Assembly (NCBI GenBank): GCA_022495995.1 | Contig: JAFEMH010001476.1 | Location: 248,001 to 312,000 of the forward strand | DNA length: 64,000 nt | Reading direction: 5' to 3' | Source: Adenophora triphylla var. japonica | Lineage: Eukaryota; Streptophyta; Magnoliopsida; Asterales; Campanulaceae | The notes under the pieces: model-generated | Told to the model about the DNA's origin: nothing | Database searches by the model: none | What the model saw: only the letters and a program-made list of their open reading frames with translations | Position numbers and translations under genes: made by a program | Shown here: positions 1-64,000 of the stretch, piece after piece | Layout of the letters: each line of letters starts with the position of its first letter | How positions within the stretch are numbered: position 1 is the first letter of the stretch

Positions 1-1325
1 TGTTTTCGGACGGGGTCTCATTTCCCGGAATGTTGTCGATGTCGAGACATTGTGTTGGGAGTCTTGGAGTTGAGTAGCTTCGGAGCGACGGAAGATATGC
101 GAGATATCGTGATCTAGCCCCAAGTCGGAAGCGAGGCTTAAATGGCTCGAGCTCAAATTCAGCAAACAGAAGCATTATCCCGTGCGAGATAAGTAATCCC
201 GCGCGAGATAATCACACGGAAAATCGATTTTTATTTAGCCCTAATTTTTGGTCGGAACGGAAAGTCCGTTTTGAGGGGTTTCTAAGGCCTTTATCGAACC
301 TAACGACTAAGCAATCAATCCGATTTTTGTAAAACAAAGCCATGTAAGATTGTTTGTTGTTTTTTTTTTTTTTTGAAGGATTATATGCACATTTTTCTTG
401 AAGGGACATCCGAAGGGACTTTTTCCGAAGGGACTTTTTCCGAATCCTTTCTTATTGTCAATTTTACATGGCTTTGTTTTGATCAAAAACAAGAAAAGAT
501 CACCGAGTCAAAACCGACCGGTCACGGAGTGATCCTAAAAAGTCAATCTACATGAGAATGTGGCGATGCGGGAGTGGAAGGCTAGGCTCCCCGCGATATG
601 ACAATCTAAGTGGATTGAATACGCGGAGTGGGATTGTCCAACTTCGGAGAGACCGGCGACTAGGTGGTTACCGTCATCCGTCCTTAGTGTGGGTCCCGGG
701 TTTATAGAGGGTATGCAGTGCAATGACAGTTGTAGTATGATGTGCGCGTGTGTGATAGTCAATCTATGTGATAGAGTAAAATAGGAAGTTTTATTTTTTG
801 AAAGTCAAAAGAGAAAACAGATAGTGGCCGCACCAAGTGGTTGCCTACGTTTCTCCCAATCTAGGAAGACTCAGGCCGTCGTAGTTCCACATAAAGAGAG
901 ATAAAGAGGGATAAATAATTTAATTTACAACTCCCGAATCCCCAATGGACCGGACTTTAATTAAATAAAACCCAATCACACGCAGTTCATAAATAATAAT
1001 CAATTATTTAAGGAAAATAAAGGTCCGAGTTCTACACCTTAAGGGAGGCCTTAAGATGCAGGAACTCTGCAGATAATGAATCATGGGATCCCCCTTGCAT
1101 GTTCGGCTCTCGTCTTGAATTACGAGCGAAACAGGAGAAACCAAAAAAACAACCAGACTGGAAGACCTATCTCGCGCGAGATAATGATATCTCGTGCGAG
1201 ATATCTCCCATCTGAGAACAGAAAAATTCGAATTTTACAAAATAGATTGAAAAACCTCTCTTTTAATTTTGACGCAAGTTTAAGCCTCTTAATTTTCGGT
1301 CCCAGTAGAGTCGCGACCGTAGCGT
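1..1325 (-). mobile_element. Internal 5' part of LTR element F, non-coding
   Basis: This stretch follows the LTR and degenerate primer-binding site of element F on the minus strand and runs off the window. I see no credible coding region; the short open frames are unsupported. It holds two pairs of CG-rich palindromes (178-208 and 1170-1201) related to TCTCGCGCGAGA, and a CTACG/CGTAG hairpin (843-886) also found in the Tat and Athila elements of the window. A PBS-like stretch at about 1296-1316 (minus) resembles the Tat PBS but is diverged. Confidence 0.5.
843..886 (-). other. CTACG/CGTAG hairpin motif, copy a
   Basis: On the minus strand the motif begins GAACTACG, contains GCCTGA, and closes with ACGTAGGC. 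The CTACG and CGTAG arms can pair. An inner stem TCTTCC/GGGAGA (one wobble) encloses a six-base loop TAGATT. It is one of five copies in the window. Confidence 0.6.
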
Positions 1326-1955
1326 TGTGAGAAAGAAATTACGATTCTTTTTATTTTTATGAGTCGCCACCTATATTATTTGATTGGAAACATAGAAAAA
1401 CCATTTGAAAGAGATTTGAGTTCGGGGCTTAGGTTATGAAATGGGTAGGTTTAGAAGGCATCCATTTCACCCAATCCGGAGATCGGTCTTGCTAAAGAAA
1501 AGAGAGGTTTTTCAAAAGAAGAAGTAAAAACGAATCCAAATACTACAAATAAAGGTCCATTTGACGAGGTCAAACGGAATGTAGAATCGATTGCTTCGAG
1601 ACCGTCTCCATGATTTGGAGAGGCTCTAGGCCGATCCTAGATTCTATGGACTTATACCACTCTAACAATCAATTAGAAGGAAGATTAGGAATTACCTTGC
1701 GTGAGGTGATTTGGGCAGAGTTTCGACTCAAGTTTAGAGTCGACCCTTCACACGGACAGAGCTTCGCCTTGGTCCTTGATTTGGAGGTTGATGCTTGTTT
1801 ATCAACAAGGTTGACAAACAAACTATGAGGTGAGTTTTAGGGTGATTTTGAGGGATTCTTTCAGGGAAAGAAAACGACAAAATGTGTGTGTGTTGTGTAA
1901 ATTCGCGATTTGGGATTTTCGACCTCCGACCCCTTGAGCCTTGGAAGTCACCAAG

Positions 1956-1964
1956 TATTTATAG
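1956..1964 (-). promoter_or_regulatory. TATA box of element F LTR
   Basis: CTATAAATA on the minus strand, in the expected position inside the LTR. A pair of CG-rich palindromes lies about 150-180 bp upstream (2115-2146). Confidence 0.6.
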
Positions 1965-2114
1965 AGTTTGGATATGAAGAAGTGGAGAGTTAAAACCCTA
2001 TCAGATGGTTCTAGACCTCCTCTCCCATTGGTTGGCCGGAGAGATAAAGTTTTATCCCTGAAAGAGGTTGAAATCGACGAGGAACCGTCTGCCCGCAATC
2101 TGCAGAGGGAGATA

Positions 2115-2146
2115 TCTCGCGCGAGACACGCCATCTCGCGGCGAGA
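2115..2146. promoter_or_regulatory. Paired TCTCGCGCGAGA palindromes in F U3
   Basis: A perfect palindrome TCTCGCGCGAGA at 2115-2126 and an imperfect copy TCTCGCGGCGAGA at 2134-2146, starting 19 bp apart. The same pair arrangement recurs at 1170-1201 (20 bp apart) and 178-208 (19 bp apart). The function is inferred only from position upstream of TATA. Confidence 0.5.
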
Positions 2147-2331
2147 TATTACTCCTGTGGACAGTTTTGTCCTTTCCTCATTATCTCGTATGCAGTTTAG
2201 TCCCAAACTAACGGTAGTTAGTCAAAACTTTAACGAAACATGACGAAATGGTGGATTTCTACTTCTTGACTCAAAGCGAGACTTAGAGTGGTATAAGTAT
2301 GATCCGATGTGTTCAGAATGGGGTGTCTACA

Positions 2332-3226
2332 CCAGGGCATTCAAGCTAGTGGTTGAGCTAGAGAGAGGAGCTACCACTGGCAGCAGACTGGTGGAGGGAA
2401 CGGCCGATCCGGGGATGTAGGTGAAGACCTGTCCTTGGCCCAAATTGCCCGGGGGAGCATGAGTAGGAGCCTGGGCGAAGGGATAGAACCTTGCAGCCTG
2501 CTGTTGATTTTCAACTGGCAAAGTAGGTGGAGGCAGCCCCGATGTAGCCGGATAACTTGGATTTCCAGAGTGGGGCCCGTAAGTAGGCTTGGGTGCGGGC
2601 TGCTGTCCCTGACTGTTGAATTGCATGGCCGGCTGAGGCGAGGGTGTATAACCCGGGGGTTACTGCGGTCCTGGTGATTCGGATGACACCGGGATGGAGG
2701 CTTGGTAACCCATAGAAGTCTGAGTGAGGAACGGATTTGTGTGAGGAGCAGCTGAACTAGTACTATTCTGAGGAGGGGCTCCCCGATCGCGGCCCAAAAC
2801 CCGGTTGTGGCGGCATTCCGAACCGTGGCCGCTGGCTGAAGGTCCGGATTGATCGGTTCCGAACTGAGGTGGCACTCCAATTTGTTGGGGCATTCCGAGA
2901 TATCCCCAACCATGAGAAGATATTCCGTACTGTCTTTGTCCCCACTGAAGGACTGTGAACTGATTTGTGCCGTCGGGCTGCATGGATCCAGTGGTCTGTG
3001 GTTGGGGAGCTGGCTGACCCGAAGACCGAGGAGCATGGGTTCTGGTAGTGGCACCATAGGAGGTGGGTGGTGGCATCCTGGTGTAGTCAGGGCGACTGAG
3101 AGTGGGGTTGGCATCCTCGTCTTCTTCCACGGTGAAGGTGCCATCGGGATTGAGGCTGGCGGCCAGACCATGGCTCTTAATAGCCTCCATAAGGCTATTT
3201 AGCTGTGCTTCCTGTCGTAACCTCAT
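2332..3226 (-). pseudogene. Proline-rich gag-region ORF of element C, truncated
   Basis: The minus-strand frame starts at 3226 (MRLRQEAQLNSLMEAIKSHG) and reads about 298 codons, with one in-frame TAA near 2660. It is then cut at 2331 by the LTR of element F. The N-terminus is charged and followed by an acidic FTVEEDEDAN stretch. The rest is rich in Pro, Gln, Gly and Ser. I see no CCHC knuckle or capsid core, so this is probably the low-complexity N-terminal part of a Tat-type Gag polyprotein whose core was lost to the F insertion or never present. It lies downstream of the C leader, in the gag position. The Gag assignment rests mainly on position. Confidence 0.5.
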
Positions 3227-3544
3227 ACGTTGCGCTAACCGATTCCACCTTTGTTGTTAATGCGAGGGGTCCGGGAGGTGGAGTGACGTTGTCCCCATCA
3301 TTGCAAGTGAGGCGGACATTACGAACCCGGAGTCGGAACAAACGGCGAAGCTGATGACGCGCTTGACTCTTCCCAACTAATCAAACGATGACCCGGTGTC
3401 CGGAACCAACCTTTGTGAGGAGCTGCGGGGGAAAAGGCACGAGGGTTCAGATGTCTGGGAATGAAGGAGGGTAGGTGTTTGGGCTTTGGGCTCATGCAAC
3501 ATGCAGTTATTTGTTCACGTTTACTTAAAACATGTTTTATTAAC

Positions 3545-3730
3545 CTAATCGGTTGGAAAAGATTGCTCTTCTTTTTCGCAAACTACTCTGGATCCTGGAT
3601 CAGTGGGCCCCGTCACTACGTCTATAAGCCCCTCGTATTCCACCTGTATTTCGACCTCCCAGGGTGGACAGCCCCGGGCGAGGGTCCTATAGAGCAAGCG
3701 GGTCCCACCGACCGAAAGAAAAGCGATCCT
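3545..3730 (-). other. Conserved short frame in element C leader
   Basis: A roughly 60-codon open frame with the segment PPWEVEIQVEYEGLIDVV, ending at a TAG at 3545-3547. The matching segment in element A (14711-14899) is almost identical at DNA and protein level, although the surrounding leaders have diverged. It lies between the 5' leader and the gag-position ORF. It may be a remnant of an ORF upstream of gag, or a conserved RNA element. No known domain is recognised. Confidence 0.4.
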
Positions 3731-4628
3731 AAAAGTCTGGCGGGTAATCGAGTCTTAACGAGCATTCGATGCAAATTACGGACAAAGCTGACGTCAAAGT
3801 CAAGATCATGTCCGAGGGCTCGACGAAAAGTCGGCATGATTTGGACTGATGAACGTCCGCGATTGATCTTGACTTGTCGTCGATTAGGCCGTAATTAGGC
3901 ATGGAATAATCATTAATCCTTGATGACTCAGTGTCAATGCTGGGAGTCAGTGTATAATTTGTGCCAGTCAGAGCCGAAGTCAAGGCGCCGGTCAATATCT
4001 TGGTCAAAGTCTGCGCCCGAAAACCGGCAGCTTCGGCGATTAGTGGTCCCCGAAGATATTGAGTCGGTATGCCGACAAAGGCTTGAAAGGAAAGGTCTAT
4101 ACACGTACAGGCATGACACAGACCAGACTAAAAACCAACCGGGTCTCGGACAAAGTGTGTCACGGACAAGTGCATGGTCGACACGAGGCTCCATGGGATG
4201 TTTGGGTAGTCCTGTGCTTGCACCGAGAGGCGTAATAAGACCAAACGGGCCGCGACAAGGATTTCCCCGGGTTAGGGACATAGTGTGCAGTGTATGGTCA
4301 TGTGCGCGTAGTGTGCAAGCAGTCTATTTTTCTTTTTCTGAGTAAAATAGAAATTTTTTATGTGTCTTAAAAATATGATGCATGATTTTTTTTTTTGAAA
4401 ATTTTCTTCTTTTTTTTTTGAATTTTTTTTTTTTTTGAAATGAGCACATAAGCACATAAGCACAAAAATTCCGACAGTTAGGGACATGATTCCGACAGTC
4501 AAAATTTTGACTTTTTCCGAGGCGGCCAAAACAACACGAAAATGTGCAAAAATCAACACACACAACAAATAATTTTTAAAGCCGGGACGGAAGCTTGACC
4601 CTCTAAAGCTTTTTTTTTTTTGAAAACG
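3731..4628 (-). mobile_element. Element C leader, non-coding
   Basis: Leader sequence between the structured region and the short conserved frame. Several poly(T) runs occur at 4380-4440 and 4608-4621. The open frames on both strands look like chance and share no similarity with known domains. Confidence 0.5.
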
Positions 4629-4732
4629 ATGATACCGATACGTGGGATTGTTAAACCACAATTTATCCCCGACTCGTGTTAGGAGGCGATAACGGGAAGT
4701 TTAATGGTTTCCACCAATATACCAAATATCAT
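4629..4732 (-). other. Structured Tat 5' leader, copy in element C
   Basis: On the minus strand ATGATA pairs with TATCAT at the far end. GTGG can pair with CCAC, and AAACCAT with GTGGTTT (one T-G wobble). The counterparts in A (16081-16183) and D (38430-38527) keep the helices with different bases. This suggests a conserved RNA fold between PBS and gag, possibly for packaging, dimerisation or translation. Confidence 0.6.
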
Positions 4733-4760
4733 TTTTTTTTTTTAGAAAAAAGCTTACAAA

Positions 4761-4779
4761 GTCCCCAGCGGAGTCGCCA
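4761..4779 (-). other. Primer-binding site of element C
   Basis: TGGCGACTCCGCTGGGGAC on the minus strand, one base from the LTR end. The same PBS occurs in A and D. The cognate tRNA would end in AGTCGCCA; I did not assign it. Confidence 0.85.
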
Positions 4780-4780
4780 C

Positions 4781-6527
4781 TGTGATGATGTGCCCACCTA
4801 AAATTTCTCGCGGGGAAAAATTCGATTTTTTGCGTTTCTTTGAAAAAACCAAATAAAACCCGGAAAAAGAACGGAGTCGCCACGCCATTTTTGTTTTAAG
4901 GGCCAAAACTTTGAAAAATGCCCGAGGTTAGATATTTGGGTTCGGAGGTCATGTTACACGCCGGGAAGGACGTTAGTGTGCACCCGGAATGCCTCGTAAA
5001 ACGAGTCTTCCAAGCTGAAAATCATTTGTGTGTGTGTGTGTGTGTTTTGGCCAAAATAAGTTGAAACTCAGAAAAGTAAAAATTGGGATATCTTTTTAAG
5101 ACTTTAAACTGATTCCATGATTTTTTGAAAGATTTTTAGGTTGAGATTTGGTACTCAAAAGACCTTTTGAAGTTGAGAGTCACTTCTGCCAGAATGAAAA
5201 AGGGAGTGGACCTTTGATTTTGAAATGGATTCAAGGGCCTTAAAACTTCATAATCTGGATAAACTCAGAGAATTAAAGTTGTTCCAGACACCTTAAATAA
5301 GATTTTTGTGAAGAAATTTTCCATTTTGGAGAAGATTTGAGGGGTCAAAACCTTCTGGAAATCTCAGATATGAGATCTGGATTTCCAGAAGCTGATGAAC
5401 TGGCCTCTAAAAGAAAATTTGAAAAGAGGAGTTTTAATCACCCAAAAAATAAAGTAAAAATATGTCTAGAAACCTCTGGATGTTTGATACAAAAAGTGTT
5501 TTGTAGTCAACACCAAATTCCAAGTTTATATGTGTCCAAAAATTAAGACAATGGACTGGGGTCTTGGAAAATTGCGACTGGACAGCAACTTCTCAAGAGA
5601 GAAAATATGATTTTAAAGGGGGTTTTTGCATCCATGCTTGTCCCCATTTCCCTAGGTTTTGGTTAGTGATCACTTGACATTTTATTGGTGAATCAACTAT
5701 ACCAAACCATCCTTGGGGTACATTAGGACTAAGCACTTCATTTGCTTGGGAAGGGGAATTTTATCCTTTGAAATCAAGATTTGGTGCTTGAAAATGGTTT
5801 TTAGGGTTTTTAAAATGTGTTTTCTTTGCAAGAAAGTAAGAACACTTTGAAAATAATGTAGATCCTTGTAGAAGATCATCCATGGATATGAACTTCCATG
5901 GTGATCTTCTTGGATCTTAAGACAAGAAGATGAATGAACTACATTTTGTAGTTTGAAAATGCATGCATGGATGAGAGATTTAGGGTAAGAAGAGGGAGGT
6001 TATACCTATCTTCTTTGTGCTTTGTGTTTGAAGGCTTGAATGCAAGAGTGTTTGGGTTTGATTTGAGTGAGTGAAAGTTGGGAAGATTCAAGAGAAAAAG
6101 GTGACAATTCTTAGAGAATTCTCACTGTTTTCTCAAGTATTTTCGCCAAATGCTGTGAGTTGTGTTCTTGTCTCCCTTCATTTTTGTGACTGGAGGGCTC
6201 AATTTATAGCCCTCTGGAAATGACAGACTCATCCACGCGGATAGGATAGGTGGCGTGCACTGTTCATTAAATGCTGCTCCAGGCTTTGGACATAAGGAAT
6301 AAAATTCAAAAATACCAGCAGAAAATGTTTTTCAACTTGCTATTTCGGGTTTTTTTCATTTCTTTTGCTTTTTTAAGATTCATTTGAAGGTTTATCTTTA
6401 AATAGCAATGCCCATTTTGCCCTCACTTTGTTAGAAAAGTTAGGATTGTTAGGAAATGTTAGAAATGTTATAACTTTCGTTAATTTTCTAACGAAAATAC
6501 TAACAAGCTCAAATTGGAGCACTTACA
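4781..6527 (-). mobile_element. 5' LTR of element C (Tat type)
   Basis: Minus-strand LTR of 1747 bp starting TGTAAGTGCTCC (6527) and ending CATCATCACA (4781), followed directly by the PBS. It has a TATA box at 6200-6209 and a (GT)n run near 5030-5045. It resembles the LTRs of A and D in its 3' part (GGAGTCGCCACGCCAT, and the conserved CTCGTAAA region) but its U3 differs. It interrupts the antisense gene of element A at 6528, so C inserted into A. No second LTR lies in the window. Confidence 0.8.
6200..6209 (-). promoter_or_regulatory. TATA box of element C LTR
   Basis: CTATAAATTG on the minus strand, about 320 bp inside the LTR start, matching the position in the related LTRs. Confidence 0.55.
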
Positions 6528-7205
6528 ACACCCTGCTTGGTATCCAGGCAGTTCGGGGCCTTACAGGAGCCATTGAGCGATGGGGAGGACATCCGTACCA
6601 TGGAGGTGGTGCCATTAGATATGAGGGATCCCGCCAGCTTCTCATTCTTCTCGAGGGCTTGGACATAGACTGCTTTCCCACCCAGGGCTATCTTCAGGAG
6701 CAGGAAGAGTACCATCTTGACCACTGTCTACTTGGACTGGTACGAGAGGGAAATGGGAGCGACTCAGGTCATTCTGGGGGAGAGACGTCAGGCTTTATTG
6801 GGGGCTGACTGCGACTTGAGTAGGACTCTGAGGGAGACTGAGGCTAAGGCGAGTCACCATAACCAGTCGGGTGACCTGATCAAAGATATGGAGGCTCGAT
6901 ACAAGAGATTGTCCGAGGTTGCTCCTTTGACTGAGGTTCAGAGGGAGGAAGTGCGGATTCGTGCTCGTGTAGAGAGGGCACTTATTGACACGGGTTTGGT
7001 GGAGGCTCCAGTGAGGATACCGGAGATCGGAATGAGGGATACCGACATTATAGAGAAGAAGAGAAAGAAAACTCGACGGGGTCGAGGTAAAGGGAAGAAG
7101 ACCAAAGAAGACGCAGCGAATGACGGCGATGTATCTTTTCTTAGGATTCCCTTATTGCCATTTTGCAAACACATTAGTTTATTTAGGCATTTTATTGTAT
7201 TTTAG
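6528..7205 (+). pseudogene. 3' end of antisense DUF7745-like gene in element A
   Basis: The plus-strand frame is antisense to the pol of element A. It matches the end of the gene at 22154-23668 in element B. Shared parts are EDIRT-EVVPLDMRDPAS, then EAKASHHN-SGDLIKDMEARY-RLSEVAPLTE, then VRIPEIGM, then a basic RRGRGKGKK tail suited to nuclear localisation. There is an in-frame TAG at 6666, and the start is lost where the LTR of C inserted (6527). The middle part (DMEARYKRLSEVAPLTEVQ) may be coiled coil. The DUF7745 label is tentative and comes from the upstream part preserved only in B. The gene lies between pol and the 3' LTR of its host element. Confidence 0.6.
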
Positions 7206-7415
7206 ATCTTTATAGCAGGTTAGCAGAGTCAAGAGTAGACCGTGCTTGAACTCATCAAGAAGTTTTTAACTTGTAATGAACAAGAAATATTATTTTAGAA
7301 ATTAATCAAGACACATTTCATGGAAATTCAAATGTCTTATTGCTTGGGACCCGTTTTATGAAAACTGAAATGCCCTTTATTTTTATTTATTGTTTAAACC
7401 GAACCATATATGGCT

Positions 7416-7468
7416 GCCTACGTTCCCCTTTTACAAGAAAGACTAAGGGGCTCAGGTCTTCGTAGTTC
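7416..7468 (-). other. CTACG/CGTAG hairpin motif, copy b
   Basis: Minus-strand GAACTACG...ACCTGAG...CGTAGGC just downstream of pol of element A. The outer arms CTACG/CGTAG and inner arms CCCCTT/AAGGGG can pair. Confidence 0.7.
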
Positions 7469-7499
7469 ATTCTGGTGAACTATTTTTTTTATTTTTTAT

Positions 7500-7685
7500 T
7501 TTTTTTATGTGCGGCCCTGTTTTTGCCTAGACCGCCCTTTTTGGGTTTTCGGCCTAGTGGGCATTACTCTTTTGCACTAAGATTTTTTTCTTCTTTTTTT
7601 TTTATGTGCAACCACTGTCTTTTGCCTAGACCGCCCTTTTTGGGGTTTTCGGCCTAGTCGGGTATTACTCTTTTTGCGCTTTTTT
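7500..7685. repeat. Tandem duplication downstream of pol, element A
   Basis: Two copies of a unit of about 100 bp containing TGCCTAGACCGCCC followed by a T-rich run. Element B carries the same duplication inverted at 21650-21805, so the duplication predates the split of A and B. Confidence 0.65.
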
Positions 7686-7737
7686 TATTTTTTTTTATTT
7701 TTTAGACATAGTATCTTCGAGCTTATCACCGTTGGTG

Positions 7738-8088
7738 GGTGGACAAAGGAATTGCCGTCCAGTGCTGCAAGCTTCATGGCTCCTCCCGATAGTATCTTCG
7801 CACCACATACGGGCCGATCCAAACGGGTTCCCATTTTCCCGGGGTTGTCTCGGGTAGGGGCTTCACTTTCAATACTAAGTCACCCTCTTTGATGTCTCTG
7901 GCCTTGACCTTTTTGTCAAACGCTCTGGCCATTCGCCTCTGATAGGCTCGGGTGTGCTCCATGGCTTTTAGCCTTCTCTCATCAAGCAGGGCCAACTCAT
8001 CATGCCGGCTACGCAACCATTCTACTTCATTGACACTGTTTTCCAGGAGGACCCTTAATGACGGGATTTCCAACTCCACTGGTAACAT
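7738..8088 (-). pseudogene. Integrase C-terminal part, element A pol
   Basis: The minus-strand frame carries the C-terminal integrase region: a segment with ARAFDKKVKARDIKEGDLVLK, then PGKWEPVWIGPYVV, a chromodomain-free Tat-type C-terminus that binds DNA. It is separated from the integrase core upstream (8106 onward) by a frameshift. The matching region of element B (21364-21600) continues further, so the end at about 7774 also reflects a frame break. In the intact family this is part of one Pol polyprotein. Confidence 0.75.
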
Positions 8089-8105
8089 TGCTTCCGTCCC
8101 GTAGG

Positions 8106-9938
8106 TTAGGGCAAAAGGAGTTTCTCCTGTAGCGTTCGACGAGACGTTACGTAGCCCCAGAGTGCCAAGTGCAGCTTTTCAGGCCAATCACGACCACGGG
8201 TGGCCATTTTCCGGATGATCCGTTCGAGCGTCTTGTTAGCAGCTTCCATGGCTCCGTTAGTCTGAGGTCTGTACGGGGATGACTTATGGCGAGTGATTCT
8301 GAACTCTGATAGTAACCTATCGCAGTCTCCTTCAAAGTGCGACCCATTATCGGAAATGATCTCGTTGGGCACCCCATATCTGCACATTATGTTTTCTTTG
8401 ATGAATTGGGCCACTTTTCTGGAAGTGAGGACCTTGTAGGACTTGGCCTCTACCCACTTGGTGAAGTAGTCGATGGCTACTAGCACAAATTCATGCCCAT
8501 TGCTTCCTGTCGGGGCTATTTTCCCTATCACATCAATACCCCAGGTTGCAAACGGCCAAGGAGTCGTCATGCAGTACAGGTCATGAGGCGGGAGATGGTT
8601 GAGGTTGGCAAACCGCTGGCACTTGTCGCATGCTCGGACGTGCTGGACACAGTCTGTTTCCATGGAAATCCAGTAGTAACCCATTCTGAGGATGACTTGC
8701 ATCAGGGCTCTGGCATTCATATGAGGACCGCGGGGACCATTGTGGACTTCGGTCATCAACTCTTTAGCCTTTTCTTGAGTGACGCATAAGAGGAGTGGTC
8801 CTTGGTACCGCTTTTTGTACAGGTTGCCTCCTAGAATGACATAATGGGAGGCCAACCTTTTCAAGGCTTGCAAGCTCTTGGCTCTGACACCTTCTTTTGG
8901 TCTACCTTCTTTGTCTTTGAAAGCTGACTCTCCATCCTTGAGGAACTGGTAAATTTGATTGTACCACGATTCCTTGATAGGCTCGGGTCCCAGGTCTACT
9001 TCACAACAGAAAGCTGGGGCTTCTCTTCTACCCACTCGGAAGGGTTTTATGGCTTTTCCCTCAGGGATCTCTACCAGTGAGGCTAGAGTAGCTAGGGCAT
9101 CTGCGAATCTGTTCTTTTCCCTTAGCAAGTAGTCGAAGGTCACTTCTCTGAACTGTCCAGTCAACTCCTCCATATGGGCATGATACCGCTGAATATTAGG
9201 GTCCACAGTCTTCCATTTGTTGGAAACCTGGTTGATGATCAGGGCTGAGTCTCTGTAAACTTCAAGCTCATTGACATTCCTTTCTAAGGCAGCCGCCAAA
9301 CCAGCAATGCAAGCTGCGTACTCGGCGACATTGTTCGTGGCAGGGAAGTTCAACTTGAGGGCTATGGGTATATGCTCATCTTTCGGATAGACCAGTAGCA
9401 TCCCTACGCCATTTCCTCTTTTATTAGCAGCTCCGTCAAAGAATAACTGCCACCGGTTCTTGGGCTCAACCATGAAGATTCCTTCATCTGGGAATTGGGG
9501 TTCAGGCCCACGGTCCTCATTACTGGGAAAATTTGCCAGGTGGTCTGACAACGCTTGACCCTTGATGGCCTTTCTGGTTACATAGTTGATGTCGTACTCT
9601 GCCAAGAAGAAGGACCACTTTTCCAGACGCATCGAGAAGGAAGGCTTATCAAAGATGTACTTGATGGGGTCCATTTTTGAGACCAAATTCACAGGGTGGG
9701 CTTGCATATAATGCTTCAACTTGCCGACTACCTGCACCGATCCTGCACGAGTCTTTTCACATCTTGAGTAATTGAGCTCACTTCCTGCAGGCTTCCGCCG
9801 ACAAAGTAAATGGCATTCTCTACCCGAGAGTCTTTCTTCTCCTGAGCAAGCATAGCCCCAACCGCCGTATCGGTGACAGTGAGATAGAGCGAGAAGAGGT
9901 TTCTGTCTATGTGGGGGCATAGCAGGAGGATGTACCAA
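8106..9938 (-). pseudogene. Tat pol: RNase H linker, archaeal-type RNase H, integrase (element A)
   Basis: A 610-codon minus-strand frame. About residues 75-130 hold the degenerate first RNase H/connection (LEKWSFFLAEYDINYVTRKA). Residues about 165-290 are the extra RNase H typical of the Tat lineage, with FDGAANKRGNGVG, a TNNVAEYAA acidic residue, YRDSALI and the end motif FADALATLASL. Then comes integrase: zinc-finger cysteines ACDKCQ, DDE residues in GIDVIG, ISDNGSHF and PQTNGAMEAANK. The N-terminus (to about residue 70) is out of frame and its sequence is unreliable. YRDS replaces the YGDS seen in element B. The 3' frame also shifts near 8110. Product would act in the virus-like particle and at integration. 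The pol is dead here by frameshifts. Confidence 0.85.
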
Positions 9939-9982
9939 GTATGCCTTAATCGGTCAAAGGCATCCTGGCATTCTTCGGTCCA

Positions 9983-10771
9983 TTACGTGTCTACATTCTT
10001 CTTCATGAGCTTGAAGATGGGCTCGCACATAGTGGTCAACCGATTGACGAAACGGCCGATGTACCGCAACTTCCCCATAAAGCTCTTTGACTTCATGCTG
10101 GTTTGAGGTGGCCTCATATCCATAATGGCTTTGATCTTTCGGGGGTCAACTTCGATACCTCGCTCCGTGACCATATACCCAAGCACTTTTCCCCTTGTCA
10201 CTCCGAAGGTGCATTTGGCAGGGTTTAGTCTCATGGAATGTTGTCTCAGCCTCTCAAAGAACTTCCGCAGGTCAACAAAGTGCTGCCCATCCTCGCCTTT
10301 GGAGTGAATTATCATGTCGTCTACGTAGACCTCAATCTCCTTGTGGATCATGTCATGAAAAAGCGCGGTCGCTGCCCTTTGATAAGTAGCCCCGGCGTTC
10401 TTGAGCCCAAATGGCATTACTGTATAACAGTAAGTTCCCCACGGTGTGGTGAAGGCTGTCTTTTCTTGGTCTTCTTCGGCCATCTTGATCTGGTTGTAGC
10501 CTGCAAAGCCATCAACGAAGGATTTGACTTCGTAGTTGGCAGTGGAGTCCACCAGGATGTCTATGTTTGGCAAAGGGTAATCGTCCTTGGGGCTGGCCTT
10601 GTTCAGATCTCGGAAATCTACGCAGCAGCGCACCTTCCTATTGGCTTTGGTTATGGTCACAATATTGGACAACCATGTCGGATATTCGATGACTCTGATG
10701 AATCCTACCCACAGTAGCTTCTCAATTTCTTCTTTGACCTGTAGAGACCACTCTGGCTTGATTTTCCTCAA
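9983..10771 (-). pseudogene. Tat reverse transcriptase, element A
   Basis: A 262-codon minus-strand frame with the Ty3/gypsy RT blocks in order: KEEIEKLL-VGFIR, VDFRDLNKASPKDDYPLP, DGFAGYNQIKMAEEDQEKTAF, MPFGLKNAGATYQRA, and the catalytic YVDDMIIHS, then the thumb VLGYMVTERGIEVDPRKI. All catalytic aspartates are present. The frame opens and closes at frameshifts (10771 and 9983), so the copy is inactive. It is very close to the RT of element B at 18500-19198, in opposite orientation. Confidence 0.9.
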
Positions 10772-12059
10772 TTTACGCTTTGCGGCTTAGCATCCGGTGC
10801 TAGAGGGATCCCGTGCTCCACTATTGAACCGCCTAGCCCCGGCATATCCCTGTATGACCATGCAAACACATCGACGTATTCTCCGAGCGGATCGATCGCC
10901 CGTCCCGTTCAACCCCACGGAAGAAGTTCCCAATCTGTGTCTCTTTAGGTTCCTCGACGGTACCCAAGTTCACATTTGTCAAAACCTCCTCGGCGGCTTG
11001 GGCCCGGTTTTCCTCTTTTTCGTAACTCCTTAAAGATTTCTTTAATGTATTGTTCATTTAGTGTGTTTGCATCTTGTTCAAATGATTCATTATTAATGTT
11101 GTTAAGTTTTGAGTTAATTTATCATTTGTTAAGTTGGCAATAAGAGGATACTCGAAAGATCTCGTCATTTCATTCAAAATAAGGGGAAAGATGACATCGA
11201 TTACATTTTGATAGTCCTCGGGCGTGAGGCCTTCGGATGACTCGGAGGACTGGAATTCAAAGATTCCTGACTCAACCGTATAGACGACAGGTGTTTGACA
11301 AGCTGGGTTGAGAAGGACGGGGTACCAATCCAAGCTCCGCGATCATTTGCTGTCGGCGGCTATCGGCCACGAGAACGTCTCCCAATTCTTCAACGGCATC
11401 TCTGTCTTAGTTACCAAAGTGCGAGGATCAAAAGGATTTTCACCACCGTCTCCAATTACGGCAACTATCTCATCATCGAGCCGAAGTCGATCAAATGCGG
11501 GATCTGTGCTTCTTCGTCAAACAATTCTTGCAAACCCCACTCACTGTCTTCACTACCGGCAGCCTTCTATCTCGGCCGATCTTCGGAAGAGCTAACTCGA
11601 AGGCGGAGAAATCCATTACCCGGATGCCGACTCTTTGACACCGGCCGGGTTTCCTTTGAAGACGTACTCGTTACGAACGGTAGTGGTAGCCCCAGAATGT
11701 CGGCAAGTCAAGGAACATTCTTCGAACAAGATTGGCTGGCTTTCCCCTCACTTTCTCAAGGTTTTCAGAAGGGTTTTACGCAAGGAGATCTGGCGATCAC
11801 TTTCATCGTATTGTGTCCCGCCTTTTGTAAAGTAATAGGTCGGAGACAAGCTGTAAGGATGGAGGTGGACCCCTTTGCCTTGTTTTCTGGAACTGTGCCT
11901 TTAGCTTTTCGTCATCCCGAGAGTTCGGTTTGTACCCCAAGCCGTATCGGTAGTCTGTTCCTTTACATCAATGATGGTATTGCGACCACGGAGTCTTCTA
12001 CCCAATCCAAGTCCGGAAGATAACCCATTCTTCTCATCATTCTCATGGCGGGAGGGATT
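10772..12059 (-). pseudogene. Degenerate PR-RT linker, element A pol
   Basis: Minus-strand pieces match the linker of element B: ESSEGLTPEDYQNVIDVIFPLILNE and EYPLIANLTNDKLTQNL near 11330-11060, and ENRAQAAEEVLTNVNLGTVEEP near 11050-10900. Frames are broken several times. The long plus-strand frame at 11295-12023 is an antisense shadow with no similarity to any domain I know. Confidence 0.6.
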
Positions 12060-12934
12060 TTATCGGAAGTAGTGGTGAGGTCGGTGCAACACACTTGTGC
12101 TTTGGAAGAAGCTACGAGAGAATCTGGTCAATGCCAACCCTTCATCATCATGCTTGATCTCCAATATCGGGATATCTCCGGTCAGGTTCCTTCTACCGTG
12201 ACCTTTGTCTCCGTAAATGGTGGTGATAGTACCATCATTTGACTGAAATTTGACGCCTTGGTGCAAAGTAGAGGCTACTCCATTTATCTAGTGGATCCAA
12301 GGCCGTCCCAGAGCGATAAATGAAATCGGAATATCAATCACTTGAAAATCAACGTCCATGACCTTTTTCCGAACCACAACTTGAGAGTAGTAATCCCCAA
12401 AGCGATCGTGCGGAAGAGAGTCATAGGCCTTAATAGTGCGACTAGAAGGCTTCAAATCAGTTGGTTTCAGGTCCAATAAGTCCATCATCTTGGCTGGCAG
12501 GACATTCATTGCAGACCCTCCATCGACTAATACCCGTGGCAATCGACGTTCTTCTAACTGGACTGTGATGTAAAGAGGTTCGTTATGACTAGCCCCATAC
12601 TTTGGCAGGTCCAAGTCAGTGAAGGTAATGATGTTTCCGTAATGGATACTTCCAATCATTTGGATGACCTCATCTGGGGTGACATCTATGGGCACCATGG
12701 TCTTGGCCAAACTTTCTTCTAGCTTCAAATTATGAGGGTATGAAGAGGTTAACAAGGACCACAAGGAGATATTGGCCCGGTACATTTCAACCGAGTCAAC
12801 ACTGGATCCTCTTTGTCGAGTCTAGTTTTTACTTCCGGCTTATAAGGCCTCTTATCTGTCTTCGGCTCCAGAGACGGCATTCCTTTTGTCACCCTTAGCC
12901 GCTCAATACTCATCTGTCCGCACCGAGTCATCAC
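12060..12934 (-). pseudogene. Tat aspartic protease region, element A
   Basis: The minus-strand frames start with MMTRCGQM (12934), resembling the usual MTRSGR lead of Tat protease, and continue to the core at 12785-12288: ITFTDLDLPKYG, HNEPLYITVQ, the catalytic VDGGSAMNVLP, VDFQVIDIP and the closing FIALGRPWIH. A broken tail (12266-12060) begins MHQGVKF and follows the core, as in the family. The active-site motif reads DGG where DNG or DTG is common. Frameshifts separate the three pieces. The protease would cleave the Gag-Pol polyprotein. Confidence 0.8.
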
Positions 12935-13201
12935 ATAGACATTAGATTTTTCCGGGTCATTATTCCTACTGGAGGATTACGTTAGCTCTTTCAAAGTCGA
13001 GGCGGGCTCTTGCCGGGCGTATGGCCAATTCTGCCGATTAATCGATTAACGGCGCTACCGGAGGCATAGGCGCTTCTCGAACCCGATCCCAGGTTAATGG
13101 CTTTCGGCTTTCTCGGGGTTCGACTCTCTAATTGGCTTAGCAATTGGTGGTTTCGGCTTCACCTTCTCTGTTTAGAGCCTTCACGGTCTCATTCAAACTT
13201 T

Positions 13202-13438
13202 TCAAAGTCGGCATGCAACAGAGTTATCACTTTCGGGGTTTGGAGCACAGCGAATGGCTTTCTCATCCGGACCTAACAATTTTTTCAACAGAGTGGGATC
13301 ACATTCCTCATCACTGTCAAGCATGTCCCTTCTTTCTCTAGGGGTCAGCCTTCTGACGGCATCTTTGACGTTGGCCAAACACTTTCTGAAGTAGGAAATT
13401 CCATCATCAATAAGGATTTCTGCGGGGTCAAACCTCAT
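13202..13438 (-). pseudogene. Short frame between ORF1 and protease, element A
   Basis: A 78-codon minus-strand frame (FRKCLANVKDAVRRLTPRER, DEECDPTLLKKLLGPDEKA) that follows the acidic ORF1 and overlaps its end by 11 bp. It is probably a continuation of it after a frameshift. No known domain is recognised. The 13000-13200 sequence between it and the protease is degenerate. Confidence 0.4.
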
Positions 13439-14558
13439 GGCGGGTTCTGTTCTTTCTTGTCGGGAAGGTTTTACGGGCTTTTGGCTTACGGGCTAACCAC
13501 TCCTCTACTGTTCCTTCCGGCACTTCGACTGTGTCTTCATCAGTATCACTACAGTAACTCTCGTGGGAACTTTCGTCTTGACTTTGATGACCAATGAAGG
13601 AAAAAGCAGGTCGGGATACTTGACGCCATATAAGAGGTATCTTGGACTCCTCCTCTGACTTGGGAATTACCAAGAAAACATCGTTGTCATCATAGGACAT
13701 AAAGGGGACTGGGGTCGCCTCGAGATTTAAGACCCTTTCCAGGGCATTCATACACTCTTCTTCAGACCAGGTTTCAGGAGTGACTATTAACACCGTAACA
13801 GAGTCTACTCTTCCTGATGAGGGTTTGGCTTCAGCGACGCTTACGTGTTCCAGATCGGCGGGTGGAACCCACTTCCCTCTTTCAGCTAGAGCTTCAATTA
13901 AGTCCCTCCATTCACCGACCAAGTCTTTGTAAGGAGTATTGATTTCTAGGATGTAGGATTCATATGCTGCCTCATCTAAGCTAGCATCTTTTCCCTTTTC
14001 CGAGCCTTCACACAGGCTACAAATACACTTTGAAGTGATTTCATCCCCTATTCCAGGTTTGTGGTTTTCTACCTCATCTTGCCCTTTGGGTTTCACTTCC
14101 GCTGACTCCAAGTCCATTCCTTCTACTGAACTGTCATCATCACTGTAAATCCATCCATTCCTATTCTCATTTCCGACTGATTCTTCACTACCACTGTCTG
14201 GGAGATAGGCAAATTCACAGGCGTTGACGAAATTAGAGAGGTCAGGCTGGTACTGAGATTCCAGGGTAAGGAGATTTGGATTAGGCTGAAAGGAGGGAAA
14301 GAGTCCCACGGGGGAATGCAAAGGCTGCGAGGGTGTCGGGACCCTGACGGCTTGGGATATTGGGGAAGACTGAAAAGGGACAGTCTTTGGCAATGGATTA
14401 TATGAGGATGGGGGAGGGCATTGGCTATAGGCTAGCTCTTCTTCCCTAGTCATCTGGTTACCCAAACCAAGATCGTTCTCTGTCGAATCGGACATTCGAC
14501 TCTCTCGGGTGACCAAACCGAGGATTACGGCGGGCGACTGAGAATTCTGCGCTAACAA
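13428..14558 (-). CDS. Acidic ORF in the gag position of element A, unknown function
   Basis: A 376-codon minus-strand frame, the longest intact frame upstream of PR in this element. The first quarter is rich in Pro, Ser and Gln. The centre has acidic runs (SDDDSSVEGMDLESAE) and a CICSLC pair of cysteines. A more ordered part follows (INTPYKDLVGEWRDLIEALAERGKWVPP). The C-terminus is acidic, then basic (ARKPKARKTFPTRKNRTRHEV). I find neither a retrotransposon capsid core nor a CCHC knuckle. It therefore occupies the gag position without looking like Gag. It could be a fast-evolving Gag N-terminal region, an additional ORF, or a replacement. The start codon choice is uncertain. Confidence 0.45.
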   Translation of the reverse strand: MLAQNSQSPAVILGLVTRESRMSDSTENDLGLGNQMTREEELAYSQCPPPSSYNPLPKTVPFQSSPISQAVRVPTPSQPLHSPVGLFPSFQPNPNLLTLESQYQPDLSNFVNACEFAYLPDSGSEESVGNENRNGWIYSDDDSSVEGMDLESAEVKPKGQDEVENHKPGIGDEITSKCICSLCEGSEKGKDASLDEAAYESYILEINTPYKDLVGEWRDLIEALAERGKWVPPADLEHVSVAEAKPSSGRVDSVTVLIVTPETWSEEECMNALERVLNLEATPVPFMSYDDNDVFLVIPKSEEESKIPLIWRQVSRPAFSFIGHQSQDESSHESYCSDTDEDTVEVPEGTVEEWLARKPKARKTFPTRKNRTRHEV

Positions 14559-14710
14559 GTCGCTGACCCGGTGTTCTCACCCACTTCTTTCTCGTTGCGG
14601 GAAAGGGATAGGAAAGGTTTAGACTCGGGGTAGGTGTTTAGGCTGAAGGCTCAGGCAATATGCAAATTAGAATCTTTCAGTTTACTTAAAACAGTGTCTT
14701 TTATTAATAT

Positions 14711-14899
14711 CTATTTGGTTGGAAAAGGGAATTTGCCCTTCTTTTTCGCAACTACTCTAGATCCTGGATCAGTGGGTTCCGTCACTACGTCTATAAGCCC
14801 CTCGTATTCCACCTGTATTTCGACCTCCCAGGGTGGACAGCCCCGGGCGAGGGTCCTATAGGGCACGCGGATCCCACCGACCGAGAGTAAAGAACGCTC
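14711..14899 (-). other. Conserved short frame in element A leader
   Basis: Counterpart of 3545-3730 in element C. It contains the same PPWEVEIQVEYEGLIDVV segment and ends with TAG at 14711-14713. The DNA over about 125 bp is nearly identical between A and C. No domain is recognised. Confidence 0.4.
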
Positions 14900-16080
14900 C
14901 TAACGGGTCTAGCGGGTCATAGGAACTTTTAACGCACGAGTGATGCGGATTATGGTCAAGGCAATACCGGGAAAGTCTCATCTTTCAGCCTTAACAGAAT
15001 TTCGGCAGAATTTTGCTTGAGCGAATGACGTTTTGACTTTCGGTAATGTCCGAGAAGATAATAGGCATGGGTCGGGCGGCAAAAGCCGGATGACACAGTG
15101 TCACATTGAACTTCGTTGCATACGCCGGGCGTGAGTCAGAATCGAAGTCAATGCCGGGTCAAGATCTTGCCAATTTTTCCTTGTCGGAATTTTGACAGAG
15201 CTTCGCTTGAGCGAAAGATCTTTTGATTTGTTGGCAAAGACTCGGTCTCTGCTCTTACGCATTCCGTGCGGGTCAAGGTCAAAGTCAATGTTGGAGTCAA
15301 GATCCTACCAATTTTTCCTTGTCGGAATTTTGGCAGAGTTCCGCTTGAGCGAAAATCTTGGCTTCCGTTATGAACTAAGGCTTGACCTTTATAGAGATAT
15401 GCAACTGGGCTATATGACACGGACTAGACCAAAAACCAACCAAAAAGTCACGATTTTTTGAAACGTGTGACACGGACTGTGCATTGGTCGACACTGGCTG
15501 CCATGGGGAGGTTGGAATGATTCCGTGCGCGCCTGGGAGCATCGTAAGGCTGTTCGTGACTGCAGCTGGAACCACCCCGGGTTTGAAGGACGTGCGTGCA
15601 AAGTGTACAGGATATATCAGGTGCGCGTAGTGTGCGGTCTCCTAAAAATGTTCCTTTTTGAGTTAAAACAGAGATTTTCATGAAATGTGTTTTAAAGGAA
15701 TGATTTTTCGGGACGGGGAAAATGCAGCAGTTAAGCACGTAAATTTTAAGGAGCCCCGATCGAGTCATGGAGCCGAGTAGCCCCAAGTGCTAGGGCGCCC
15801 AGTTAACCATGATTTTTCCTGGTGGAATTGCCACTGAGGTCGCCCGATCAGAATCCAAGGAGGATTGAGCCGTACGACTGCATGGATCAATTTTCCAGGT
15901 TCCACTCCTTTGCTATTTTTCGGGTTGTTTCCCGTTCAGAGTATGCATAGATTCCAAGATGCAAATGATGCAATGCAAGGTAAAGAAAGCAAGCAAGATT
16001 AATGAAATCAGCGACGAGAGTCTAACCCGCTCAAAGGGAAAAGCTTTCTTTTATTTTTTCAAATTTTTTTTTTCGAAAAG
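14900..16080 (-). mobile_element. Element A leader with repeated hairpins, non-coding
   Basis: The leader contains a repeated segment at about 14985-15030, 15180-15230 and 15308-15360, each with a small inverted repeat of the type TTCGC-TTGA-GCGAA. A copy of the CCGTACG-type motif lies near 15869. Open frames here are short and unsupported. Confidence 0.5.
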
Positions 16081-16183
16081 CGATACTGGTACGTGGGATT
16101 GTTAAACCACCGGTTATCCCAAGCCCCGGATTAGGGAGCGATACAGGAAGGTTAAGTGGTTTCCACCTATATACCTAGTATCG
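16081..16183 (-). other. Structured Tat 5' leader, copy in element A
   Basis: Bounded by CGATACTGGTA and TACCTAGTATCG on the plus strand, which pair with one bulged base. Inner stems are GTGG/CCAC and AAACCAC/GTGGTTT. The same helices occur in C and D with compensating changes. Confidence 0.65.
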
Positions 16184-16222
16184 ATTTTTGTTTTGAAAAT
16201 AAAGCTTTTCTCCTTTGGGATT

Positions 16223-16240
16223 TCCCCAGCGGAGTCGCCA
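16223..16240 (-). other. Primer-binding site of element A
   Basis: TGGCGACTCCGCTGGGGA on the minus strand, three bases from the LTR end. Same PBS class as C and D. Confidence 0.85.
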
Positions 16241-16959
16241 AACTGTGAATGTGTGCCCCAAATTTTGTGTATTGGAAATTCATGCGAGTTTGAATACATC
16301 CGGTTTAATTTGAAAAAACGGAGTCGCCACGCCATTTTGATTACCTCAAAACTTTGAAAAAAAGGTTTTATGGGTTCGGAGGTTAAGTTACCCCTTGGGA
16401 AGAACGGATCGTCGTTCACCCAAGGTGCCTTGCCGGAGTAAGTCTCCCAAGATTTCATTAATCGTGCTTGCTTGCGTGCTTTCTTGTGTGCATGTGTTTG
16501 AAAATAAAGGGGGGGGAATGTCCCAAGTCGTCTTCCGGACGTACAAATCATTTATTGGTTGTCGCTCGGGATTCCTTGGAATTTTATGTATTCGGGATTA
16601 TGATCCCGTCCTCATCTTGGACTTATGATCATTGCATTTTTAATCTCGGGACTGTGCATGATCGAGAGAATGACTCCCTTTTATAGTCACAAAATGAGGT
16701 TCTTTAGGAAGGAATGTCCTTAGCCCATCAATCCTACACTTTAAGACGGTCGAGCTCATATAGAGGCTTCATACTCATCTTAAGTGATAATCGGAGATAT
16801 AGGGTTCAAGGTTGTCCCTTTCTAAAGAAATTATGAAACCTTTTATGGAAGAAACGATGTAAAGATAGGATCTTTTACACCGGTCCGTTCCAAGGTTGCT
16901 AATGGGGACATGGGGAATGCATGTAAAAATGATATTTTTAGTGAAAAGATGACATTTTT

Positions 16960-17345
16960 GGGTTGCAAAGGATGCATTTGATTTAAAGAAATGATCTTTA
17001 TTTGCAAAGGATGCATAAAGACATGATTTTTATGCAAAGGATGCATTTTTATGAAGAAATTGGGATTTAAATATGCAAAGGATGCATGAAGATTGCATTT
17101 TTAAGAAGCAAGGGATGCTAATTTAGGATAAAGATATGATCTTTAATGCAAAGGATGCTTGAAAAAGGATTTCATGTGCAAAGGATGCATTTTTATCATA
17201 AAAATTGGATTTTTATATGCAAATGATGCATGAAGGTGACATTTTTATGTAAAAATAGGGTTTTTAGGTGCAAAGGATGCACCTTTGATTCAAAAGATTA
17301 CATTATTAATGGCAAGGGATGCCTAATGCATGCAAAGGGGGAAAG
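16960..17345. repeat. Dispersed TGCAAAGGATGCA 13-mers in A LTR
   Basis: About ten exact or near copies of TGCAAAGGATGCA, 30-50 bp apart. The TGCA ends are each palindromic. Matching arrays lie in the solo LTR (29450-29690) and in D (37335-37570), on the opposite strand. Confidence 0.7.
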
Positions 17346-17662
17346 GGGGTATAAAGATATGATCTTTAACTATGAATGCCAAGTCCCAAGCAAATATAAT
17401 AACAAGATATGAAATGCAATGAGTAATTAAATCATATAGAGCAATTAGGATGCAAGTTTAGGGAGTGAGAGGTTACCAATGGTGGCCTCTTCTTCTTTGG
17501 GTGGAGCTAGGTGGAAGGATCAACTTCTAGATCTTCAAGGAGGAGGGAGGAGGCTTCTTGGCACCCTTTTGGCTTCCTAACTTCGAAGCATTTGCTTGAG
17601 TGTAGTGTATTGTGGAATGGTTGATGATATTGTGTATATGAAAAATGGGTAGAGGAGGGCTC

Positions 17663-17671
17663 TATTTATAG
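17663..17671 (-). promoter_or_regulatory. TATA box of element A LTR
   Basis: CTATAAATA on the minus strand, 33 bp from the start of the nearer CCGYACGG palindrome. Confidence 0.7.
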
Positions 17672-17694
17672 GCTTCCTGAAAATAGCTAATGAG

Positions 17695-17735
17695 GCCGTG
17701 CGGCTGGAGGTCCTTGGCTAATGCAGCCGTGCGGC
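17695..17735 (-). promoter_or_regulatory. Paired GCCGTGCGGC motifs, A LTR
   Basis: Two identical 10-mers GCCGTGCGGC at 17695-17704 and 17726-17735, exactly 31 bp apart, directly upstream of TATA in the sense of the LTR. The same spacing is kept in the solo LTR, in the D LTR, and upstream of the antisense gene of element G. Confidence 0.65.
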
Positions 17736-17975
17736 ATTATCCTCAGTGACTCAAAGATGTTTCTAGAATCATGCAAGGTGGCAAATTCTAGAACATTTCC
17801 TAATTAAGAAAAACGTGTTTCTTAATTAGGAAGCTTCCCCTTCAGCCCTTAATTGTTTTGGAACAGTTCCGGAATATTTCCGGAACACTAGGAAGGTCCG
17901 GGGAATTACCGGGAAACTTATCGAAATTGTCGGAAAATTTAACCGGAAGGCATGAGCCAGATTTGGGTACTTACA

Positions 17976-19198
17976 GTAGGGTCCAGAGTCGTTAGGGTTA
18001 AGAGTCATGTGAGTCAGGAGTCTTCGAATTCCAGTCCTCCGAGTCATCTGAAGGCCTCACGCCTGAAGATTATGAATATGTAGCCAATGTCATCTTTCCT
18101 TTCGCTTTGAATGAAATGATAGATCTTTCTGAGTATCCCCTTATTGCCAACTTAACAAATGATAAATTAACTAATAACTTAACAACAGTTAATAATGAAT
18201 CATTTGAAAAAGATGCAAACACACTAAACGAACAATACATTAAAGAAATCTTTAAGCAGGTTACATACAAAGAGGAAAACCGGGCCCAAGCTGCCAAGGA
18301 GGTTTTGACAAGTGTTAACTTGGGTACTGTCGAGGAACCTAAAGAGACACAGATTGGAAACTTCTTCCAGGGGGTTGAACGGGACAGACTAGTCAATCTG
18401 CTCAGAGATTACATGGACGTGTTTGCATGGTCATACAGGTATATGCAGGGGCTAGATAGTTCGATTGTGGAGCACAGAATCCCTCTAGCACCAGATGCCA
18501 AGCCAGTAAAGCAGAAACTGAGAAAAATCAAGCCAGAGTGGTCTCTACAGGTCAAAGAAGAGATTGAGAAGCTACTGCAGGTAGGATTCATCAGGGTCAT
18601 CGAATATCCGACATGGTTATCCAACATCGTGACTGTGACTAAGGTCAATGGGAAGGTGCGCTGTTGTGTGGACTTCCAGGATCTGAACAAAGCCAGCCCC
18701 AAAGACGACTACCCCTTGCCGAACATAGACATTCTGGTGGATGCCACTGCTAACTACGAAGTCAAATCCTTCGTTGACGGCTTTGCTGGCTACAACCAGA
18801 TCAAGATGGCCAAGGAGGACCAAGAAAAGACAGCCTTCATCATACTGTGGGGAACGTACTGCTATACTGTGATGCCTTTTGGGCTTAAGAATGTCGGGGC
18901 TACGTATCAAAGGGCAGCGACTGCACTCTTTCACGACATGATCCACAAAGAAATTGAGGTCTATGTTGATGACATGATAATCCATTCCAGAGGTACGGAT
19001 GGACAGCACTTTGTCGACCTGCGAAAGTTCTTTGAAAGGTTGAGACAGCATTCCATGAGACTGAACCCTACTAAATTCACCTTTGGGGTGACAAGGGGAA
19101 AAGTGCTCGGGTACATGGTCACAGAACGAGGCATTGAAGTCGATCCTCGAAAGATCAAGGCCATTATGGACATGAGGCTGCCTCGAACCCAGACATAG
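17976..19198 (+). pseudogene. Tat PR-RT linker and reverse transcriptase, element B
   Basis: Element B resumes here in mid-pol, right of the A insertion. The frame from 18107 includes the linker (EYPLIANLTNDKLTNNL, VNLGTVEEPKETQIGNFF, MDVFAWSYRYM, HRIPLAPDAKPVKQK), then RT with VDFQDLNKASPKDDYPLP, DGFAGYNQIKMAKEDQEKTAF, MPFGLKNVGATYQRA and the catalytic YVDDMIIHS. It ends at a TAG (19196) just before the connection domain. All catalytic Asp residues are kept. It is close to the A copy, in opposite orientation. Confidence 0.9.
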
Positions 19199-19650
19199 GT
19201 CAAAAGCTTTATGTGCAAATTACAGTACATCAGCCGTTTTGTCAACCAGCTGACTACCATGTGCGAGCCCATCTTCAAGCTCATGAAGAAGAATGCAGAC
19301 ACAGAGTGGACTGAGGAATGCCAGGATGCCTTTGACCAAATCAAGGCATACTTGGTACATCCCCCAGTGCTATGCCCCCCACATGGACAGAAACCTCTTC
19401 TGCTCTATCTCACTGTCACTGATACGGCAGTTGGGGCTATGCTTGCTCAGGAGAAGAAAGACTCTCGGATAGAAAATGCCATTTACTTTGTCAGTCGGAA
19501 GCTGTAAGGAAGTGAGCTCAATTACTCGGTGTGCGAAAAGACTTGTGCAGGGTTCCAGGTAGTCGCAAGTCGAAGCATTACATGCAAGCCCACTCTGTGA
19601 ACTTGGTCTCGAAAATGGACCCCATCAAGTACATCTTCGACAAGTCTTCT
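19199..19650 (+). pseudogene. RT connection / first RNase H, element B
   Basis: Frame 19211-19507 has KLQYISRFVNQLTTMCEPIFKLMKK and the RNase H-like core HGQKPLLLYLTVTDTAVGAMLAQE, ending at a TAA (19505). A broken stretch follows to the next TAG near 19655. It is part of the polyprotein downstream of RT, now split by stops. Confidence 0.75.
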
Positions 19651-19656
19651 CTTTAG

Positions 19657-20418
19657 ATGTGTCTAGCAAAGTGGTCGTTCTTCTTGGCTGAGTATGACAT
19701 CAACTATGTGACGAGAAAGGCAATCAAAGGTCAAGCATTGTCAGACCATCTGGCAAACTTCCCTAGCAATGAGGACTGTGGGCCCGAACCCCAATTCCCA
19801 GATGAAGGGATCTTCGTAGTTGAGCCTGAGAACCGATGTCATCTCTTCTTTGACGGAGCAGCTAACAAAAGAGGAAATGGCGTAGGAATGCTCCTGGTTG
19901 ATCCGAAAGATGAGCACACGCCAATAGCCATCAAGTTGAACTTCCTTGCCACGAACAATGCCGCAGAGTATGAAGCTTGCATTACTGGTTTAGAGGCTAC
20001 CTTAGAAAGGAATGTCAGGGAACTCGAGGTCTACGGAGACTCAGCCCTGATCATCAACCAGGTCTCCAACAAGTGGAAGACTGTGGATCCTAATCTTCAG
20101 AAGTATCATGCCTACATGGAAGAATTGACTCAGCAGTTCAGAGAAGTGTCCTTCCATTACCTGCCAAGGGAAAAGAACAAATTTGCAGATGCCTTAGCTA
20201 CTCTAGCCTCATTGGTAGAGATCCCCAAGGGAAAGGCAATAAAACCGTTCAGAGTGGGTAGAAGAGAAGTCCCGGCTTTCTGTTGTGAAATAGACTTGGG
20301 ACCTGAGCCTGTCAAGGAACCTTGGTACAGTCAGATTTACCAGTTCCTCAAAGATGGGGAATCAGCTTCCAGAGATGAAGAAGGTAGACCAAGGGAAGGC
20401 ATCAAAGCCAAGAGCTAG
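19657..20418 (+). pseudogene. Archaeal-type RNase H, element B
   Basis: A 253-codon frame with the second, Tat-specific RNase H: FFDGAANKRGNGVGMLL, TNNAAEYEACITGL, the catalytic VYGDSALI, and FADALATLASLVE. The D, E and D residues are all present. It begins after a TAG and ends at a TAG (20416). It is more intact than the A copy. Confidence 0.85.
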
Positions 20419-20532
20419 CAAGCCCTAAAACGGTTGGCCTCTCACTATGTCATTCTAGGGGACGACCTGTACAAGAAGCGGTACCAGGGACCACTCCTCT
20501 TATGTGTCACCCAAGAAAGGGCAAGATAGTTA

Positions 20533-21243
20533 ATGACCGAAGTCCACAATGGTCCCTGCGGTCCTCATATGAATGCCAGAGCATTGATGCAAGTAATCCT
20601 CAGAATGGGCTACTACTGGATTTCAATGGAAATGATCAACATGTCCAAAGATGTCCGAGCGTGCGACAAGTGCCAACGGTTTGCCAACCTCAATCATCTT
20701 CCGCCTCATGACATGTACTGCATGACGACTCCTTGGCCGTTTGCAACTTGGGGTATTGACGTGATAGGGAAAATAGCCCCGGCTGGAAGCAATGGGCATG
20801 AATTTGTGCTAGTGGCGATCGACTACTTCACAAAGTGGGTAGAAGCCAAGTCCTACAAGGTTCTTACCTCCAAGAAGGTGGCCCAGTTTGTCAAAGAAAA
20901 TATCATGGGCAGATATGGGGTGCCTAATGAGGTCATTTCAGATAACGGGTCGCACTTTGAAGGGGACTGCGATAGATTGCTGTCAGAATTCAGAATCACT
21001 CGCCACAAATCATCCCCATACAGACCTCAGACCAATGGAGCAGTAGAGGCTGCCAATAAGACTCTCGAGCGGATTATCCGGAAAATGGCCACCCATGGTC
21101 AGCGACCGGCACGAGAAGCTACACGGCACTGGGGCTACTCTGAGAATGTCTGCCGAACGGCCACAGGGAGAAACTCCCTTTGTCTAACTTACTGCGGGAT
21201 GGAAGCAAAGGTCGCCGCGTGGAGTTGGAGATCCCGTCACTAA
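20533..21243 (+). pseudogene. Integrase core, element B
   Basis: HHCC cysteines in ACDKCQ, then the DDE residues in GIDVIGKIAP, VISDNGSHF and PQTNGAVEAANK. After KMATHG the frame drifts into unrelated sequence, so the end is a frameshift or small deletion at about 21100. The upstream part to 20419 is split by TAGs at 20416 and 20527. Confidence 0.85.
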
Positions 21244-21363
21244 GGGTCCTCCCCGGAAAACAAAGGTCAACGAGGTAGATTGGCTAGCGGCACAATGAGT
21301 TGGCCCCGCTTCGACGAAAGAAGGCTAAAATCCATGGAGCACACCCGAGCCTACCAGAGGTGA

Positions 21364-21600
21364 ATGGCCAGGGCGTTCGACAAAAAAGTCAAGGCCAGGG
21401 ACATCAGAAAGGGTGACCTAGTACTGAAAGTGATGCCCCCCACCAGAGACAACCCTCTGAGAAAGTGGGAACCCATTTGGATTGGCCCGTATGTGGTGCA
21501 GAAAATACTCTTGGGAGGAGCGATGAAGCTTGCAGACCTGGACGGCAATCTCTTTGTCCACCCAGTCAACGGTGATAAGCTCCGCAGGTATTATGTCTAA
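21364..21600 (+). pseudogene. Integrase C-terminal part, element B
   Basis: A 78-codon frame: ARAFDKKVKARDIRKGDLVLK, KWEPIWIGPYVV, ADLDGNLFVHPVNGDKLRRYYV, stop at 21600. It retains the natural end of Pol for this family. It is separated from the core by frame breaks. Confidence 0.8.
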
Positions 21601-21649
21601 AAAAAAGAACCAACAAGAAAACAAAAGAAAAAAAATACATAGCGCAAAA

Positions 21650-21805
21650 AGAGTAATACCCAGCTAGGCTGAAAACCCCAAAAAGGGCGGTCTAGGCAGA
21701 AAACAGGGTCGCACATAAAAAAAAAAAGAAGAAAAATAGTGCAAAAAGAGTAATATCCAACTAGGCTGAAAACCCCAAAAAGGGCGGTCTAGGCAAAAGA
21801 CAAGG
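21650..21805. repeat. Tandem duplication downstream of pol, element B
   Basis: Two copies of about 98 bp sharing AAAAAGGGCGGTCTAGGC. It is the inverted counterpart of 7500-7685 in element A. Confidence 0.65.
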
Positions 21806-21865
21806 TACATAAAAAAAATATATAAAAAAAGACCAAAAGGAAAAATTCCGATAGTTCACCGTAAT

Positions 21866-21918
21866 GAACTACGAAGACCTGAGCCTCTTAGTCTTTCTTG
21901 TAAAAGGGGAATGTAGGC
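21866..21918 (+). other. CTACG/CGTAG hairpin motif, copy c
   Basis: GAACTACG...ACCTGAG...TGTAGGC on the plus strand. Relative to copy b, the changes are tolerated by G-T wobbles in both stems (CTACG/TGTAG and CCTCTT/AAGGGG). Confidence 0.7.
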
Positions 21919-22153
21919 GGCCGAAATGGTTCGGGTCTAAACAATAAATAAGACATAAAATTTTCATGAAATGTGTCTTATAAATTCTAAGATAATATCT
22001 TTGTTAATTACAAGTTAAAAACTTCTTGATGAGTTCAAGCACGGTCTACTCTTGACTCGCTAACCTCGCTACAAAGATCTAAAATACCATAAAAGACCTA
22101 ATAAACTAATTGTGTTTGCAAAATGGCAATAAGGGAATCCTAGAATAGATACT

Positions 22154-23668
22154 CTATCGCCTGTCATTCACTGAGTCTTCCTTGTTCTTCTTCCCTTTAC
22201 CTCGACCCCGTCGAGTGTTTTTCCTCTTCTTGTCAATGATGTTGGTCTCCCTCATCCCAATCTCAGGTATCCTCACTGGAGCCTCCACCAAGCCTGTGTC
22301 AATAAGTGCCTTCTCTACCCTGGCACGAGCTCGTATCTCCTCCCTCTGAGCCTCAGTAAGGGGAGCGACTTCCGATAGCCTCTCATATCGGGCCTCCATA
22401 TCCTTAATAAGGTCACCCGACCGATTATGGTGACTCGCCTTGGCTTCGCCTCCCTTAAAATCCCTGCTCGAGTCGCAGCCGCCCCAAATAAAGCCCGACG
22501 TCTCTCCTGCAATGACCCGAGTCGCTCCCATCTCCCTCTCATACCCAGTCCCCTAAGTAGGCCGTGGTCAAGATGGTACTCTTCCCGCTCTTCGAGAATG
22601 GCCCCGGGTGGTAAAGCAGTATATGTCCAAGCCCTTGATAAGAATAAGAAGCTAGCTGGATCCCTCATATCCAAAGGCACCACCTCTCTGGTACGGATGT
22701 CCTCCCAATCACCCAATGGCTCCTGTAATGTCCCGAACCGGCCGGATGCTGCAGGGTATGTAGAATGATGACCAACGTAAGCCCGGAACCCTCACTATGT
22801 AGGACTCCCAAATGTCCTCCGGGCTCCGCAACCTCCAATGAGGCACCCACCAGCCGAATATCCGATATGGATAACCTAGCCATCATCAGCTCCTCAGCCT
22901 ACCCCGGTCTTCGTTGCCTAGCGCACCCCTCTCGGGAAATCACCCAAGGGCATTGAGAAGGTGAAGCCCCTGGCAAAGCCCCAAGCCTCTCCTGCAGCTA
23001 CAAAGTCAGCACCGCCGGGCTCCCAGACCTCATGAAATGGTCTCCCTTAGCCATCCTATCAATGCCATGCAGGGTCTCACCCAAAACCAGTGGGATAATA
23101 TCCTTCCCAGCCCTACAATCCCTGACCATATCCAAAAGGCCACCGTGACAAGACTCTACCTACTGGACTCGGCAGTGAACAGAAATGAGAACACGCAGAG
23201 GATAAATGCATCCATAGCCAATGTGGTCGCAGCCGTATCCGGAGACCCAAACCTGCCCGGGATATCAGAAAGGTCAATCCTGTCAGGGGCTACCATCATC
23301 CCCTCGGCCTCTTCCAGAGAGATTCGCAGAAAAGATGCCATCTTTACCGTCACCGGCACATCTCCAGTTAGAGGAATCGAAACGACCTCAATTTTTGGAC
23401 CCCCAATCAATGCCCGGAAGTCTTTGAAGGTTGGGACGAGTTCATTTTAAGAAAAGCAGTAAACATGTCTCCGAACGTCCCAAAACCTCGTTGCGGCTCT
23501 CAAAAGGTCCCAATCGGGCGGGAGATCCTTCAAATGACATAAAGATTTGATCTTGAAGGTGGTATCGAACTGCCCCTTGTTAGATTGAAAGTTGTGTCTC
23601 ATCCAAGATTGAAAATCGGACAGAAAATGGTCTCTTTTCCCCTTTTGCAATCTGATTGGTTTCTCCAT
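22154..23668 (-). pseudogene. DUF7745-like antisense gene in element B
   Basis: The minus-strand gene is antisense to pol of B. The likely start is the ATG at 23668 (MEKPIRLQKGKRDHFLSDFQ). The N-terminal part includes ATRFWDVRRHVYCFS, followed after a stop by IGGPKIEVVSIPLTGDVPVTV, ISLEEAEGM and AMDAFILCVFSFLFT. That pattern is reminiscent of the plant DUF7745 family. After more frame breaks it continues with EDIRTREVVPLDMRD, SHHNRSGDLIKDMEARYERLSEVAPLTE, VRIPEIGM and a basic RRGRGKGKK end, stop at 22154. The 3' half is also present in A (6528-7205). Several stops and at least one frameshift make this copy non-functional. The domain label is tentative; the homology between A and B is clear. 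Confidence 0.55.
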
Positions 23669-24190
23669 TGACAGTAATCAAAGTTGATGATTTTTGGTCA
23701 AAAATGTGCTCTGGGATCAGTTGGGACAAGTCTAGGGTGAAAATGAAATGAAAAGGCCATCCCTTGATTTTATTTCAAAAAAACCAGTTCAGACAAGACT
23801 TCCAGCCGCACGGCTGCATTTGCCAGACAGCCTGGACGGCGTCTTTTGCCTTCTGCGGAAAAAAATCTGCGGCTCTAGCCGCTGCCCAAGTGGAGTTCTC
23901 ACCCCACTTTCTCAATAAAACTTGCATAAAAACCTTCCTAAACACCATTCATGCAATCACATATCATCACAAATCATTTTGGACCAATTTCCGCCCCATT
24001 TTCAAGCAAAAAAGCTGCCCCGAGGCTCAAGTAATATGCAAAAACATAAAGCATAGATAAGAAAAGCAAATGAAGGATTAATACATTATTTTTGCCCCAT
24101 TGGCGCCCAAATAAAACGAAAAATAAACAAATTGTGCATAAAAGTGTTCATTGTTTGTTTCTCTCCTCTCCTAAGTCAACCTAAGGAATC
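23669..24190. other. Interval between the two antisense genes of element B
   Basis: Non-coding, about 520 bp. It contains one GCCGCACGGC motif (23805-23814) followed by TGCATTTGCCAGAC, as in the LTR promoters, about 140 bp upstream of the DUF7745-like start. I see no second copy at 31 bp. Confidence 0.45.
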
Positions 24191-26783
24191 CTAAGCTTCC
24201 AACTCCTCGTCGTCACTGCTTAGTTCGTAGAACTCTCGATCCTTCATCAAATCTTCAGCATCACTCACGTCAGATAGATTGACATTCACATGCTCATACT
24301 CCGCCAGCTGCTCCAGAATGCCCGTGTTGGGTCTATGTCCCCGAGGCATGGCGCTAGAAGAATACTCCGAGGCTGACGAGGTAAAGGCTGTGCTCCCAAC
24401 GTGCCTCCTCTTGTGCACGGGCTCCTGCACATTTGCCTCAGCCCTGGAAGCGCAGGCCAACTTCCTCAGAAGGGACCGGCACACATCCTTCCAACCCCTG
24501 TTCTGCCATACCAAGCCATCATAAGTACGAGCAGGGACCTGCGAGAAGAGGAAAAGAAAAGCTTAGAAAATTTCAGAAATTCTCAAAATTGTAGAAAGCA
24601 AAGAAAGTTGAAAAGGGAAGGACCCTAGAGATACTTATAGTGCTATCAGCAGGCAGAGTATACTGGGGCTCCCTCGTGTCAGGAATAGGCACCATGAACC
24701 TCCTCGGTACCCCATTCACCACGTAGGAGAGATGAGCAGGAGGCATGGGCGGATCAGTCGGCTCAGCTTCCCCGTACCCCTGAACGGCAGCTATCTTCAC
24801 TAGCTTCTGCGGCATCCTCAACCGCTGCTCCACGAAGGTGGTGTACGGTGTAGCAAAGTCAAAATATTCCTCGGCTGCCACACCAGCCCGATACCTCTCT
24901 ATCTCATTCGCTGACCAGTTTATGTGTTGTAGCATGAGCTGAGGAGGGTCATGAGGAGTGATAGCGTCCAAAGGAGGGACGTGGCCATGCTGCCTGGAAA
25001 AGCGGTCCCCCAGATAGATGATATCACAGGTCAGCCCTGTCAGCCACCTCCTCTGCCTGGTCACAACCAAGGCATCCCCTAGCAAAGCCTCCGGGTACCT
25101 CCCCCAAGGATAAAAATCCACTCCCTCATGACCATCCCTGTTGATAACCGGTCTCACCATCTTGTAATCAAAAGTAATCCGGGTCTTCCCGGTGAACTTA
25201 TCTCTAGCCTCTCCCCTCCAGCGAATCATAGCCGGGAAGATCTCTGGATCACTCTGTTGGTTCCAAGGAAAGAACCCAATCACCTCACAAAACCAGACCT
25301 GCATGTTCAAAACAAAAAGGTCATTTTCTCTCATAAAAGTCTCAAGAAATAAAAGTAAAAGAGAGAAAAGAAAGTGAGACTACCTCAAGTGCAAAAGAGA
25401 AGAATCAGCCTTGTTCCGGCTGTACATATCCAAGGAGAAATAAAGCTCCACCAATCCGGCCTCACCCCAAGAGATCGCCCCAACCTCATCCAGGTTCTCC
25501 AAAGAGTCAAGCAGGCATAAGCATTGCCAATGTCCCAGAAGTTTGCAAAAATGGTGACCGACAAGCATCAACCACGTAAAAGCTCTCGCAAGCTGGTGGG
25601 CAGTCACCTCGTTGGCGGCAAACCCCTGCATGAACCCCAGGATTGCCACCTCCACATTCCTTGTCTCCATCCCAAGTCCCTTAGGACGGAGGTCAAACCC
25701 AACCAGATCCCTGAACTCAGCCGCAGTAATGTGATCTCTCCAGGTCACAGGCCTCCTAGTGAACTGCAAGCCTGATAGCAAAGAAATCGCCGAGTCACCA
25801 TAATCTCCCCCAGTAAGATGAAAGTTGTGGGTGGTGTCCCACCGTAACTCGAGAGGGCCTGGACTAGCCCCTTACTCTTAGAGGTCACGTGAATACCTCT
25901 ACCAATAGCATCAATAAAGAATCAAGCCCGGTAGCCATTACCGCCACTTGGGATTCACCCCATTCTTCTCAAAGTTGGGCATTCTGTCCCATAGCTTCAC
26001 CGCAACCTCAGAAGGTCCCCTCGACTTGTTCTCCTGTAGTAAAGCACAACAAAAAATGTGTTAGTCCTTCATCTCATCTCAAAAATATGCATATATTCAA
26101 AAGTGCACATATTTTCAAAGATAAGCATTCATAAGATATTTCTAGCATCCTTAGCCTAGAAAACGTGTCTTTCATCACTTGAAACACGTCATGTCGAGCA
26201 CATTGCTCTCTCAAGCACAAAAGTTCAATTTTCAACATTCTTTGCACGTAAGCATTAATTCTTTCAAAATTGCATGCATGAATCCTTTTCATCGTCCACA
26301 ATCTTATTTTACCATCCATTATCGTAAATTGACCTAGTTCTAGCACATGCAAGAACTCCGTCACATTTTAGACATCATTTTTCTTACTTTATTTTTAAAA
26401 AATGGGTCATTCTCATTATTTTTCAAATAAATCACACATGCATGTTCATTTATCTCCTTAGCCTCATAGGTTAATCATTAAGATTCCAAAATTATCAAAA
26501 ATAAATCTTAGGAAAATTCGAAAAATTCCTAAAATTTGGGTCAAGCCCTAAATCAATCAAAATTCTATCAAAAATTGATAAAATCAAGCAAATCAAGAAT
26601 GCTTACCCCAACAGATTGAGGTTTAGTAGATTTGTGTTCTCCCCTACCGGGATAAAGCTCCGATGGAGGCGTGTTGAAGTCATGCTTCCTCTCCGTACGA
26701 ACGAGCTCCCTCCTCCTCCTCCTAGCGGCTTCGGATATGTTCCTCCGTGCTTGCCTAGGCATCGGGTTCCCTTCCGAATCCAT
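24191..26783 (-). pseudogene. Plant-mobile-domain (PMD) antisense gene with four exons, element B
   Basis: Four minus-strand exons: 26783-26607 (MDSEGNPMPRQARRN, Arg-rich), about 26034-25384, 25298-24635 and 24538-24191. Splice sites fit GT/AG: donors GTAAGC, GTAGTC and GTATCT, acceptors CTACAG, ATGCAG and CTCGCAG. Exon 2 holds the aminotransferase-like plant mobile domain: WDTTHNFHL, TRRPVTWRDHITAAEFRDLVGF, HQLARAFTWLMLVGH and ISWGEAGLVELYFSLDMYS. Exon 3 is an intact 220-codon frame (VWFCEVIGFFPW, YPWGRYPEALLGDALVVTRQ). Exon 4 ends in an acidic tail. Intron positions match the copy in element G. Exon 2 has internal stops near 25900. The PMD family includes the host proteins MAIN and MAIL1 and many transposon-borne copies. 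Its role inside a retrotransposon is unknown. Confidence 0.75.
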
Positions 26784-27140
26784 CTTAGGTGAAGAAAGTA
26801 AGAGAATTGAAGGAATTCAAATTTTTTTCTCTCTCCTCTCTTTCTCTTCCTCGGCAGAACAAAACAGCAATGCTGTTTGCACGTTTCAAATTCAGTTTAA
26901 ATAATCTGGTGAAATTAAACTCCAAGTCGTACGGCTTCTTTTGCCCTCATCTCATGCCGGGCGGCCTCATTTGCTCTGAGCAGAAATTACATCTTTGTCC
27001 CTGAACTTTCCACTTAGGAATATAACTCCCGTTACTTCTCAACCAGATTAACGCTGTTTCCCAAAGGATATCCATTATCTCCAAATGCAAATAAGCTTTC
27101 CTCCCGAGTCGCCTCCGTTACTTCCGTTATGACGGAATAA
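26784..27140. other. Upstream region of the element B PMD gene
   Basis: About 360 bp without a gene. It has a CT-rich stretch just before the ATG and the paired motif at 26926-26965. The rest shows nothing that I recognise. Confidence 0.5.
26926..26965 (-). promoter_or_regulatory. Paired CCGYACGG-type motifs upstream of element B PMD gene
   Basis: GTCGTACGGC at 26926-26935 and GCCGGGCGGC at 26956-26965, 30 bp apart, 140-180 bp upstream of the PMD start. It matches the arrangement in the LTR promoters with some divergence. Confidence 0.5.
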
Positions 27141-27174
27141 CGCTAGGTGACAACCTCCGAATTGTCAAAACTCA

Positions 27175-27590
27175 AACTTAAGCTACGTTTATCTCATAGA
27201 TAGTGAAGTACGCTCAAGTTCTCCAAACTTAAGCTACCACTATCTCACAGATGGTGAAGTACGCTTGAGTTCTCCAAACTTTAGCTACCTCTATCTCACA
27301 GATGGTGAAGTACGCTCAAGTTCTTCAAACTTTAGCTGCCTCTATCTCACAGATGGTAAAGTACGCTCAAGTTCTTCAAACTTTAGCTACCTCTATCTCA
27401 CAGATGGTGAAGTACGCTCAAGTTTTCCAACTTAAGATACCTCTATCTCATAGATAGTGAAGTACGCTCAAGTCTTCAAACTTTAGCTACCTCTATCTCA
27501 CAGATGGTGAAGTACGCTCAAGTTTTCCAACTTTAGCTACCTCTATCTCCTCGATAGCGACGTAAGCTTTAGTTTCTTCAGGTGACAACC
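27175..27590. repeat. Tandem hairpin repeats in 3' region of element B
   Basis: Seven to eight units of about 60 bp with the core CTATCTCACAGATGGTGAAG followed by TACGCTCAAG. Each carries a small inverted repeat (CTATCT-CAT-AGATAG in the most regular units). The array lies between the antisense genes and the expected 3' LTR, where Tat elements often carry tandem repeats. Confidence 0.75.
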
Positions 27591-27883
27591 TCCATTAATT
27601 GTCAAACTAGGTGACAACCTCCATTAACTGTCAATCAGGTGACTCCTCTATAGATCGTTCATGTGTTATTTCTAGAGAACTTTCGGCCTTTGTAAGTATA
27701 ACTCATATTAATAGAGGTATTCGCCTTCGGGCACCCTCAAGTTATATATTTATATATAACGTGAAAAATATATCTCTTGTATTGTTATTTTCCGCTGTAA
27801 ACTCTTTTTAAACCATTCAAGTTTTAGTGTGTGAATCTGTTCGTACAATTGTTATCGTTGGTACTACTAGCACTTTTGATAAA
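27591..27883. other. Unresolved end of element B
   Basis: Contains two copies of GGTGACAACCTCCATTAA (27592 and 27611) and AT-rich sequence. I could not find a convincing PPT or 3' LTR of B here. The element may have been cut by the CACTA-like insertion that begins at 27884. Confidence 0.4.
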
Positions 27884-28482
27884 CACTACTAGAAAATGTA
27901 GTTTAGGTGACAAATCTAAGGTAACAAACATTATTTGGTCACCTAAATTGACATTAGGCGATAAATAAAAATTTGGTCACTTAAAATAATCTTTCGTGGC
28001 CATTTTTAGGTGACAAACAAATTAGTTGCCTTACGAAGGTTTTAAGCCACCAAATGTAACTTTAGTCACATCAGGTTATCTTTGGTGACTAACAATATAG
28101 TCACCTTAAATAAAAATTTACATGACCAAAAGTATTTGGTCACCCAAAGTAAGTTTTAGGTGACTAATGCTTTGGCAACCAGTCTGTTTGTCACGTTATA
28201 AATATTATGTGACGAATTGATATTTTGGTTACGTAAGAATATTTTTAGATGAATAAGGAATTACGACAAAAAATATTGGTCACCTTACAAGAATTTTAGG
28301 TGACTAGCTCTGTTTGGTCACTAAATAGGTGACTAATACAACAAACATTGTAGGCAACCGTACTTAGGTCATACCTGATGACGCTAGGCTGACTAAAACT
28401 TCGGTAACCACAATAAGGTGTCTAAATTTAGGTGACAAACTATTGGTCACCTAAAGTTTCGTCAATTTTATGTGTAGTATTT
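27884..28482 (+). mobile_element. CACTA-like non-autonomous element
   Basis: Starts CACTACTAGAAAAT and is dense in AGGTGAC and GTCACCT subterminal repeats, typical of CACTA ends. The right end near 28482 (TTTTATGTGTAGTA) is only an imperfect inverted copy. No clear 3-bp target duplication is visible. Related GTCACCTAAAGT sequence also occurs at 30594-30611, beyond the solo LTR, so the element may extend further. Confidence 0.5.
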
Positions 28483-28514
28483 GGACAAGTAGAGTTCATT
28501 TTATCGTGATATTC

Positions 28515-28731
28515 TCCTTGAAAATTGCTCTCAATAGTTACATCATAAATAGTGTAGTCTTCCCATGTGATCAATAATGTTATAAAAAAAGTCTAGTACT
28601 TGAAAATTGCTCTATATAGTTACATCATAAATAGTGTAGTCTTCCCATGTGATCAATATTGTTATCAAAATAGTCTAGTCATGTCACTGCAAATTAGTCT
28701 AGTCATGTCACTGCAAATTAGTCTAGTCATG
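28515..28731. repeat. Short tandem duplications left of the solo LTR
   Basis: A unit of about 84 bp occurs twice (CTTGAAAATTGCTCT start) and a 24-bp unit AGTCTAGTCATGTCACTGCA two and a half times. The last partial unit ends at the insertion site of the solo LTR. Confidence 0.7.
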
Positions 28732-28951
28732 TGTAAGTACCCAAATCTGGCTCATGCCTTCCGGTTAAGTTTTCCGATAATTCCCCGGACTTTTCTAAAG
28801 TTCAAGGGCAATTTGGGAACTTTTCCAAACCTTCCGAGGGGCGAAGGACTTGCTAGGAATTAAAATTTCACGTAGTCCTTCGCTGGAAAAGCCCTTCTAG
28901 AAGGCCACCTTGCATGGTTCTAGAAATAAGCTGAGTCATCTCTGGATAAGA

Positions 28952-28992
28952 CCGCACGGCCTCATTAGTCCTGGGGTTACAGTCGCACGGCT
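28952..28992 (+). promoter_or_regulatory. Paired CCGCACGG motifs, solo LTR
   Basis: CCGCACGGCC at 28952 and TCGCACGGCT at 28983, 31 bp apart. The second is about 32 bp from the TATA box. Confidence 0.65.
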
Positions 28993-29014
28993 TCATTAGC
29001 CATTGCCAGAGTGC

Positions 29015-29023
29015 CTATAAATA
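29015..29023 (+). promoter_or_regulatory. TATA box of solo LTR
   Basis: CTATAAATA within TGCCTATAAATAGAGGCC, matching A and D. Confidence 0.7.
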
Positions 29024-30519
29024 GAGGCCTCCTCTACCCATTTTTATAAAGGATTTTTATCAGTTTACTCTGCCAAAATATCACCACGAAATTACAGAGA
29101 GCTGAGAGTATCAAAAACCACCTCCCTCCTCTTCAAAACCCTTCCAAAGTTGGTCCTTCCCTAGGCAAACTTCAAGGAGATAGAGGGACACCACCATTGG
29201 TAACCTCTCCTCCTCTTTATCTTGAAATATACTTGTTATTATGTGATATATTGCTCTTTGCTTTACATATTGTTATATACTTGCTTGGTACTTGATATAT
29301 TGTCATTAAAGATCCCATCTTTAGGCATGTAAATCATATCACCCCCTTTCCCCTATCACATAGGATCCATGGAAGATCCAACCCAAGGATGAACAATAAG
29401 ACCTCAAAAGGCTTGTTCTAGGGTGGATCTCTCACACGGTGATGTGAAAATAGCATCATTAGCACTTAAAATGTCATCTTTACATATAAAGTAGCATCCT
29501 TTGCATATAAACTAGCATCCTTTGCATATAAACTAGCATCTTTGCATATAAAGTAGCATCCTTTGCACTTAAAATGTCATTTTTGCATATAAAGTAGCAT
29601 CCTTTGCTTATAAAATGTCATCTTTGCTTACAAAATGTCATCTTTTCATAAAAATGTCATCTTTAGCTTAAAAATGCATTTCCCCATGTCTCTCATGGTT
29701 GGATCTCTCTCCTAGGATTGCCTAGTGACCTTCATAAGGCACAAAAATGCGTAGGATGAGTATAAAGATCCAATCTTTATACCCCTCCCCTAGTCCCCTT
29801 TGATACTTGGAGCATCATCTTGGAGCAAAATGGTGTAAAGGTCCTATCTTTACATCATTTCCTCCACTTAAAGATGCCACAAACGGATTATCCTTTAGAA
29901 AAGGATGAACTTGAGCCACATATCTCCGATCATCACTTGAGACGAGCATAAAGGCCCCGATAAAGATCCAATCGTCTCAAGATGTAGAATTGATGGGCAA
30001 AGGTCATTCCTTTCTAAAGAGTCTCATCTTTGGACTATAAAAAACGGTGTCCCTTTTTCGATCTCATGTGACCCAAGGTCTCATCATGATGATCATAAGT
30101 CCAAGATGAGAACGGGACCAAAGTCTCGAACACATCAAAAATCCAAGGAATCCCGAGCGATAACCAACTCATGTTTTATACGTCCGGAAGACCACTTGGA
30201 ACATTCCCTCCTTTTTCAAAGCACACATCCCACACACGAAAACATTAAGGCAATCATGAAAATCGGATCTTGGAAGACTTGCTTCGGCAAGGCTCTTTGG
30301 GTGAACAACAACCCGTTCTTCCCAAAGGGTAACTTAACCTCCGGACCCAAATCCTTTTTTTCAAAGTTTTGAGGAAATCAAAATGGCGTGGCGACTCCGT
30401 TTTTCAAATTAAACCGGATGTTTCCAAACCGATGTGAGGCGGTGATCCCCTTACACGAGAAAGCGGTTCAACATCTAAAAACAAAAAGCCGCGATCTTGG
30501 GCACCACATTCACATCATG

Positions 30520-30899
30520 TCTTAATAATTTCATCAAAAACTTCTTTACAATGATGAAGGAATATCTTTTTGGGTGACGAATATTTTAATTTTTTATTTT
30601 GTCACCTAAAGTATTTCGTACTCTATAAATGATCTCTTAGATACACCATTCTTATATCCATCCCTTTAGTCTATTTGTTTTTCATCACAAGTTTTATATC
30701 AATTTTTTCTTCTAATTTTTTGTAGTTTATCACTCTCTCTTATAATGGATAAAAGTTGGATGCATCTTTCCAATAAATTTTCTAGGGAATATATATAAGG
30801 GGTTGATAGCTACCTTGAGTTTGCAATAGCACTTACTGAAATTACCCGGATCCGAGAGGCGCACGAGGCGCCCCGGCATCTCGGTTCGATCGGGACCAT
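30520..30899. other. AT-rich spacer right of the solo LTR
   Basis: No gene. A TTGTCACCTAAAGT stretch (30599-30612) links it to the CACTA-like sequence at 27884-28482. A GC-rich segment at 30850-30895 marks the approach to the truncated LTR of element G. Confidence 0.4.
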
Positions 30900-32103
30900 G
30901 TGTTCGCTGCGTTTTCATTCGTAGAGTCGCCATGTTGTTTTGATTTAGCCCAAAACATTGAGAAAAGGCATCAGTTTAAAAAACTATTGTTGTGTGATGA
31001 GATTTTGAGTTCCGAGGTCAGGTTACTCCTCGGGAAGGGCATAGTAAATGCGCACCCGAGTCGCCTCGTAAAAACGAGTCTTTCGGTACCCCTTCTTTCT
31101 TTAAAAGTTTTATGTGTGTGTGTGTGTGCTTTTAAAATTGCATGTTGTATCTGATGTCTACATTGTACACTACGTATTGAAATGTATTAAAATAGTAATG
31201 GAAGGAAGCCTTACCAATGTTGGTTCATTTCTGTCTTCCGCAGGGGAATAATGTTTGAGGGTTAAATAGTGTTCCGGGATGGATCGGGATTACTTCGGAA
31301 TGTGCCGGTGTCCATGACAGAGTTTCGCGTATTTTTGGATTGTCAGGTGTGTACTCGGGCAGAGTTTCATCGTGTGTTGGGATCGTTGGTTGCACTCGGG
31401 CAGAGTTCCGGCGTGCGTTGGAATCGCGGTTGTGCTCTGACAGAAGTTTCGACGTGCGTCGAAATCGTCGATCGAGCCTCTGAAAGGGCCGGACACCTCG
31501 GGATGGCTTGGCGGTGGCTTCGGGATGGATTGGGAAGGCTTCGGAATGCCTCAGGAGTGCCTCGGGGCAGCTCGGGAGCGTCTCGGGAGCGCTCGATAGG
31601 GCTCGACAGAGCTTCAGAGTACCACGAGGGGCCTCGGAATGCTCCGAAGGGAACCGAAAGGGATCGGGATTGCCCCGAAGGGTCTTAAAGAGGTGTCTGA
31701 AGGCTGAGGGGAGAGAGGAGAAAAGGATTGTGTGTGAAAAATGAGAGGGGGAAGCCTCTATTTATAGGGTCCAGATTCTGGCTAGTTGTGTCGCACGACA
31801 CTGTCAGCCATTACCAGTTTTTTGGTTTTCCTGGATTTAAGGGAATATTGTGGACTTTAAGGGGATTTTGTAATTATGATGTCTGGATGCAAAGTGGTCC
31901 GCATGGACAGCCATTGCTTTTCCAAAATTTTCAAAATTCCCAAAACGTCCTTTTGTACTTTTTTATCCCAGAATGGCCCCCCTTGGTTTGGTTGGTGGTT
32001 TTTGGGGTTTTTGAAGGCTACGAATGTTCGAGATCACGTTTGTGTGAGTCTGTGGTGTTTCCCGTGCATTTGGAAAGGAGTGATCCAGATTGGGATACTT
32101 ACA
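30900..32103 (-). mobile_element. 3' LTR of element G, truncated at its far end
   Basis: Minus-strand LTR starting TGTAAGTATCCCAATCTGG (32103). It keeps the GAGTCGCCATG and CTCGTAAAAACGAGTC blocks and the (GT)n run seen in the C LTR, but lacks the last part. TATA is at 31759-31767. Three imperfect 50-bp repeats with ACTCGGGCAGAGTT lie at 31340-31470, and a GGAT/CTCGGG-rich stretch at 31500-31690. A single GTCGCACGAC motif is at 31790-31799. Confidence 0.7.
31759..31767 (-). promoter_or_regulatory. TATA box of element G LTR
   Basis: CTATAAATA on the minus strand in GACCCTATAAATAGAGGC context. Confidence 0.6.
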
Positions 32104-32189
32104 GAAGCCCCTCGACGACGTCACTTACGGAGGGAGTGGGGTCATCGATAAGATAAGGGTCCTGATCTGGATCGCGTGCAGGGAGAGGA

Positions 32190-33375
32190 TGTGACCATGT
32201 AGGTTGGCTGTGAGGACATGGTGGTGTCCTACTGTGGGACCATTTAGGTCGATTGTGAGGACATGGTGGTGTCCCATTGTGTGACCGCTAAGGTCTGTTG
32301 TGAAGACATGGTAGTGTCCTGCTGTGTGACCGTTTAGGCCGGGCCTGGTCAGACCCTTTGATAGGATTCCTACGTATCCCTAGCGAGAATCAAGCCTGAT
32401 CGTAGTTCGGAGGAGATCGTGTAATCGTGAGTGTATGCGGGCGTGGTGGTGCCCTTAGATGAGGTGACCGCCGAGGTCGGTTGCGAGGGCATGGTGGTGC
32501 CCTACGATGATGGGAGGGCATGGTGGTGCCCTAAGGATATGGTGAGGGCATGGTGGTGCCCTAAGGATATGGTGACCGCCGAGGTCGGTTGCGAGGGCAT
32601 GGTGGCGTCCTAAGGATATGATGACCGCCGAGGTCGATTGCGAGGACATGGTGGTGTCCCAAGGATATGACGACCACCGAGGTCGGTTGCGAGGACATGG
32701 TCCCAAGGATATGATGACCGCCGAGGTCGGTTTCGAGGACATGGTGGTGTCCCAAGGATATGACGACCGACGAGGTCGATTGTGAGGACATGGTGGTGTC
32801 GTAAGGATATGACGACCGCCGAGTTCAGTTGCGAGGACATGGTGGTGTCCCAAGGATATGACGACCGTCGAGGTCGGTTGCGTGGACATGGTGGTGTCCC
32901 AAGGATATGACGACCGACGAGGCCTCGGCTATGCGAGACATGGTGGTGTCCCAAGGATATGACGACCGCCGAGGTCGGTTGCGAGGACATGGTGGTGCCC
33001 CAAGGATATAACGACCGCCGAGGTCGGTTGCGAGGACATGGTGGTGTCCCAAGGATATGACAATCACCGAGGTCGGTTGCGAGGACATGGTGGTGTCCTA
33101 AGGATATGATGACCGCCGAGGTCGGTTGCGAGGACATGGTGGTGTCCCAAGGATATGATGACTGCCAAGGTCGGTTGCGAGGACATGGTGGTGTCCCAAG
33201 GATATGATAACCGCCAAGGTCGATTGCGAGGACATGGTGGTGTCCTAAGGATATGACGACCGCCGAGGTCGGTTGCGAGGACATGGTGGTGTCCTAAGGA
33301 TATGACGACCGCCGAGGTCGGTTGCGAGGACATGGTGGTGTCCCATGGATAATGGGAGGGCATGGTGGTGCCCTA
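32190..33375. repeat. 49-bp minisatellite in the 3' region of element G
   Basis: More than 20 units of about 49 bp with the core GAGGACATGGTGGTGTCC then AAGGATATGACGACC, GCCGAGGTCGGTTGC. Each unit contains two short inverted repeats, GGACA-TGGTGG-TGTCC and CGACC-GCCGA-GGTCG. Because 49 is not a multiple of three, long minus-strand frames (32610-33284) arise with a 49-residue period. They are not genes. Confidence 0.85.
32365..32408 (-). other. CTACG/CGTAG hairpin motif, copy d
   Basis: Minus-strand GAACTACGATCAGGC...ATACGTAGG. It interrupts the first, more diverged part of the minisatellite. The inner stem is short with wobbles. Confidence 0.6.
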
Positions 33376-33404
33376 TGGATGGTCGTTTTGACCTTTGTCT
33401 GCTG

Positions 33405-33775
33405 GGGAAGGAGTTCGGGCTTACTTTGATGGCCAGGGTTTGTTTCGTGTTTTATGTTTTGGAGGCGTTTTGTGCCTTGGGATTTGTGTTTGGGGGAGTT
33501 TGCGCCTTTTGTGTTTGTTTTACCGTTTAGTGGGCGATGTTCGGGCTTACGATGACGGCCGGTGTTAATTTTACCGTTTAGTGGGTGAGATTCGGGCTTA
33601 CGATGACGGCCGGGGTTTGTTTCGTGTTTTATGTTTTGGAGGCATTTTGTGCCTTGGGATTTGTGTTTGTTTTACCGTTTAATGGGCGATGTTCGGGCTT
33701 ACGATGACGGCCGGTTCTAATTTTATCGTTTAGTGGGTGAGATTCGGGCATACGATGACGGCCGGGGTTTGTTTG
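33405..33775. repeat. GT-rich imperfect tandem repeats, element G
   Basis: About three units sharing TTCGGGCTTACGATGACGGC and TTTACCGTTTAGTGGGCGA, plus a TTATGTTTTGGAGGC block. They lie between the minisatellite and the promoter region of the antisense PMD gene. Confidence 0.65.
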
Positions 33776-33884
33776 GTTGGGTTAAGGACCAAACTGCATT
33801 GAATTTGCTGAAAAAGGCCTTTGGACAGCCAGGGGCAAAGATTATAAGGGCAAAAGGGTAATCTCGTCAGGAGATACAAAGTGG

Positions 33885-33925
33885 TCCGCACGGATACCAC
33901 TTCTTTGCAAAGTGGTCCGCACGGA
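33885..33925 (+). promoter_or_regulatory. Paired TCCGCACGGA motifs upstream of element G PMD gene
   Basis: Two identical palindrome-like 10-mers TCCGCACGGA at 33885 and 33916, 31 bp apart, inside a longer direct repeat (AAAGTGGTCCGCACGGAT). They lie 163-203 bp upstream of the PMD ATG. No obvious TATA box follows. Confidence 0.6.
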
Positions 33926-34087
33926 TGGGCTGTGAAGATTGATTTTCTAGAAATCAAAAATTAGTTTTCCAGAAACGAACAACAACTTCATTTTCTCCTT
34001 CTGTTCGAACGAGAGAGAGAGAAAAAATTTGGTTTTTGGCCAAAAATTTCTTAAGGAAACTCTTCCTAGTTGCTTGAATTGCTTGTA

Positions 34088-36619
34088 ATGGCGAAAAGAG
34101 CTAGACGTGGTCGTCGTCAGAGGAGCCAAGAGGCTATTGAGAGGAGGTTGGACCTTCAAAGGAATTGCACTTCCTTTGTTCCATCGTCGAGGAATCCGGA
34201 TGTGTTGTATCCGGATCCAGAGGTGCACAACTTGCGGGGGAGGATCGTAAGGGAGGTAAGAGATCAATTTTTGCTTCGATTCTTGCTTGAATTGTTGTAA
34301 ACTAGAACTAGGTTTTAGTTTTTGCATATTTGGGGCTTTTGTTGTTGCCATGATCAATTTGTGAAATTGATGTTGATTTGTTGAAATTGAATGTGCAAGA
34401 ATTGTGGGTATGTGATTTTTGTGCAAAAATGAGGAGATTAGCTCTTATTTGTAAAAATAAAGTGCCTCTCTCTGAAATGCATGCTTCGGTGATTTGTACC
34501 TTAGGCTATTTCCGTATGTACATTGTGAAAAAAAAATGCCGTGTAGGGACGGACTTTGTGTGAAAAGTGTGACGTGTGCCGTGTTTTGTGACAGACTCTG
34601 TGGGAAATTTATGTGCAATGTGTGCCGTATTTTTGTGACGGGTTTTTTTGAAAATGTGTCGTGTAGGGACGGATCCCACTTTTGAGAAAATTGCATAGTG
34701 CGTGCCGTATTTTTGTGACGGGTTCTTGAAAATGTGTCGTGTAGTGCGTGCCGTGTTTTTGTGACGGACTATGTGGGGAAAGTTATGTGCAATGTGCGCC
34801 GTGTTTTTGTGATGGGTTCTTTATGTTTTGCCGTGTTGGGACGGACATTTTATGTTTTGCCGTGTTGGGACGGACTTTTTATGTTTTGCCGTGTTGGGAC
34901 GGACTTTTGTGTTTTCGTTTCTTTTTGTATATTTGCATTAAGTACTGTTATTGACGTACCTTTGCTGTGTTTACCTGCAGGATGAGGTGCCTTCATTTGG
35001 AAAGGCAAAGAAGATGAAGTCTCGGGGGTCGCTCGAGGCCGTAGTTGAGCTGTGGCAGCATCTGCCGGAGATCTCCAGGTAGACCGAGTCCTAAGAGACT
35101 GGTCTTTAATTCCGGTTTAGGCGATTTTGTTGAGAACCTTGCCGGGATAGCGGAGACGCAGAAGAACAAGGGCATCTTCTTTGCTTTGTCTGAGTATTGG
35201 TGGGACACCACACATACCTTCCATCTTAGTTGGGGAGAGGTGACGGTGACTCCTACCGATTTTGCGGCGATTACTGGGCTTTCCTTCAAAGGAGAGCCAG
35301 TGAGATGGCGGGACAGGATGTCTGATGGGACGCTGGCGGAGCTGCTGGGCTTTGCGCCCTTCCCTCGTAAGGGCCTGGGTATGCTGTATAGCGATGTAGA
35401 GGCGCAGATCACGGCCAACATCGGGGCTTATCGCCGGGGCACCGGATTGGTGATGGCTGAGTAGCTGGCGCGCTCCTTTCAGTGGTTTGCTCTTTCCGAG
35501 ACTCTGTTCTCGAATCATGCCTCCTCCGCTCTTTTTCCTCTGCTGAAGAGTTTGGTGGACTTGGGGAGGGTTGGTGAGATTGCTTGGGGCGAGGCGGGCT
35601 TGGCCGAGCTCTACTTCTCCATGGACCGATTTAGCCGAGGCGTGGCCAGTTCTCTAGGATGCTTAGATTTTACACTGGAGGTATGAGTTTATAGCTGTTT
35701 GTGGTTTAGCAATTTATGTTTCTCCGTCTTCTTTTTTCTTTTGTTCTAAGCACTATCCGCTTTTTTTTGCAGGTGTGGTGCTATGAGATCTTCCGATGTC
35801 AGCCGTGAGATCGGGAGGCTGAGGCCATGGTGGCCTATCCTGCTATGCTGGGCTGGGCACGTCCTTTGAGGAGGAGGAGGACGATTAGGGGGAAGCTTAC
35901 TGTTGCATATCGGGATGTGCAGGAGTTCCTGGAGAGAGATAGTCCGACGGGGTTTGAGCTGTACCCCTGGGCTCGATATGGCGATGACGAGCTCGAGGGC
36001 GGTCCTGCGCTGACACGGCAGAGGAAGATACTGCGGGGCCTGACTTGGAATGTTATGTATTTGGGGGAGAGGGTCTTCTGGCAGCATGGCCCAGGCGAGC
36101 CCCCTGTGGCTCCGAGGGATCCTCCCTTCGGGATGATGCATCCTCGTGACATGGATGTGCTGGAGTACGATAGGTACTTGGAGGGCGTGAGCGCCGAGGA
36201 GTTCATCCTGTATGGCGAGGAGTACGGGGCCTTCGTCAGGCGGAAGTTGAGGACGCCGCAGGTGTTGGCGAGGGAGAGGCAGGATTGCCCACCACGTCCC
36301 CCAGATGTTCCGGTGCCTGGGACGGACTTCACATATGTCCGCGGGGATTCGTCGAGGAGGAGGGTGTCGGTGTCCATCCCAGAGCAAGCTCCTGCTGCTT
36401 ATCGGGTTGACTCGGATGCTCCGATGAGTGTGCTTACTCTTTTCCATCTTGGCATATTTTTTGCATTTTTCTCTTTTTGTCGAGTATGATTGCTTTTCTT
36501 TAGCTGAGCGTTTCTTTGGTTGTTTGCTTGCGCAGGTCTCGGGGAGATCCTTTGATACGTTGACCCGCCGGTTTGTGGGGATACGATCTTTTGCGAAGAA
36601 GCTTGCAGGTCTTCGCGGC
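34088..36619 (+). pseudogene. Plant-mobile-domain antisense gene, element G, truncated by element D
   Basis: Four plus-strand exons: 34088-34255 (MAKRARRGRRQRSQEAIERR, basic), 34981-35680, 35773-36427 and 36536-36619. Acceptors TTACCTGCAG, TTTTTTGCAG and TTGCGCAG and donors GTAAGA, GTATGA and GTGTGC frame them. Exon 2 has the mobile-domain core: EYWWDTTHTFHLSWGEVTVT, FAAITGLSF, RKGLGMLYSDVEAQI and IAWGEAGLAELYFSMDRFS. Breaks: a frameshift with TAG near 35089, TAG at 35462 and TGA at 35806. The LTR of D begins at 36620 and removes the rest of exon 4. Exon layout matches the element B copy. Intron 1 (34256-34980) carries its own short tandem repeats. A functional role cannot be claimed for this copy. 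Confidence 0.75.
34540..34915. repeat. Short tandem repeats in intron 1 of the element G PMD gene
   Basis: Imperfect repeats with the core GTGCCGTGTTTTTGTGACGG, ending in three near-identical 31-bp units around TTTTGCCGTGTTGGGACGGA (34826-34910). The same CCGT...ACGG arms recur in every unit and could pair. Confidence 0.65.
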
Positions 36620-36838
36620 TGTAAGTACCCAAATCTGGCTCATGCCTTCCGGTTAAGTTTCCCGGCAATTCCCCGGACTTTCCTAAAGTTCAGGGGCAAT
36701 TCGGGAACTTTTCCGAACCTTCCGAGGGGCGAAGGACTTACTAGGAATTAAAATTCCACGTATTCCTTCGGTGAAAATGCCCTTCTAGAAGGCCACCTTG
36801 CATGATTCTAGATATGTGCTGAGTCATAAGGGATAATG

Positions 36839-36879
36839 TCGCACGGCTGCATTAGGCAAGAACTCCAAGCCGCACGGCT
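36839..36879 (+). promoter_or_regulatory. Paired CCGCACGG motifs, D LTR
   Basis: TCGCACGGCT at 36839 and CCGCACGGCT at 36870, 31 bp apart. The TATA box begins about 32 bp after the start of the second. Confidence 0.65.
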
Positions 36880-36901
36880 TCATAAGCTTTTGCCAGACTG
36901 C

Positions 36902-36910
36902 CTATAAATA
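36902..36910 (+). promoter_or_regulatory. TATA box of D LTR
   Basis: CTATAAATA in TGCCTATAAATAGAGACC. Confidence 0.75.
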
Positions 36911-38366
36911 GAGACCTCCTCTATTCATTTTGAGGAAGAGTTTTTGGAGCATTGTTATTCTGCCAAAATACCACCCCAAAATTACAGAAAGTTGAGAGTG
37001 CCAAAACCCACCTCCCTCCTCTTCAAAACCTTCCAAAGTTGGTCCTTCCCTAGGCAAACTTCAAGGAGATAGAGAAACACCACCATTGGTAACCTCTCAT
37101 CCCCTTTTTCTTGAAATATACTTGTATTTATGTGATATATTGCTCATTGCTCTCCATATCATTATATACTTGTTTGGTATTTGATATTGTCATTAAAGAT
37201 CCTTTCTTTAAACATGTAAATCATCTTACCCCTATTCCCCTATCACATAGGATCCATGGAGGATCCAACCCAAGGATGAACAAATAAGACCTCAAAAAAG
37301 GCTTGTTCTAGGGTGGATCTCTCACATGGTGATGTGAAAAGTAGCATCCTTTGCTCTCAAAATAACATCTTTTCATATAAAGTTGCATCATTTGCATTAA
37401 ATATGTTACCTTTGCATTAAAGTTGCATCCTTTGCACTTGAAATGTCATTTTTACATATAAAAGTTGCATCCTTTGCATTAAAGATCATTTCTTTACATC
37501 AAATAGCATCCTTTGCATCCAAAATGTCATCTTTTTCATTAAAAATGTCATTTTTAGTTTAGAATGCATCCTTCATGTCCCTCATGGTTGGATCTCTCTT
37601 TCCTAGGATTGCGTAGTGACCTTCCTAAGGCACGAAAAGCATAGGAAGATCATAAAGATCCAATCTTTATACCCTTCCCCTAGTCCCCTTTGGTATTTGA
37701 TGCATCCTTGGAGCAGACCGATGTAAAGATCCCATCTTTACGTCGTTTCTTCCATTAAAGGTGCCGTAATCCCTTTAGAAATGGATAAATCTTGAACCCT
37801 ATATCTTCGATCATCACTTGAGACGAGCATAATAGTCCCTACACAAGCTCAATCGTCTCAAGATGTAGGATTGATGGGCTAAGAATATTCCTCTCTAAAG
37901 AACCTCACTCTTGGACCATAAGAGAGAGTCCTTCTCTCGATCACACATGACCCAAGGTCAAATAGTGATGATCACAAGTCCAAGATGAGGACGGGATCAA
38001 AGTCACGAACACATAAAAATCCAAGGAATCCCGAGCGATAACCAACTAAATGGTTTATATGTCCGAAAGACAACTTGAAACATTCCCCCCCCCCTTCTTT
38101 TCAACACATGCACACAAGAAAGCACGCAAGCAAGCACGAAAAATGGAATCTTGGGAGACTTGCTTCGGCAAGGCACCTTGGGTGAACGCCAAACATTCTT
38201 CCCAAGGGGTAACTTAACCTCCGGACCCTAATTCCTTTATTTCAAAGTTTTGAGGAAATCAAAATGGCATGGCGACTCCGTTTTTTTCAAATTAAACTGG
38301 ATGTTTCCAAACTCAAGTGAATCCAAATAAAACACAAAAAATATTTGGGCCCCCACATTCACAGTT

Positions 38367-38385
38367 TGGCGACTCCGCTGGGGAC
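38367..38385 (+). other. Primer-binding site of element D
   Basis: TGGCGACTCCGCTGGGGAC three bases after the LTR, identical to that of C. Confidence 0.9.
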
Positions 38386-38429
38386 AAACCAAAGGAGAAA
38401 GCTTTCATTTTTAAAATAAAAAAAAAATT

Positions 38430-38527
38430 ATACCCGGTATATAGGTGGAAACCATTAACCTTCCTGTATCGCTTCCTAACCCGAGGCTTGGGATAAACGA
38501 TGGTCTAACAATCCCACGTACCGGTAT
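38430..38527 (+). other. Structured Tat 5' leader, copy in element D
   Basis: ATACCCGGTA at the start pairs with TACCGGTAT at the end (one bulged C). GTGG pairs with CCAC, and AACCAT with ATGGT. The same fold occurs in A and C. The leader ends near 38780, where the minus-strand gag of element E begins. Confidence 0.65.
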
Positions 38528-38778
38528 CCCTTTTCGAAAAAAATAAAAAGAAAGCTTTTTTCTTTCGAGCGGGTTAGCCTCCCGTCGCGGATTCCATTTG
38601 CCGTGCTTGCTTTTTTCTTTCTTCGCCTTGCATTGCATCTTGGTTCTTGGGAATTGTGCATATTTTATATACTGAACATGAAGCTTTCTGGAGCTGAAAG
38701 GTGCCTAAAATGTTTGGGGAGCAACCTGAAACTGAAAAGGATTGGAACCTGGAAAATTGAACAATGCAGCCGTACGAC

Positions 38779-40431
38779 TTAATCCGCCTCGGGCACCTTC
38801 TCAGTCGCCCTGATTCTGTTTTTGCCATTCTTATTGTTTCCCCCGTTCTTGGCTGAGTCTTTCTTATCATCAGCGACCTCAGTCTTGGGGCCTTTCCCAT
38901 TTTTCTTCTCCTTTCTCTCCTCAGCCAATGCTACATTGTAAGCCTTCTCAAATAACTCTTGTCGAGTAGTGACTGTCCGAACTGTTAGCTCGTAGTCCAT
39001 ATCCAAGGAAGTAATTCCACTCCTAAAACAGTTGATCACCTCTCTGTCTGTGAGGTCCTCCTCGATCTTGTCAACCATCTCCTTAAACTTGGTGTAGTAG
39101 CTCATTGAGCTTTCATTTTTCCCTTGCACCAAGTTGTTCAGATCGGTGATGGTTATCTTCCTAGCCCCTGTAGTCGAGAAGCGTTCCAAAAATTTAGTCC
39201 TCATATAAGACCAAGTTGTGATACAACCCGGTGCTAAACCATTAAGCCAAGTAAGGGCTGCCCCTGTGAGTGTGCTGGTAAGTGCCTTGCACATCATGTC
39301 GTCCTCGTGGGAGACAAAGCACATGGTAGCCTCCAAGTGCTGTATATGGCTTTTGGCGTTAGTTGCTCCCGAGTATTTTTCCAAGACTGGCAATCTGAAG
39401 CCTGGCGGAGGTCGACGATCGAGTAAATCTTTGGCCAATGGACGGAGAGCAAAATTCTTGTGCTCACTTTTTCCAGTACTTTCCTTCTTCTCAGCCTCCC
39501 ACTGTTCGAACTTCTTCTTCCAAAGGAGCCACTCCCTAGCGTCGGGCCTGTCGTCCCTAGCATGGGAGACGTCATTCGACCTTTGCTTCTCTTCCTGGTG
39601 ATTTTCTCTCCCAGAATTGGCTCTATGTCTTTCGCTTCTAGGGGGAGTTATTCCTCTGTCCCTCCTATCTCTGTTGGAAGGTGACCTCACAGACTGATTT
39701 GGCGACTTGCGCCTATCATCTCTTAATGGCGACCTGCGCCTATCATTCCTGGGTGGCGACCTGCGCCTTGCTTCTCTCATAGGCGACCTGCGCCCATTCC
39801 TTTCCCTGTGGGATTGAGACCTTTGTGTTCTGGCTGGTGATCTACGCATGCTTCGGTTGGCCTCTAGCCGTGTCCTCAGGTCCGACTGAGCTTCTTGCTC
39901 CCTGTTTCTGTTGAGACTGGCCCTGAGATCGTCACTTGGGACATGAATAGGCGATTGAGGTCGCACCACCATCCTTTGATCAACATTCTGTCCTACAGTC
40001 TCCTTCGGTCGAGCACTCCTAGCATGCTCCCTGTTTGAAACTTGAGATGGAGCTACCCTTTCAGACCTTCTATCTGCCTGCTCCGCATCCTCCATTGCTA
40101 GTAACTCAGCCAGAATCTGAGCTCGCTCCAACAGCATCTCCTTTCTACTCAGGGGATTGGATGAGGGACCTGGCCTGCTTCCAGCGTTCAACTGCCCAGT
40201 AGGGCGCTTTGGAGGAGGTGGAACTCCTTGTCCCTCCATAGGCCGCTTATCTCTCTTTCCATCTGGCAATCCTCTGCCATCAGCCACACTGTTAGATCGC
40301 GTTGCCCTAGCGTGTTAACGCAGTGGAGGGGGAGGAGGAAAATTAGCGTTTCCAGTGTTTGCATTTGCATTATTGTTTCCTTCTTCGTGCCCGAGTGAGG
40401 CTTCAGATACATGTCCCTCCGAAGTCACCAT
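38779..40431 (-). pseudogene. Tat-type Gag with RS-rich region, element E
   Basis: A minus-strand frame starting at the ATG at 40431 (MVTSEGHVSEASLGHEEGNN), with one TAA at 40315-40317, then open for 500 codons. Residues about 150-270 are rich in Arg and Ser with repeated RRSP(M/P/L)R units. The retrotransposon gag core follows: LPVLEKYSGATNAKSHIQHLEATM, DDMMCKALTSTLTGAALTWLNGL, GCITTWSYMRTKFLERFS and SMSYYTKFKEMVDKIEEDL. The C-terminus is Lys-rich (KKDSAKNGGNNKNGKNR) and stops exactly at the junction with D, before any zinc knuckle. The Gag would form the particle. The copy is truncated and has lost pol. Confidence 0.85.
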
Positions 40432-40469
40432 GATTGCAGGTTGAGAAAACTTTCGAGGTCAAGTTATGC

Positions 40470-40490
40470 ACGTTCCCGGCAATGGAACCA
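40470..40490 (-). other. Primer-binding site of element E
   Basis: TGGTTCCATTGCCGGGAACG on the minus strand, just beyond the LTR end. It resembles the tRNA-Asp site of the Athila elements with several changes. The tRNA is not certain. Confidence 0.5.
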
Positions 40491-40493
40491 AAC

Positions 40494-41150
40494 TGATGCC
40501 GCAGGAAATGTGCTTATCAATCTTCCTCCACGTAGCAGGACTGGTCACTTGGCTCCTTGACCTGAAAACCAGAACCCACGACTAGCCGGATGTGTCTCCG
40601 GCTTAGACCCTCGGGCGTGAGAGTAAGTATTTGAATTGGAGAGCAAAAATGTATTGAATAAATATGATTCAGATAACAAAATTGCAGTTACCTCATAACC
40701 GTTGTAGTGGTAATGTATTTATAGTTGATGAGTGCGGTTACTTTTGGTGGGGCTACATGAGCTCCGTGATTCATGGGACAGTTACATGTCATGGGAACGT
40801 GTCCTGGATTGGCTCCTGAATTGTAGGGAACCGGTTATGGAAAGATTTGAAGCACGTGCGTCTGTATCAGTTAGGTCGACGCTTGCTTATTAGGTCGAGG
40901 TCGCCATTTGAGGTTAGGTCGACCTGACTGGCGGGTAGAGCTGGATCGTGCACTCGACTAGAGCATGGATCGTAGAGTCGGACCAAGCTAGGTCGGGACC
41001 TTGGAGGCCGGACAATGAGCTTAGGTCGATCGATCCCGGCCGCGGCCTTGGGCCTTATGGTAATTGGGCCAGACTCATTAAGAATGTGGAGGCCACGGCT
41101 GCCTGTGATTGGGATTTACTCGCTTGGCCCAACTCGATACTTTTGGTATG
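40494..41150 (-). mobile_element. 5' LTR of element E
   Basis: Minus-strand LTR ending CGGCATCA next to the PBS, with TATA at 40716-40724. The start (right end) is placed at about 41150 by the change to unrelated repeats; no second copy confirms it. A TTAGGTCGAC-type short sequence recurs at 40870-41035. Confidence 0.55.
40716..40724 (-). promoter_or_regulatory. TATA box of element E LTR
   Basis: CTATAAATA on the minus strand, consistent with transcription toward the E gag. Confidence 0.6.
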
Positions 41151-41186
41151 TTCAAAAATTAATGTAGTCGTGAGATGTTTATGTCA

Positions 41187-41660
41187 TTGTCTTTCTCTCT
41201 GCAAATACTATTCATTTATTGAAAATATCATATGCAACTATTATCATTTTCAAACATTGGATCCGTAATGATCTCAATCATGTGTCATTGTCTTTCTCTT
41301 TGCAAACACTGCACACATACATGAAAACATAAAGACATTACATGCATTGGATTCTTTCTATCACATGTCATTGTCTTTCTCTCTGCAAATACTATTCATT
41401 TATTGAAAATATCATATGCAACTTTTATCATTTTCAAACATTGGATCCGTAATGATCTCAATCACATGTCATTGTCTTTCTCTTTGCAAACACTGCACAC
41501 ATACACACATGCAAACATAAAGACATCACATGCATTGGATTCTTTCTATTACATGTCATTGTCTTTCTCTCTGCAAACACTACACACACACATGCAAACA
41601 TAAAAACATCACATGCATTGGATTCTTTCTCTCTGCAAACAATGCACACACACACACCAA
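41187..41660. repeat. Tandem repeats upstream of the Harbinger pseudogene
   Basis: A unit of about 180 bp (TGTCATTGTCTTTCTCTCTG start, TGCATTGGATTCTTTC end) occurs twice in full and then in shorter forms, with CACACA runs. It may be a subterminal part of the Harbinger element, but no terminal inverted repeat was found. Confidence 0.75.
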
Positions 41661-41776
41661 GAAAAGATCACTGCAAACCCCCATACATATGTCTCAAACC
41701 TGCAAAATAAACTCACTCAATATTTGTCCATAGTATTACTTCTATTTACCATATTTTACCATTTCACTTCAGAAAA

Positions 41777-42774
41777 ATGTCTGCCACCTCTCACTCTTCA
41801 GTAGAATCAGACTCAAGTTCTATTGTTTCTGATTCCAACATTCTTGATGAATGGGAAGAATGAGTTCATGAACAAAATCATCAAATTGATAGCATCATTG
41901 AGGATATGATACTAAACAATTCTAATTTGATTGTAGGAGCTCAAAATTCTACAGTCAAAGTCAAAAGAAGGTGTATTGATAGGGAACGGGAGATTAGTGA
42001 GGAACGTTTGATGAAAGACTATTTTGTATGTAATCCAACTTATTCTCCTGAGCTCTTCCGGCGTATATTTCGCATGCAGAAATCGCTTTTTCTTCGTATA
42101 GTGGATGCTGTTACTATCAACGATACATATTTTTAAGAGGGAAATGATTGCACATGTAGAAAATCTCTTTCACCATTGCAAAAATGTACTGGAGCCATGA
42201 GGGTGTTGGCTTATGGGATATCAGTAGATGTTGTTGATGAATACTTACGAATGAGTGCAACGGTAACGAGAGATGTTATCATCCATTTCGTAGAAGGTGT
42301 CATTTCTTGCTTTGGTGACACATACCTTAGACGGCCTAATAAACAAGATTTGGAAAGACTATTCTATGTTGGGGAACAACGTGGTTTTCATGGCATGATT
42401 GGTAGCATTGATTGCATGCATTGGGAACGGAAAAACTGTCCTACTGCTTGGGCTGGGCAATATGCAGGGAGAAGTGGAAAGCCAACAATCATTTTGGAAG
42501 CTGTTGCATCATATGATTTATGGATATGGCATGCATTCTTTAGAAAATCAGGCTCATGCAATGATATTAATGTTCTCCATCGATCTCCACATAATTTTTG
42601 ATGGATGTACCTTCAGGAGGAGAGACCGAACTTCCTCAATACTCTACTGCACGCATTGCAAGTTTGTCGACTTATATGGTTAATAGAGATCAACTTCACA
42701 ACAGAGAGGCTCATAGCGCTCTTCAGAATGATTTGATTGAGCACATATGGGAGAAATTCGGCACTAATAATTAA
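41777..42774 (+). pseudogene. PIF/Harbinger transposase (HARBI1-like nuclease), degenerate
   Basis: The frame starts at the ATG at 41777 (MSATSHSSVESDSSS) and has a TGA at 41861 and a TAA at 42134. The nuclease core shows CTGAMRVLAYG, DEYLRMSATVTRDV, FHGMIGSIDCMHWERKNCP, GKPTIILEAVASYDLWIWHAFF and GSCNDINVL. The first two catalytic acids (SIDCMHW and CNDIN) are present. About 100 residues with the third are deleted after 42600. The natural C-terminus remains (LQNDLIEHIWEKFGTNN, TAA 42772-42774). The protein family cuts DNA for the PIF/Harbinger transposons and has domesticated relatives (HARBI1, ALP1). This copy is dead. Confidence 0.85.
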
Positions 42775-42777
42775 ATA

Positions 42778-43054
42778 CTCCCTCCGTCCCATAACAAGCG
42801 ACGCAGTTACTGTTCCGCACGAGAATTAAGGAAAAAGTGAAAAGGTTGATGTGTTGTGAGTGTAGATAGTTGAGTAGGAGAGAGAATGAGTGGAGAGAAT
42901 AGTAAATTATAATGGTGTTGTGAGTATTATAATAATGTAGGAGAGAGAATGAGTGGAGGAAATAGTAAAGATTCTTTTCCATTTTAGGAAGTGTGACTTA
43001 TCGGTGGGACGCCCAAAATGGCAAAGTGTGTCGCTTGTTATGGGACGGAGGGAG
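42778..43054. mobile_element. Stowaway MITE 1
   Basis: A 277-bp element with the inverted ends CTCCCTCCGTCCCATAACAA and its reverse complement, flanked by TA on both sides. It inserted 3 bp after the stop codon of the Harbinger pseudogene. Internal sequence is non-coding. Confidence 0.9.
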
Positions 43055-43056
43055 TA

Positions 43057-43451
43057 TGTAATTTGCATATTATGTATGCGTAATTTAAAATTCAAGTGTT
43101 GTATTTGTAACTTTTATAATTTATTTTTGATTTTATTTTATCTATTTTATTTTCATTTTGTTGTCAAGTAAATTATGAATTTATATTTGTATGGGTAATT
43201 ATTTTTAATAATTGTACGGATAATTTTAGAAATATTATTACTAATACATTATTAAAAAAAATAAACTGATAAGTATTTTAGGTAAGTTGGAGTAAAGAGA
43301 AATAAATCTTTTATTAAAAGGTTGGACTGGGTTTAGGTCACTGATGGGAGTATATATTATATAAGGTTGAGAGTTGTGTATACGGAAGTGAGAGAAATGA
43401 ATATTTTATTTGAGATTGGGTTGGGTTGGGTCACTGATGGGGATAGTCTTA
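43057..43451. other. AT-rich interval between Stowaways
   Basis: About 400 bp without a gene. A phrase GGGTTGGGTCACTGATGG appears before the second MITE, and a related CACTGATGGACACAGTCTTA follows it at 44090. This suggests that the MITE interrupted a short duplicated stretch. Confidence 0.5.
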
Positions 43452-43453
43452 TA

Positions 43454-44064
43454 CTCCCCCCGTCCCGCTAGAAGCTTCACCATTTTGGGAGTGCCACAAG
43501 AATTAAGAAAAGTAATGAGTGGAAAATGGGTTATGAGAGGGAAGAAGTGAGTAGGTATGACAAGTGGGGCCCATAATTTAAATATGTGAGGAGGAAAAGT
43601 TAGTTGATATGACAAGTGGGGCCCACAATTTAAGTACTCCCTCCGTCCCAAGAAAAGTGTAGCCATTTTAGGCTCGACACGCAAATTAAGAAAAAAAGTG
43701 GGAAGAAAAAATATTGTGAGTGTAATTTGAAAAGAGGAGAGAGAATTAGTGGAGGAAATAGTAAATTTAAAAAGTGTTGTAAGTGTAATAGTGTTTTAGG
43801 AGAGAGAATGAGTGGAGGGAATAGTGAGTGTGTGTAATAGAATATTAATAAAACATTTCCATTTTAGGAAAGGTGTTGCTTCAAACGGGACGCCATTTTG
43901 GGTAAAAAGTGACGAATTTCCTGGGACGGAGGGAGTATGTGAGATGAAAAAGTGAGTGGGGTTGACAAATGGGGCCCACATTTATTACCATTTTAGGAAA
44001 TGTGAAGCTTCTAACGGGACACATATTTAGGTAAAAGGTGAAGTTTCGAACGGGACGGAAGGAG
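43454..44064. mobile_element. Stowaway MITE 2, interrupted by MITE 3
   Basis: Ends CTCCCCCCGTCCCGCTAGAA and the inverted TTCGAACGGGACGGAAGGAG, with TA on both sides (43452 and 44065). Its middle is split by a second Stowaway at 43637-43935. Without the insert it is about 310 bp. Confidence 0.8.
43637..43935. mobile_element. Stowaway MITE 3 nested in MITE 2
   Basis: A 299-bp element with ends CTCCCTCCGTCCCAAGAAAA and its near inverse, flanked by TA (43635-43636 and 43936-43937). It is the younger of the two. Confidence 0.85.
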
Positions 44065-44066
44065 TA

Positions 44067-44507
44067 TGACCCAACCCACCCAACAATTCACTGATGGACA
44101 CAGTCTTACCATTTCAAAACACACACATAGAAGTCAGACCAGATCTGATCAGATAGCTTGGCAAGGTGGGTTACTGAACAAATCTACTGGAAAAGATGAC
44201 GAGAGCCAAGGATCTATGGCAGTCAGAGTTCAGATTTGCTCGTGTTCGGGGACAGATTGGACCAGAGAAGAAGATGAAGGTATAAGTGGCACGTCGGTGC
44301 AAGGAAGGGTGACGAAGGTGCAGATCTACCATCAAATGTCGGAGATAGGTTTGAAGCGCCGCTCGGAGTTCAGATCTGCAACTTCGGCCAGTGAAAATGT
44401 AGAGAGAATGTTAGGTAATCGGAAAGGAGGAGGGAGGAGCGCGTCTGATCGCGAGATCTAAAGAGGGACGATGGCAAGGAGATAGATGGGTGACGATTGT
44501 CGGAGAT
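44067..44507. other. Unrecognised sequence before the GGT/AGT array
   Basis: Holds a 131-codon plus-strand frame (44066-44461) with no domain I recognise; it begins inside the MITE end, so I do not call it a gene. The GC content rises towards the array. Confidence 0.3.
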
Positions 44508-45569
44508 GGTGTGGTGGTAGTGGTGGTAGTAGTAGTAGTAGTGGTGGTAGTAGTAGTAGTAGTGGTAGTAGTAGTGGTAGTAGTGGTAGTAGTGGTAGTA
44601 GTAGTGGTAGTAGTAGTGGTAGTCGTAGTGGTAGTGGTAGTAGTGGTGGTAGTAGTGGTGGTAGTAGTGGTGGTAGTAGTGGTGGTAGTAGTGGTGGTAG
44701 TAGTGGTGGTAGTAGTGGTGGTAGTAGTGGTAGTGGTCGTAGTAGTGGTCGTAGTAGTAGTAGTGGTAGTGGTAGTAGTAGTAGTCGTAGTAGTAGTAGT
44801 CGTAGTAGTAGTAGTCGTAGTAGTAGTAGTCGTAGTAGTAGTAGTAGTAATAGTCGTAGTAGTAGTCGTGGTAGTAGTCGTGGTAGTAGTAGTAGTGGTA
44901 GTAGTGGTAGTGGTAGTAGTGGTAGTGGTAGTAGTGGTAGTGGTAGTAGTGGTAGTGGTAGTAGTGGTAGTGGTAGTAGTGGTAGTGGTAGTAGTATTAG
45001 TGGTAGTAGTGGTAGTGGTAGTAGTGGTAGTGGTAGTAGTGGTAGTGGTAGTAGTGGTAGTGGTAGTAGTGGTAGTGGTAGTAGTGGTAGTGGTAGTAGT
45101 GGTAGTGGTAGTAGTAGTGGTAGTAGTAGTGGTCGTAGTAGTAGTGGTGGTAGTGGTGGTGGTGGTAGTGGTGGTGGTAGTAGTAGTGGTGGTGGTAGTA
45201 GTAGTGGTGGTGGTGGTAGTAGTAGTGGTGGTAGTCGTAGTAGTAGTGGTGGTAGTCGTAGTAGTGGTGGTAGTAGAAGTAGTAGTGGTGGTAGTAGTCG
45301 TAGTAGTGGTGGTAGTAGTCGTAGTAGTAGTGGTGGTAGTAGTCGTGGTAGTAGTGATGGTAGTAGTCGTGGTAGTAGTGGTGGTAGTAGTGGTGGTAGT
45401 AGTGGTGGTAGTAGTGGTGGTAGTAGTAGTAGTAGTGGTGGTAGTATTGGTAGTAGTGGTAGTAGTATTGGTAGTAGTGGTAGTAGTAGTAGTAGTAGTA
45501 GTGGTAGTAGTGGTAGTAGTAGTAGTAGTAGTGGTAGTAGTAGTGGTAGTAGTGGTAGTAGTAGTGGTA
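44508..45569. repeat. GGT/AGT trinucleotide array of about 1.06 kb
   Basis: An almost uninterrupted run of GGT and AGT triplets with scattered CGT. A higher-order TAGTGGTAGTGGTAG unit dominates 44890-45115, and GGT-rich parts lie at 45140-45240. The triplet register never slips over about 355 triplets, so open frames (poly Ser/Gly, poly Val, poly Tyr/His) run through on both strands. The right edge touches a CACTA terminus. Confidence 0.9.
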
Positions 45570-46559
45570 CACTACAAAAAAAGTGATTATTAGGGACTAC
45601 CTTATTTGGGTCGCCCGGCTGGGACCGACCCTATTACTTTCTTAATAGGATGGCTAATTAGTTAAGTCGGTCAATTTAATTGTTGGGACCGTTGTTTTTT
45701 TTTTTAAACCCAAAACATAATAGGCTAAAAGGAAAATAATAATTAAAAAGCAAAAACAAAAAAAAACCTACCTAATTGACGCCGACGCCCATGCCAACCT
45801 TTACTCTGCGCACACTTCCCCTTTACTCCCTCTCTCAATCCCTAAACTCATCATCGTTCGATTAGCGGCTGCAAACCCTATCAATTCATCGTTCGATTTC
45901 TTCAGCCGCCGTTCGATTTCTTCAGCCGTTCGATTTCTTCATCGATACAACCATATATTCAATGTAAGTTGGGGTTTAATTAGGGTTCATGTTTTTTGCT
46001 ATTCTACATAGCCCTGTATTTGTGTTGCTTGATTTTTGAAAGCTTGATTATCGCAACTGAATTTCTTTCATACTTGCTACGGTTGAAATATGGTAGTAGT
46101 TCTAAATTTATGATGATGATGTATTTGGACCAGCGATGTGAAGTAAGTCACTAGTTAAATTATCTGTTTGAACTCAATGAAACTTACTTTTAATTACTTT
46201 TGTGGGCGATCTGCTGTAGTAAGTTTGAACTCAATGAAACAACCACCTCGTTCGATTTCTCATCCCGTCTCTATTAATTACATTGAATTGAAAATAATTT
46301 TTACTTTTTTATGAATCATGGCAATTTATGTTGAATTGACAAAGTCAACACAAGATTATTCATTACTGTGAGGTTGTGTTCCAGTGCTTTTAATAGCTTT
46401 CTGCTCCAAATGGCTTTAATTTTCTCACAAGTGGATTCAATGATTTTGATTCTCAGTAAAATTAGTTAGATAATCATGAGTCATATGCACTTATAGTAGA
46501 ATACAAGGTTGATCAGTACTATGTCGGCTCCAACAATTCAATTCAGGTGTGTGTTTTCC
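45570..46559 (+). mobile_element. Terminal part of a CACTA element, truncated
   Basis: Begins CACTACAAAAAAAGTGATTA at the edge of the triplet array. Subterminal sequence repeats GGGACCGACC-like motifs. A CT-rich leader-like region follows (45830-45960; CGTTCGATTTCTTCAGCCG repeated), then ATGTAAGTTGGGGTTTAATT, which looks like a 5' splice site. No transposase frame is present before the truncated LTR of H cuts in at 46560. Confidence 0.55.
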
Positions 46560-47579
46560 TTCACTCGTATCTCCTACTTATACTTGTATGATTAATGATG
46601 CCAATTCTTGTTGAGATTCGTTCACAATTATATAGATCCGTAAAGATTCTAATTATCCCCTAATGTTGTATTTTCTATAATGTCCACACAACAATTAAGA
46701 AACACATTAAGATCATAAGAACAATGAATCTAAACCTAGGATACCAACTAAATGACCCTCCGTTAGGTTTAATTATCAAAAGGTTGGCAAATAGTATAAA
46801 TAACCCACTTACATGCAATTATTTTATACTCCAAATCAAAAACCCAATCACAATATCAATAACGACTATTGCAATCAAAGAAGAAGAAGAACGATAATTT
46901 TTTGATAAACCAACAATAAATTGAACTATAAAATATAATCAAGTATAAATATTCGATACTCGTTACCTCCAATCCACAGAAAAAGAAATTTAGTTCATCA
47001 TAATTTGATAAACCCTAAAATCTTCAATAAGGAAATACGTAATATATTCTGAGGAATGATCCTCTTGGAAACCTCTCAATCTCTAACAAAACGTAAGAAA
47101 TAAAGTCTCCTCCCTTCTCCAACTAAAATTACTTTCCTTCCTTTTATACTATTAAGTCATCCAGCAAAAATAGGAAACTAAAACAAAATAAGTCAATCAC
47201 GGGTAGGCTACTGTGCGTGGAACATATTCATTGTAAAATTGAAATTCTGATTTCTCATGGAGTCCCTGATTTTTACAAATTCCCGTTTAGCCCACCATGG
47301 TCCATATATCCCTGAAAAGCCCATAAACTTCAACACATCTCCCAGCAACTTTTTAACTTTCAGATTCAGCAATTCAGCCCCTTGAACTTCAGTAATTTTC
47401 ATCAAAAGTCCCTGGAGCTCCAAATTTCGCCATAATTGGTTTATATTTTGCACTTTCCACCTATTTAACACTGTCTTTCACAAAACACCAAAAACACATC
47501 AAATACCAACAAACTCAAGGATTTTGCAAAGAAAAAGTCTAGAAAATACCTAACAGATGAATATAAAACTCATCCATCA
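46560..47579 (-). mobile_element. 3' LTR of Athila element H, truncated
   Basis: A minus-strand LTR starting TGATGGATGAG (47579). By comparison with the 5' LTR (55488 onward), its last 213 bp are missing at the left edge. The rest differs from the 5' LTR by one base in the roughly 765 bp that I could compare. TATA-like TATAAAAG lies at 47141-47148 (minus). Confidence 0.9.
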
Positions 47580-47622
47580 AATACCCCCAAACTTAGACTT
47601 TGCTAGTCCTCGAGCAAACAAT
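47580..47622 (-). other. Polypurine tract and GAGGAC hairpin of element H
   Basis: On the minus strand, TTGCTC-GAGGAC-TAGCAA forms a hairpin, followed 8 bp later by AAGTTTGGGGGTATT up to the LTR. The polypurine tract primes plus-strand DNA synthesis. Confidence 0.8.
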
Positions 47623-48666
47623 AAAACTATACTAAAGGAAAATTAAAACTAAACTAACAAATAATTAAAACTAACTATTTTATCCACATTCATGTATTCT
47701 CCCACAACTGTGTACATTTAATCACATTATATGCCTCAGGATATGACTAGATCTATCTGTGCAAGTGTTAATATGTATTACCATTAATTTTGCTAATTTG
47801 CATATGCATTATAGTCAAACTGTAAATCTATGTGTGTGTGAATACCGACTCTCCCTTACTTTTCAGACTTGACTCATTTTTATAAAGCCAAGTAGATCGT
47901 CATCCCTTCTTTTATTGACTTTGTCTATCATATAAAACGTTCTTAAAAATCAAAATACGAGTGCTATTTAGCACTTGCTCTTCATAACCACAGGCACCCC
48001 CGAACTTAATTTTTAGCATTTCAAGCATACATTTCAAGTGCTTTTAGCACAAGATTAGGATGAACTCAAGGGGAGGGAGTTGGCCTTCACTTCGGATTCG
48101 AGCTTGGAACGGACCATCGCGGCGGAAAAGCTCTCCCTCCATAACGCTACTGCGTACCCAGAAATCTGGTTAAGCTAGAATAGCCCCTAACCAGCTAATC
48201 TACACGCCTGGAGGTAACACCAAAGCAACTTTGAATGTTTCATTTATTTACATTATTGTGCCATTGCTCCCACTTTTCCCTTAAGCCCTCACTTTTATTC
48301 ATTAATTATCACAACTCAGGGTGCCAACACATATATATACCTCAAGTGTCTAAATAGTACCCATATTTTAGGTTTTAAGAATATTTTATTTGCACACAAA
48401 CTCATTAACCTAAGGGATAACGATGTACTATAAACTTGATAAAGTAATTCACAATCATCAACTAAGGGAGACTCGGTGATAGTGCTTTTTAAGAGATTCA
48501 CAATTTAACTCTAATACCTAAGCAAAGAATCAAAATGAATGGTAATACAAGTTAAAACAAGGATAGATAAATCATGGCACATAATTATCTTCACTGGCAG
48601 TCCTAAGATACGCACAATCATAGGGAAAACACACGATGTTTCAAAACTTTTGACCGCACCGAAGTT

Positions 48667-48726
48667 GCCTACGTTCCTTCTAAAGTGGGGCGGACCCACA
48701 ATAAAAGGCTCAGGTCACCGTAGTTC
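48667..48726 (-). other. CTACG/CGTAG hairpin motif, copy e
   Basis: Minus-strand GAACTACGGTGACCTGAGCC...ACGTAGGC inside an Athila element. Outer arms pair as in the Tat copies. The inner stem is CCTTTTA/TAGAAGG, capped by GTGGG/CCCAC. Confidence 0.7.
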
Positions 48727-49363
48727 ACTTGGGCCCCATTTAAGGGGCATGACAGATTTTATTTTTTTTATAGGAAAAAAATGATAAAAATGAAAGACAG
48801 GTAATCAGAGGTACCCACCCCCAAACTAAATTTTTGCATTGTCCTCAATGGAAAGTGAATAAAGAACAAGGTTAGGGATACCTCTCGACAATCATTGGGA
48901 TGGTGGCAGCGACTTTCTTTCGACCCATGGCTTGAGAACTCACCCCACGATGAAACGGAGAAGTTGCAGTTGGTCTGGTGCTTCGAGAGTTCTGCTTAGG
49001 GCAACCGGAGATGGTGAAGCAGACGACCAGAGATGGAGAAGATGGCCGGAGATGGTGGAGAAGTTGACCGGAGATGGAAATGATTCGTGGGTAGCTGGAG
49101 TGCGCCGGTAATCTGATCGGAGCAGAGGGATTCACGGCGGCAAATACTGGAGGGATCACCGAGCGTTGTTGCAACGGGAGGAATCACCGGGGGTTGCTGC
49201 GATGAACTGGAATCGAGGAGAGAGAGACGGGCGAGCTAGGGCACGTTTGATTTGGGAGATTGGAGAAATTAAAATCCCATTCGCCCTTTTATATTTTCCC
49301 CTCTTTTTTTTTTTTTACTAGCTCTGGACAACGCTTAATGCCCTCGCCAAAATTATTACGCCT

Positions 49364-49567
49364 CCCTGCTCTTTGAGCTAAGGCTCATGGCCTCAGCCAT
49401 TTTTCTTGAAATTTTGCCACTCCAGCATTTTGAGCTAAGGCCACACGCTAATGCCACAGATATAACGATTCCCTGTTCTTTGAGCTAAGGCTCATGGCCT
49501 CAGCCATTTTTCTTGAAATTTTGCCACTCCAGCATTTTGAGCTAAGGCCACAAGCTAAGGCCACCAG
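49364..49567. repeat. 107-bp tandem duplication in H
   Basis: Two copies starting CCCTG(C/T)TCTTTGAGC at 49364 and 49471, nearly identical over 90 bp. Confidence 0.8.
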
Positions 49568-49993
49568 CCTCCTCTCCATCAACTTTGAACTCATTTTCCT
49601 TCCTCCATTTTGTTTCATTGTCTTTTCATATATGTCCCAAATTCAAAAACCTGCACACACATACACAAACCAACCCCAACGCGTAAATCTGCTCCAACAC
49701 AAGAAATAAAAATAAAAATGACTAAAGCAAAAGAAAATAAAAAAAAATAAAAAATTGTTGACTCTAAAATAAAAATATTTTTGGAGGGTGACAACTATAT
49801 ACACTCCCCTATAAACCCACAAACTCGAGGAGACTCGTAAAGAGTGACATGACTCAAATTTAACGATGCCCACCCCCAAACTCAAAAATTTGCTATGTCC
49901 TCAAAGAATAACACAACTTTAAGCAAGTATTGGGTTCAAGGATTGACACGACACTACGGAAATAATTTAAAAAGCAAATAAAATTGATACCTG

Positions 49994-50065
49994 GTTGGGT
50001 TGCCTCCCAACTAGCGCATTCGTTTAACGTCGTTAGCCCGACGATGGCCCCGATTTTACTCGGGG
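49994..50065 (-). other. Triple hexaloop hairpin module, element H
   Basis: On the minus strand, in order: CCCCGA-GTAAAA-TCGGGG, CGTCG-GGCTAA-CGACG and GTTGGG-AGGCAA-CCCAAC. Each is a 5-6 bp stem with a six-base loop. The first hairpin overlaps the end of pol (stop at 50056). The same three occur in element I (60138-60206) with compensating stem changes. Confidence 0.7.
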
Positions 50066-51411
50066 CGAGGATTCGGATCGATCAAGTGGATGACATCAAT
50101 CTCTTCAAGAATAGAGATTCCTTCATAGTATGGCTTGATCCGGTGGCCATTTACTTTGAATTGTGTCCCATTGTCTATATTCTTTAGCTCCACCGCTCCA
50201 TGCGGGAACACCTTGACCACTTCATATGGTCCCGTCCATTTGGACCTTAATTTACCCGGAAATAACTTCAAACGAGAGCTAAAGAGAAGTACCTTCATGC
50301 CCGACCAAAAAGTTTTATTCGTTATTTTCTTGTCATGGTACTTCTTGGTTCTTTCTTTGTAAATTTTGGCACTCTCATAAGCCTCTTGTCGGATCTCCTC
50401 AAGTTCATCCAAAGAAAGTAACCGTTTTTCACCCGCCAAAGTCAAATCCATGTTGAGTTCTTTTATTGCCCAGTAGGCTTTATGCTCCAACTCAACCGGA
50501 AGATGGCAAGTCTTGCCATACACCAAACGGTACGGGCTCATCCCAATGGGTGTTTTATAAGCTGTACGGTATGCCCATAATGCATCATTCAATTTCAATG
50601 CCCAATCTTTTCTTGTGGGACGCACCGTCTTTTCTAACACACCCTTGATTTGCCTATTACTCACCTCAACTTGTCCGGAAGTCTGGGGATGGTATGGTGT
50701 TGCTAATTTGTGAGTCACCCCATACTTCTTTAGAATCTTGTTAAACATTTTGTTGGTGAAATGAGTTCCTTGATCACTGATGATGGCTCTAGGCACTCCG
50801 TACCTGCTAAAAATATTCTCACAAACAAACTTACAAACCACGTTAGCATCATTAGTTCGAGTGGCAATTGCTTCCACCCACTTTGAAACATAATCAACAG
50901 CTACGAGAATATAAGTAAAGCCATATGAAACAGGAAAGGGACCCATAAAATCAATGCCCCAAACATCGAATATATCCACAACTAGATTATATGTAAGGGG
51001 CATCTCATCTCTCTTACCAATACTTCCAGTGCGTTGACACTTGTCACACCGGGCACAAAATTCCTGGGAATCCTTGAATATGGTGGGCCAATATAAACTT
51101 GATTGTAGCACTTTTCGCGCAGTCTTTTGACTGCTAAAATGCCCACCACACTCAAGATCATGACAAAATCTTAGGACACTATTTTGTTCCTCTTCAGGAA
51201 CACACCTGCGCACAATCTTGTCAGCACATAACTTAAAGAGATAGGGATCATCCCAAATATAGTGTTTTACATCAGACAAAAACTTTCTCTTCTGATGGTA
51301 GTCGAAATCAGGATTGACCACACGGGTAGCAATAAAATTAACATAATCTGCAAACCATGGTTCCTTGAAATCCACCACCATCAATTGTTCATTCGAAAAA
51401 TTTTCATTCAC
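50056..51411 (-). pseudogene. Athila integrase, element H
   Basis: A 451-codon minus-strand frame: HHCC finger ([27 protein letters not shown]), DDE residues in [19 protein letters not shown] and [12 protein letters not shown], then the C-terminal [20 protein letters not shown] and [16 protein letters not shown]. It ends at the natural stop (50056). It is in the same frame as the RT/RNase H part and is separated from it only by a TAA at 51427-51429, so this is the end of Pol after one nonsense mutation. No chromodomain. Confidence 0.9.
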
Positions 51412-51426
51412 CGGAATTTCATTCTT

Positions 51427-53025
51427 TTAAAGTTTTTCAAGAAATTCAAGTCTAGAGAGATGATCAGCCACTACATTTTCGGTCCCTTTCTTATCTCTAA
51501 TTTCAATATCAAATTCTTGCAAGAGAAGCATCCATCTTATTAGCCTAGGTTTTGCATCTTTCTTATTAAGCAAGTATTTCAGGGCAGAGTGATCAGAATA
51601 AACAATTACCTTTGATCCAAGCAAGTAGGGACGGAATTTTTCAAGAGCAAAAACAACTGCTAGAAATTCTTTTTCTGTTGTGGTGTAATTAAGTTGTGCA
51701 TCATTAAGTGTCCTACTTGCATAGTGGATTACATGTGGTAACTTGTCTATTTTCTGCCCTAAAACAGCCCCAATAGCAAAGTCTGAAGCATCACACATGA
51801 TTTCAAAAGGTAGAGACCAATCTGGACTTGCGAGAATCGGGGCACAAGTCAATCTCTCCTTCAATAAATTGAAGGCATCTAAACATTCATGGTCAAAGAT
51901 GAACTCAGTCTCCTTGGCCAAAAGGTTACACAACGGCTTGCAAATTTTTGAAAAATCTTTAATAAAACGCCGATAGAAACCCGCGTGGCCTAAGAAACTT
52001 CGCACACCCTTAACCGTAGTAGGGGGAGGTAACTTAGAAATAATCTCTATTTTAGCCTTGTCAACCTCAATCCCCCTACCTGACACTATGTGTCCTAGTA
52101 CAATACCTTGCCTCACGAGAAAATGGCATTTTTCCCAACTTAAGGTTAAGTTGGCTTCACAACACCGTTTTAAGACCGATGTCAAATTCTCAAGGCACCC
52201 ATCAAAACTATCTCCAAATACAGAAAAATCATCCATAAACACCTCGACACACCTCTCAATCATGTCTGAAAATATGGAGGTCATACACCTTTGAAAGGTC
52301 GCAGGTGCATTACAAAGCCCAAAAGGCATCCGCCTATAAGCAAAAGTACCAAATGGACATGTGAAGGTGGTCTTTTCTTGGTCATCGGGGGCGATGGGGA
52401 TTTGGTTATACCCCGAAAAACCATCTAAGAAGCAATAATAAGAATGACCCGCTAACCTCTCTAAAATCTGATCAATAAAGGGAAGAGGGAAGTGGTCTTT
52501 CTTAGTGGCGACATTTAATTTCCTCAAGTCTATGCACATCCGCCATCCTGTGATAGTTCTAGCGGGGACATCCTCATTATTCTCATTTTGTACCACAGTA
52601 ATACCCGACCTCTTGGGCACTACTTGGACTGGACTCACCCATTTACTATCTGCTATTGGGTATATAATACCCGCATCTAACAATTTCAATACCTCCTTCC
52701 TCACAACTTCCTCCATATGGGGATTAAGCCTCCTCTGTCGTTCTCTTGAAGGAGTAGCTCCCTCTTCGAGATTAATCTTGTGCATGCACATGACTGGGCT
52801 TATCCCCTTAATGTCCGCTAAAGTCCAACCTATAGCCGATTTGTGCGCACATAAGACACTAATCAATTTCTTTTCTTGTGCCGGCGTAAGGTCAGAGGCT
52901 ATGATGACAGGTAAGGTATCTCCCTCCCCCAAAAACGCATACTTTAGAGTATTTGGGAGGGTTTTAAGCTCTAACTTAGGTGGAAAGACAACAGATGGGT
53001 TCAACTTTTCAGTCAAAGGACCCAA
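51427..53025 (-). pseudogene. Athila reverse transcriptase and RNase H, element H
   Basis: A 532-codon minus-strand frame. RT blocks: [74 protein letters not shown] and the catalytic [10 protein letters not shown] (FMDD is usual in Athila). RNase [51 protein letters not shown] and VVADHLSRL. It is joined to PR upstream by a 1-base shift in a run of nine C (minus strand, near 53031-53039). It ends at a single in-frame TAA, followed by integrase. Apart from these breaks, all catalytic residues are present. Confidence 0.92.
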
Positions 53026-53600
53026 TGGTGGGGGGGGTGTTGAGGGCTATCCGTAAGATAGTGTTCGTCGGCCTTGTCTTCAATGGCCCTAGCGCTAAGA
53101 ACATCCTCATTATCCCCATTCTCACCGCCATTCAGAACAAATTCTAACTCTTCTATCTCTTTCTCATGCCATAATTTTTCACTTACACAACCTTCTATTT
53201 CATCAACCATACAACACATAGTTTCCTCACTAGATGGACTCTTCATAGATTCAAAAACAGAAATCTCAACAGTTTCATTCAAGACAGTCATAGAGAGATT
53301 TCCATTTTTAACATTGATGACAGTGTTGGTAGTGGCCATAAAAGGACGCCCCAATAGAATAGAGGTATCGTGGCCCTTACCAATAGAGTTTTCCATCTCA
53401 AGCACTACAAAATCAACTGGGATTATCAATTTATCTACCTGAACCAAAATGTCCTCTACGATGCCCATTGGATATTTAACAGAACGGTCTGCGAGTTGCA
53501 GGGATATCGTAGTGGGCTTAATGGCTCCCAATCCCAATTGTTTATAGACAGAAAAAGGCATAAGATTTATGCTAGCACCGAGATCCAACATCGCCTTCAC
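53026..53600 (-). pseudogene. Athila aspartic protease, element H
   Basis: The frame from 53600 has the catalytic MLDLGASINLMPFSVYKQLG, QLADRSVKYPMGIVEDILVQ, FVVLEMENS and ILLGRPFMATTNTVI, then an acidic tail. It is in the frame of gag, which it follows after an in-frame TAA at 53604-53606. DLGAS in place of DTGA/DSGA is the usual plant Athila form. The frame runs on to 53013 after the C-run shift. Confidence 0.88.
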
Positions 53601-53603
53601 CTT

Positions 53604-55439
53604 TTAAGAATCCCCTAAAGAAATGTCAATGATGAAACTACCGGGATCCTTCAATTTAGGTGGAAGGTTTTGTTGTAGCACAGCACTAACATTCTCAGAC
53701 ATAACAACTTTCTCATTCTTTCCATACCGATGTTTCCTGGTGTTTAAATCTTTGAAGAATTTTGCATATGACGGAATATTTTTTATCACATTTAACAAAG
53801 GTAAATTAATGTTCACTTTAGCAAACATGTCATAAATCTCTGCAAATTGTTTGTCCATTTTATTTTTTAAAAGCCTACCAGGAAACGGTACAGGAGGAAC
53901 ATAGGGTTTTGGGGATGGAAGTTTTTGTTTAGATTTATCCCCCAAACCATCTTCCTCGGCATCAATATACTCGACAGGAATATCCATAACAGGGTAAAGG
54001 GATGGAGCAGGAGAAGGAGTCGTTACCTCTTTGTTGATTACCTTTCCGCTTTGCAAAGAAATGGCTTTCGCCTGCTCGGGTTGGCTTGGAAAAGTCCCAG
54101 ACTTGTGTCCACTTAAGGCCTCCGCAATTTGCCCTATTTGAGTCTCTAATTTCCCAATGGCTGCTTGATTTTGTTTTTGAACCTGCTCATTGTGTTTTTG
54201 AGCTTGCTCTTGCGCTAATGCCATTCTTGTCAGAGCTTCTTCCCATTGTGGTTTTGGTTCTTGATAGCTCCCTTGGCCTTGTTGAGGTAGAGGGTGGAGA
54301 GGCTTTTGTTGTTGCTGATTACTCCACCCAAGATTGGGGTGGTTCCTCCACGATGGATTGTACGTGTTGGAGTAAGGGTCATTGCGCGGAGGCCTTTGTT
54401 GAAAAGAATTCATCGCATTGGCCTGTCCTTCCTGCTCAGATTGTTCAGAAAATTGTCCACTATACATACAAGCATTAGTCACATGAGAGAATGAACCACA
54501 ATTATAACATGCATCATCACCAGCACTAACATTATTTTGAGTAATATGTGTGGTTAACACCGCAACTTGCTTAGTTAAGTTAGCTAATTGTCTCGACATG
54601 TCATCAGTTTGACTCAATTCATGCACTCCTCGCAAATTACCCCTAGTACCCTTTTGCTGGGAATTTGTCCCCAACATTTCGAATAGTTCTTTTGTTTCCT
54701 CAGGAGTCTTAACTCCTACAGATCCACCTGCTGCATTATCAACCATGGCTTGGTTGATTTGAGATTGCCCGTCATAAAAGGCTTGATTTAGCAGGTGTGG
54801 GTCAAACTCATGGTGAGGGCATTGCATAAGTAACATTTTAAATCTTTCCCACGATTCGTGAAATGCCTCAAATGGTTCTTGAGTAAAACCTATGATCTTT
54901 TTCCTCATCTCGGACAAAGTAGCATGGGGATTATATTTATTCAAGAAAGAGTTTTGCATCTGATCCCATGTTGTTATACTACCTGGCGCTAAAGACATTA
55001 ACCAGGTTTTAGCTGCATCTTTCGCATTGCACTGAAAGCATCTTAATCTAAGTTGATCATTATTTAAATCCCGGAGTGGGAGACACTCTATGATATTAAG
55101 ATACTCTCTCACAAAATTCAATGCATCTTCCTTAGCCATCCCGTGAAAGCTAGGAAGCATGTTAAAATATGTGTTCTTTATTTCATACTTTCTTGCCACG
55201 GCTGGCAAGGCAATGCAAGAAATAGCCCCATCAATCTTGGGACGGGCATATTCTCGCATGGTTTTGGTCTGGGGATTTTCTCCATTATCCCCCATCTCAA
55301 CTTCAGGATCCTCTACCTCGGTGGTAGAAGTCTCAGATTCAGTTTCTAGTTCTTCTCTGAGGGGAATGCCCTCTTCTATCTTGTCAATGTCGTCGTTCAA
55401 AGGAACTAAGATAGGTTTCAATGAACGACGACCAAGCAT
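53604..55439 (-). CDS. Athila Gag, element H
   Basis: A 611-codon frame from the ATG at 55439 (MLGRRSLKPILVPLNDD). The acidic N-terminus is followed by the capsid core: FNMLPSFHGMAKEDALNFVREY, LRLRCFQCNAKDAAKTWLMSL, GSITTWDQMQNSFLNKYNP, FEAFHESWERFKMLL and MVDNAAGGSVGVKTPEET. One zinc knuckle is visible (CYNCGSFSHVTNAC, CX2CX4HX4C). A Gln-rich stretch and the linker to PR follow (VNINLPLLNVIKNIPSYAKF, FIIDISLGDS). In intact relatives Gag runs directly into PR; here a TAA (53604) stops it. That stop may act as a Gag terminus or simply be a mutation. Confidence 0.9.
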   Translation of the reverse strand: MLGRRSLKPILVPLNDDIDKIEEGIPLREELETESETSTTEVEDPEVEMGDNGENPQTKTMREYARPKIDGAISCIALPAVARKYEIKNTYFNMLPSFHGMAKEDALNFVREYLNIIECLPLRDLNNDQLRLRCFQCNAKDAAKTWLMSLAPGSITTWDQMQNSFLNKYNPHATLSEMRKKIIGFTQEPFEAFHESWERFKMLLMQCPHHEFDPHLLNQAFYDGQSQINQAMVDNAAGGSVGVKTPEETKELFEMLGTNSQQKGTRGNLRGVHELSQTDDMSRQLANLTKQVAVLTTHITQNNVSAGDDACYNCGSFSHVTNACMYSGQFSEQSEQEGQANAMNSFQQRPPRNDPYSNTYNPSWRNHPNLGWSNQQQQKPLHPLPQQGQGSYQEPKPQWEEALTRMALAQEQAQKHNEQVQKQNQAAIGKLETQIGQIAEALSGHKSGTFPSQPEQAKAISLQSGKVINKEVTTPSPAPSLYPVMDIPVEYIDAEEDGLGDKSKQKLPSPKPYVPPVPFPGRLLKNKMDKQFAEIYDMFAKVNINLPLLNVIKNIPSYAKFFKDLNTRKHRYGKNEKVVMSENVSAVLQQNLPPKLKDPGSFIIDISLGDS

Positions 55440-55463
55440 AAACTACTATTTCTCTAAATTAAG

Positions 55464-55481
55464 TCCCCGGCAACGGCGCCA
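55464..55481 (-). other. Primer-binding site of element H (tRNA-Asp)
   Basis: TGGCGCCGTTGCCGGGGA on the minus strand, complementary to the 3' end of plant tRNA-Asp, six bases from the LTR. Confidence 0.9.
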
Positions 55482-55487
55482 AAAACT

Positions 55488-55956
55488 TGATCTGTTTAAT
55501 TTACCCTTGCAAGTGCACAAGTTACCAGTGTAATATATGCGATAGCAGGGTGTCGAACCACAAAGGACTAAATTGGAGAAATAGCAATTTAAAGTAACCA
55601 AATGATTTGATTTATGATTTTAAACTAAATTAATTAAAGCAAAGAATGAATGCAGGCAATTCTTACGAAATTCAGATATGAGAAGAATCTATGGATTGGG
55701 TTCACTCGTATCTCCTACTTATACTTGTATGATTAATGATGCCAATTCTTGTTGAGATTCGTTCACAATTATATAGATCCGTAAAGATTCTAATTATCCC
55801 CTAATGTTGTATTTTCTATAATGTCCACACAACAATTAAGAAACACATTAAGATCATAAGAACAATGAATCTAAACCTAGGATACCAACTAAATGACCCT
55901 CCGTTAGGTTTAATTATCAAAAGGTTGGCAAATAGTATAGATAACCCACTTACATG
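55488..55956 (-). mobile_element. 5' LTR of element H, PBS-side part
   Basis: The left 469 bp of the 5' LTR, ending (in its own sense) AAACAGATCA next to the PBS. Element I interrupts the LTR after ACATG (55952-55956). The remaining part resumes at 63484. Confidence 0.95.
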
Positions 55957-56512
55957 TGATGGATGTGGTTTTACCCATCCAAAAGATATATTTTCTAGCT
56001 TATTTGGTGCTCGAAACCTTGAGAATTTAATGTATTTTCTAGTGTTTTGAAAGTACAAGGGTTGAAGTGCAATTATTGAGAAAATGGAGGATTGGAGCGT
56101 ACTTTGGAAGCTTTTGGATCAAATTGCAATTTTGGAAAATTTGGGACTAAACGAAAATTACGAAGTTCAAGGACCAAAGTGGAAATATTGGAAATTAAGG
56201 GACTAAATTGGAAATATGGAATTTTTGGACGAATTTGATATATAAAAATTCGTGGGATTAAATGAAAAATAAAATCCTAAAGAGCGAAGTGCAAAAGAAG
56301 TCATTATAGTGGCCAAAGTGCGACTGCAAAATAGCGGGACGAAACGGATTATAAATGGTACTAAAAATCACACCAAGGCATGATTGCTGGCCGAGGGAAA
56401 TGCTTAGCAGGTGGCCGGCGAATGCAGGCTGCTTGGGGCCAAGGGTGAAAGATTTATGGGCCAAAGGAGGAAATGGTTCTGAAGCGCAAAGAAAGAAGCC
56501 GGAAATTTAAGA

Positions 56513-56594
56513 CAGCGTACGCTGGTGCCGGTGGGCGCACGCCGGAAGCTTTGATTGAGTACGGGCGTACACCTAGTTAAAGTGGGCGCGCGCC
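56513..56594. promoter_or_regulatory. Four CG palindromes in U3 of element I, 5' LTR
   Basis: CAGCGTACGCTG (56513), GGCGCACGCC (56534), GGCGTACACC (56564) and GGCGCGCGCC (56585). Members of each pair start 20-21 bp apart. Confidence 0.55.
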
Positions 56595-56757
56595 GTATGT
56601 ACGGACGAGATGCGGCCCAGTTTCCTTATTTTGAAAGGATTCTAAAGATTTTCCACAGATTTGCACAGAATCAGCCACGGATTTCGGGAGATTTTCTATT
56701 TTGACTAGGATTTTGACCCTAATTTGTTTCCAAAAAGGATTTTCACCTCCCTCCTCC

Positions 56758-56765
56758 TATATAAA
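56758..56765 (+). promoter_or_regulatory. TATA box of element I, 5' LTR
   Basis: TATATAAA preceded by a CT-rich stretch (CACCTCCCTCCTCC), followed by leader sequence. Confidence 0.7.
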
Positions 56766-57658
56766 CAACCCTAGACTAGTTTTGTATCATCTTTTATCCT
56801 TTTTCTTTTATTTTTGGGATCTTTGGATCTTTTGTTCTTTTATTCTCTTTTTATATTTTTAGTTTAGGTTTTATTTATTTATGAAGATGAAAGAACAAGG
56901 TTTTGCTTTATTTATTTTAATGGCCATTCAAGGCTAATTTATTTTATTCATGGATTGAGGTGAGTAACAATTTGATCTTTATGCGAAGGTTTTAATTCTT
57001 TCTATTTCTTTTTCGTTCTTGTTCTTCTCAACGGTTTTAATTATTGTCTTGAGATCAATTGTATTGACCTTGCGGAATATACTTTTGACCTCTTGAATTT
57101 ATTTGGGTATAAATTATTGCACTTGCGTGGATGATTTATAATTTGACCATTGTCGAGAAGAATAGATTCAATTGAGGACCTTGCGGAAATCAAACGAATC
57201 TAGGTTCCATTGTTCTTAAGTTTTTAATGGAATTCTTGAATGTTTATATTGACCTTGCGGAAAATATGAACAAGATAGAGTTATTAGGGTTTTAATGTTC
57301 TTATTGACCTTGCGAAATATATTAACATCTTAACCCTAGGTTTTTGTGAACGAACCCAAGAATGAGATTGAATCATTTTCAGATGAAATAAAAAGCATAA
57401 ACTGATAATTGTTATGATCCCCAATCCATGAATCCCTTGTCTCTTGATATCTTTAATTCATTTATTTTGCTTTCTTACTTTTAATCATAAAATCAAAAAA
57501 CCCTTTTCCCTTTTGTTTCGTTTACACTAATTAAATCAACTTGTTAATTCACACGAGTCTCTGTGGTTCGACCCTTACTTTTGTATATTGCTACTTCGGT
57601 AACTTGTACACTTGCAAGGTATTTTTATTACACAGTGGAATTTTCTCCATCAAGTTTT

Positions 57659-57676
57659 TGGCGCCGTTGCCGGGGA
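57659..57676 (+). other. Primer-binding site of element I (tRNA-Asp)
   Basis: TGGCGCCGTTGCCGGGGA, identical to that of H, six bases after the LTR. Confidence 0.92.
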
Positions 57677-57713
57677 CTTGTTGTGATTTTTAGCAAGTTT
57701 ATTTAATCGGTGC

Positions 57714-58782
57714 ATGCTTGTAGTTGATATGGCTTTGCAGGCACCCACTATGGATGCCTTTTCTAGGCCGCGGGTGGACACATCTGTGTCATGCATTGTG
57801 TTGACTGATGCAACAAAAAGTTACGAGGTAAAAGGCCATCTGTTTAACATGATCCCTCAATTTCATGGCCTCGCCTCTGAAGATTCTTTGAATTTCTTGA
57901 GGGAATATATGATGATTGTGTCTAGTTTTCCATTGAGAGACGGTGTAACTGATGAGCACTTAAGACTAAAATGTTTTCCCTTTGCTTTGAGGGATAATGC
58001 TAAGAAGTGGCTCATGTTGCTCCCACCTAGGAGCATTAATACTTGGGATGAATTACATGATATATTTTTGAGAAAATACTTCCCACATGCTACGTTAGCC
58101 ACTTTTAGACAGAAAATTATAGGGTTCACACAGGACTCTTTTGAGGCATTCCATGAAGCATGGGACAGATTTAAGATGCTTTTGGTGCAATGTCCCCACC
58201 ATAATTTTCCTTTGCCTTTATTGCATCAAACTTTTTATGGGGGGTTGACACAAGCCGATCAGGCTATGGTGGATAACGCAGCCGGAGGCTCTTTAGGAGC
58301 CAAAACTGCGGATGAGACCCAAAATCTTTTTGAGAGATTAGCATCTAATTCGCAACAAAAGGGGTCAAGGGGTAAAACAAATAGTGTGAATGGAATAGGG
58401 TTGAGTGATGAGATTTCAAAACAAATTGCACTTCTTAATCAAAAATTTGATAAGTTGGCCATGAGTAGTACTTCCAATTCTGCATCCAATGTGTCATCTG
58501 TTGGTAATGTAATGCATGATAATTGTGTAACTTGTGGTTCTAACACTCACTCTTATGAAGTTTGCCCCACCACTAATCCCCATTTATATAATCATGAGCG
58601 GTGTACAGCAATGCAAGCATATATGCGAGTTTCCCTTGAGAACAACCCATTTTCACGAGACATACAAGCCGGGGTGGGGAAAGCACCCTAATTTTTCTTG
58701 GGGAGGAAATCAACAGCAGAATAAAACTCTCCATCCCCAACCACCACCGCAGGGACCCTTTGAGAGGAATAGAGAGCCTTGA
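57714..58782 (+). pseudogene. Athila-like Gag, element I
   Basis: The frame from the ATG at 57714 has the same core as the H Gag: FNMIPQFHGLASEDSLNFLREY, LRLKCFPFALRDNAKKWLML, RSINTWDELHDIFLRKYFP, FEAFHEAWDRFKMLL, MVDNAAGGSLGAKTADET, and a knuckle CVTCGSNTHSYEVC. The frame is broken between about 58580 and 58670. The continuing frame (GWGKHPNFSWGGNQQQNKTL) ends at a TGA near 58780. The Gag core up to the knuckle is intact, so a shortened protein is possible. Confidence 0.85.
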
Positions 58783-58865
58783 GAAGAGCGCATGATGCAG
58801 TTAAAGATGGAGCAACAACAGTACAAGATAGAACAACAACAAGCCTTCAGAAATCATGAGGCGCC

Positions 58866-59567
58866 ATGCGAGATTACGAGACCCAAATTGGACAGTTGGT
58901 GGAAGCGTTACAAGGCCAAAGACAAGAAAATTTTCAAAACCCACCAGAGCAAGCCAAGTCTATAGTGACTATTTGGGATGAAAGTGATGAGATTGAGGAG
59001 GTATTTCTTTCTTCCCTTGATAATTTTGAATGTGATAATATTGATAATGTTAGTGAGGAAGAGGATGAGATTGGGGAGGTTCAATATGTATTTTCTGCAT
59101 TAAATTTAGAAACCCCTCCCCCCAATGTTGTGAAAACCACACCCCAGAGAGGTGTGGAGTTTGAAAAGACTAAACATGTTCAAAAAGACCCCGGGTGTTT
59201 CACTATCCCAATTTCTTTAGGGGGTCAAAATTTTAAAGGTTTGTTGGATCTTGGGGCAAGTATCAATGTGATGCCCTTTCATGTTTTTAGAAGTTTGGGG
59301 GCATGTGAGTTGAAACCACCCATGAGAGACTTGCAATTGGCGGATCTCTCAATCAAAAGACCTTTAGGGGTTCTTGAAGGGGTGTTGGTTAAAATTGATA
59401 AAATTACTATCCCCATTGATTTTTATGTGATGTGTATGGAGGGATCAAGTGAGGAACAACTGAAAACTCCCATATTACTTGGGAGACCTTTTCTGTTTGA
59501 CACCAAATCAGTAATAGATGTGCCACATGATAATATTGCATTGAGAGGTGATGGGGGAGGAGATTAG
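58866..59567 (+). pseudogene. Gag tail and aspartic protease, element I
   Basis: A 233-codon frame: YETQIGQLVEALQGQRQENF (late Gag), an acidic stretch, then the protease with FKGLLDLGASINVMPFHVF, LQLADLSIKRPLGVLEGVLV, IDFYVMCMEGS and ILLGRPFLFDTKSVID. The protease core is complete. The frame shifts after LRGDGGGD (59567), where the next frame continues. Confidence 0.85.
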
Positions 59568-60078
59568 GTTCTCCATGTTTAATAATTGTAAAGAACCTCC
59601 ACCTAAGAAGGAATTTGTAGGGTACATTATGGATTTTGCGATTAAGAATTATTGTGTGGATGACGGTGAGAAAATTAGGGATAATGTGAACGTTTGTCAC
59701 ATGGCTAGCAACATTAAGGCCGATCAACACTCGAGGAGTGACGGACCATATCACCCCCTAAATCACTCCCAAAAGGAGTTGAGGTCATCACACAACCTTC
59801 TTGTCCCCTTAAAATCACAGGTTCCTAGAGAGGAGAGTTATTTGCTTGATTTATCTGAGACTATTTTTGCTAATATTTTTGTTCAAGATAACCTCTTTGA
59901 TCTTGTTGAGGAAGATATTCCGCAGGTGAAGGAACAAACTAAGTTTGGGGGCAAGAGCCCCAACAAAAAGAAAAGAAAAAGGGTGAAGCATAAAGCACCC
60001 AAAGTTTCGTGGGCTCCACCTGAATTAATTAAGAAAGGGACCTACGCATGGAAGGAAGTGGGCGTTTGTGCCCGATAA
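59548..60078 (+). pseudogene. Continuation after the protease, replaces pol in element I
   Basis: A 176-codon frame overlapping the protease end by 20 bp. It starts with the usual post-protease segment (EEIRFSMFNNCKEPPPKKEF), then an unremarkable region and a basic end KSPNKKKRKRVKHKAPK, WAPPELIKKGTYAWKEVGV. RT, RNase H and integrase are missing altogether. The stop at 60078 is followed 60 bp later by the hairpin module that in H overlaps the end of pol. Element I therefore looks like an internal-deletion derivative. It could move only with enzymes from another element. Confidence 0.65.
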
Positions 60079-60137
60079 AATCAAAAGTGGTCAAAGGGCC
60101 GAAAAGCAAAGGCCAAATCCATTGAGGCCAATCTCAA

Positions 60138-60206
60138 CCCCAAGTAAGTGGGGCAACGGTCGGGCTAACGACCTTAACCAAATGCGCTAATTGGGAGGCA
60201 ACCCAA
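60138..60206 (+). other. Triple hexaloop hairpin module, element I
   Basis: CCCCA-AGTAAG-TGGGG, GGTCG-GGCTAA-CGACC and TTGGG-AGGCAA-CCCAA. Loops 2 and 3 are identical to those of H, while the closing pair of stem 2 has changed from C-G to G-C. Confidence 0.75.
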
Positions 60207-61743
60207 GTAGGTATGTTTTATTGCTTTATTTATTTGCTTTGTTGTGTCATATCGTCCTTTGAACCCAAGGCATGTTTTTGTTCTCTTTGCTATGAGGACA
60301 TAGCATGTTTTGAGTTTGGGGGTAGATATTTCTTCGAGTTTGTGGGTTTATAGGGGAGTGTATATAGTGTCACCCTCTAAAAAAATAGAAAAATTTAAAA
60401 AATTTTGTTCTCATTATATGCTCGGAAGTTGGCCAACGTCCGTGATGATTTGAGAGAGTTTTTGATTGAGTTTTGCTAGTTTGTGCCAATGTGAATATGT
60501 TAATTAGAATTGCATTAATACATGTAAAACACAATTGCACCACCATTCACTTCCATCATTTTTCTTGATCATTGTTACCAATTTAGGAGACCTTTATAGG
60601 ATCACTTTGACATTCTCGGGGACCCTAGAACATGTTTGCATGACTGTCAATAACACATCAATTAGGCTATTCGGGAAGTGATATGTGGCTATTTCTTTGA
60701 ACCCTATTTGTGAGCCTTTAACTTTCTCGTCACTTATACAAAAAATTTCTCTAGAACCCCTGTTGAGCTTGAAAAAGAATGGAATCTCTCACAAAGTGGG
60801 AGGTTATTTTAGACCACCATTCGCCTTCTTTTGTACCCTCATTATCCTACCCTTTTAACTTATACATTATTTTCTTACCTTCTCAAGAAAGTGAAACTAG
60901 GGAATGAATGGGAATTTTGAGTGAAGTTTGGAAAATCAAAGGGTTGAGTGGAAAGTGGTCATGAAAAAAAAAAGGCTTGTTATGTAATGAAAAGAGGGGC
61001 TTGAGCTAAAAGTATTGAATGCACATTCTCCGTGATATATTTGTGCAAAGTAAAAAAAAGAAAAAAAAAAGAAAAAGAAAAAAAAAAGGGAAAAGAAAAG
61101 AAAAGTCGAGCCCTCTCTAATGTTGAAGTGGAAAGTGATCAAAAAGAAAGAAAGGTGATCGAAGCCCAAGTTTGAAAGTATACAAAATTATAAGTTTGGG
61201 GGTTAAATCAATGGGTTGGCTTGGAGCGGAGTGATAAATTTCAATGTGAGGATGTAAGATGAAGACTTTCTAGTTTCACTTGCTTGACTTCGTATGTCCG
61301 TATCTTCATTTGTAACCGTGAACCTAGCCCGCGTTTATCGCGATACATTACAAACCGTAAAGCCATATTTGATCCCTAAAGAGTAGCCGGATTGACAGTT
61401 TTGTTTAAATATGCATATGAGTGTCCCTTGTGCAGAAATTTCATCTTAGTATCATTGATTTAGAGCATGTGGTTAGTGACCCTATAAAATATCTTACTTT
61501 GGTGACAATGATCTCCCATATTTCATTCATCATTCAGGCCGAGGTGGAAAATTGTGGGTTAGATGCATTAATGTGACTGTAATTGCATATTCTTATTGGC
61601 ACTTATTTAGCATATATTATGTGAGAATCTGAGACTTGTTTGGCCGACAACCTTGTATGTAGTGAGAACATATCAAAAATATTTTCTGTTGATTGTTTTT
61701 ATTTGTTAGGGTAATTTTGTTTTTGTTTATTTCTTTTGTTTTA
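60207..61743 (+). mobile_element. 3' non-coding region of element I
   Basis: About 1.5 kb without a supported gene. It contains a GAGGAC hairpin plus PPT-like tract at 60288-60322, another PPT-like tract at 61190-61200, and an A-rich low-complexity stretch (61050-61100). Confidence 0.6.
60288..60322 (+). other. Internal GAGGAC hairpin and PPT-like tract, element I
   Basis: TGCTAT-GAGGAC-ATAGCA forms a perfect 6-bp stem with a six-base loop, followed by GAGTTTGGGGG. Confidence 0.7.
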
Positions 61744-61778
61744 CTCGAGGACGAGCAAAAGATAAGTTTGGGGGTATT
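61744..61778 (+). other. Terminal GAGGAC hairpin and polypurine tract, element I
   Basis: CTC-GAGGAC-GAG then AAGTTTGGGGGTATT up to the 3' LTR. Confidence 0.8.
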
Positions 61779-63478
61779 TGATGGATGTGGTTTTACCCAT
61801 CCAAAAGATATATTTTCTAGCTTATTTGGTGCTCGAAACCTTGAGAATTTAATGTATTTTCTAGTGTTTTGAAAGTACAGGGGTTGAAGTGCAATTATTG
61901 AGAAAATGGAGGATTGGAGCGTACTTTGGAAGCTTTTGGATCAAATTGCAATTTTGGAAAATTTGGGACTAAACGGAAATTACGAAGTTCAAGGACCAAA
62001 GTGGAAATATTGGAAATTAAGGGACTAAATTGGAAATATGGAATTTTTGGACAAATTTGATATATAAAAATTCGTGGGATTAAATGAAAAATAAAATCCT
62101 AAAGAGCAAAGTGCAAAAGAAGTCATTATAGTGGCCAAAGTGCGACTGCAAAATAGCGGGACGAAACGGATTATAAATGGTACTAAAAATCACACCAAGG
62201 CATGATTGCTGGCCGAGGGAAATGCTTAGCAGGTGGCCGGCCGAATCTGGGCTGCTTGGGGCCAAGGGTGAAAGATTTATGGGCCAAAGGAGGAAATGGT
62301 TGCTGGGCAAAGAAAGAAGCTGGAAATTTAAGACAGGCGTACGCCTGGTGCCAGTGGGCGCACGCCCGGAAGCTTTCAGATTGAGTACAGGCGTACACCT
62401 AGTTAAAGTGGGCGCGCGCCCGGTATGTACGGACAGATGCAGCCAGTTTCCTTATTTTGAAAGGATTCTAAAGATTTTCCACAGATTTGCACAGAATCAG
62501 CCACGGATTTCGGGAGATTTTCTATTTTGACTAGGATTTTGACCCTAATTTGTTTCCAAAAAGGATTTTCACCTCCCTCCTCCTATATAAACAACCCTAG
62601 ACTAGTTTTGTATCATCTTTTATCCTTTTTCTTTTATTTTTGGGATCTTTAAATCTTTTGTTCTTTTATTCTCTTTTTATATTTTTAGTTTAGGTTTTAT
62701 TTATTTATGAAGATGAAAGAACAAGGTTTTGCTTTATTTATTTTTATGGCCATTCAAGGCTAATTTATTTTATTCATGGATTGAGGTGAGTAACAATTTG
62801 ATCTTTATGCGAAGGTTTTAATTCTTTCTATTTCTTTTTCGTTCTTGTTCTTCTCAACGGTTTTAATTATTGTCTTGAGATCAATTGTATTGACCTTGCG
62901 GAATATACTTTTGACCTCTTGAATTTATTTGGGTATAAATTATTGCACTTGCGTGGATGATTTATAATTTGACCATTGTCGAGAAGAATAGATTCAATTG
63001 AGGACCTTGCGGAAATCAAACGAATCTAGGTTCCATTGTTCTTAAGTTTTTAATGGAATTCTTGAATGTTTATATTGACCTTGCGGAAAATATGAACAAG
63101 ATAGAGTTATTAGGGTTTTAATGTTCTTATTGACCTTGCGGAATATATTAACATCTTAACCCTAGGTTTTTGTGAACGAACCCAAGAATGAGATTGAATC
63201 CTTTTCAGATGAAATAAAAAGCATAAACTGATAATTGTTATGATCCCCAATCCATGAATCCCTTGTCTCTTGATATCTTTAATTCATTTATTTTGCTTTC
63301 TTACTTTTAATCATAAAATCAAAAAACCCTTTTCCCTTTTGTTTCGTTTACACTAATTAAATCAACTTGTTAATTCACACGAGTCTCTGTGGTTCGACCC
63401 TTACTTTTGTATATTGCTACTTCGGTAACTTGTACACTTGCAAGGTATTTTTATTACACAGTGAAATTTTCTCCATCA
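61779..63478 (+). mobile_element. 3' LTR of element I
   Basis: 1700 bp, TGATGG...CCATCA, followed by the target duplication ACATG (63479-63483), which matches 55952-55956. TATATAAA at 62584-62591. Four CG palindromes at 62334-62421. Confidence 0.95.
62334..62421. promoter_or_regulatory. Four CG palindromes in U3 of element I, 3' LTR
   Basis: CAGGCGTACGCCTG (62334-62347, perfect), GGCGCACGCC (62357), GGCGTACACC (62390) and GGGCGCGCGCCC (62410-62421, perfect). Cores begin 21 bp apart within each pair. Confidence 0.6.
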
Positions 63479-63483
63479 ACATG
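63479..63483. other. Target site duplication of element I
   Basis: ACATG, identical to 55952-55956. Removing 55957-63483 restores the LTR sequence of H as seen at 46560-47332. Confidence 0.95.
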
Positions 63484-64000
63484 CAATTATTTTATACTCC
63501 AAATCAAAAACCCAATCACAATATCAATAACGACTATTGCAATCAAAGAAGAAGAAGAACGATAATTTTTTGATAAACCAACAATAAATTGAACTATAAA
63601 ATATAATCAAGTATAAATATTCGATACTCGTTACCTCCAATCCACAGAAAAAGAAATTTAGTTCATCATAATTTGATAAACCCTAAAATCTTCAATAAGG
63701 AAATACGTAATATATTCTGAGGAATGATCCTCTTGGAAACCTCTCAATCTCTAACAAAACGTAAGAAATAAAGTCTCCTCCCTTCTCCAACTAAAATTAC
63801 TTTCCTTCCTTTTATACTATTAAGTCATCCAGCAAAAATAGGAAACTAAAACAAAATAAGTCAATCACGGGTAGGCTACTGTGCGTGGAACATATTCATT
63901 GTAAAATTGAAATTCTGATTTCTCATGGAGTCCCTGATTTTTACAAATTCCCGTTTAGCCCACCATGGTCCATATATCCCTGAAAAGCCCATAAACTTCA
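63484..64000 (-). mobile_element. 5' LTR of element H, remaining part
   Basis: Continuation of the H 5' LTR, matching 46815-47332 without a difference that I could see. By comparison with the 3' LTR about 247 bp remain beyond the window. TATA-like TATAAAAG at 63809-63816 (minus). Confidence 0.95.

Follow-up and report, generated by a model that had tools for sequence, protein, structure and literature searches.

VANC proteins and their motifs co-evolve in the VANDAL elements of Arabidopsis, where the motifs are short, element-specific, repeated in the element's own non-coding DNA and different between related families (available text of PMC5735166). The elements described here likewise repeat element-specific motifs in their own non-coding DNA, window element G being mixed. 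VANC belongs to a DNA transposon and has demonstrated binding, whereas the elements studied here are LTR retrotransposons with PMD and DUF7745 as candidate binders, and their sites are palindromes at a fixed distance to TATA. Retand and Grande elements have antisense genes placed after pol and before the 3′ LTR, and in maize Grande these have a promoter of their own; the function of these ORFs is called unknown, and a transcriptional-regulatory role is a hypothesis (available parts of PMC11963269 and PMC7264820). The antisense genes here have the same placement and gave PMD and DUF7745 matches in the pieces scanned; those parts name TRP28 (PF04195) and other domains, and do not describe an element common to LTR and antisense promoters (PMC11963269, PMC7264820). 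PMD within Gypsy elements is already known (PMC5418596, in its available part). The PMD proteins MAIN, MAIL1 and PP7L are required for transcription of genes with the DOWN promoter motif, which a complex or partner is proposed to recognise, and host members of the PMD family have roles in silencing as well as in the transcription of genes that bear a motif (available text of PMC7156037). Those are Arabidopsis host genes, in contrast to the transposon here.

Short U3 boxes, palindromic and in tandem, occur in Tnt1, a copia element of tobacco. Tandem short repeats are likewise present in the U3 of the LTRs here, resembling the BII-like repeats of Tnt1 (their enhancer role here is putative), although Tnt1 belongs to a different superfamily and, to our knowledge, has no antisense genes sharing its U3 boxes. 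The titles and abstract openings returned by a literature search held no description of palindromes common to LTR and antisense promoters, and a search by motif letters gave works that, judged by title, are apparently unrelated.

Palindrome pairs in the window

The window is a stretch of 64,000 nucleotides of Adenophora triphylla var. japonica. The original prediction placed pairs of near-palindromes exactly 31 bp apart in three LTRs and upstream of the antisense PMD gene of element G. All four pairs are present, each within one base of its predicted position (A LTR, 17734/17703 on the minus strand; 28732 LTR, 28952/28983; D LTR, 36839/36870; G PMD, 33886/33917), and a diverged pair at 30 bp, expected before the element B PMD gene, was found at 26927/26957. 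The window has four YCGYACGG pairs no more than 66 bp apart, each with a spacing of 31 bp; 300 first-order Markov sequences gave none. The TATA box, expected a further 31–33 bp on in the LTRs, is TATAAATA, and its first base lies 33 bp past that of the second 8-mer in 3/3 LTRs (A, 28732 and D). The features, as located in the sequence, are:

17727–17734, minus strand: A LTR distal site, CCGCACGG
17696–17703, minus strand: A LTR TATA-proximal site, CCGCACGG, 31 bp from the distal site
17663–17670, minus strand: A LTR TATAAATA, 33 bp past the second site
28952–28959, plus strand: 28732 LTR distal site, CCGCACGG
28983–28990, plus strand: 28732 LTR proximal site, TCGCACGG, 31 bp from the distal site
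29016–29023, plus strand: 28732 LTR TATAAATA, 33 bp past the second site
36839–36846, plus strand: D LTR distal site, TCGCACGG
36870–36877, plus strand: D LTR proximal site, CCGCACGG
36903–36910, plus strand: D LTR TATAAATA, 33 bp past the second site
31788–31801, minus strand: G LTR proximal palindrome, GTGTCGTGCGACAC, with other arms; its 8-base core begins 32 bp before TATA
31899–31906, minus strand: G LTR degenerate G-type site, CCATGCGG then ACCACTTTGC, 140 bp before TATA
31759–31766, minus strand: G LTR TATAAATA
33886–33893, plus strand: G antisense PMD promoter, distal site
33917–33924, plus strand: G antisense PMD promoter, second site, 31 bp from the distal site
34088–36619, plus strand: G PMD gene, candidate ATG at 34088, PF10536 in 35045–35683, interrupted by the D LTR
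26927–26934, plus strand: B antisense PMD promoter, gene-proximal site, TCGTACGG
26957–26964, plus strand: B antisense PMD promoter, site with altered centre, CCGGGCGG, 30 bp from the TCGTACGG site
26896–26903, minus strand: B PMD promoter TATTTAAA, 31 bp past the proximal site
24573–26783, minus strand: B PMD gene region, candidate ATG at 26783, PF10536 in 25383–25871 (25.0 bits, under the cut-off)
23806–23813, plus strand: promoter of the second antisense gene (DUF7745 type), intact site, CCGCACGG
23832–23839, plus strand: DUF7745-type promoter, decayed partner, CTGGACGG, 26 bp from the intact site after a 5-bp deletion
22318–23446, minus strand: second antisense gene, fragments resembling the open DUF7745 ORF of surveyed stretch L014

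Two features had been overlooked earlier: the third antisense-gene promoter at 23806, with its decayed second site, and the G LTR palindrome at 31801–31788, with its core 32 bp before TATA. In a further part of the window, 8109–9953, RT_RNaseH (53–120) and RVT_3 (172–290) are followed by H2C2 and rve. Judged by its domains, this pol region has the tandem RNase H order of Tat-lineage (OTA) Ty3/gypsy elements, and it is assigned to the A element by position alone; we take a second, archaeal-type RNase H between the RT-linked RNase H and integrase to be the mark of that lineage.

Genomic distribution, position and conservation of the sites

Patterns were counted in the 2.48-Gb assembly that holds the window. 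CCGYACGG-N20-24-CCGYACGG, with the sites 28–32 bp apart, gave 21,751 forward and 21,888 reverse matches, whereas the reversed-pattern control gave 10 and 12; as a G-type pair is the same on either strand, the two strands do not provide independent counts. Pairs at these distances make up 96% of CCGYACGG pairs with gaps of 5–66. Widening the gap to 5–35 gave 22,361 forward pairs, and the 610 extra are no more than background (804 for the reversed-pattern control there), while gaps of 36–66 gave 233 and 253 pairs (control 72 and 91). Shuffles and reversed-pattern controls rule out a chance origin of the pairs. At 70 distinct places among the matches listed, the spacing was 31 bp in 50, 30 bp in 18 and 22 bp in 2, both of the last coming from a different repeat; in A-type PMD promoters it is 29–30 bp. 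An exact 31 bp does not hold as a rule, as spacing is 29–31 bp in two subfamilies and 84–85 bp in the LTRs of a third. Simple local tandem duplication is by itself insufficient for similar spacing across three promoters and two subfamilies. Viral contigs compared with the LTR start gave no match.

Promoters were surveyed in 20 stretches of 6 kb at pairs among the matches listed and in 20 more, mostly adjoining. Pairs lie in the LTR and before each of two antisense genes, PMD and DUF7745; the single module proposed for LTR and antisense gene is supported in many genomic copies, and the second antisense gene has it too. Two surveyed stretches (L026, L027) have the LTR pair and lack an antisense PMD or DUF7745 gene. 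In A- and G-type elements both antisense genes adjoin an LTR (pol was read in the window alone), in keeping with the Tat lineage, and PMD and DUF7745 domain matches are present in the scanned pieces of elements, which cover a subset of ORFs. All 10 of the A-type elements fetched by their DUF7745 promoter also have the PMD-promoter pair with at most one mismatch. Upstream of 16 other PMD genes, host-like or from other transposons, neither CCGYACGG nor CCGNNCGG was found in the 1.8 kb before the PMD match (0/16), which rules out for these stretches a site common to all PMD genes.

For PMD (PF10536, gathering score 34.9 bits), one G exon scored 52.2 bits, above the cut-off, and another G exon (23.3 bits) and the B exon (25.0 bits) fell under it. 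The DUF7745 ORF of L014 is open for 534 residues, has a tail rich in lysine and arginine and scores 32.2 bits to PF24924 (gathering score 26 bits); the window's DUF7745-type fragments by themselves gave no Pfam match. A protein search with this ORF gave 0 hits among 7,998 scored candidates at E 0.001, comparison with solved structures gave one weak match, to the basic tail, and the predicted structure (mean pLDDT 34) is too poor to show a DNA-binding fold. PMD and DUF7745 are weakly similar in a two-sequence comparison (E 4e-4).

Distances to TATA vary with promoter type. For A-type LTRs, the rows had been selected for having the pair together with a strong TATA; here the second site lies 33 bp before TATA in 15/17 rows (13/15 distinct loci), and 32 or 34 bp otherwise. 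G-type LTRs have up to four sites, at about −269, −169, −138 and −31/−32 from TATA, and all four are exact in 11 of 60 sampled LTRs. In A-type PMD promoters, TATTTAAA lies 31 bp past the proximal site in 8/9 and 30 bp in one, two further, incomplete rows being excluded. A weak ATAAATG stands at 30–31 bp in the G-type DUF7745 promoters (5/5 aligned, L024 left out). The TATA-like box of A-type DUF7745 promoters is weak and, at 37–41 bp, a poor fit to about 31 bp; that of G-type PMD promoters is weak and at 46–48 bp in 3/4, again a poor fit, with a very weak one at 31 bp in the window. The internal modules are oriented element-sense and are therefore reversed relative to the antisense genes, so that the module would have to act in either direction.

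The sites had been described as near-palindromes. Palindromic they are, yet not merely so: most 8-mer sites belong to a larger unit, CCGYACGG-N5-TTWGC, and TTWGC stands at offset 13 in most sites of 4/6 promoter sets. Counted over exact CCGNNCGG sites, with decayed ones excluded and one LTR counted twice, it is present in 31/38 A-type and 15/21 G-type LTR sites, in 20/21 A-type and 5/10 G-type DUF7745 sites, and in 7/8 G-type and just 3/18 A-type PMD sites. In the same count, the base 3′ of the palindrome is C in 76/77 A-type sites and A in 38/39 G-type sites, across LTR, PMD and DUF7745 promoters. The centre of the palindrome is variable (CA, TA or TG, and also GG, AG or CC in A-type PMD promoters).

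Conservation was compared within several alignments, and in the part of this comparison that was run the spacing did not vary freely and the motifs were better conserved than their neighbours. The A-type PMD alignment (n=9) consists of eight of the ten fetched A-type elements and the window B promoter; its sites are 0.978 identical against 0.812 for other columns, with 6/167 slides as good. In a G-LTR stretch of 7 rows, the middle pair of which had been selected on, the values were 0.993 and 0.844 (2/229 slides). A DNA search with the A LTR gave best 40 candidates that were 96–100% alike, too similar for a conservation test. Because the A-LTR profile (21 rows, one LTR present twice as L007 and L033) was mostly selected on 8-mers, a sample of 60 LTRs was drawn without the motif, by the first 19 LTR bases, as the first 60 of 100 matches listed out of 12,356 + 12,721 in the genome; independent cases are fewer than 60, since many of these LTRs have relatives in the sample or come from opposite ends of a single element. 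TATA is present in 51/60, with none within the stretch in 9. Of those 51, 36 have an exact CCGYACGG at −34 to −31, positioned at −33 (20), −32 (9), −31 (6) or −34 (1), and 19 sampled LTRs have exact sites at both −62 to −65 and −31 to −34. The distance from LTR start to TATA ranges from 265 to 470 bp in this sample; thus the site–TATA distance is held while the remainder drifts.

A probable symmetric dimer and its possible origin

Since the site is shared and its distance to TATA is fixed, a promoter role is very likely. The reading we prefer, to which we assign a probability of roughly 0.6, is that the palindromes are promoter sites common to the LTR, PMD and DUF7745 promoters of a large Tat-like Ty3/gypsy group and are bound by an element-encoded regulator. 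The TATA-proximal LTR site lies at −31 to −34, and A-type LTRs have a second one some three helical turns beyond it. Each palindrome would probably be bound by a symmetric dimer, the TTWGC box usually being part of the unit, and this dimer would most likely be PMD and/or DUF7745. Each subfamily's regulator would recognise its own LTR and its own genes, the arms of the sites changing together. From the observed position, spacing, conservation and sharing of the sites among promoters, and from the arm differences observed between subfamilies, we infer a transcriptional role, binding by a dimer and its probable identity; the effect could be activation, repression or de-silencing.

Differences in the arms are most apparent in the 15 of 51 sampled LTRs that have no exact CCGYACGG at −34 to −31. 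Three of these (L068, L096, L121) carry a decayed CCGYACGG, and several of the remainder have at the same place TATGTCGTGCGACATA and decayed forms of it, GCCGGGCGGC pairs, TCCGCGCGGA pairs or ATGTCGGGCGACAC. Over the 15, best arm matches averaged 3.60 of 5 (background 2.67), a level reached by 0/131 slides (best 3.47), with just 2 or 3 of 5 arm matches in 7/15; the place is thus conserved, and changes in the arms tend to be symmetric. The TATGTCGTGCGACATA 16-mer was predicted beforehand, and then found, upstream of the antisense PMD gene in one TATGTCG-class element. The 2,691 bp before that element's 3′ LTR hold an antisense PMD gene (E 3e-26), and TATGTCGTGCGACATA is the sole CG-cored palindrome with arms of at least 4 in them. 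Genome-wide, ATGTCGTGCGACAT occurs 6,476 + 6,439 times (reversed control 0 + 0), and more TATGTCGTGCGACATA-class elements have internal copies at one or two places, besides those in their LTRs. In one TATGTCG-class element the LTR copies at either end are spaced 84–85 bp, and internal copies lie at distances of 2.2 and 5.2 kb from the closest copy in the 3′ LTR; an internal spacing of 2.92–2.97 kb recurs at three places, by coordinates only. Window element G mixes versions, with GTGTCG..CGACAC at the proximal site of its LTR and TCCG..CGGA in its PMD promoter, and may be an intermediate or a counter-example to class matching. Independent switches are few, because co-variation rests on three arm classes, each examined in more than one promoter.

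The symmetric and coordinated change of arms favours an element-encoded symmetric dimer, and suggests one that co-evolves with the element and is more likely element-encoded than of host origin. The original prediction had invoked a dimeric host factor: a dimer fits the palindromes. Two observations speak against a host origin: at this position a number of other LTRs have a palindrome of another kind, and the three examined subfamilies repeat their own version before antisense genes. A host transcription factor driving both LTR and antisense genes, with the arm classes bound by members of one host family, is nonetheless the strongest alternative, and we consider it unlikely. An upstream activator site would typically lie at this position relative to TATA, and the A-type LTR has further conserved boxes (TTCTAGAA, TGAGTCA and GGATAA) that resemble host sites; CGTACG and CGCACG also resemble the cores of several plant factors. 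A single host specificity, however, would tend to keep the arms constant at one place, where several classes are found; in each of the three promoters, A- and G-type elements have different flanking letters, and the third class repeats its own palindrome before the PMD gene.

Common descent is far less probable. Copies of an LTR segment at three places, kept alike by recombination and without current function, would account for the element-sense orientation of the internal modules, as if LTR-derived, and for some flank shared in the TATGTCG class. Against this, site columns are 0.9–1.0 identical while the spacer falls to 0.26–0.62 (in alignments where the 8-mers were partly selected), and the TATA distance is held despite varying LTR length. 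CpG-rich sites, moreover, are expected to decay faster than their neighbours in methylated repeats. Least probable of all, by a small step, are hairpins in the element's genomic RNA, serving for example packaging or silencing escape: the internal sites also lie within element-sense RNA, the arms co-vary symmetrically as in RNA stems and TTATGTCGTGCGACATAA, read as sequence, could give a 7-bp stem, whereas GCCGCACGGC would yield just 3 bp and the fixed distances (in LTRs to TATA, in A-type PMD promoters to TATTTAAA) fit DNA.

The element-encoded dimer can be cast in a more specific form, which we put forward tentatively and at somewhat less than even odds. Dimers of the antisense PMD and/or DUF7745 products would bind a palindrome that marks their own LTR and their own regulator genes, a private code for each subfamily. 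The result would be a self-recognising feedback circuit that splits as subfamilies diverge, and the host silencing proteins MAIN and MAIL1 would be members of a family that reads DNA sequence and that retrotransposons use as well. A site common to the LTR and both antisense promoters, with arms specific to the subfamily, makes the retention of antisense genes in plant LTR retrotransposons directly testable. If PMD or DUF7745 proteins bind their own palindrome, they would be a retrotransposon counterpart of VANC, and a molecular activity would be suggested for plant mobile domain proteins.

Conserved boxes in A-type LTRs and sequence around G and D

Besides the palindromes, the U3 regions of 20 distinct A-type LTRs contain strongly conserved boxes: two copies of TTCTAGAA, which we take to be heat-shock-element-like, together with GCCACCTTGCATG, TGAGTCA and GGATAA. 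These boxes and other features of the window are located as follows.

17730-17980 (-): conserved U3 boxes of the A-type LTR
32201-33777: arrays of 49-52 bp repeats, directly upstream of the G PMD promoter
38782-40314 (-): gag ORF (PF03732)
44367-45600: long trinucleotide-rich low-complexity array, 87 overlapping copies

Arrays resembling that at 32201-33777 are also present in several other G-type stretches. Because the gag ORF is antisense to the D LTR stretch and directly follows it, the arrangement suggests that D inserted into an opposite-strand element, perhaps G.

Further palindromes in the window and upstream of PMD genes

1168-1205, 2108-2150, 181-210: TATCTCGCGCGAGATA-type palindromes, in the vicinity of 2334 (-), where an LTR may start
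15870 (-), 38770 (-): single GTCGTACGGC-like palindromes, in matching sequence

Spacing of the TATCTCGCGCGAGATA-type palindromes is ~20 bp, and the GTCGTACGGC-like palindromes lie ~2.1 kb past the A and D LTR starts, respectively. Upstream of another transposon PMD group, a GAGCGATCGCTC-like palindrome was found in 3 of 6 stretches (L055, L056 and L057, at approximately 896, 1149 and 1006).

CG-cored palindromes and the LTRs of a different element

Across the whole window, with repeat copies counted separately, complementary flanks (arms of at least 4) accompany 17/36 CGYRCG hexamers versus 2/39 CGRYCG hexamers.

62334-62421: several CG-cored palindromes in the LTR of a different element
56513-56604: CG-cored palindromes in a more decayed copy

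The palindromes in these two LTRs include GGCGTACGCC, GGGCGCACGCCC and GGGCGCGCGCCC, with a TATA ~150-250 bp downstream. They resemble the CCGYACGG palindromes in style but belong to another family.
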